DNA of 33,040 nucleotides from an uncultured Rhodospirillales bacterium (GTDB lineage: Bacteria > Pseudomonadota > Alphaproteobacteria > ATCC43930 > CGMCC-115725): positions 1 through 33,040 of the forward strand of contig CAIXXC010000401.1 of the NCBI GenBank assembly GCA_903923205.1. The letters are read 5' to 3'. Of this stretch, positions 1 through 33,040 are shown one piece after another; the first letter of the stretch is position 1; each line of letters begins with the position of its first letter. The position numbers and the translations under genes are program-made. The notes beneath the pieces are model-generated. The model was not told where the DNA came from, searched no databases, and saw nothing but the letters and a program-made list of their open reading frames with translations.

Positions 1-85
1 CTTCACCGAAACCGAAAAAGGCATCCGGGTAATCAGTTTCCGCAAGGCCAATGCACGCGAGAGGAGGATTTATGACCAAGCGTAA
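1..85 (+). CDS. brnT: BrnT-type toxin, C-terminal end only (starts left of window)
   Basis: Reading in frame from base 2 gives 28 codons ending at TAA 83-85. They include RVISFRKANAREERRIYDQA, which matches the usual end of BrnT toxins (R-[IV]-I-S-x-R-x-A-x-x-x-E-x-x-x-Y). BrnT is a RelE-fold ribonuclease that is neutralised by the BrnA protein encoded just downstream. The stop lies 14 bases inside the next ORF, the overlap typical of brnTA operons. The N-terminal part and catalytic residues are outside the window, so it cannot be said whether the toxin is intact. The call rests on a short stretch and on context. Confidence 0.6.
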   Translation, partial: FTETEKGIRVISFRKANARERRIYDQA

Positions 86-284
86 GCCCCTGATCGGAGA
101 GGACGGCGAAGTCCGGGAAATCACCGCCGAGGACATGAAGCACTTCAAGCCGATCCGGGAAGCGGGTCTGCCGCCCTCCCTCCTTGCGAAGCTGGGCGTG
201 CGCGGTCCCCAGAAAGCCCCCACCAAAGAGCGCATCACCATCCGCCTGTCCCGTGAGGTGCTGGAGTATTTCCGCGCCCGGTGA
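72..284 (+). CDS. brnA: BrnA-family antitoxin, C-terminally truncated
   Basis: The ATG at 72 follows a good ribosome site (GAGAGGAGG, 59-67) and overlaps the end of brnT, so it is preferred over the in-frame ATG at 51. The 70-residue product carries the BrnA signature KERITIRLSREVLEYFRA near its end. In complete family members this strand-helix is followed by a second helix, roughly GxGWQTRIN-x-x-L-R, which completes the ribbon-helix-helix DNA-binding fold. Here the frame stops two residues after YFR. The second helix is missing, so dimerisation, operator binding and possibly toxin neutralisation should fail. From about base 274 the DNA reads as CckA in another frame, so the truncation coincides with a junction. 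Confidence 0.7.
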   Translation: MTKRKPLIGEDGEVREITAEDMKHFKPIREAGLPPSLLAKLGVRGPQKAPTKERITIRLSREVLEYFRAR

Positions 285-1680
285 GCCGGTATTCCGTCGT
301 GCGTTGAGCGATTTCGTCGTTGAGCAGGATTGGCAAGCAATCGCCGAGCGCCTGGCCGCGATCGCCGCCGGTGAAACCCTGTCCCGGCCACTTGAGGTCC
401 GCCTCAACCCGCCGAGGGATCGCACCGTCGCGCTCTTCGTCAGCCGGCTGAGCGAGGAAGACGGCGCCCGTAGCGGTTACATCCTTCATTTCATCGACCT
501 GACCGAACAGAAGAATCTTGAGGCGCAATTCGCGCAAAGCCAAAAGATGCAGGCGGTCGGGCAGTTGGCTGGTGGCGTCGCCCATGATTTCAATAATCTC
601 CTGACCGCGATGATCGGGTTTTGCGACCTGTTGCTGCTGCGCTTCCGGCCTGGAGATCAGTCTTTCGCCGATATCATGCAGGTCAAGCAGAACGCCAATC
701 GCGCTGCCAGCCTCGTCCGCCAGCTCCTCGCCTTCTCGCGTCAGCAGACCCTGCAGCCGCGGGTTATTGATATTGGCGAAGTATTGAGCGAGCTGAGCCA
801 TCTCCTGAACCGGCTGCTGGGCGAGAATATTGAACTGCGACTCGCCCACGGCCGCGACCTCGGCCCGGTCAAAGTGGACCCAGGCCAGCTCGAACAGGTC
901 ATCATCAATCTCGCCGTGAATGCCCGGGATGCCATGCCGAAAGGCGGCGTCTTGCAAATTCGGACCGAGAACATCGATCTGGCCAAGGCCGTTGGGCAAG
1001 GCGCGGAGGTGATTCCGCCTGGCAGCTATATCCGGATCGAAGTGACAGATACCGGGATCGGCATTCCTCCCGATATCATCGGTCGTATATTCGAGCCATT
1101 CTTTTCGACCAAGGACGTCGGCTCCGGGACCGGCCTTGGGCTTTCCACGGTCTATGGCATCGTCAAGCAGACGGGCGGCTTCATCGTGGTCAACAGCACG
1201 GTCGGCGCCGGGACGCAATTCCATATCTACCTGCCGCGCCATCTGGGTGAGGTCATAGCGCCGGCAGCGCCAGTCGAGGAAGCACCGCAAGGCGACCTCA
1301 CCGGTGTTGGCACTATTCTGCTCGTCGAGGACGAGGCACCGGTGCGCATGTTTACTGCGCGGGCGCTGCGCAATAAAGGTTACACCGTGCTCGAGGCCCG
1401 CAGCGGCGACATGGCCCTGGAACTGATCGCAGAAACCCCCGGCACGATCGATCTGGTCATTACCGACGTCATGATGCCGCGCATGGATGGGCCAACTTTG
1501 GTGGATCATATCCGGGCCAAGCTGCCGACGATCAAGGTCATCTTCATTTCCGGGTACGCCGAAGACACCTTCGGCGAGCGACTATCCGGCGAAAAGGGTC
1601 TCCACTTCCTCCCAAAACCCTATTCCTTGAAAGATCTGGCGGCCGCGGTGAAGGAAATCATCACTTCACCCTCGACCTGA
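184..1680 (+). CDS. cckA: Hybrid sensor histidine kinase CckA, 5'-truncated
   Basis: CckA feeds phosphate through ChpT to CtrA to control cell cycle and motility genes in alphaproteobacteria. The frame is open from ATG 184, but bases 184-273 are brnA read in another frame. CckA-like sequence begins only around 274-283 (APGEPVFRRALSDF), inside the PAS domain before the kinase. Visible parts, numbered from ATG 184: end of PAS to FIDLTEQKN, H-box AGGVAHDFNNLL with phospho-His about 134, N-box NLAVNARDAMP, G-boxes DTGIGIP and GTGLGLSTVYGIV, then a receiver domain with phospho-acceptor Asp about 428 (ITDVMMP). Family members are usually well over 600 residues with two N-terminal membrane helices; here the helices and first PAS are absent. 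No convincing start follows the junction (TTG 304 and ATG 547 are the candidates), so expression and function are uncertain. Confidence 0.85.
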   Translation: MRSWACAVPRKPPPKSASPSACPVRCWSISAPGEPVFRRALSDFVVEQDWQAIAERLAAIAAGETLSRPLEVRLNPPRDRTVALFVSRLSEEDGARSGYILHFIDLTEQKNLEAQFAQSQKMQAVGQLAGGVAHDFNNLLTAMIGFCDLLLLRFRPGDQSFADIMQVKQNANRAASLVRQLLAFSRQQTLQPRVIDIGEVLSELSHLLNRLLGENIELRLAHGRDLGPVKVDPGQLEQVIINLAVNARDAMPKGGVLQIRTENIDLAKAVGQGAEVIPPGSYIRIEVTDTGIGIPPDIIGRIFEPFFSTKDVGSGTGLGLSTVYGIVKQTGGFIVVNSTVGAGTQFHIYLPRHLGEVIAPAAPVEEAPQGDLTGVGTILLVEDEAPVRMFTARALRNKGYTVLEARSGDMALELIAETPGTIDLVITDVMMPRMDGPTLVDHIRAKLPTIKVIFISGYAEDTFGERLSGEKGLHFLPKPYSLKDLAAAVKEIITSPST

Positions 1681-1705
1681 GGGATTCTCACGAGTCGCGG
1701 CGAAT

Positions 1706-1738
1706 ATTCTTGTTTTGTTCTTGTCTAAAGAGAACAAA
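1706..1738 (+). promoter_or_regulatory. Candidate LexA operator upstream of recA
   Basis: ATTC (1706-1709), seven bases (TTGTTTT), then GTTC (1717-1720) matches the alphaproteobacterial LexA box GTTC-N7-GTTC except for its first base. The spacer is nearly the same as that of the perfect box at 22448-22462 (TTGATTT). The second GTTC also forms one arm of an exact 8-bp inverted repeat, TTTGTTCT (1714-1721) and AGAACAAA (1731-1738). The site lies 74 bases before the recA start, where SOS control is expected. Confidence 0.65.
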
Positions 1739-1794
1739 TCAAATACGGTTGCCCCGTTGCATCGCTTTCGGCCGTGTGGAATAAGGGGATAGAC

Positions 1795-2862
1795 ATGTCG
1801 CAGACCTCGTTGCGCTTGGTGGATAAGGCAGAAATGGACAAGCAGAAAGCGCTGGACGCAGCATTGGGCCAGATCGAGCGAGCGTTCGGTCGCGGCTCCA
1901 TCATGAAACTTGGCGCACGCGAGCCCTCGAGCGAGGCCGAGACAATCTCGACCGGGTCGCTCGGGCTCGATATCGCCCTTGGCATTGGTGGCCTGCCACG
2001 TGGGCGCATCATCGAAATATACGGACCGGAAAGCTCCGGCAAAACCACACTGGCACTGCATGTCATCGCCGAGGGCCAGAAGGCAGGTGGCACCTGCGCG
2101 TTCATCGACGCGGAACACGCGCTCGACCCCTCCTATGCCCGCAAACTCGGCGTCAACATAGACGAGTTGCTGATCTCGCAGCCCGATGCCGGTGAGCAGG
2201 CCCTCGAAATCGCGGATACATTGGTCCGTTCGGGCGCGATTGACGTTCTGGTCATCGACTCTGTCGCAGCACTTGTACCAAAGGCTGAACTTGAGGGTGA
2301 GATGGGCGATTCCCATGTCGGCCTACAGGCCCGGCTGATGAGCCAGGCCCTGCGCAAGCTAACCGGGTCGATCTCGCGCTCGCGCTGCATGGTGATCTTC
2401 ATCAACCAGATTCGCCTGAAGATCGGCGTCATGTTTGGTAATCCCGAAACCACGACGGGTGGTAACGCCCTCAAGTTCTACGCCTCGGTCCGGCTCGACA
2501 TCCGCCGTATCGGTGCGCTGAAAGACCGTGAGAACATCGTCGGCAACCAGACCCGGGTCAAGGTCGTCAAGAACAAGATGGCGCCCCCATTCAAGGTTGT
2601 CGAATTCGACATCATGTATGGCGAAGGCATCTCGAAACGCGGCGAGTTGATCGATCTGGGCGTTGCCGCCAACGTCGTCGAGAAATCGGGTTCCTGGTTC
2701 TCACTTGATGGTGTGCGCATCGGACAAGGTCGTGAGAATGCGAAGACCTATCTGCGTGAACACCCAGAGGCCTGCGAACTGATCGAACAGAAGATCCGCG
2801 CCAATGCCGGCCTCGTTGCCGAGGCGATGCTGGCCGCGCCGGAGACCGGTGGCGACGAGTAG
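1795..2862 (+). CDS. recA: Recombinase RecA
   Basis: RecA forms ATP-dependent filaments on single-stranded DNA, drives homologous pairing and triggers LexA self-cleavage. The 355-residue product is full length. It shows the N-terminal [16 protein letters not shown] helix, Walker [10 protein letters not shown] at residues 77-85, Walker [12 protein letters not shown], the L1 [17 protein letters not shown] region and the L2 [21 protein letters not shown] region. ATG 1795 is chosen because AAGGGG stands about 9 bases before it; an upstream in-frame GTG (1774) has no such site. The gene is monocistronic here. alaS, which in my memory of other alphaproteobacteria commonly follows recA, is not present; a minus-strand gene comes next. 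Confidence 0.98.
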
Positions 2863-2880
2863 TCACGACAACACGCAACC

Positions 2881-2912
2881 GGCCCTCCCGTCCTCACTGG
2901 ATGGAGAGGGCC
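2881..2912. terminator. Possible hairpin between convergent recA and SMP-30 genes
   Basis: GGCCCTC (2881-2887) and GAGGGCC (2906-2912) form an exact 7-bp stem with an 18-base loop that could pair further (TCC with GGA). It sits between the 3' ends of two convergent genes. There is no T-run on either side, so it is not a canonical intrinsic terminator and may only be a transcript-end hairpin. Confidence 0.35.
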
Positions 2913-2928
2913 AAAAGCGGCAGTTACC

Positions 2929-3810
2929 CTAACCGGCGAACTCGAATGGCGCACGCCCAGCGACACCAGGACTGAAAGCAAATACGCTGCCCGCCAACGG
3001 GCCCCGGGTGAGTTCGGATTCGGTCAGGTCCATGCGGGCGGACGTCACGAACAGCGTGCGATAATCGGCACCACCAAAAGCGAGACTGGTTGGCCGCTGC
3101 ACTGGCATGGTGATTCTGCGGTCAATCCTGCCGTCAGGCGCATACCGTAGAATTTGCCAGCCATCCCAGCACGCACACCACAGATAGCCGTCCTCGTCCA
3201 GAACCAGACCGTCGGGCGCGCCGTCATCGCCCGCAAGGGTCGCGAAGACACGCCGCGATCCGATGGCCCCGGTAGCCGGATCGACGTCATAGACAAATAT
3301 CGTCCTGGTCCCGCTATCGGCGAAATACAGGGTTCGGTCGTCAAGGCTCCAATCCAGGCCGTTCGAACAGATGAACCCGCTATCGGCCCGGCGCCACGAG
3401 CCATCGGCAACAACCTGGTAGAGATGCCCTGTTGGCGCCGTTTCAGCCGCATGAATGCTACCGATCCACAGCCGCCCTGCACGATCGGCCTTGCCGTCAT
3501 TGAGACGGTTTCCAGGCCAGCCGACCCCCAGATCGCAGAACTTGGAGGGCGAACCGCTCGCAGCCGGCGGCACATAGAGGCCATCGCCCAACCCCAGCAA
3601 AAGCCCGAATTCACGGCGCGGCACGATACAGCCGACCGGGCTCGGCAGTCGCCAGGGCAGGCGCGCATTACTGCCGTCCCCCGGGGTGTAGCGAAACACC
3701 GCCGGCGCCGTGCCATCGACCCAGTACAAGGCCTGCTCTGCGGCGCTCCAGACGGGACTTTCACCAAGCGCGGCCTGCGCCGGAACGACACACGCAACCA
3801 AACTCGTCAT
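2929..3810 (-). CDS. SMP-30/gluconolactonase/LRE family protein
   Basis: This 293-residue protein is a six-bladed beta-propeller of the SMP-30 family, metal-dependent enzymes that mostly hydrolyse sugar lactones. Family marks in order: ALGESPVWSAAEQALYWVD near the N-terminus with the metal-binding Glu, RLNDGKADRAGRLWIGS in the middle, SNGLDWSLDDRTLYFADS with the metal-binding Asn, and GAPDGLVLDEDGYLW with the active-site Asp. The C-terminus has RPTSLAFGGADYRTLFVTSA. No signal peptide is evident. It starts 55 bases after the stop of the MFS gene on the same strand and is probably cotranscribed with it. The exact substrate cannot be read from the sequence. Confidence 0.88.
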   Translation of the reverse strand: MTSLVACVVPAQAALGESPVWSAAEQALYWVDGTAPAVFRYTPGDGSNARLPWRLPSPVGCIVPRREFGLLLGLGDGLYVPPAASGSPSKFCDLGVGWPGNRLNDGKADRAGRLWIGSIHAAETAPTGHLYQVVADGSWRRADSGFICSNGLDWSLDDRTLYFADSGTRTIFVYDVDPATGAIGSRRVFATLAGDDGAPDGLVLDEDGYLWCACWDGWQILRYAPDGRIDRRITMPVQRPTSLAFGGADYRTLFVTSARMDLTESELTRGPLAGSVFAFSPGVAGRAPFEFAG

Positions 3811-3865
3811 CCTGGTAATGGCCCTTTTTTCAGTGTCTCAACAAGCTGGCAGAGGAGTTTCGCGC

Positions 3866-5074
3866 CTAACCCTTATGCGCCAACCGTCCGCTATCAAGTT
3901 TTGGCAGAAACGCGGCAAGCAGACCGAGGGCGGGGAGGTAGGCACTCAGCCGATAGACGAATTCGATGCTGGTATGATCGGCCACGACCCCGAGCACAGC
4001 CGCGCCGATGCCGCCCATGCCGAAGGCAATCCCGAAGAATAAACCTGAGACCGAGCCAATCCGGTTCGGCATCAACTCTTGCGCATAGACGACGATCGCC
4101 GGGAATGCTGACGCCAGGATAACACCGATGGGCACGGTCAGCGCGCAGGTCCAGAACAAGTCAGCGTAAGGTAGCGCCAAACTGAACGGGAGCACGCCAA
4201 CGATTGAATACCAGATCACCCGCTGCCGCCCGATTCTATCCCCGATAGGGCCGCCCAGGATCGTGCCAGCAGCGACAGCCCCCATGAAGACGAAAAGATC
4301 AAGCTGTGCTGCCTGCACGCCAATATGGAAATGCGCCATCAAGTAGAAGGTATAATAGCTGGTCAGGCTTGCCAGGTAGAAGTACTTCGCGAACAGCAGC
4401 GCAATCAGGATCACCATGGGGCGAGTGACGGGGCGCGAGGGCGCTGCCGCGGCGATGAACCGCTCGACGGCGGTCGGCGCCTGACGCTTGGCCCATTGCC
4501 CGATCTGCCACAACACCACCATGCCAGTGAAGGCCAGGACGGCGCACCAGGCGATACTGCGCTGGCCATAGGGGAGGATGAGCAAGGCGGCCAGCACCGG
4601 CCCGGAAGCCTGTCCCGCATTGCCACCGACCTGGAAGACAGACTGGGCGAGGCCCGGCCGGGTTCCGGCCGCCAGCCTGGCAACCCGCGACGATTCCGGG
4701 TGAAAGACGGAAGAGCCAAGCCCGATCATGACGGCGGCGGCAAGCACCGCCGGAAAACTATGGGCCTGCGACAGCAGCAGCATCCCGACCAGCGTCGACG
4801 CCATGCCAATCGGAAGCGCCGCCGGCTGCGGCCGTCGGTCGGCAATCAAGCCAACGACCGGCTGCAGGATCGATGCGACGAGTTGATAGGACAGCGTGAT
4901 CAGGCCGATCTGACTGAAGCTCAGATGAAGCCCAGCCTTCAGCATCGGATAGATCGCCGCGAGCACGGATTGCAGGGTATCGTTGATGAAATGACAGACG
5001 CTGATCGCCACCAGCACGATCGTGACGGTGCCGCCAATCGGCCGGAGCCTTGCCGTTGTCAAACTGTCGCTCAC
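3866..5074 (-). CDS. MFS transporter, fosmidomycin-resistance (Fsr) type
   Basis: A 402-residue integral membrane protein with about twelve hydrophobic segments. The N-terminus (CHFINDTLQSVLAAIYPMLK, then LSFSQIGLITLSYQLVASILQPVVG) and the motif GLGSSVFHPESSRVAR are typical of the Fsr branch of the major facilitator superfamily, known from E. coli Fsr, a fosmidomycin exporter. The natural substrate here is unknown. The start is GTG 5074, preceded by GGGGT. The gene probably forms a pair with the SMP-30 gene downstream. Fosmidomycin blocks the MEP pathway, two of whose genes lie in this window, but the genes are 6 kb apart and a functional link is only a thought. Confidence 0.85.
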   Translation of the reverse strand: MSDSLTTARLRPIGGTVTIVLVAISVCHFINDTLQSVLAAIYPMLKAGLHLSFSQIGLITLSYQLVASILQPVVGLIADRRPQPAALPIGMASTLVGMLLLSQAHSFPAVLAAAVMIGLGSSVFHPESSRVARLAAGTRPGLAQSVFQVGGNAGQASGPVLAALLILPYGQRSIAWCAVLAFTGMVVLWQIGQWAKRQAPTAVERFIAAAAPSRPVTRPMVILIALLFAKYFYLASLTSYYTFYLMAHFHIGVQAAQLDLFVFMGAVAAGTILGGPIGDRIGRQRVIWYSIVGVLPFSLALPYADLFWTCALTVPIGVILASAFPAIVVYAQELMPNRIGSVSGLFFGIAFGMGGIGAAVLGVVADHTSIEFVYRLSAYLPALGLLAAFLPKLDSGRLAHKG

Positions 5075-5164
5075 CCAATACCCCGACTGCCATAACCCGT
5101 GGTCGATAAGGAACCAGCTTCATCGCCGACGCGAAACCGCCAATCCCTCATGGCTTGAATGCGA

Positions 5165-5202
5165 AGGGCCGCGGGGATGATCGCAACCACCCCCGCGGCC
5201 CT
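5165..5202 (-). terminator. Strong hairpin terminator downstream of icd
   Basis: AGGGCCGCGGGG (5165-5176) pairs perfectly with CCCCGCGGCCCT (5191-5202), giving a 12-bp, nearly all-GC stem with a 14-base loop. It lies 25 bases after the icd stop on the minus strand, and the sequence beyond it reads TTCGCATTC, a weak T-tract. Termination of icd before the Fsr-type gene is the natural reading. Confidence 0.75.
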
Positions 5203-5227
5203 CCAAAATTCTGCCCGGTGGCCGGCG

Positions 5228-6442
5228 TTATTTCATTGCGACCTTGAGCTGTTCGTCGAGTTTGTCGAGGAACTGAGTCGTGGTCAGCCACGGCTCGTTC
5301 GGGCCGATCAGCAGCGACAGATCCTTGGTCATGAAGCCCGCTTCGACGGTTTTGACGCAGACCTTTTCAAGCGTCTGGGCGAAATAAACCACATCTGGCG
5401 TGTTATCGAACTTGCCACGATAGGCGAGGCCCTGGGTCCAGGCGAAGATCGACGCGATCGGGTTGGTCGAGGTCTCCTTGCCCTGCTGGTGCTGGCGATA
5501 ATGCCGCGTTACCGTGCCGTGGGCAGCTTCGGCTTCGACCGTATTGCCATCCGGCGTGAGCAGCACCGAGGTCATCAGACCGAGTGAACCAAAGCCCTGC
5601 GCGACCGTATCGGACTGAACGTCACCGTCGTAGTTCTTGCAGGCCCAGACGAAGTTACCATTCCACTTCAGGGCGCTCGCCACCATGTCGTCGATCAGGC
5701 GATGCTCGTAAGTGAGGCGGCGCTTTTCGAACTCGGCCTTGAACTCGGTGTCGTAGACTTCCTGGAAGATATCCTTGAAGCGGCCGTCATAGGCCTTGAG
5801 AATCGTGTTCTTGGTCGAGAGGTAAACCGGCCAGTTGCGCAGCAGCCCATAGTTCAGACAAGCCTGCGCGAAGCCACGGATCGAGTCGTCGAGGTTGTAC
5901 ATGCCCATGGCGACACCCGAGCTCGGATAGTCGAACACGTCATATTCAACCGGCGCACCGCCGTCGGCTGGCGTGAACGTCATCGTCAGCTTGCCCGGTC
6001 CCGGCACCAGGAAATCGGTCGCCCGATACTGGTCGCCGAAGGCGTGACGACCGATAACGATCGGCGCTGTCCAGCCCGGCACCAGGCGCGGCACGTTCTT
6101 GCAGATGATCGGCTCGCGAAACACGGTGCCGCCAAGGATGTTGCGGATCGTGCCGTTGGGCGACTTCCACATCTTTTTGAGATTGAATTCTTCGACGCGC
6201 TGTTCGTCGGGGGTAATCGTCGCGCATTTGACGCCAACGCCGTATTGCTGGATCGCCTTGGCGGAATCGACGGTGACCTTGTCATCCGTCGCGTCGCGAT
6301 GCTCGATTCCGAGATCGTAATACTTCAGGTCAATGTCGAGATACGGCAGGATCAGCTTTTCCCGGATGAAGTGCCATATGATCCGGGTCATCTCGTCGCC
6401 ATCGAGTTCGACCACGGGCGTTACGACTTTGATCTTTTTCAT
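5228..6442 (-). CDS. icd: NADP-dependent isocitrate dehydrogenase
   Basis: Catalyses oxidative decarboxylation of isocitrate to 2-oxoglutarate in the TCA cycle. The 404-residue product is of the eukaryote-like homodimeric type found in alphaproteobacteria. It begins [20 protein letters not shown] and contains the substrate-binding [18 protein letters not shown], the [20 protein letters not shown] segment, the metal-binding NYDGDVQSD, and the cofactor-binding [12 protein letters not shown] with [10 protein letters not shown]. The length is normal and no change in key residues is visible. It stands alone, with a candidate promoter about 134 bases upstream and a strong terminator after it. Confidence 0.97.
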
Positions 6443-6575
6443 CTACGATCTCTCCCAAGCGTGACGGTGATCGGGAGCATCCATGCGTCCCCGATCCCAC
6501 CCAAATTTCCGCGCGCCGCGCCCGTCAGGACCACACCCCGCGCACCCCAACGCATCCGCGCCAGCCGGCTGCGGG

Positions 6576-6603
6576 ACCATAGCACGGCTTTTACCCGTGA
6601 CAA
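6576..6603 (-). promoter_or_regulatory. Candidate sigma-70-type promoter for icd
   Basis: On the minus strand TTGTCA (6603-6598) and TATGGT (6581-6576) are separated by 16 bases. This is a fair match to the housekeeping consensus in the 281-base gap between icd and the LOG gene. Transcription would start near 6569 and leave a leader of about 125 bases. Nothing else was recognised in this gap. Confidence 0.4.
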
Positions 6604-6723
6604 AAGGCGAGCCCGCAAAAAACGCAACAGCATCAATCCCAATGCAGGGCTCAGGACTGGACAGCGACCAGACCCGTTCTATGTCTTCCCCCCGCTTGTT
6701 GGTCCCAGGGCGCCGGACCGGGT

Positions 6724-7308
6724 CTAGAAATGGGCGCTGTCGGTTTCGTGCGAGAACCCGGGTAGCGCGTGAACTGCTGGCAGGACGTCGACGAAGGACG
6801 GGACCACGGTATAGAAATTACGGGTTTTCGGCGCGGCGAAGCCCTGGGCATAGATCTGTTCCATCAGCGCCAGCAGGGGCGCCCAATAGTCGTCCTGATT
6901 GACCAGGATCATCAGCTTGTCATGGAGGCCGAGGATACGCCAGGTCAGGATCTCGAACATCTCGTCCAGCGTGCCGAAACCGCCGGGCAGGACGACAAAG
7001 GCGTCGGCGTGTTCCGCCATGATCCGCTTGCGTTCATGCATGGTATCGACCAGGACGAGATTGGCGACCCCGTGATGGGCGACTTCACGCTCGTGCAGAT
7101 GGCGTGGGATGATCCCCATCACCTTGCCGCCCGCATCCAGAGCGCCATCGGCGACGCGCCCCATCAGCCCGACTCGGCCACCACCATAGACCAGTTCGAT
7201 GCCAGCATCACCCAGTGCCCGACCAAACGCATAGGCCTCGGCCAAAAAACGGGGCGAGACGGCGTTAGACGACCCACAATAAACGCAAAGGCTCGACACC
7301 CGTGCCAT
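6724..7308 (-). CDS. LOG family protein (cytokinin riboside 5'-monophosphate phosphoribohydrolase type)
   Basis: A 194-residue Rossmann-fold protein of the LOG/lysine-decarboxylase-like family. Members cleave nucleoside 5'-monophosphates to free base and ribose 5-phosphate; in plants this activates cytokinins. Diagnostic motifs are SLCVYCGSS at the N-terminus, YGGGRVGLMG, TMHERKRIM around residues 89-97, and the active-site PGGFGTLDEMFE at 108-119. ATG 7308 is chosen over the open frame extending to 7512 because AAGGAG lies about 10 bases before it and family proteins start at this point. Its bacterial role is often nucleotide salvage; nothing nearby narrows it further. Confidence 0.92.
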   Translation of the reverse strand: MARVSSLCVYCGSSNAVSPRFLAEAYAFGRALGDAGIELVYGGGRVGLMGRVADGALDAGGKVMGIIPRHLHEREVAHHGVANLVLVDTMHERKRIMAEHADAFVVLPGGFGTLDEMFEILTWRILGLHDKLMILVNQDDYWAPLLALMEQIYAQGFAAPKTRNFYTVVPSFVDVLPAVHALPGFSHETDSAHF

Positions 7309-7590
7309 CTTCTCTTTCTCCTTCAACAGCCCGGCTACATGCCCGGTATCGGGCGCGACCGCCCTTCTTAAACATGCTCTTCCTGCCCGAAGATAAACCG
7401 GCACAGCGACCAAGGTCGATGGGAACCAGCGGTATCCTCGCCACCCGGCGTGTTCGGTGAGCGCCGCAAAATCATCACACCTCCGCGCTACCCGTAATTC
7501 CGCTCGCGACAAAGGGTCCGTGACGGTTGCGCGAAACCCCGCAGGCAGTCACAAGTGCGCATTAACACGATGAACGGTGACATCTTGTCG

Positions 7591-10230
7591 ATGATTGGTT
7601 TTCTAACCGCCCTTGTTGATTGGTCGCGGCGGCGTGCCTGGACGGTGCTCGTTGTCGCGTTCGCGCTCAGCCTGGTTGCCGGGTGGTACACGACCGGCCA
7701 TCTCGGTGTCGATACCGACACCAGCAAATTGCTCTCTCCCAACCTCGACTGGCAGGTCCAGAGCCGCGTTCTCGACGAGGCGTTTCCCCAGAACGTTTCG
7801 GTCACCACAATCGTGCTCGATGGCCCCAACCCGGATCTCGTCGCTGCGGCGACGACGAAGCTGGCGGCAGCCCTCGCCAAGCGGACCGATCTTTTCAATA
7901 ACGTCCGCCGCCCGGACTACGGTCCCTTTTTTGATCGCTTCGGTTTGCTGTTCCTATCGACCAAGGAACTCTCAACCTTGTCCGACCAGTTGGCGGCCGC
8001 GCAACCCCTGCTTGGCCCCCTCGATGCCGATCCCAGTCTGCGTGGTTTGTTCGGCGTCCTGAACCAGGCCTTGACGGCGATCGAGGCCGGCAATGCGGCA
8101 GGCGCCAAGCTGGCGACGCCACTCGTGGCCTTTGCCAAGACCATCTCGACGATCACGGCGGGTCATCCGGAGCCCTTGTCATGGAGCGGCCTGATGACCG
8201 GCAAGGAGCCACGCCCAGAGGAGCTGCGCCACTTTATTCAAGTGCAGCCCAAACTGGATTTCACCGCACTTGAGCCCGGTCTCAAAGCCAGCAAAGGTAT
8301 TCGGGAAACTGCCCAGTCGCTGGGCCTCGCGTCTGAGGGCGTTCGTATCCGCCTTACCGGCGAGATTCCGCTTCAGGACGACGAGTTCGCAAGCGTCAGT
8401 GAGGGCGCAGGAATCGCGACCGCGTTATCGCTGACGGGCATCCTTGTTGTCCTTATGCTTGGGCTGCGAACCCCTCGCCTGATCCTGGCAATCATCGTGA
8501 CACTACTGGCCGGACTGGTTTACACCGCCTGCTTTGCCGCGCTTTCGGTTGGCTCGCTCAACATGATCTCCGTCGCCTTTGCCGTCCTGTTTATCGGCAT
8601 CGGCGTCGATTTCGGCATCCAGTTCAGCATGCGCTATCGTGCGGAGCTGTTCGAGGTCACCGATGGCGAGGCACCTGACGATCCCGTGGGAGCGCATGCC
8701 GAAGCCATCACGCGTACTGGCCATGCCATCGGCGCGCCACTGGGCCTGGCGGCGCTGGCGACCTGCGCTGGGTTCTTCTCGTTCCTGCCGACGGATTATC
8801 GGGGCGTCTCGGAACTGGGGCTGATCGCCGGCACCAGCATGATCATTGCGCTCACCGCCAATCTGACGATACTTCCGGCGCTATTGACCGTCCTGCCGAT
8901 GGGCCGTGGCAAGCCCGAGGCTGCGGGCTTTGCCTGGGCCGTCCCGCTCGACGCGGCTATTTCGCGTCACGCGAAAACGATCACCGCGATTGCCCTCCTG
9001 TTCGGGCTTGCCGCAATCGCGTGCATTCCCTGGGCACGTTTTGACGCCGATCCCCTGGACCTCAAGGACCCACGCAAGGAATCCGTCTCGACCGCGCTTG
9101 AATTGACGAATGATCCCGTCAATTCGCCCTATACAATCGAATTGCTCAGACCGACGCAGGCGGCGGCGGACGCCTTGGCCAGCCGTCTTGGCACCCTGCC
9201 GGAGGTTAAACAGGTGCTGACCCTGAGCAGCCTGGTGCCCGACGACCAGGCCGAGAAACTCGACACGTTGAGTACGACGCAAATCCTGCTCGGGCCTATC
9301 GTCGGTCATCTGATCACCCTACCGCCACCGACCGTCGCGCAGGAACAAGCGGCAGTAACCGGGTTCCGCCTCCACCTCCACCAGCTTCTGGCGGGTCACA
9401 ATCGCAGCGCGTTGGGCCCTTCGGCAGCGGCCATGGCCGATGCGCTCGACCGCTTCGAGGCCTTGCCGGACGCTGCCGCCGAACTCCCGGTTCTGCGTAA
9501 AGCCCTGATCGGCGGTTTCGAGGCCCGGATTGACGGTCTCCGCCTCGCCCTGCAGGCGACGCCACTCGCGCTCAAGACGATGCCGGTCGATGTCCGCGAG
9601 GACTGGGTCGCCACGGATGGTCGGGCGCGGATATCGGTATTCCCGTCGGGCAATATGCATGACCAGCATCAGCTTGCACGCTTCGTCGCGGCCGTCCGCG
9701 CCGTCGCCCCTGATGCCAGCGGCGCGCCGGTCACCATCCTCGAATCCGGCAATACCGTCAGTCATGCCTTCCTCACCGCGTCCTTGCTGGCCTTGGTGAC
9801 GATCACGATCCTGCTCGCGATCGCCCTGCGCAAGGTGAAGGACCTCGTGATTGTGATGCTGCCGCTGGTGCTGGCGGGACTCTACGCGCTTGGCACCTGC
9901 GTGGCATTCGGCCTTGCCTTCAACTACGCAAACGTCATCGCCGTCCCTCTGCTAATGGGGATAGGCGTCGCCTTTGACATCTATTTCCTGATGGTTTGGC
10001 GGCGCGAAAAATACCAGCGTCCGAATTTGTTGCAGACCTCGACCGCCCGCGCCGTCGTCTTCAGCGCCTGCACCACGGCTTCGGCCTTCGGCACGCTCAG
10101 CCTGTCGCACCATGTGGGCACGGCCAGCATGGGCATTCTGCTGGTGATGACCCTGGGGTTTGTCCTGGTCTGCACATTGATCGTGCAGCCGGCACTCATG
10201 ACGGTGATGAGCGAGGAGTCGCCGGATTAA
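7591..10230 (+). CDS. hpnN: Hopanoid transporter HpnN (RND/MMPL family)
   Basis: HpnN is an inner-membrane RND-type transporter that moves hopanoids to the outer membrane. The product of about 879 residues has the family's layout: a first membrane helix (AWTVLVVAFALSLVAGWY) followed by GVDTDTSKLLSP, a long periplasmic loop, a helix cluster with GIGVDFGIQFSMRYR, a second periplasmic loop, and a second cluster with GIGVAFDIYFLMVWRRE. ATG 7591 is preferred because family proteins start just before WVD-type helix 1. Upstream in-frame starts are GTG 7555 and ATG 7570, and none has a clear ribosome site. It is convergent with hpnM, which acts in the same process. Confidence 0.93.
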   Translation: MIGFLTALVDWSRRRAWTVLVVAFALSLVAGWYTTGHLGVDTDTSKLLSPNLDWQVQSRVLDEAFPQNVSVTTIVLDGPNPDLVAAATTKLAAALAKRTDLFNNVRRPDYGPFFDRFGLLFLSTKELSTLSDQLAAAQPLLGPLDADPSLRGLFGVLNQALTAIEAGNAAGAKLATPLVAFAKTISTITAGHPEPLSWSGLMTGKEPRPEELRHFIQVQPKLDFTALEPGLKASKGIRETAQSLGLASEGVRIRLTGEIPLQDDEFASVSEGAGIATALSLTGILVVLMLGLRTPRLILAIIVTLLAGLVYTACFAALSVGSLNMISVAFAVLFIGIGVDFGIQFSMRYRAELFEVTDGEAPDDPVGAHAEAITRTGHAIGAPLGLAALATCAGFFSFLPTDYRGVSELGLIAGTSMIIALTANLTILPALLTVLPMGRGKPEAAGFAWAVPLDAAISRHAKTITAIALLFGLAAIACIPWARFDADPLDLKDPRKESVSTALELTNDPVNSPYTIELLRPTQAAADALASRLGTLPEVKQVLTLSSLVPDDQAEKLDTLSTTQILLGPIVGHLITLPPPTVAQEQAAVTGFRLHLHQLLAGHNRSALGPSAAAMADALDRFEALPDAAAELPVLRKALIGGFEARIDGLRLALQATPLALKTMPVDVREDWVATDGRARISVFPSGNMHDQHQLARFVAAVRAVAPDASGAPVTILESGNTVSHAFLTASLLALVTITILLAIALRKVKDLVIVMLPLVLAGLYALGTCVAFGLAFNYANVIAVPLLMGIGVAFDIYFLMVWRREKYQRPNLLQTSTARAVVFSACTTASAFGTLSLSHHVGTASMGILLVMTLGFVLVCTLIVQPALMTVMSEESPD

Positions 10231-10285
10231 CGCGCGATATCTCTGACGCTATCTGAGCTGGCAGAGGCTAGTTCCGCAAGTTGGA

Positions 10286-10930
10286 TTAGGGTTCAGGGTT
10301 GTTGTTGGTCTTGGCCTTGAGAGCGTCAAGCAACCCCTGGTAGCCATCGCGGTCAATCACGGCCGAAAATTCCGAGCGCCGGGTCGCAAGCTCGCTGATC
10401 GAGCCCGTCAGGAAGACGTCAACGATCTGCCAAGCCGCCCCAGGGCGTTGGCGGACGAGGTAATTGAGGGTCACGGCCGGGGCGGTTTTCTGCACGAGCC
10501 TGGTCATCACGAGCATGCCGTTGGCAAGCGGCAGCGAGCTATCGGTGACAAACGTCTCGCCACTGAAGCCATCGAAGCGGCGGGCGTAGGTCGAGACCAC
10601 GAATTTGCTGAAGGCTTCGCTGACGGCTGCACGCTGATCGTCAGTCCACTCCGACCAGGACGCGCCGGCGACGATCTTCGTCATCGTCGGCAGATCGAAG
10701 ACCCGCCGAATAACGGGGTCCAGCTTGGCGTAGCGCCCGTCATAGCCAAGCTGATCGGCGTGCTGCATAACATCGATCAGAGCGCCGCAAAGCCCTTCAA
10801 CGACCTGGACAGGCGTCTGCTGATCCGCCTGGACCGATACAGCCGTCTCCCCGGAAGGTTGAGCTGCTCCTGCGGGCGTCGCCATCAACAGCATCAGGGC
10901 GCATATCGCCACAGACGTATTTTTCGCCAT
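10286..10930 (-). CDS. hpnM: HpnM, MlaC/Ttg2D-like periplasmic phospholipid-binding protein
   Basis: A 214-residue exported protein of the toluene-tolerance Ttg2/MlaC family; the hopanoid-cluster version is named HpnM and is thought to carry lipids across the periplasm. It has a signal peptide (MAKNTSVAICALMLLMATPAGA) and then the family core: FDLPTMTKIVAG, ASWSEWTDDQRAAVSEAF and FVVSTYARRFDGFSGE, with AAWQIVDVFLTGSISELATRRSEF near the end. ATG 10930 is used because it begins a clean signal peptide; the frame is open 21 bases further. It lies 85 bases after dxs on the same strand and is probably cotranscribed. Its neighbour on the other side is the convergent hpnN. Confidence 0.9.
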   Translation of the reverse strand: MAKNTSVAICALMLLMATPAGAAQPSGETAVSVQADQQTPVQVVEGLCGALIDVMQHADQLGYDGRYAKLDPVIRRVFDLPTMTKIVAGASWSEWTDDQRAAVSEAFSKFVVSTYARRFDGFSGETFVTDSSLPLANGMLVMTRLVQKTAPAVTLNYLVRQRPGAAWQIVDVFLTGSISELATRRSEFSAVIDRDGYQGLLDALKAKTNNNPEP

Positions 10931-11015
10931 ATTCCCTAGACTTCCCGACACAAGCGTGGCCTCGACGCCCTACACGAAGGTGCAACCGTCAGATTGATTG
11001 AGATCGTTTAGAGCC

Positions 11016-12938
11016 TCACGCCCGCGCTGGCAACTGCGCATCGCTGCGCCCCAAGGCCGCAAGGGCCGTCGCCGTGATGTGGCGCGCCATCAGACCCGCC
11101 TCGTCGTACTGCACATTTGGTGCCTCGTGATCAATAAAGCGATCCGGAAGCACCATCGGCCGAACCTTGAGACCGTTATCAAGCAATCCGGATTCGGCCA
11201 GGAAATGCAGTACCTGGGTGCTGAAACCACCGATCGAGCCTTCCTCAACCGTGATGAGGACTTCATGTTCGCGCGCAAGTCGGGTGATCAGGTCGGTATC
11301 GATCGGCTTGGCGAAGCGCATATCGGCAACAGTTGTGGACAGGCCGAAAGTCGCAAGCTCGCCAGCCGCCTTCAGCGCCTCGCGCAAACGTGTGCCGAGG
11401 CTGAGGATCGCGATCTTGCTGCCCTCGCAGATAACACGGCCCTTGCCGATCTCGAGCGGGACACCGCGCACCGGAATCTCGACGCCTTCGCCATCGCCAC
11501 GCGGATAGCGCACGGCGGACGGGCCATCATCGATGGCGACCTGGGTGGCCACCATATGGGTCAGCTCGGCCTCGTCGGACGGGGCCATGATCACAAAATG
11601 CGGCAGGCACCCAAGGTAGGCCAGATCGAACGAACCGGCATGGGTCGCGCCGTCAGCGCCGACAAGACCAGCGCGATCGATGGCAAACCGCACCGGCAGC
11701 CGCTGGATCGCGACATCATGGACAACCTGGTCATAGCCACGTTGCAGGAAGGTCGAATAGATCGCGCAGAACGGCTTCATGCCCTCGGTCGCAAGACCGG
11801 CGGCAAAGGTCACGGCGTGCTGCTCGGCAATGCCGACGTCAAACGTCCGTGATGGAAACGCCTTGGCGAAGATGTTCACGCCGGTTCCCGACGGCATCGC
11901 CGCCGTGATCGCAACGATCTTGTCGTCGCGCTCGGCTTCCTTGACGAGGCTTTCACCGAAGACGTTCTGATAAGACGGTGCATTGGATTTCGGCTTGGAC
12001 TGAGCGCCGGTCACGACATCGAACTTGGAGACACCGTGATACTTGTCGCCCGCCGCCTCGGCCGGGGCATAGCCGTGACCCTTCTTGGTGACGACATGGA
12101 TCAACACCGGGCCGGCATCCTCAGCATCGCGCACATTCTTCAGAACGGGCAGCAAATGGTCGAGGTTATGGCCATCGATCGGACCGACGTAATAGAAACC
12201 GAGCTCCTCGAACAACGTACCGCCGGTCACAAATCCACGTGCCAGCTCCTCGGCGCGCTTGGCGGCGAGATTCAGGCGCTTGGGCAGGAATTTGGCAAAT
12301 TCCGCAGCCGTGTGGCGCAGGCCGAGATAGGTCTTGGACGAAGCCGCGCGCGACAGTGCCGCGCTGACCGCGCCGACGGGCGGGGCGATCGACATGTCGT
12401 TGTCGTTGAGGATCACGATCAACCGCGTCGCGTGCATCGCGCCGGCGTTGTTCATCGCTTCGTATGCCATGCCCGCGCTCATCGAGCCGTCGCCGATCAC
12501 CGCGATAACATTGTTGCGACGACCCTGCAGATCGCGACCGACCGCCATACCAAGCCCAGCCGAAATTGAGGTCGAGGAATGCGCGGCACCAAAGGGATCG
12601 TAGATGCTTTCGCTGCGCTTGGTGAAGCCGGAAAGTCCGCCTCCCTGGCGCAGGGTACGAATGCGATCACGCCGACCCGTGAGGATCTTGTGCGGATAGG
12701 CCTGGTGACCAACATCCCAGATCAGCCGGTCATCGGGCGTGTTGAAGACGTAGTGGATGGCCGCCGTCAGCTCGACAACACCAAGGCCGGAGCCGAGATG
12801 ACCGCCCGTGATGGAGACAGCCTCAATGGTTTCGCGGCGCAATTCGTCTGCGAACTGACGCAGATCCGATTCCGGCAGTTTCCGGAGATCGGCCGGGATA
12901 TTCACACGGTCCAACAATGGTTTCGGTTGAACGGTCAC
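11016..12938 (-). CDS. dxs: 1-deoxy-D-xylulose-5-phosphate synthase
   Basis: Thiamine-diphosphate enzyme that condenses pyruvate with glyceraldehyde 3-phosphate, the first and flux-setting step of the MEP isoprenoid pathway. The product is about 640 residues. Motifs: [27 protein letters not shown], the ThDP/Mg site [29 protein letters not shown], the catalytic [15 protein letters not shown] and the C-terminal [13 protein letters not shown]. Start chosen at GTG 12938 because AAGGAG lies five bases before it; the frame is open to GTG 12956. It heads a probable dxs-hpnM unit and is divergent from ispH, so the first and last MEP enzymes share one intergenic region. Confidence 0.97.
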
Positions 12939-13320
12939 TTCCACTCCTTGCCACACGATGGCGGCGCCAAGCCGGCGTCCCGGCTCTCAATAATATAAGC
13001 GGGCTAAAGTACAGACTGTCGCCCGCGAGGACAACGCCGTTGACAGGGGTTCCTGCGCGACTGAATCTGTGCTCGCTAGATGTAGTGTTACGGGCGTCAT
13101 TACCTCACAAGATACCCGTAATCGCAAGCATGATGGCGCCAAAAAGTGTTATATTTTTGTCGCGGAGTCGCCATTTAATCGCGATAAATCGGTGCTTGTC
13201 CGGCGCTGAAGGCAGGCCTGCACAGATCCATGGTTGCACCGCACCCGTAAAACTCCGTATGTATAATCCTTGCGAGTCTGTCGGTTTCGGCGGGCACCGG
13301 ACCCTAATCGAGGCACACGA
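12939..13320. promoter_or_regulatory. Divergent dxs/ispH intergenic region with repeated CCCGTAA motif
   Basis: No gene is visible in these 382 bases. For dxs (minus strand) TTGTCC (13034-13029) and TACTTT (13011-13006) are 17 bases apart. For ispH (plus strand) an exact TATAAT is at 13262-13267, 53 bases before the start codon, without a good -35. The heptamer CCCGTAA occurs three times: inverted as TTACGGG at 13088-13094, and direct at 13115-13121 and 13244-13250. The first two form an inverted pair 20 bases apart. A palindromic ATCGCGAT lies near 13178. A regulator binding here is possible but unproven. Confidence 0.35.
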
Positions 13321-14262
13321 ATGAAGGTGATTCTGGCCAAGCCGCGTGGCTTCTGCGCCGGTGTCGAACGGGCGATCGAGATCGTCGAGCGAGCGCTGGA
13401 GAAGTTCGGCGCCCCGGTCTATGTCCGTCACGAGATCGTCCATAACAAGCATGTCGTCGATAGCCTGAAGGCGAAAGGCGCGGTCTTCGTCGACGAACTC
13501 GATGAAATTCCGGCGGGGAGCATCACCGTGTTCAGCGCCCATGGCGTATCGCAGGCGGTTGAGGACGAAGCCGCCACCCGCGACTTGCCCGTGATCGACG
13601 CGACCTGCCCGCTCGTTTCCAAGGTTCATCACGAGGCGCAGCGCTATGCCGACAAGGGCCGCGACGTCATCCTGATTGGCCATGCCGGCCACCCTGAGGT
13701 CGAAGGTACCATGGGCCGGATCGATGGCACGGTGCACCTGATCGCGACGCCCGCCGATGTCGCCACGCTGGATATTTCCGAAGGCACCAAGCTTTCCTAC
13801 GTAACCCAGACCACCTTGTCGGTGGATGACACCAAGAGCGTGATCGATGCGCTCAAGGCGCGGTTCCCCTCGATCATCGGTCCCGACACACGCGACATCT
13901 GCTACGCGACCCAGAACCGTCAGAGCGCCGTGCGCGCCCTTACCGCGCTGGTCGACCTGATTCTCGTCGTGGGTGCCCAGAACAGTTCGAACTCAAACCG
14001 GCTGGCGGAAATCGCCAAGGAAATGGGCATCGCGAGTTACCTGATTGCGGACGCCTCGGCGCTCGATCCGGCCTGGCTTAACGGCGTTCACTCCGTGGGC
14101 GTCACCGCTGGCGCGTCGGCACCGGAGCATCTTGTCGAGGAACTCGTCGAACGCTTACGTGAATTGGGCGCGACCGAGTTTGAAATCCTTCCCGGCGTTG
14201 ATGAAAATGTGCGCTTCAAGATGCCGCCGGAGCTGGCGGACATCGCGGCGATAACTGTCTGA
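13321..14262 (+). CDS. ispH: 4-hydroxy-3-methylbut-2-enyl diphosphate reductase (IspH/LytB)
   Basis: Iron-sulfur enzyme that makes IPP and DMAPP from HMBPP, the last step of the MEP pathway. The 313-residue product has the three cluster-ligating cysteines: C12 (PRGFCAGV), C96 (DATCPLVSK) and C194 ([10 protein letters not shown]). Substrate-binding motifs are also present: [10 protein letters not shown] with the conserved His, [20 protein letters not shown] with the catalytic Glu, and [14 protein letters not shown] 13321 fits the usual MKVILAxPRGFC start. It lies 162 bases before hpnH on the same strand, so the two may be cotranscribed. Confidence 0.97.
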
Positions 14263-14276
14263 CGCCTACCTAATCG

Positions 14277-14310
14277 GCGCCGGCGATCCGATCCCGGCGC
14301 TTGGGTCTTG
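14277..14310 (+). terminator. Weak hairpin after ispH
   Basis: GCGCCGG (14277-14283) and CCGGCGC (14294-14300) form a 7-bp GC stem with a 10-base loop, followed by TTGGGTCTTGATCTTTT. The T-content is loose, so this may be a weak terminator or only an attenuating hairpin between ispH and hpnH. Confidence 0.3.
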
Positions 14311-14424
14311 ATCTTTTGGTGAGTCGGATCACCTGAACAACAGGCCGGAAGCCTGGTTTCGCGACGAGATGAAACCCATCTGTTGCGCGGGCCGCGACCG
14401 GCAGTCCAACAATCGGGGTAGTCT

Positions 14425-15573
14425 GTGGCCATTCCTCTTATTCAGCAGCTTCGCGTCGGCGGCTATTTGCTCAAGCAGACCTTGTCGGGGCGCAAGCGCT
14501 ATCCGCTGGTCCTCATGCTTGAGCCGCTTCTGCGCTGCAATCTCGCCTGCGCCGGTTGTGGCAAGATCGATTATCCGGATCCGATCCTCAATCAGCGCCT
14601 GTCGGTGCAGGAGTGCCTGGACGCGGTGGACGAGTGCGGTGCGCCCGTGGTCGTTATCGCCGGTGGTGAGCCGCTCCTGCACAAGGAGATCGACAAGATC
14701 GTCGAAGGCATCACCGCCCGCAAGAAATTCGCGATCGTCTGTACCAATGCGCTGCTGCTTGAAAAGAAGATGCATCTCTTCAAGCCGAGCCCGTATTTCA
14801 ACTGGTCGATCCATCTTGACGGCGACCGCGAAGATCATGATCGCGCGGTTTGCCAGGACGGCGTCTATGATCGCGCCATCGCGGCGATCAAAAAGGCCCG
14901 CGACATGGGCTTCCGCATCAATATCAATTGTACGCTTTATGACGGCGCGCAGCCCGAGAAAGTCGCCAATTTCTTTGATATGGTGAACCACGAACTCGGC
15001 GCGACCGTGACCCTGTCGCCCGGTTATGCCTATGAGCGCGCCCCGGACCAGGAGCATTTCCTCAACCGCGAGCGCACCAAGACGCTGTTCCGCGACATCT
15101 TCCGGCTGGGCAAGGGTCGTAAGTGGAGCTTCAGTCAGTCGACCGTCTTCCTCGACTTCCTGACCGGCAACCAGACCTTCCATTGCACGCCCTGGGGCAA
15201 TCCGACCAAGACTGTGTTCGGCTGGCAGCGTCCCTGCTATCTCCTTGGCGAAGGCTATGCGCCGACGTTCAAGGCGCTGATGGAAGAGACCGATTGGGAC
15301 GCCTACGGTACCGGCAATTATGAAAAATGCGCCAATTGCATGGTCCATAGCGGCTATGAGGCGTCAGCCGTGGCCGATATCGTCAAGCATCCGTTCAAGG
15401 CCCTGGCGATCGAGCTGCGCGGCCCGCGCACCGAAGGCCCGATGGCGCCGGAGATCCCGCTCGATAAGCAGCGCCCGGCGGAATACAACTATTCGAAGCA
15501 TGTCGACGAGGCACTAGAGCGGATTGGCGCTTCCAAGCTGGAGCAGGCCGAAGCCGAGGCTGCCGCCGAGTAG
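14425..15573 (+). CDS. hpnH: Adenosyl-hopene transferase HpnH (radical SAM)
   Basis: HpnH adds a 5'-deoxyadenosyl radical to diploptene and produces adenosylhopane, the entry to C35 hopanoids. The product has 382 residues and begins at GTG 14425 after a GGGG ribosome site. The radical SAM cysteines are C38, C42 and C45 (CNLACAGC, the CX3CX2C form). Other family marks are IAGGEPLLHKEID for SAM binding, NWSIHLDGDREDHD, TLSPGYAYERAPDQEHFL and the C-terminal NYEKCANCMVHSGYE cysteine pair. Its last 60 bases overlap, on the opposite strand, the end of hpnG, which encodes the next enzyme. Confidence 0.96.
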   Translation: MAIPLIQQLRVGGYLLKQTLSGRKRYPLVLMLEPLLRCNLACAGCGKIDYPDPILNQRLSVQECLDAVDECGAPVVVIAGGEPLLHKEIDKIVEGITARKKFAIVCTNALLLEKKMHLFKPSPYFNWSIHLDGDREDHDRAVCQDGVYDRAIAAIKKARDMGFRININCTLYDGAQPEKVANFFDMVNHELGATVTLSPGYAYERAPDQEHFLNRERTKTLFRDIFRLGKGRKWSFSQSTVFLDFLTGNQTFHCTPWGNPTKTVFGWQRPCYLLGEGYAPTFKALMEETDWDAYGTGNYEKCANCMVHSGYEASAVADIVKHPFKALAIELRGPRTEGPMAPEIPLDKQRPAEYNYSKHVDEALERIGASKLEQAEAEAAAE

Positions 15574-16233
15574 ATCACAACGCTTCAATGTTCGATGGGC
15601 GGCACCAGCCGCCCGTCCGAGCCGGATCAGCGCACCCAACTGGCCAGGATTGCGGGCCAGCGAGCCGAGCACAGCCAAAAGGTCTGTAGCCCCCGCCGGG
15701 GTCACGCCGACCAGCGCAGCGGGTGGCAAGACTTGATCGGCTTCGTCCGCCACCGCGCGGATCACCAGCCAGGGCAAACCTGCCCGCGCCGCCGCATCGG
15801 CTATCTCATGACTTTCCATATCGACCGCCACGGCGCCCGCCCGCTGTGCCAGCGCGTGCTTCGCCGCGACACTGGCGATCGCCACGTCGGAGGCGACAAG
15901 CGCCCCCGTGGCAGGCCGAAGTTCACCCAGCAGATCGAGCGCCGCACAATGCCAAGCCGGATCGACGCTTAAGCGCGATCCATCCGGTGTCACAATCTCG
16001 CTTGGCAGCAGGAGATCGCCGGCTGCGAGATAATCGGCGAGCCCCCCGGCCAAACCGTAACTGATCAGATGCGTACAACCCGCCGCGACAAGATGATCGG
16101 CGCCCGCCTTCGCCAGTTCGGGTCGCGCGCCCGAAAGGGCAACGACGAGGGACGAGTCGCGTGACGCTGTCACCAGGGTTTCCTGTTCCGAGCGCAACCC
16201 GGCCAGAATCCCCAGGCGAAACGCTGCCGTCAT
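15514..16233 (-). CDS. hpnG: HpnG, hopanoid-associated nucleosidase/phosphorylase
   Basis: HpnG removes adenine from adenosylhopane, the HpnH product, giving the ribosyl-hopane precursor of bacteriohopanepolyols. The 239-residue protein has the PNP/UDP-phosphorylase fold: LGILAGLRSEQETL at the N-terminus, ISYGLAGGLADYLAAGDLLLP in the middle, and AVDMESHEIADAAARAGLPW, the usual DMES segment at the ribose site. It starts 12 bases after the shc stop, so it closes the hpnCDE-shc-hpnG run. It ends 60 bases inside hpnH on the opposite strand. Confidence 0.9.
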   Translation of the reverse strand: MTAAFRLGILAGLRSEQETLVTASRDSSLVVALSGARPELAKAGADHLVAAGCTHLISYGLAGGLADYLAAGDLLLPSEIVTPDGSRLSVDPAWHCAALDLLGELRPATGALVASDVAIASVAAKHALAQRAGAVAVDMESHEIADAAARAGLPWLVIRAVADEADQVLPPAALVGVTPAGATDLLAVLGSLARNPGQLGALIRLGRAAGAAHRTLKRCDLLGGSLGFGLLQLGSANPL

Positions 16234-16245
16234 CGCCAGACCCCG

Positions 16246-18228
16246 TTACATCCCGTGAAGGACAAGCTCGGAATTGCCGGCGATAAGGTTGCGATAGCGC
16301 GCCAGCGCCCAGAGCGGGAAATACTTCCGGTAACCGTGATAGCGCAGATAGAAGACGCGCGGAAAACCAACCGCCGAATAAGCGTCCTCGCGCCACAACG
16401 CGGTATCGTCATTGCGATGCTCCAGCAGATAGGCGATCCCATGCGCCACCACCGGATGGTTCACCTTACCCGCCGCCATCAGCCCAAGCAGCGCCCAGGC
16501 GGTCTGCGACGCGGTCGAGACCTTGGCGATGCCTTCGCGGCCGGGATAATAGCTCAAACCATCTTCGCCCCAGCCGCCGTCCGGCAGTTGCTTGGAGATC
16601 AGCCAATCGACGGCGCGCTGGATGCCGGGGGAGTTCAGGTCCTCGCCCGCCGCATTGAGGGCGCAGAGCGCCGACCAGGTGCCATAGATGTAATTGGTGC
16701 CCCAGCGCCCGAACCAGGAGCCATCGGCCTCCTGTTCGGCCCAGAGATAAGCGACGCCGCGATCGATCACGGGATGACCGCGCTTCATGCCCGTTTGCGC
16801 CAGCATGCTGATGCAGCGGGCGCTGACATCGACCGTCGGCGGGTCGAGCAGGGCGCCATGATCGGCGAACGGGATATAGTTGAGATAGTAATGGGTGTTG
16901 TCGGCGTCGAACGCGCCCCAGCCGCCATTATCGCTCTGCATCCCGATCACCCATTCCAGGGCGCGGTCGATGCTCTCGCGATGCTTGGGGTCCCCGGCGC
17001 GGTCCAACGCCATCACGACGACAGCGGTGTCATCGACATCGGGATAATAATCATTGGCGTATTGGAACGCCCAGCCGCCCGGTCTCACATTGGGGCGACG
17101 AAACGCCCAGTCGCCGACGACATCGAGGATCTGACGCGGCACCAACCAGTCGGACGCAGCCGCGATGGCCTGCTTCACCCGCGACTGTTTGGTCGGGTCG
17201 CGCGCCAGGCTGTCGGCAACTTCAAGCATCGCCTGTTCAGCGAGGCACGTATCCCAGACCGGCGAGACGCAGGGCTGCACATAGGAATCGCCCTCATCAT
17301 CCTGAATCACCAGCCGACGCAGCGATTCCTTCGCGATCACCAGATTCGGATCATCCTTGGGATAGCCGAGCGCCACCATCGCCATGACCGAATTCGCCAT
17401 GGCGGGAAAGATACCGCCCAGGCCATCCAGGCCGTTGAGTCGCTCAAGCGTGAATTCCATCGCCTTCTTGATGGACAGCGCGCGCAGGCTTTGCGGAAAA
17501 TACGGCTCGGCCTTGCGCAGCACGACATCGATCAGGCGGAACGTGGTGCCCCAGAAATTCGGCACCGTCGCGTGCATGTAGCGCTTTTCCTGATCCGCCG
17601 GGATCACGAAAAGCTCCTCGATCGTCACGCCCTCGGGATTGATCGCGCGCGGCTTCAGCGACATCAGCACGACGAGCGGAGCGATCACCGTCCGCGACCA
17701 ATAGGCGATCTTGGAGATATGGAACGGGAACCATTTCGGCAGGATCATGATCTCGACAGGCATCACCGGCACGCCGCGCCAGGGGATGAAGCCGAACAGG
17801 GCGAGGGCCGTGCGGGTGAACACATTGGCACGGGCAGCGCCACCCGCGCTCAGGATCACGCCGCGAGCGCGCCGCATATGGGGGGCGTTGATATCATCGC
17901 CCGCCAGTTTGAGCGCGAGATAGGCTTTGACCGTCGCGCTCAGATCGAAAGCACCGTCATGGAACAGCGGCCAGCCGCCGTCCTGTCCCTGGATCTTGCG
18001 CAGATAGGGCACTATCCTGGCCTGCAGATCCTCGTCAATCTCGTCGAGGTAATGCATCAGCATGATGTATTCAGCCGGGATCGTCGCATCGGCCTCAAGG
18101 GCAAAGACCCAATGGCCGTCCTGCTGCTGCCGCTCGATCAGGGCCTCTGATGTGGTCTCGATCGCCTCGTCGAGCGCTTCGATGGTCGGCTCGTCGTACG
18201 AGAATTCGGGAAACAGTGGAAAATTCAT
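16246..18228 (-). CDS. shc: Squalene-hopene cyclase
   Basis: Membrane-associated class II terpene cyclase that converts squalene to hopene and hopanol, also called HpnF. The 660-residue product has the catalytic acid motif DVDD at residues 397-400 and many QW repeats, for example QQDGHWVFALEAD, KIQGQDGGWPLF, MQSDNGGWGAFDAD, EQEADGSWFGRWG and KQLPDGGWGEDG. The active-site-lining PNFWGT and FPxALYLRYHxY-like end (FPRVFYLRYHGYRKYFP) are present. The C-terminus is complete. It follows hpnE after 211 bases and precedes hpnG by 12. Confidence 0.97.
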   Translation of the reverse strand: MNFPLFPEFSYDEPTIEALDEAIETTSEALIERQQQDGHWVFALEADATIPAEYIMLMHYLDEIDEDLQARIVPYLRKIQGQDGGWPLFHDGAFDLSATVKAYLALKLAGDDINAPHMRRARGVILSAGGAARANVFTRTALALFGFIPWRGVPVMPVEIMILPKWFPFHISKIAYWSRTVIAPLVVLMSLKPRAINPEGVTIEELFVIPADQEKRYMHATVPNFWGTTFRLIDVVLRKAEPYFPQSLRALSIKKAMEFTLERLNGLDGLGGIFPAMANSVMAMVALGYPKDDPNLVIAKESLRRLVIQDDEGDSYVQPCVSPVWDTCLAEQAMLEVADSLARDPTKQSRVKQAIAAASDWLVPRQILDVVGDWAFRRPNVRPGGWAFQYANDYYPDVDDTAVVVMALDRAGDPKHRESIDRALEWVIGMQSDNGGWGAFDADNTHYYLNYIPFADHGALLDPPTVDVSARCISMLAQTGMKRGHPVIDRGVAYLWAEQEADGSWFGRWGTNYIYGTWSALCALNAAGEDLNSPGIQRAVDWLISKQLPDGGWGEDGLSYYPGREGIAKVSTASQTAWALLGLMAAGKVNHPVVAHGIAYLLEHRNDDTALWREDAYSAVGFPRVFYLRYHGYRKYFPLWALARYRNLIAGNSELVLHGM

Positions 18229-18321
18229 GATGGGGTCTTCACGTCCTGATGTTCTCGGGCGTCAGTTTCTCGGAGCGAGCACGCGACGCGTCATCCAACA
18301 AAAGCGGCGAGAGGTGTCGAG

Positions 18322-18344
18322 GCTTCATAATGGAGTCATGAAGC
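18322..18344. promoter_or_regulatory. Inverted repeat and candidate promoter upstream of shc
   Basis: In the 211-base gap before shc, GCTTCAT (18322-18328) and ATGAAGC (18338-18344) form an exact 7-bp inverted repeat around nine bases. On the minus strand TTGTGT and TATGAA, 18 bases apart, overlap it and could serve as -35 and -10. This suggests that shc-hpnG may have its own regulated promoter inside the larger hpn operon. The evidence is sequence symmetry only. Confidence 0.3.
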
Positions 18345-18439
18345 TTCACACAAGGCATTGCGATGTGGCCGCCACTCTAGATGCAAACGGAATACATGGG
18401 CGTGTTATTCCGGCAACCCTTAGCCCCGCGAACCTGGGC

Positions 18440-19693
18440 TCAACGACGCAACAATGCAGTTGCGGCCGCCTCGCCGTTTCGAAGCGTGCCTTCGATCGTC
18501 ACCGGCAAGCCGTTATCGATGTAATCGCCGGCCAGCACCAGATTGGACCAGCGCGTCTTCGTTGGCGGCCGTTGCCTGACTTGGGCCGGGGTCTGGGCAA
18601 ATGTCGCCCGTTTTTCTTTGATAATGCGCCAGGGCGGCAGGATATCGCGGTCAAGCCCCAGTGCCCGTGCGACCTCACCCCAGATCAGTGCCGCCAAGGT
18701 CTCGGCATCGTCGTCGAGAAAGCGATCAGCGGCACTGATCGTGACCGAGGCCAGTTCGCCATGGCGGAAGATCCACTCCGTCGCCCCACCCATGACACCC
18801 AGGATCGAGACCTCGGGTACGACGACCCCCAGGCGAAAATGGGCATTCAGGATGCTGCGAAATTCGGTCGGAACAGTGATCCCCGGCACCAGGGTCGCGG
18901 CGACCGGCGGCGGCACCGCGACCACCACCTGATCGCGAGGCCCAAGGATGATCGTCTCACCGGCAACATCCAGGGCGACCGCACCGGCATCGTCATATCG
19001 GATCGCCCGCACCCGCGCACCGAAGCGAATATCGGCGCCGCGCTGGCGCAGCCAGTCGAGCGCGGGATAGACAAAGCTCTCGCTCAACCCCGACGCCGCG
19101 ATCAACGGTCGGCAATAATCCGCACCCCGTCCGAAGGTTTCCAGCAAAACCGGCCATAGCAGCTGCGCTGCCGCCTCATCGGGCTGGGTGTTGAGCACCG
19201 AGACGGCGAGCGGCCCCCAGAAACGGCGGTACAGCAGCGGCTTGCCGGCAAATAACCCGGCGACCGTGGCCTGGGGTCCAGCGAAGGCAAGCTTGGCAGC
19301 CGGCGCATAATCACCAAGTCGACTGCCGAGAACCCGCCGCCGTGGATCAAGCAGCCAGTAGGGCAGGAGACCGCGATTGGGTCGCACGGTCCAACGCTCA
19401 CCCGTCGCGAGATCGAAGAAGGGAAAGAATGCCTCACTCGGCCCGGCCAATGTGTCTCCGGCGCCGATGGTGGCGAGATAGGCAAGCGCGCGGTTATTGC
19501 CACTCAGCAGCAGGTGATTGCCGTTATCGATTCGGCACCCCAGTACGTCGTCGACATAGGACCGGCAGCGCCCGCCGGCCTGTGCACCGGCCTCGTACAG
19601 CGTGACGTCACGGCCAGCTTCGGCAAGCCGTACCGCAGCGCTCAGGCCCCCAAGGCCGGCGCCGATGATGTGGACCCGCCCCAAGCCGCTCAT
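18440..19693 (-). CDS. hpnE: HpnE, hydroxysqualene dehydroxylase (FAD-dependent)
   Basis: HpnE reduces hydroxysqualene to squalene, the last step of the HpnC/D/E route that replaces squalene synthase. The 417-residue flavoprotein opens with VHIIGAGLGGLSAAVRLAEAG, a GxGxxG dinucleotide fold, and continues with AGGRCRS, IDNGNHLLLSGN and LNTQPDEAAAQLLWPVL. It ends with NLVLAGDYIDNGLPVTIEG, the flavin-binding end of the amine-oxidase family. ATG 19693 is chosen because it overlaps the hpnD stop (ATGA) and places the FAD motif at the N-terminus; the open frame upstream belongs to hpnD in another frame. Confidence 0.94.
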   Translation of the reverse strand: MSGLGRVHIIGAGLGGLSAAVRLAEAGRDVTLYEAGAQAGGRCRSYVDDVLGCRIDNGNHLLLSGNNRALAYLATIGAGDTLAGPSEAFFPFFDLATGERWTVRPNRGLLPYWLLDPRRRVLGSRLGDYAPAAKLAFAGPQATVAGLFAGKPLLYRRFWGPLAVSVLNTQPDEAAAQLLWPVLLETFGRGADYCRPLIAASGLSESFVYPALDWLRQRGADIRFGARVRAIRYDDAGAVALDVAGETIILGPRDQVVVAVPPPVAATLVPGITVPTEFRSILNAHFRLGVVVPEVSILGVMGGATEWIFRHGELASVTISAADRFLDDDAETLAALIWGEVARALGLDRDILPPWRIIKEKRATFAQTPAQVRQRPPTKTRWSNLVLAGDYIDNGLPVTIEGTLRNGEAAATALLRR

Positions 19694-20571
19694 CGCGTCA
19701 GATAGCCTGCCTTCAGGGCGAGCCAGATTTTTGTCAGTTTGGGGATTTTGAGTTCCGCCCGCGTCGGCGACCAGCCCCGGACAAGCACGCGCTTCAAGGT
19801 CTCGTGGTAAACCGCGCTCATCATCACCGCCGGTCGCATGATGCGACGGTCGCAATCGGCGATCGCCTTGTCGGCCTGGACAAAGCGACGCGCCGCCTCC
19901 TGCGCCAACTCCCGGCAGACACCATCGATCCGGGGATCATTGATCACCGTCATTGGATCGGTCGATTGGATGCCGTGTCGGATGAGGAGGTCGCGGGGCA
20001 GATAGAGACGCCCGCGCTCGGCATCCTCGTCGATATCGCGGAGTATATTGGTCAGTTGCAGCGCCTGGCCGAGGTGATCGGCGACCGCATCGGCCCGTGG
20101 CTTCCAATCGCCAAAGGCGCGAACCGAAAGACGGCCCACGGCACTGGCGACGCGATCACAGTAAAGCCTTAGCTCATCAAGGCTCGGCGCGCGAATATCC
20201 TGCTCGGCATCCATCGCCATGCCGTCGATTACGGCCAGGAAATCGGCCTTTTGCATGTGAAAATGGGCAATCGACCCGGCGAGCGCACGACCGACAGGCT
20301 TGGTCGGCGTCCGACCGTCGTAGAGGCGGTCGATCTCTTCGCGCCAAAGGCTGAGTTCGCGGAATTTCTGCTCCTGCGGCGCGGGCTCGTCGGCGATATC
20401 GTCGACCTCGCGACAAAAGGCGTAGATCGCGAACATGGCGTCGCGCTTGGCCTGCGGCAGCAGCCGCATCGCCAGATAGAACGAGCTTCCGCTCGCACCC
20501 ACTGTCGCGGCAACGGCGGCGGAATCATCGATTGTATTCGGTATCGTGGGAAGCGCTTCGGTCTGGGTCAT
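19690..20571 (-). CDS. hpnD: HpnD, presqualene diphosphate synthase
   Basis: HpnD joins two farnesyl diphosphates into presqualene diphosphate. The 293-residue protein is a trans-isoprenyl diphosphate synthase with both aspartate-rich motifs, CREVDDIADE and LRDIDEDAERGRLYLP. It also has SSFYLAMRLLPQAKRDAMFAIYAFCRE near the N-terminus, typical of the squalene/phytoene synthase family, and RVASAVGRLSVRAFG. ATG 20571 shares one base with the hpnC stop (TGATG) and the gene overlaps hpnE by four bases, so the three are translationally coupled. Confidence 0.93.
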   Translation of the reverse strand: MTQTEALPTIPNTIDDSAAVAATVGASGSSFYLAMRLLPQAKRDAMFAIYAFCREVDDIADEPAPQEQKFRELSLWREEIDRLYDGRTPTKPVGRALAGSIAHFHMQKADFLAVIDGMAMDAEQDIRAPSLDELRLYCDRVASAVGRLSVRAFGDWKPRADAVADHLGQALQLTNILRDIDEDAERGRLYLPRDLLIRHGIQSTDPMTVINDPRIDGVCRELAQEAARRFVQADKAIADCDRRIMRPAVMMSAVYHETLKRVLVRGWSPTRAELKIPKLTKIWLALKAGYLTR

Positions 20572-21470
20572 CAGCGTTGCGCAACCAGCGTGCCGGTCGT
20601 GGTTTTCAGGGTCAGGCGGCGGCGCAGCCAGCCATGACCGACGGCGAATCCGGCCCATGCGCCCGCCACAGGCTTACTCATCGCAACACGGGTCGCAATC
20701 GGATCCTCGCGCTTCAGCCGCTCGGTCAGGCGGACCGCCAGAGTATGGATGACATGACATTCGAGCGAGATACGGGGATCCCTGATCTGGACGACCAGAT
20801 CGGCGCTGGTGCTCAGCAAGCCTTCGAGCGGCGCAATCACCCGGTCCATGACCCGGCGCAGGCCAAGCGTGACGTGATGACCGCCCAGTTCCTCGATCTT
20901 CACACCTTCCTCGGCCATGTAATCCTCCGGCAGGTAGACGCGATCGAGCTTGCGGTAATCCTCGGCGAAGTCCTGGAGATGATTGATCACCTGAAGCGCG
21001 TTGCACAGCGCATCGGCTCCCCGGCGGCAGACCTCGCCCTCGCCATGGAGATCGAGCAGGTGGCGACCGATCGGCGATGCCGACAGGAAACAATAGGCGA
21101 GCAGATCGTCCCAGTCGCGATAGCGCAGCTTCAGCGCATCCTGGGTGAACGCGGTCAGCAGGTCGAGCCCATGGCGCAAGGTCACGCCGGTCTCCTCCAG
21201 CGAATCGCGGAATACCAGCGCGTTCGAGGATTCCGCGCGTGCCTGCTCTCGCGGGGTTTCGCCGCGAATGATCGCCGCCATGCCTTCGAGCCGGACGACC
21301 TTGTCTTGCGGCAGCAGATCGCCATCATCGGCTATATCGTCGGCGGCGCGGGCAAAGCCATACAAGGCGTGGACATGGCGACGCAGGTCTGGACGGATGA
21401 GCCAGGATCCGACCGGAAAATTCTCGTCGCCCGCCCCCTTTCCAGAGGGCTTTTCAAGCGTTCCGGCCAT
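20571..21470 (-). CDS. hpnC: HpnC, hydroxysqualene synthase
   Basis: HpnC converts presqualene diphosphate to hydroxysqualene. The 299-residue protein has the HpnC start ENFPVGSWLIRPDLRRHVHALYGFARAADDIADD with the first aspartate-rich motif, and NHLQDFAEDYRKLDRVYLPEDYM with the second. AYCFLSASPIGRHLLDLHGE lies between them. ATG 21470 is used; the frame is open to 21527 but the extra residues do not look like the family. It is first in the hpnCDE run, 117 bases after the COG4705-type gene on the same strand. Confidence 0.93.
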   Translation of the reverse strand: MAGTLEKPSGKGAGDENFPVGSWLIRPDLRRHVHALYGFARAADDIADDGDLLPQDKVVRLEGMAAIIRGETPREQARAESSNALVFRDSLEETGVTLRHGLDLLTAFTQDALKLRYRDWDDLLAYCFLSASPIGRHLLDLHGEGEVCRRGADALCNALQVINHLQDFAEDYRKLDRVYLPEDYMAEEGVKIEELGGHHVTLGLRRVMDRVIAPLEGLLSTSADLVVQIRDPRISLECHVIHTLAVRLTERLKREDPIATRVAMSKPVAGAWAGFAVGHGWLRRRLTLKTTTGTLVAQR

Positions 21471-21587
21471 GATTCTCCGTCTATTCCCGAGGCTTGGATT
21501 GGAAACCCAGTCTTGCCCTAAGCACACCCGTCAAGGCAAGCGTTTCGCGGCTGACCACAAAGGGTCAAAACTGAGGACGGGGGGATT

Positions 21588-22346
21588 TCAGCCTTTGCCC
21601 TCGCCCGGATGCACCCCGGCACGCTGCGGCAGGAACAGGATCCCGGCCAGCATCAGCGCGGCCAAAACGGCGGAGGCGGCAATCCGACTCAACGCAAACC
21701 CACCGTGATCGATCGGCTTGTCGAGCAGATCGCCCAAGGTCGCGCCAAGCGGGCGGGTCAAGATGAAGGCAGCCCAGAACAGCGCGGTACGGTCGATCTT
21801 CGTGAATGCATAGGCCGCCGCGAAAAGCGCCAGGGCGCCCCCGAACAGTAACGAGCCCCCGTCATAGCCAAGACCATTGGTATCCGCCGCCCAGTCGCCG
21901 AGCGCCGTGCCCAGGGTCTGCGAAAACAGGATCGCGCCCCAATAGAACACCTCGACGCGGGGACGGTTGACTGTCTCGACCGCGATCGAGCCCTCGACCT
22001 TGTACCAAAGCCCCAGCATCGCCAGCAGCGACGCCAGCAGGATCGCGCTGCCGCCGGTATAGCCGATGCCGAGTGAACGATCCGCGAAATCTGCCATGGT
22101 GGTGCCCGCCGTGGTCGTGGCGACAATAACAGCCCAGTAGAGCAAGGGGATGTAGCGCTTGACCGCCACTTGCGCCGACACGGCGACCGCGAACAGGACG
22201 ATAAAAATGATACTGCTCAACGCATAGCCGAAATTCATCGTCATCGACAGCGAATCGCCCCCGGTCTCGCCCAGGGTCGTGGCCACGATCTTGATCAGCC
22301 AGAAACCCAGCGTGACCGCAGGAACCTTATTCAGGTTGGACATCAT
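21588..22346 (-). CDS. COG4705-type multi-repeat membrane protein, function unknown
   Basis: A 252-residue protein with about eight hydrophobic segments arranged as four internal repeats, each carrying a TLG-x-x-x-x-D-like motif: ATTLGETGGDSLSMT, TTAGTTMADFADRSLGIGYTGG, TLGTALGDWAADTNGLGYDGG and PLGATLGDLLDKPIDHGG. The pattern matches the uncharacterised membrane-anchored proteins grouped as COG4705; I know of no established function. The acidic residues placed within membrane-type repeats suggest a cation or small-molecule transporter, as an inference. The second ATG (22343) fits the GGGAG site better than the first. It could be the first gene of the hpnC run or separate. Confidence 0.75.
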   Translation of the reverse strand: MMSNLNKVPAVTLGFWLIKIVATTLGETGGDSLSMTMNFGYALSSIIFIVLFAVAVSAQVAVKRYIPLLYWAVIVATTTAGTTMADFADRSLGIGYTGGSAILLASLLAMLGLWYKVEGSIAVETVNRPRVEVFYWGAILFSQTLGTALGDWAADTNGLGYDGGSLLFGGALALFAAAYAFTKIDRTALFWAAFILTRPLGATLGDLLDKPIDHGGFALSRIAASAVLAALMLAGILFLPQRAGVHPGEGKG

Positions 22347-22447
22347 CGCTCCCGGATGTGGATACCGCTCAACCGGAGTTTACAGGCGCGGCGGGGTTGG
22401 TCGTCAACTGTGGTGAGAGACTTCGCGCGATTATCCGCGATCGTATC

Positions 22448-22462
22448 GTTCTTGATTTGTTC
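22448..22462 (+). promoter_or_regulatory. Perfect LexA box GTTC-N7-GTTC
   Basis: GTTC (22448-22451), TTGATTT, GTTC (22459-22462) is an exact alphaproteobacterial SOS operator. It stands 25 bases before the ATG of the radical SAM gene, in the 140-base divergent gap with the COG4705-type gene. The spacer resembles that of the recA site in this window (TTGTTTT). Confidence 0.8.
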
Positions 22463-22486
22463 ACAATCTCCTGCCATCATCCCGCC

Positions 22487-23572
22487 ATGGATGAGATCGG
22501 GCAGCGGCACCAGGTCAAGGGGCGGGGCGCGCTCAGTAATGCCTCGGGCCGATTCGAGGTTTTCGACCGGGTGATGATCGATGACGGCTGGGGCAGCGCC
22601 GATGCCGAGCCCTTGCCGCTGCGCACCGTGCTGACCGAAGATAAAAGCCGGACGATCATTGCCCGCAATGATTCCCCCGATGTTCCCTTCGATCGGTCGA
22701 TCAACCCCTATCGCGGCTGCGAGCATGGCTGCGTCTACTGCTTTGCCCGGCCATCCCATGCGTATCTGGGGCTATCGCCTGGACTGGATTTCGAGAGCCA
22801 TCTGTTCTTCAAGCCGCGCGCGGCCGAATTGCTCGCGGCAGAGCTGCGCGCCGTGCGCTACCGCTGCCAGCCGATGGCGCTCGGCACCAATACCGATCCC
22901 TATCAGCCCCTGGAGCGTGACAAGAAGATCATGCGATCGATCCTGGAAGTCTTGCGCGACTTCTCGCACCCGGTATCGATCGTGACCAAATCCGCTTTGG
23001 TGTGTCGCGATATTGATATTCTGGCACCGATGGCGGCACAAAGGCTCGCCCTTGTCGGGATCTCGATCACGACGCTCGATCGCCACCTTGCCCGCCGACT
23101 GGAGCCCCGCGCGGCAACGCCGACGCGCCGACTGGAGGCCATTCGCCAATTATCCGAGGCCGGTATTCCTGTCGTCGTGATGGTGGCACCGATCATTCCC
23201 GGCCTGACCGACCAGGAGATCGACGCGATCCTTGAGGCGGCGCGTGACGCCGGGGCGAGCGCGGCGGCGCGTGTGATGCTGCGCTTGCCACGCGAACTGG
23301 GCGGCCTTTTTACCGAATGGCTTGAAACCCACGCGTCGGGACGGGCACGGCACGTGCTGTCCCTGCTGCGTGATATCCGTGATGGCGAACTCAACCAATC
23401 CGCCTGGGGTGAGCGCATGACCGGTTCGGGCCCCTATGCTGAAGCAATCGCCCGGCGCTTTCAACTCGCCGCCAGGCGTCTGGGGTTCGAGACCGACCGT
23501 AAATTCACCGCGCTCGACGTCACCCGGTTCAAGCCGCCACCCCAATCCGGCGATCAGCTCAGCCTGCTATAA
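22487..23572 (+). CDS. PA0069/Rv2578c-family radical SAM protein (SplB-related)
   Basis: A 361-residue radical SAM enzyme with the cluster motif CEHGCVYC (C78, C82, C85), preceded by PFDRSINPYRG and followed by FARPSHAYLGLSPGLDFE. Later marks are ALGTNTDPYQPLERDKKIMRS, VTKSALVCRDIDIL and APIIPGLTDQEID. This layout defines the PA0069/Rv2578c family, related to spore photoproduct lyase (SplB); no substrate is established as far as I know. ATG 22487 is chosen because the LexA box ends 24 bases upstream; the open frame extends to 22358 but would include the operator. The operator implies induction by DNA damage, and a role in handling damaged DNA is plausible but inferred. Confidence 0.88.
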   Translation: MDEIGQRHQVKGRGALSNASGRFEVFDRVMIDDGWGSADAEPLPLRTVLTEDKSRTIIARNDSPDVPFDRSINPYRGCEHGCVYCFARPSHAYLGLSPGLDFESHLFFKPRAAELLAAELRAVRYRCQPMALGTNTDPYQPLERDKKIMRSILEVLRDFSHPVSIVTKSALVCRDIDILAPMAAQRLALVGISITTLDRHLARRLEPRAATPTRRLEAIRQLSEAGIPVVVMVAPIIPGLTDQEIDAILEAARDAGASAAARVMLRLPRELGGLFTEWLETHASGRARHVLSLLRDIRDGELNQSAWGERMTGSGPYAEAIARRFQLAARRLGFETDRKFTALDVTRFKPPPQSGDQLSLL

Positions 23573-23598
23573 TTTCTTTGTGCGATGCAAAATAGCCC

Positions 23599-23747
23599 TT
23601 GCTCCGGCCAAGAAATCGGTTACATTTTTAGATGTTGCAGCGCGAAACGCTGATCGGGTTTCCGGCAACATGAGTTTTCCGGCAGCAATATCCCTCCAGC
23701 TGCCACATCCTGGGGCCCTTCCGGAAACGTTGAAGGGCCTCTTTTTT
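23599..23747 (+). ncRNA. Candidate small RNA or 3'-UTR transcript with own promoter
   Basis: TTGCTC (23599-23604) and TACATT (23621-23626), 16 bases apart, form a plausible promoter. It is followed after about 120 bases by a textbook terminator at 23714-23747. A transcript of about 115 bases (23633-23747) would result. It could instead be the 3' end of the radical SAM mRNA or a leader region for the helicase gene at 23814. No known RNA family was recognised in it. Confidence 0.35.
23714..23747 (+). terminator. Rho-independent terminator
   Basis: GGCCCTTC (23714-23721) pairs exactly with GAAGGGCC (23732-23739) around a 10-base loop, followed by TC and six T residues (23742-23747). It lies 142 bases after the radical SAM stop and 67 bases before the helicase start, so it separates the two genes. 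Confidence 0.9.
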
Positions 23748-23813
23748 ATCCGCGCGATGGCGCACATGCATGATTGGCCCCGCGCCGGGGAAATCCCTAT
23801 ACTCCGCCGCTCC

Positions 23814-26552
23814 ATGACCCCGCCCTTGCCCTCCACGAGCGTTATCCTCAGCCTGCCGAGTCTGGTCCTTGGCGTGCGTGAGGGCGCCTGGATCAGTACC
23901 GATGGCGAGATGGAGACCTTGACCTTGCCGCGGCTCGTGCCCCGGCTGCGCGACACCCCGCCGTTGCTCGTCCATCGCGCGGCCATGGCGCGGCGTTTGG
24001 GCATGCCCGATCTGGCCGGGTATGATCTTCTGGAACTCTGGGCCTTCGCCCTGCCGGCGCGCTTTTGCCTGCCGACCCCGCGCGGGCTCGCCGCAGCGCT
24101 CGGCATCGCGGTGCCGGAGGACCTCGAAGACCAGGCGATGCGGCTGCCGGAAATATCCTCGCGCCTGATCAACCTTGTTGCCGCCTCGGCGAGCGACGAT
24201 ATCCGCGACCTTGTGGCCACGATGAGCCGAGGCGGCTGGCTCTGGGGACCCGTATTGCTCCAGGCAATGGCGGGGTCGGGCGAGGCAAAACCGCGACGTT
24301 CCGGCGCCGGCCTCGACGTCTGGAGCAAATTGCCGGAATGGGCGGAAGCAGGCCCGGCATCGCCGCCCACCGATTTCCCGATCGATCCGGTCGCGGCACG
24401 CCAGCGCCTTGCCAGCCTGCTCGATGTCGCCCGCAGCGCGGCGGAGGAAAGACCGCAGCAGGCGGATTACGCCTCTGCCGCAAGCGCCGCGTTTGACCCG
24501 CGCGAGGCTCCCGGCTCCCCGATTTCGGTGCTGGCCGAGGCTGGGACCGGCGTCGGCAAAACGCTCGGCTACCTCGCGCCGGCCAGCCTCTGGGCGGAGC
24601 GCAATGGCGGTCCGGTCTGGATATCGACCTATACCCGCAACCTGCAAACCCAGATCGAGACCGAGCTTGACAGGCTCTATCCCGATCCGGTGGAAAAGGC
24701 CGAGCGTGTGGTCGTGCGCAAGGGCCGAGAGAACTATCTGTGCCTGCTGAATTATGAAGAGGCGGCGCGCGCGGTGACATCACGCCCGGTCGATGCGATC
24801 AGCCTTGGCCTGATGGCGCGCTGGGTCGGCGCGACGCGTGACGGCGCCCTTGTCGGCGGCGATTTCCCCGGCTGGCTCAGCGATATCCTTGGCCGCCAGC
24901 AGACGCTTGGTCTGGCCGACCGGCGCGGCGAATGTGTTTATTCGGCGTGCCCGCATTACCAGAAATGTTTCATCGAACGATCCGTCCGCCGCGCCCGCCG
25001 AGCCGCAATCGTAATCGCCAATCACGCCTTGGTCATGATCCAGCTCGGTCTTGGCGGCCCGGATGATGGCTTTCTGCCGACACGGTATATTTTCGACGAA
25101 GGCCACCATGTCTTCGACGCCGCCGATGGCGCTTTCTCCTCGCTGTTGTCGGGGCGTGAGGCGGGCGAGTTGCGGCGCTGGATCCTGGGTGCCGATGGCG
25201 GATCGAGCCGGGCGCGCGGCCTGCGTCGCCGCATCGAGGATCTGATCGCCGATGATGATTCCGCGCTTGAGCTGCTGCAGGAGGCGCTGGTCGCGGCGGC
25301 GGCCTTGCCGGGCGAAGGCTGGCTGCGGCGGGTCTCGCAGGACGAACCCCGCCAGGCGATTGAAGCGTTCCTGAGCGTGGCGCGGCGTCAGGTCCTGACA
25401 CGCGTGGCCGATTCCGAGGCAGGCTATGACCTTGAGGCCGGCAAGGAAATGCCGATCGCGGGGTTGATTGAGGCCGCCAATGCCGCCGAGCGTGCGCTCG
25501 CCGCGATCGAGGCACCCCTGCTCGCCCTGAAGAAGAAGCTGGAAAAGCGTCTGGAGGAGACCCCCGAAGATCTCGACACTCCGACCCGTCTGCGTCTGGA
25601 TGCCATGAGCCGGGGGCTGGAGCGCCGGGCGACCCAGCATCTTGGCGCGTGGCGCAAGATGCTGCATGAGCTGGCACATGCCACGCCCGACGGCATGGTT
25701 GACTGGTTCTCGCTGAGCCGCAGCGAGGGGCGGGAGAGCGATGTCGGCCTGCATCGCCATTGGGTCGATCCGACCATCCCTTTCGCGATCTCCATCGCCG
25801 GCCCGGCCCATGGCCTATTGCTGACATCGGCGACCCTGACCGACGGCACCGGAGAGCCCGAGGCCGACTGGCTTGCCGCCGAAACCCGCACCGGGACACG
25901 GCATTTCCTTGCCCCCGCGATCCGCGCACATGTCCAGTCGCCGTTCGATTACGCCGCGCAAACCCGAAGTTTTGTCGTGACAGATGTCCGCCGCGAAGAC
26001 CTGGATCAGGTCGCGTCGGCCTATCGCGCCTTGTTGCTGGCAGCGGGCGGCGGCGGCCTTGGCCTGTTTACGGCGATTTCCCGGTTGCGTGCCGTTCATG
26101 AACGCATCGCCGGGCCGCTCGACGCCGCCGGGCTGATGCTGCTGGCACAGCATGTCGATGGGATCGATATCGGCACCCTCATCGATATCTTTCGCGCCGA
26201 GGAAAACGCCTGCCTGCTGGGGACCGACGCCGTTCGCGACGGTGTCGATGTTCCCGGGCGCAGCCTGCGCCTGATCGTTTTTGATCGGGTGCCGTGGCCC
26301 CGTCCGGATATCCTGCATCGTGCCCGCAAGTCGGCCTTCGGCGGTCGCGTCTACGATGACATGCTGACGCGGCTGAAGCTGCGCCAGGCCTTCGGGCGAT
26401 TAATCCGCCGCGCCGATGATCGCGGCGTCTTCGTCCTGCTGGACTCGATGATGCCCTCGCGCCTCAACGGCGCCTTCCCCGAGGGCGCAACCCCGCGTCG
26501 CGTCGGTCTGCGCGAGGCGATTGAGGAGACCCGGCTCTTTCTGGCATCCTGA
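23814..26552 (+). CDS. DinG/XPD-type iron-sulfur ATP-dependent DNA helicase
   Basis: A superfamily 2 5'-3' helicase of 912 residues from ATG 23814; the open frame runs further upstream but through the terminator. Walker A is AEAGTGVGKT (241-250), the DEAH-like box is DEGH (428-431), and four cysteines that can hold a 4Fe-4S cluster are C310, C374, C379 and C385. The C-terminal helicase domain shows LLTSATLTDG, LGLFTAISRLRAVHE, GTDAVRDGVDVPG and LRQAFGRLIRR (motif VI). The first 235 residues precede the core; a stretch at about 50-100 (LLELWAFALPARF, then a LAAALGI helix) resembles a degenerate DnaQ-like exonuclease, which is an inference. DinG helicases unwind R-loops, D-loops and G-quadruplexes. 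No LexA box is seen before it. Confidence 0.9.
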   Translation: MTPPLPSTSVILSLPSLVLGVREGAWISTDGEMETLTLPRLVPRLRDTPPLLVHRAAMARRLGMPDLAGYDLLELWAFALPARFCLPTPRGLAAALGIAVPEDLEDQAMRLPEISSRLINLVAASASDDIRDLVATMSRGGWLWGPVLLQAMAGSGEAKPRRSGAGLDVWSKLPEWAEAGPASPPTDFPIDPVAARQRLASLLDVARSAAEERPQQADYASAASAAFDPREAPGSPISVLAEAGTGVGKTLGYLAPASLWAERNGGPVWISTYTRNLQTQIETELDRLYPDPVEKAERVVVRKGRENYLCLLNYEEAARAVTSRPVDAISLGLMARWVGATRDGALVGGDFPGWLSDILGRQQTLGLADRRGECVYSACPHYQKCFIERSVRRARRAAIVIANHALVMIQLGLGGPDDGFLPTRYIFDEGHHVFDAADGAFSSLLSGREAGELRRWILGADGGSSRARGLRRRIEDLIADDDSALELLQEALVAAAALPGEGWLRRVSQDEPRQAIEAFLSVARRQVLTRVADSEAGYDLEAGKEMPIAGLIEAANAAERALAAIEAPLLALKKKLEKRLEETPEDLDTPTRLRLDAMSRGLERRATQHLGAWRKMLHELAHATPDGMVDWFSLSRSEGRESDVGLHRHWVDPTIPFAISIAGPAHGLLLTSATLTDGTGEPEADWLAAETRTGTRHFLAPAIRAHVQSPFDYAAQTRSFVVTDVRREDLDQVASAYRALLLAAGGGGLGLFTAISRLRAVHERIAGPLDAAGLMLLAQHVDGIDIGTLIDIFRAEENACLLGTDAVRDGVDVPGRSLRLIVFDRVPWPRPDILHRARKSAFGGRVYDDMLTRLKLRQAFGRLIRRADDRGVFVLLDSMMPSRLNGAFPEGATPRRVGLREAIEETRLFLAS

Positions 26553-26581
26553 TAGCCTGGAGAGAGGCTGGGGAGGACGCT

Positions 26582-26872
26582 ATGCATTGGCAGCCAAGAT
26601 TGGGACCGGTCCCGCCGATCGATTATGCGATTCTTCGAAATACCCGGAATGCGGGCGAGATATTGGCCCATTACCAGGGTGTCGCGGTCTATCAGATCGT
26701 CATCGACTCGTTCGATCGCCAGTATATCTACAAAGGCTTGGCACCCCGTCTGCCCACCGGCGAGTTCGACGTCAAGGCCCTGCGCCGTGCCGAGTTCATC
26801 CTGCCGCCCGGGCTGATCTATCGTTGCGAAGGCCCAATCAAGCCAAGCGGCCAGGTAATCGCGCAAGCCTGA
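26582..26872 (+). CDS. Small protein of unknown function (96 aa)
   Basis: ATG 26582 has a strong ribosome site (GGGGAGGA, four bases before it) and lies 29 bases after the helicase stop, so it is probably translated from the same mRNA. The 96-residue product begins MHWQPRLGPVPPIDYAILRN and has a regular mix of charged and hydrophobic residues, with QYIYKGLAPRLPTGEFDV in the middle. No signal peptide, membrane helix, cysteine cluster or known motif was recognised. Its last 35 bases overlap the end of the convergent MFS gene. Confidence 0.6.
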   Translation: MHWQPRLGPVPPIDYAILRNTRNAGEILAHYQGVAVYQIVIDSFDRQYIYKGLAPRLPTGEFDVKALRRAEFILPPGLIYRCEGPIKPSGQVIAQA

Positions 26873-28088
26873 GCGCGATCACGAGGGCACCGCCGAGAAG
26901 AAGGCCGACAAATCCGGCGACGCCGTTCCAGGCGAAGGCTTCCCACAATCGTCCACCGAGCCAGCCCGCGATGCTCGAGCCGACATAATAAGCCAGAAGA
27001 TAGAGCGACGAGGCCTGGGCCTTGGCGCCATCGGCCCGAAGCCCGACCCAGCTGCTGGCGATTGTATGGGCCGAGAAGAAACCCGCGCTGAGCAGGGCAA
27101 GCCCAAGAATAACGACGACAAGCGGCTGCGCACAGGTGATCGCCAGCCCCGCCAGCATCATCACGATTGCAGCTGCCATGACAGGCGCGTGGCCGATCCT
27201 GCCGCTGAGTGCGCCAAACCAGGGCGGGGCTGGAATCCCGATGATATAGACAAGAAAGATCGCCCCGACCGCGCTCTGGCTCAAGCCATAGGGCGGCAGG
27301 GCGAGGCGATAGCTGATATAGTTGAAGATGGTGACAAAGCTCCCCATCAGCAGGAACCCGACGAGGCACAGTTTCCGGATCACCGGGTCGGCGGCATGTC
27401 GACGAACCCCAGCGATCAAGCGTCCGAAATCGAAACCCTTGCTGGGCGGGAAGTGTCGCGAGGGTGGGAGCAACCTGACGAAGACGACGGCGGCAAACAG
27501 ACCGAGCAGGGCCATCACGGCCATCGCAACGCGCCAACTCCCGGTCACGTCCATCAGCACACCGGTCAAAAGCCGACCGATCATGCCACCGATAGCGGTA
27601 CCGCCGACATAGAGCCCGATGGTGCCGCCGAGATCGCGGGGCTCGATCTCCTCCGATAGATAGGCGATCGCCACGGCGGGCACGCTGGCGAGCGCGAGCC
27701 CCTCGATCGTGCGCGCGATCAAGACATCGCGCCAACTCGGCGCCAGCGCGGTCAGCAGACACAGCCCGGCGGCGCAGAACAGCGAGACCGTCATCGGCCC
27801 CTTGCGGCCATAAACCTCGGAGACCGCGCCAGCCAGCGGCATCGAGACCGCCAGCAACGCCGTCGTAACCGACACCGCGAGACTGCTGGTGGCGGCGCCG
27901 ATGCGGAAATAGACGGCAAGGGCCGGCATCATCGGCTGCACACAATAGAGCATCGCGAAGGTGGTGAAGCCGCCGGCGAACAGCGCCCATCGGGCGCGGC
28001 GATAGGCGGGTGTGCCACGGGCGATACGGTCGGGAACGGGAATCGCGGGCGTTTCCGCCTCGATTGCCTCCGGCGCCCATTGCACCAT
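26838..28088 (-). CDS. MFS transporter, YnfM-like
   Basis: A 416-residue major facilitator superfamily protein with about twelve membrane segments. The first segment, FTTFAMLYCVQPMMPALAVYF, and the loop PLAGAVSEVYGRKGPMT (MFS motif A) are characteristic of the YnfM branch of proton-driven efflux carriers. SIPAxAIAYLSEEI-type sequence (VPAVAIAYLSEEIEPRDLG) and SYRLALPPYGLSQSAVGAIFLVY follow. The N-terminal 35 residues are cytoplasmic and rich in P and E. It lies 105 bases after the barrel gene on the same strand and may be the last gene of the iron module, or separate. The substrate cannot be told. Confidence 0.85.
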   Translation of the reverse strand: MVQWAPEAIEAETPAIPVPDRIARGTPAYRRARWALFAGGFTTFAMLYCVQPMMPALAVYFRIGAATSSLAVSVTTALLAVSMPLAGAVSEVYGRKGPMTVSLFCAAGLCLLTALAPSWRDVLIARTIEGLALASVPAVAIAYLSEEIEPRDLGGTIGLYVGGTAIGGMIGRLLTGVLMDVTGSWRVAMAVMALLGLFAAVVFVRLLPPSRHFPPSKGFDFGRLIAGVRRHAADPVIRKLCLVGFLLMGSFVTIFNYISYRLALPPYGLSQSAVGAIFLVYIIGIPAPPWFGALSGRIGHAPVMAAAIVMMLAGLAITCAQPLVVVILGLALLSAGFFSAHTIASSWVGLRADGAKAQASSLYLLAYYVGSSIAGWLGGRLWEAFAWNGVAGFVGLLLGGALVIALRLARLPGRLA

Positions 28089-28193
28089 GTTGCCCCGCTC
28101 CGCCGTCCTTGATTTGATGGTCGATCAATACGCCGTTTCGCGGCCCCGCCCCATCGCCCGCCTCGCGCGGGAGCTATGCGAGGCCGCGGGTGG

Positions 28194-28982
28194 TCAAAAA
28201 CGGCGCTCGATCTCGATACGCCAGCGCACCGCCGCGCTCGGGCTCGCTTCCGTAATTCCACCGAGCGCACCGAGTTCGTATTTGAGCCGCCCAACAGACC
28301 CCACAGAGATACTGCCAAGCATCACGGGACCGGCGAGGAGTTGCTGCTGGTCAAACCCGGGCATGCGATCGATCTGGCCGGCATCGCCATAAATTTCGAG
28401 GGCCGGCGAGGCGTATTGCGAGATGTTCCACCGGCTCTGCCAGGCGTATTTCAGATCAGTGCCGTGGGCATCCTTGTTCGGGCCGATTTCATTGGCGAAC
28501 AGAACATTCAAGGTATGGGTGGTGCGGCCGATATCCTTCTGGACCAGCGGTCCCCAGAGCACGCCATCGGCTGACTTATCCAAGGTCGCAAGGCCGTATT
28601 CGCCGTAGAAGCCAAGATCGGCCCAATACTCTCCCGGCTCCGTGAAGCTGACGGTGTTTTCCCAGACGACGCTGTCGACCTTGGTATGCTGGCCAGGGCC
28701 GGGTTCACGGCTCATCCCAAGTTCCAGTTCGGGATGCCACCAGGAATTCACGCCATACCCGACCTCGGCGGTATAGGCGCGGGCACCGTTGCGCTGCCTG
28801 TCGGTATCGACAATCGCCGCGCCATTATGCTCAATCTCGATCTCGCCCTCGTCGATTTCGTCGGGGGAACGAACATGGTAATCGGCGCGCGCGCTCACCG
28901 GCGCTAACAACAGGACGGCGCCCAGCAGGAAAGCACAGGCTTGCATGATGCTGCGACTGCGGAAGATTGCGGAACTTGCCAT
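28194..28982 (-). CDS. Predicted outer-membrane beta-barrel protein
   Basis: A 262-residue exported protein of unknown function. After a signal peptide ending at APVSARA come alternating polar/hydrophobic strands rich in Trp, Tyr and Gly (for example YTAEVGYGVNSWWHPELELGM and YWADLGFYGEYGLATL), and the chain ends in Phe (WRIEIERRF), as outer-membrane barrels do. An acidic start, RSPDEIDEGEIEIEHNG, precedes the first strand. It begins six bases after the cupredoxin stop, so it is cotranscribed with it and the FTR1 permease. ATG 28982 is the first start; ATG 28946 would also give a signal peptide. A role in metal passage across the outer membrane is inferred from context only. Confidence 0.7.
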   Translation of the reverse strand: MASSAIFRSRSIMQACAFLLGAVLLLAPVSARADYHVRSPDEIDEGEIEIEHNGAAIVDTDRQRNGARAYTAEVGYGVNSWWHPELELGMSREPGPGQHTKVDSVVWENTVSFTEPGEYWADLGFYGEYGLATLDKSADGVLWGPLVQKDIGRTTHTLNVLFANEIGPNKDAHGTDLKYAWQSRWNISQYASPALEIYGDAGQIDRMPGFDQQQLLAGPVMLGSISVGSVGRLKYELGALGGITEASPSAAVRWRIEIERRF

Positions 28983-28988
28983 GGCTGA

Positions 28989-29321
28989 CTACTTCGCCAC
29001 CAGCACGCCCCTGGCGGTATCCGTGTGGAAGTCACCAACGAAGTGATATGTCCCCGGATCGAGTGGACCCAGGAAGACCTTGATGCTGCCCCCTGGGGCG
29101 ACCAGCTTCTCGCGATTGAGCTCGCTGCTCTCGAACTCCTCAGGCGTCTTGTCGGCGTTGCTGACGATGATCTGGAACTTGATCCCGGCGGGGACCTGCA
29201 GCACATCGGGGATATATTTGTGATCCTTGATGGTCAGTTCCAGCGGCTCGGCAGCCTTCGCCACAGGCGGGCAAAGGATCAGGGTCGCCGCGAGCGTGGC
29301 CGCGAGATGAAGGCGGGACAT
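28989..29321 (-). CDS. EfeO-type cupredoxin-domain periplasmic protein
   Basis: A 110-residue exported protein with a signal peptide ending at VAKA and a single cupredoxin fold: LELTIKDHKYIPDVLQVPAG, FQIIVSNADKTPEEFESSELNREK, LDPGTYHFVGDFH. The FESSELNREK segment is typical of the cupredoxin part of EfeO-like iron-uptake proteins. The mature chain contains no Cys and no Met, so it cannot form a type 1 copper site; histidines and acidic residues could bind iron or copper in another way. It lies between the FTR1 permease gene (36 bases upstream) and the barrel gene (six bases downstream), indicating one operon. Confidence 0.85.
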   Translation of the reverse strand: MSRLHLAATLAATLILCPPVAKAAEPLELTIKDHKYIPDVLQVPAGIKFQIIVSNADKTPEEFESSELNREKLVAPGGSIKVFLGPLDPGTYHFVGDFHTDTARGVLVAK

Positions 29322-29357
29322 GGTATCGAGTATCCTTGTCGCAATAAGGGGGAGCGC

Positions 29358-30212
29358 TTAGGCGGCGCGGCGCCTAGTGGCCGTTTGGGCCTGCCGGTTT
29401 TCGGCGGCCTGCGCCTGCGCGATCAGACGCATCGAGACTAAAAGGATGCCGAGTGTCGTGACATAGGCGACCAGTTGAATGCCGCAGGGGCGATCGGAAT
29501 ACCCCACCAGCGCATGCAGCGCCCGGCCCAGCATGGAATTCTCTGCCAGCAGGCCCGAGCTGTTCCAGATTTGCTGGCCCCAACTCGGCAGAATATCGAC
29601 ACCGGCGAGAACCGCCGCCGCCTGACCGGCCATGCCGGCGGCCAGTAAAGCGATAAGCCCGTTGGTCAAGGCGAAGAAACGGCGTGCCGGGATGGCGAGC
29701 AGACCCCGATAGAGCAGGTACGACACGGCACCACCCGCTCCGACGCCGAGAGCACCGCCAAGCAGCATCGCGAGCCCGCCTTCCTTGCTCGATGCGGCGA
29801 TACCGTAAAGGAATAGCACAACCTCCGAGCCTTCCCGCAGGACGGCGACAGCGACCACGACCGCAAGCGCCAGCAGCGAGCGTTCGCCATTCTTCACAGC
29901 CTGCCCGGCTGCCTTCATGGAAATCGTCAACTCGCGGGCGTGCTTGGCCATCCACAGGCAATGGCCGCTGAGCATGACGACGGCGAGCGACAGGATCGCG
30001 GCGGTGAAGACCTCCTGACCAACGCCCTCGAAGGCATTGGCAAGGGCGTCGGTAAATCCGGCAACCAGACAGGCGCCCATGAGCCCGGCCCCGATACCGC
30101 CACCGACCCAGACACCTCGTCTCGGCACGCCGGCGGTGGCGGCAAGCACGATCCCGACGATCAGTCCTGCCTCTAACACCTCACGAAACACGATCAACAA
30201 ACTTGCGAGCAT
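29358..30212 (-). CDS. FTR1-family iron permease
   Basis: A 284-residue membrane protein with about seven hydrophobic segments and the two iron-binding RExxE motifs: REVLE at the N-terminus (LLIVFREVLEAGLIVGIV) and REGSE in the middle (AVLREGSEVVLFLYG). This is the oxidase-linked iron permease family (yeast Ftr1, bacterial EfeU/FtrC). ATG 30212 is used because family proteins start just before the first RExxE; the frame is open to 30389 but through Fur-type sites. It heads a unit with the cupredoxin and barrel genes. Fur-type boxes upstream suggest induction under iron limitation. Confidence 0.92.
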   Translation of the reverse strand: MLASLLIVFREVLEAGLIVGIVLAATAGVPRRGVWVGGGIGAGLMGACLVAGFTDALANAFEGVGQEVFTAAILSLAVVMLSGHCLWMAKHARELTISMKAAGQAVKNGERSLLALAVVVAVAVLREGSEVVLFLYGIAASSKEGGLAMLLGGALGVGAGGAVSYLLYRGLLAIPARRFFALTNGLIALLAAGMAGQAAAVLAGVDILPSWGQQIWNSSGLLAENSMLGRALHALVGYSDRPCGIQLVAYVTTLGILLVSMRLIAQAQAAENRQAQTATRRRAA

Positions 30213-30525
30213 AATCCAACCTGGCGGTTCATCGGCCACACCATAGCCGACAACGAATTGCGAGTCATTCTCAATTGCGACGATACTATGGCAATTAAGA
30301 ATGAGTTGCAATATCGAGTTTGCACCTGAAACCGACGCTGCTGCATAGGCGTCCGCCAAAATGACACGGGCGTCTTTGATGCAGATCAACGCACCGGATG
30401 CCTGCCCATCCTCACGAAACGTTTATCTTATCCCGTTAGCCTAGACGTAACGGCGGCGGTGATGAGGCGCAAAAGGGCGTCATCGCGCGTCGCGTGGCCG
30501 GACACCTCCAATTCGGGAACATCAG
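30213..30525. promoter_or_regulatory. Divergent FTR1/oprB control region with two Fur-type boxes
   Basis: No gene is visible in these 313 bases. Box A (30258-30280, TTGCGAGTCATTCTCAATTG...) and box B (30289-30311, read on the minus strand as TTGCAACTCATTCTTAATTG...) are near copies in opposite orientation, 31 bases centre to centre. A minus-strand promoter for FTR1 uses TTGCAA (30311-30306) and TAGTAT (30288-30283), 17 bases apart, so its -35 lies in box B and its start in box A. A plus-strand promoter TTGCGA-N18-GATACT (30258-30287) could serve oprB. The boxes resemble Fur sites; Irr or Mur binding is an alternative. Confidence 0.6.
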
Positions 30526-31917
30526 ATGCGAAACACTCGATCCTGCGACTTACGAGCATTGATCGGCTCAAACCAGTTGAGACTGACGATCTTGGGGATG
30601 CTTGTGGGAGCGTTCGCCGCGGGTATCAATCCAGCCAACGCGGACGATGCCGCGCCGACGCCGACAGGATTCTGGGACAGGCCGACGCTGCTCGGCGATC
30701 TCGGCGGGGTGCGGCCCGAACTGGCAAAATTCGGCCTGACGCTCAATTTAAGCGAGACGAGTGAGATCAAGGGCAATGTCACGGGCGGCATTGGCCGTGG
30801 CGCGGCCTATAACGGCCTTACCAACATGGACCTCCAGCTCGACACCCAGCAGGCTTTCGGCTGGGCGGGCGGGACCTTCAATGTCAGCGCCCTGCAGATC
30901 CATGGGCGAGCGCTGTCCAGCAATTATCTGGGCAGCCTGCAAACCGCGAGCGGGATCGAAAGCGAGCGGGCCAGCCGATTGTGGGAACTCTGGTACCAGC
31001 AATCCTTCTGGGGCGGTGCGGCAGACATCAAGCTTGGCCAACAAAGCATCGATAATGAATTCATGACCAGCACCGGGTCTGCGCTTTACCTCAACACCAT
31101 GATGGGCTGGCCGATGGTACCCTCGGCCGATCTCTACGGCGGCGGTCCGGCCTATCCACTTTCCTCCCTTGGGTTTCGTCTGCGCGGCACCCATGGGCCG
31201 GTGACAATCCTGGTTGGCGCCTTCAACGACAACCCGCCGGGTGGATCATTTGCCAGTGACCCCCAGTCGCTGGACGCCAATGGTGCCCGTTTCAATCTCA
31301 ATACCGGCACCCTGACAATCGCGGAAATCCAATATGCGACGACGATGGTCGCCAATCTTCCTGGAACCTATCGCCTCGGCGGCTGGTATGACAGCGCCCG
31401 CTTTCCCGACCAGCGGTTCGACACATCCGGCCTGTCCCTCGCCGATCCCCTCAGCAACCAGAACCCTCGCCTGCATCAAGGCAATTATAGCCTTTATGGC
31501 GTTGTCGATCAGATGCTGTGGACGCCGGACGCAAAGGCCGCGCGCAGCCTCAACGCCTTCGTTCGCATGATGGGTACCCCTGACGATCGCAACCAGATCG
31601 ATTTCAGCGTCGATGCGGGCCTGAACCTGAAGGCACCGTTCTCGGGGCGTGATAATGACACGGCGGGAATTGGCTTTGGACTGGCGGATATCAGCGGCAG
31701 CGCGGCGGCGCTCGACCGCGATTCAGGAAGCTTCGTGCGAAGCCAGGAGATCTTCCTTGAGGCCACATATCAGGCGCAGGTGACGCCGTGGTGGATGGTC
31801 CAGCCGGATTTTCAATTTACGATCCGGCCGGGCGCCGGCATCGCCAATCCCAATGATCCAACGCGGCTGATCGGCGACGAAGCGGTCTTCGGTCTGCGCA
31901 CGACCATCACCTTTTAG
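30526..31917 (+). CDS. OprB-family carbohydrate-selective porin
   Basis: A 463-residue outer-membrane porin with an N-terminal export signal (hydrophobic stretch LTILGMLVGAFAAGI, cleavage near ANADDA). The OprB signature follows: FWDRPTLLGDLGGVRPELAKFG, then NLSETSEIKGNVTGG and repeated amphipathic strands. LWELWYQQSFWGGAADIKLGQ and the C-terminal aromatic end TTITF fit the family. OprB porins let glucose and other sugars through the outer membrane. It is divergent from the FTR1 gene and shares its Fur-box region, so iron control of this porin is possible. No sugar-uptake genes are near, so the substrate is open. Confidence 0.85.
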   Translation: MRNTRSCDLRALIGSNQLRLTILGMLVGAFAAGINPANADDAAPTPTGFWDRPTLLGDLGGVRPELAKFGLTLNLSETSEIKGNVTGGIGRGAAYNGLTNMDLQLDTQQAFGWAGGTFNVSALQIHGRALSSNYLGSLQTASGIESERASRLWELWYQQSFWGGAADIKLGQQSIDNEFMTSTGSALYLNTMMGWPMVPSADLYGGGPAYPLSSLGFRLRGTHGPVTILVGAFNDNPPGGSFASDPQSLDANGARFNLNTGTLTIAEIQYATTMVANLPGTYRLGGWYDSARFPDQRFDTSGLSLADPLSNQNPRLHQGNYSLYGVVDQMLWTPDAKAARSLNAFVRMMGTPDDRNQIDFSVDAGLNLKAPFSGRDNDTAGIGFGLADISGSAAALDRDSGSFVRSQEIFLEATYQAQVTPWWMVQPDFQFTIRPGAGIANPNDPTRLIGDEAVFGLRTTITF

Positions 31918-31926
31918 CCGACGGCG

Positions 31927-31962
31927 GCGGCGGTTACGGCCTCGCCGCTATGCTTTCTTTTC
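31927..31962 (+). terminator. Possible terminator of the porin gene
   Basis: GCGGCG (31927-31932) and CGCCGC (31943-31948) form a 6-bp stem around ten bases, followed by TATGCTTTCTTTT. It starts nine bases after the porin stop and overlaps the end of the convergent marR-type gene. Short stem, mixed tail. Confidence 0.35.
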
Positions 31963-32418
31963 GCGAATCCCGCGCCGCCACAATTTGCGAAGGGACTTCA
32001 GGAACTTCTGTTCGCGGCGACCCAGGGGATCGAAAAATTCGGTCTCGGCTTCAGCCAGTACCGGCAGCGCACTCGCCAGACGGTCAGCACCTTCAGCGGT
32101 CAGGACCAGGATCATGGCGCGCTGGTCCTTCGGATTACGCTCACGACGGACCAGACCGGCGGTTTCCAGGGTGCGCAGAACCTGCGACGTCATCATCGCA
32201 TCGGCGCCCAGATGATGGGCGAGACTGGCCTGGCTCACCGCTTCGTCCGTCTCAGCCAGATGCTTCAAACCGGAGAGCAGCACGACCTGAACATAGGTCA
32301 GGCCCAGACTGGCGAGGATCGCGCGCGACTTGCGCTGCCAGGCGTTCGTGACCTGCCACAGCATGAAGCCGGGGCCTAGGGGGGCGATGTCTTCCGCAGC
32401 CAGTTCGGCATCGGCCAT
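31948..32418 (-). CDS. MarR-family transcriptional regulator
   Basis: A 156-residue winged-helix regulator. PGFMLWQVTNAWQRKSRAIL is the N-terminal dimerisation helix, LTYVQVVLLSGLKHL the following helix, VSQASLAHHLGADAMMTSQVLRTLETAGLVRR the helix-turn-helix, and RNPKDQRAMILVLTAEG the wing (the usual D-x-R). ATG 32418 is chosen because AGGAG stands seven bases before it; a GTG six bases upstream is too close to that site. It is transcribed towards the porin and has no cotranscribed target. A palindrome 70 bases upstream may be its own operator. Confidence 0.9.
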   Translation of the reverse strand: MADAELAAEDIAPLGPGFMLWQVTNAWQRKSRAILASLGLTYVQVVLLSGLKHLAETDEAVSQASLAHHLGADAMMTSQVLRTLETAGLVRRERNPKDQRAMILVLTAEGADRLASALPVLAEAETEFFDPLGRREQKFLKSLRKLWRRGIREKKA

Positions 32419-32489
32419 CTTCACGCTCCTTGTGAGGGGACCACGGCACGCGCAACGCGTGTCGGCACAACCCGATCACCCACTATCAA

Positions 32490-32501
32490 TACAATGTTGT
32501 A
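32490..32501. promoter_or_regulatory. Candidate MarR operator
   Basis: TACAATGTTGTA is an inverted repeat with arms TACAA and TTGTA about two central bases. It lies in an AT-rich stretch 72 bases before the marR-type start, where an autoregulatory site would be expected. Its size is typical of MarR half-site pairs. Confidence 0.4.
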
Positions 32502-32520
32502 GTTTTGTGATCGCGCATAC

Positions 32521-32558
32521 AAAAAACCCCGCAACGGACGATCCGTCGCGGGGTTTTT
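32521..32558 (-). terminator. Bidirectional Rho-independent terminator after sdhB
   Basis: AAAAACCCCGC (32522-32532) pairs with GCGGGGTTTTT (32548-32558); after one mismatch, ACGGA pairs with TCCGT around a CGA loop. Runs of six A on the left and five T on the right give a T-tract in both directions. It lies 55 bases after the sdhB stop. Confidence 0.92.
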
Positions 32559-32613
32559 GCAAGTCAGACCAGCATGTTGGGCCGCTACCGGCAGTCCGTC
32601 AGATTGCCGGACC

Positions 32614-33040
32614 TTAAGCGAACTTGCGGGCGACGATCAACTTCTTGATCTCGGCGATCGCCTTGGCCGGGTTCAGCCCCTTCGGGCAGGTCCGGGTGCA
32701 GTTCATGATGGTGTGGCAGCGATAGAGGCGGAACGGATCCTCAAGCTCGTCGAGGCGCTCGCCCGTCTTCTCGTCGCGGCTGTCGGCGATCCAGCGATAG
32801 GCCTGCAACAGAATAGCCGGGCCGAGGTATCGATCGGAATTCCACCAATAGCTGGGGCAGGAGGTCGAGCACGAGAAGCACAGGATGCATTCCCACAGAC
32901 CTTCGAGCTTGGCGCGCTCCTCTTCCGACTGCAGACGCTCGCGGTCGGACGGCGGCTGAGAGTCGGACTGCAGCCACGGCTTGATCGAGGTGTACTGGGC
33001 ATAGATATGCGTCAGATCGGGCACCAGATCCTTGACCACC
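32614..33040 (-). CDS. sdhB: Succinate dehydrogenase iron-sulfur subunit, C-terminal part (runs off window)
   Basis: The 141 visible residues are the C-terminal ferredoxin-like half of SdhB, which passes electrons from the flavoprotein to ubiquinone in complex II. The cysteines for the 4Fe-4S and 3Fe-4S clusters are present: [16 protein letters not shown], then CHTIMNC and [25 protein letters not shown] and [18 protein letters not shown] are typical SdhB text. The N-terminal 2Fe-2S domain lies beyond base 33040. It is the last gene of its operon, as the terminator just downstream shows. Confidence 0.95.

Follow-up and report, generated by a model that had tools for sequence, protein, structure and literature searches.

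The locus and its LexA box

The window, that is, the whole 33,040-nt stretch of DNA analyzed here, comes from an uncultured Rhodospirillales bacterium and contains a radical SAM gene with a LexA box in its promoter, as well as recA, which lies 20 kb away. The features relevant to their regulation and function are as follows.

1706–1720, + strand: LexA-like box ATTCTTGTTTTGTTC before recA, one mismatch; top matrix match in the window, 27.9 bits
1795–2862, + strand: recA, the SOS inducer; TIGR02012, 568.7 bits
22448–22462, + strand: LexA box GTTC-TTGATTT-GTTC, kept in 101 of 115 alphaproteobacterial homologues; scored at 26.9 bits by a matrix whose training set left it out
22452–22457, + strand: putative −35 element TTGATT within the LexA box; TTG plus three A/T at box positions 4–9 across 156 promoters
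22475–22480, + strand: putative −10 element CATCAT, 17 nt past the −35 and 6 nt before the ATG
22487–23572, + strand: PA0069-family radical SAM protein, 361 aa; NF033668, 508.1 bits; PF04055; nearest solved fold, spore photoproduct lyase
22718–22741, + strand: codons of C78-x3-C82-x2-C85, the [4Fe-4S] motif, plus Y84; invariant in 115 of 115 sequences
22886–22897, + strand: codons of T134-N135-T136-D137, placed opposite lyase C140-T141-S142-D143 by motif alignment

A hopanoid cluster occupies positions 7555–21527 (hpnN, dxs, hpnG, squalene-hopene cyclase, hpnD and hpnC), and the gene for a DinG/YoaA-related helicase of 912 aa comes right after the radical SAM gene (23814–26552). In other bacteria DinG is under SOS control; no LexA box was found before the helicase gene in the window.

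The box at 22448–22462, GTTCTTGATTTGTTC, lies in the promoter of the PA0069-family gene and ends 24 nt before the ATG at 22487. The first-pass annotation had reported a perfect GTTC-N7-GTTC 25 bases upstream of the start; the perfect box stands, and the distance is corrected by one nucleotide. This is the sole perfect match in the window, where 0.78 would be expected by chance, and the bare pattern occurs 118 times in the whole genome versus 128 times for a reversed control pattern. Since these counts equal chance at both scales, we rejected them as evidence for a LexA box; what raises the site above chance is its conservation in homologues together with its score in an extended matrix. The identical 15-base sequence occurs once more in the genome, before a 356-aa ORF (L278, G000:C465:2106–2120).

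The matrix, 19 positions long, was trained on homologous radical SAM promoters with the window's own site excluded. It ranked the recA site first in the window and the radical SAM site second, and no site in 30 simulated windows scored above 14.8 bits. For the radical SAM site the score is partly circular, as the training promoters are homologous to it; recovery of the recA site is not circular, and because the matrix finds that site independently we identify the motif as a LexA box. A weaker box-like site is present on the opposite strand at 1732–1746, just downstream of the recA box. Elsewhere in the genome, the lexA gene (contig C299) is the single match to the LexA DNA-binding domain model and has GTTCTAGTTTAGTTC just upstream. 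An imuA-like gene also carries a box; it was named by eye, and a 90-residue piece of its product gave no family match.

When 156 promoters were aligned on the box, TTGWTT fell within it, box position +28 was A in 65% and position +32 was T in 54%, and in 85 promoters the ATG that came first in frame past the box lay at +38 to +40. TTGATT may thus act as the −35 element, and the simplest reading of the layout would be a sigma-70-type promoter with LexA covering its −35. Because the box overlaps the −35 and the −10 ends 6 nt before the ATG, the radical SAM mRNA is probably leaderless.

Conservation of the box and its change with LexA type

Perfect GTTC-N7-GTTC sites lie upstream of 28 of 30 homologues from the bacterium's own order and of 73 of 85 in a class-wide sample, giving 101 of 115 alphaproteobacterial loci, compared with a mean of 0.6 when the upstream regions were shuffled in blocks of two. 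A homologue scan of this kind had been proposed as a possible refutation of the first-pass reading, and its outcome does not refute it. GTTC pairs at other spacings (3 to 12) occurred just 0–3 times each, and perfect CTGT-N8-ACAG was absent from all 115 loci. The runner-up tetramers in the class set, TGTT (58) and TTCT (48), stem mostly from the same site read in a shifted register. In a second, overlapping sample consisting mostly of alphaproteobacterial named records, the perfect box was present in 62 of 75. Fourteen of the 115 loci keep the gene and lack the perfect box; a one-mismatch site is present in 8 of them, where chance alone would give such a site in about 14 of 115. The PA0069-family gene itself scored above cut-off in 200 of 385 sampled alphaproteobacterial genomes.

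Membership of the alphaproteobacterial LexA regulon was judged on two properties, and both were observed: the box lies in the promoter and is conserved among orthologues, and the genome contains lexA and has a box of this type at lexA or recA. A box arising by chance, with no LexA control of the gene here, would fit the 0.78 bare matches expected per window and the lack of a genome-wide excess, but is opposed by conservation in 101 of 115 homologues, by the preferred spacing to the ATG and by matching box types in other groups. We regard a chance match as having a negligible probability, and on sequence grounds the gene is almost certainly under LexA regulation.

Outside the Alphaproteobacteria, the type of box changes. 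CTGT-N8-ACAG precedes the gene in 24 of 38 non-alpha Pseudomonadota loci, and the alpha-type box in none of the 38. All 24 belong to the 28 genomes with an E. coli-like LexA, defined as a TIGR00498 score of at least 210 bits; the 10 genomes with a divergent or absent LexA have no such box. Box presence is associated with LexA score class across these 38 genomes (Fisher p = 2e-6, with a threshold picked after seeing the data). Among four actinobacterial Rv2578c-type loci, a perfect GAAC-N4-GTTC lies near the start in two (Streptomyces and Nonomuraea), Arthrobacter has this site with one mismatch, and Tsukamurella has none. The box type therefore follows the LexA type of the host, and the earlier proposal that the same enzyme group is controlled through different boxes in distant taxa is borne out.

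SOS control of the gene appears common and not universal, because no box was recognised before the gene in some lineages, among them most members of the non-alpha group f193. In one genome with a divergent LexA (G641), the radical SAM gene is preceded by TTAGCAATAATACTAA, which resembles TTAGTAGTAATACTAC / TTAGTAGTAATACTACTAA at lexA. A motif common to the two genes was found in this one of the six genomes compared from divergent-LexA lineages; other members of the G641 family are without it, and we rejected a shared motif as a general rule in such lineages.

Several relatives and neighbors turned up in the same surveys. In a record titled Mycobacterium sp. KBS0706 (L160), both the gene (61% identity) and its LexA box are of the alphaproteobacterial type, so the record is probably misnamed. 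Close relatives on MAG contigs labelled Marinimicrobia (L154, 63% identity, with an alpha-type box) and Acidobacteria (L189, 60%) reflect either binning errors or gene transfer. Phages yielded just distant matches to radical SAM proteins, all of them spanning less than 80% of the window protein. In 35 alphaproteobacterial loci, a gene resembling rnhB lies near the radical SAM gene and shares its orientation, and in several related genomes rnhB (RNase HII) follows it directly. The window's genome has them at separate places, with a box-like GTTCCTGTTTTGTTC some 200 nt upstream of rnhB (L280, G000:C356, C356:17608–17622); in the order's other genomes with rnhB apart from the gene, such a site is missing, with one exception. 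On these grounds rnhB was rejected as a partner.

SOS control of radical SAM genes named splB has already been published for several phyla. In 2012, Sanchez-Alberola and colleagues described splB genes preceded by LexA sites in alpha- and beta-proteobacteria, read the product as a photolyase and proposed SOS-controlled photoreactivation (PMC3323433). A radical SAM protein belongs to the Gram-positive core SOS regulon and is also found in that of Balneolaeota (PMC7739468), and SplB (COG1533) belongs to the SOS regulon of Bacteroidetes (PMC8565304). In Streptomyces venezuelae, the radical SAM gene vnz_31145 is a LexA ChIP-seq target and is induced about 20-fold by mitomycin C in RNA-seq (PMC9380542). 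Our literature search found no paper joining Rv2578c or PA0069 to LexA. The lyase family TIGR03886 (lyase_spl_fam) was considered as the alphaproteobacterial splB and ruled out, with 0 of 192 alphaproteobacterial genomes above cut-off; for this reason, the alpha splB of the 2012 study is very probably the PA0069 family.

Family, fold and active-site residues

The protein is a full-length member of the PA0069 family (NF033668, 508.1 bits against a cut-off of 360, covering model positions 1–348 of 348) and falls below the cut-off of the Rv2578c family (NF038135, 228.3 bits against 430). Its original description as PA0069/Rv2578c-type is accordingly narrowed: it belongs to the former and is related to the latter.

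A structure model built from 51 homologues (mean pLDDT 81, pTM 0.83, first 36 residues poorly predicted) most resembles spore photoproduct lyase (4rh0/4fhc), with Z 18.4 over 262–263 residues at 3.6 Å. NifB (Z 15.2) and lipoyl synthase (15.1) come next, and viperin scores within Z 14–15. Sequence comparisons are more distant: identity to the lyase over the fold is 12–14%, neither phmmer with the protein nor the family profile reached lyase entries among PDB sequences, and a profile–profile comparison with a small lyase-type alignment gave a probability of 58 with a poor middle section. Because that comparison is weak, residue equivalences were taken from an alignment of shared motifs (CxxxCxYC, xxTD/TSD, VTK, SI and EP).

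Across 115 sequences, C78, C82, C85, Y84 and K168 are invariant, and the predicted fold with its CxxxCxxC cluster motif is that of a lyase. The cysteine at C140/C141 of the lyase is needed to finish the spore photoproduct lyase reaction. Position 134, which the motif alignment places there, is occupied by T, S, A, V or M, never by cysteine, and is followed by invariant N135, T136 and D137; nor do the 115 sequences hold any other conserved cysteine outside the cluster, the best columns being C127 (68/115) and C329 (54/115). The second active-site tyrosine of the lyase (Y98/Y99) is likewise not kept, as position 86 in its place is F in 85 sequences, including the window protein, and Y in 30. The relationship to spore photoproduct lyase claimed by the first-pass annotation thus holds at the level of the predicted fold and fails at the active site.

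These residues bear directly on whether the gene encodes an ordinary, SOS-controlled spore photoproduct lyase that reverses 5-thyminyl-5,6-dihydrothymine, the assumption made in 2012 when the alpha and beta gene splB was called a photolyase. Among solved folds the lyase is clearly the closest (Z 18.4 versus 15.2), and Y84 and K168 match lyase Y96 and K174 in the motif alignment. The absence of a conserved non-cluster cysteine, the usual F in place of Y98, the low identity and the failure of sequence searches to reach lyases all argue the other way. Because the cysteine that finishes the lyase reaction is missing, the exact lyase reaction is not the one we propose, and we consider it quite improbable both that the enzyme performs it and that the gene is such a lyase. 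The published photolyase label is doubtful because the hydrogen-donor cysteine is not conserved.

A proposed light-independent response to DNA damage

The explanation we favor, and consider likely as a whole, combines a LexA-repressed promoter with light-independent radical chemistry on DNA damage that differs from the lyase reaction. LexA bound to GTTC-N7-GTTC, overlapping the −35 hexamer, would keep RNA polymerase off the promoter. DNA damage would lead RecA to trigger LexA self-cleavage, and loss of LexA would allow synthesis of the radical SAM mRNA. In the enzyme, C78, C82 and C85 would hold the [4Fe-4S] cluster with which S-adenosylmethionine is cleaved to a 5′-deoxyadenosyl radical, and the chemistry would take place in the predicted lyase-like fold. 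Most likely, this radical would be used, independently of light, on DNA in which a base or base pair is damaged.

SOS membership by itself is no proof that a protein acts on DNA, and many LexA targets are no repair enzymes (PMC9380542). The enzyme might instead modify a nucleotide by viperin-like chemistry, act on RNA or protein, or merely be a passenger in the regulon, and viperin, lipoyl synthase and NifB do share its fold at Z 14–15. This alternative is weakened by the first rank of the lyase-type fold and by the persistence of regulation through LexA box-type changes in several classes, which suggests a job tied to damage; we judge it unlikely, though less so than the lyase reaction. Returning to chemistry on damaged DNA, we lean towards the view that the enzyme acts on a DNA lesion, as suggested by SOS control that is kept across changes of box type. 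We raise more tentatively the possibility that PA0069/Rv2578c-type proteins form a separate and very widely distributed class of SOS-controlled radical SAM enzymes that directly reverse or remodel a DNA lesion in the dark with non-lyase termination chemistry.

Because the gene is widespread, occurring in more than half of the sampled alphaproteobacterial genomes, and because its SOS control survives LexA box-type changes, it comes close to a core damage-response gene. Regulon papers have labelled it a photolyase or spore photoproduct lyase homologue, and the family is missing the residue that defines that reaction. Four points are new here: how widely the box is conserved, how its type changes along with that of LexA, how the promoter is laid out, and the lack of the lyase's cysteine; together these make the photolyase label doubtful and the question of the substrate testable.

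Among known systems, the LexA-regulated splB of PMC3323433 resembles the window gene in its regulation, the classes in which it is found and its two LexA box types. It was read as a spore photoproduct lyase or photoreactivation enzyme, whereas the residues described here argue against that chemistry. Spore photoproduct lyase of Geobacillus (PDB 4fhc) is alike in predicted fold, cluster motif and the equivalents of Y96 and K174; unlike it, the window's family has no C140 equivalent, mostly has F in place of Y98 and shares about 14% identity. The Rv2578c family of Actinomycetota has a common core with the window protein, including the GTN(T/V)D and CxxxCxYCFAR motifs, and its loci likewise carry LexA boxes, of the Gram-positive type, in two of four cases; it is a separate family, with the window protein scoring below its cut-off (228 versus 430). 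From the PA0069 family (NF033668), which it matches over the full length, the window protein shows no difference.
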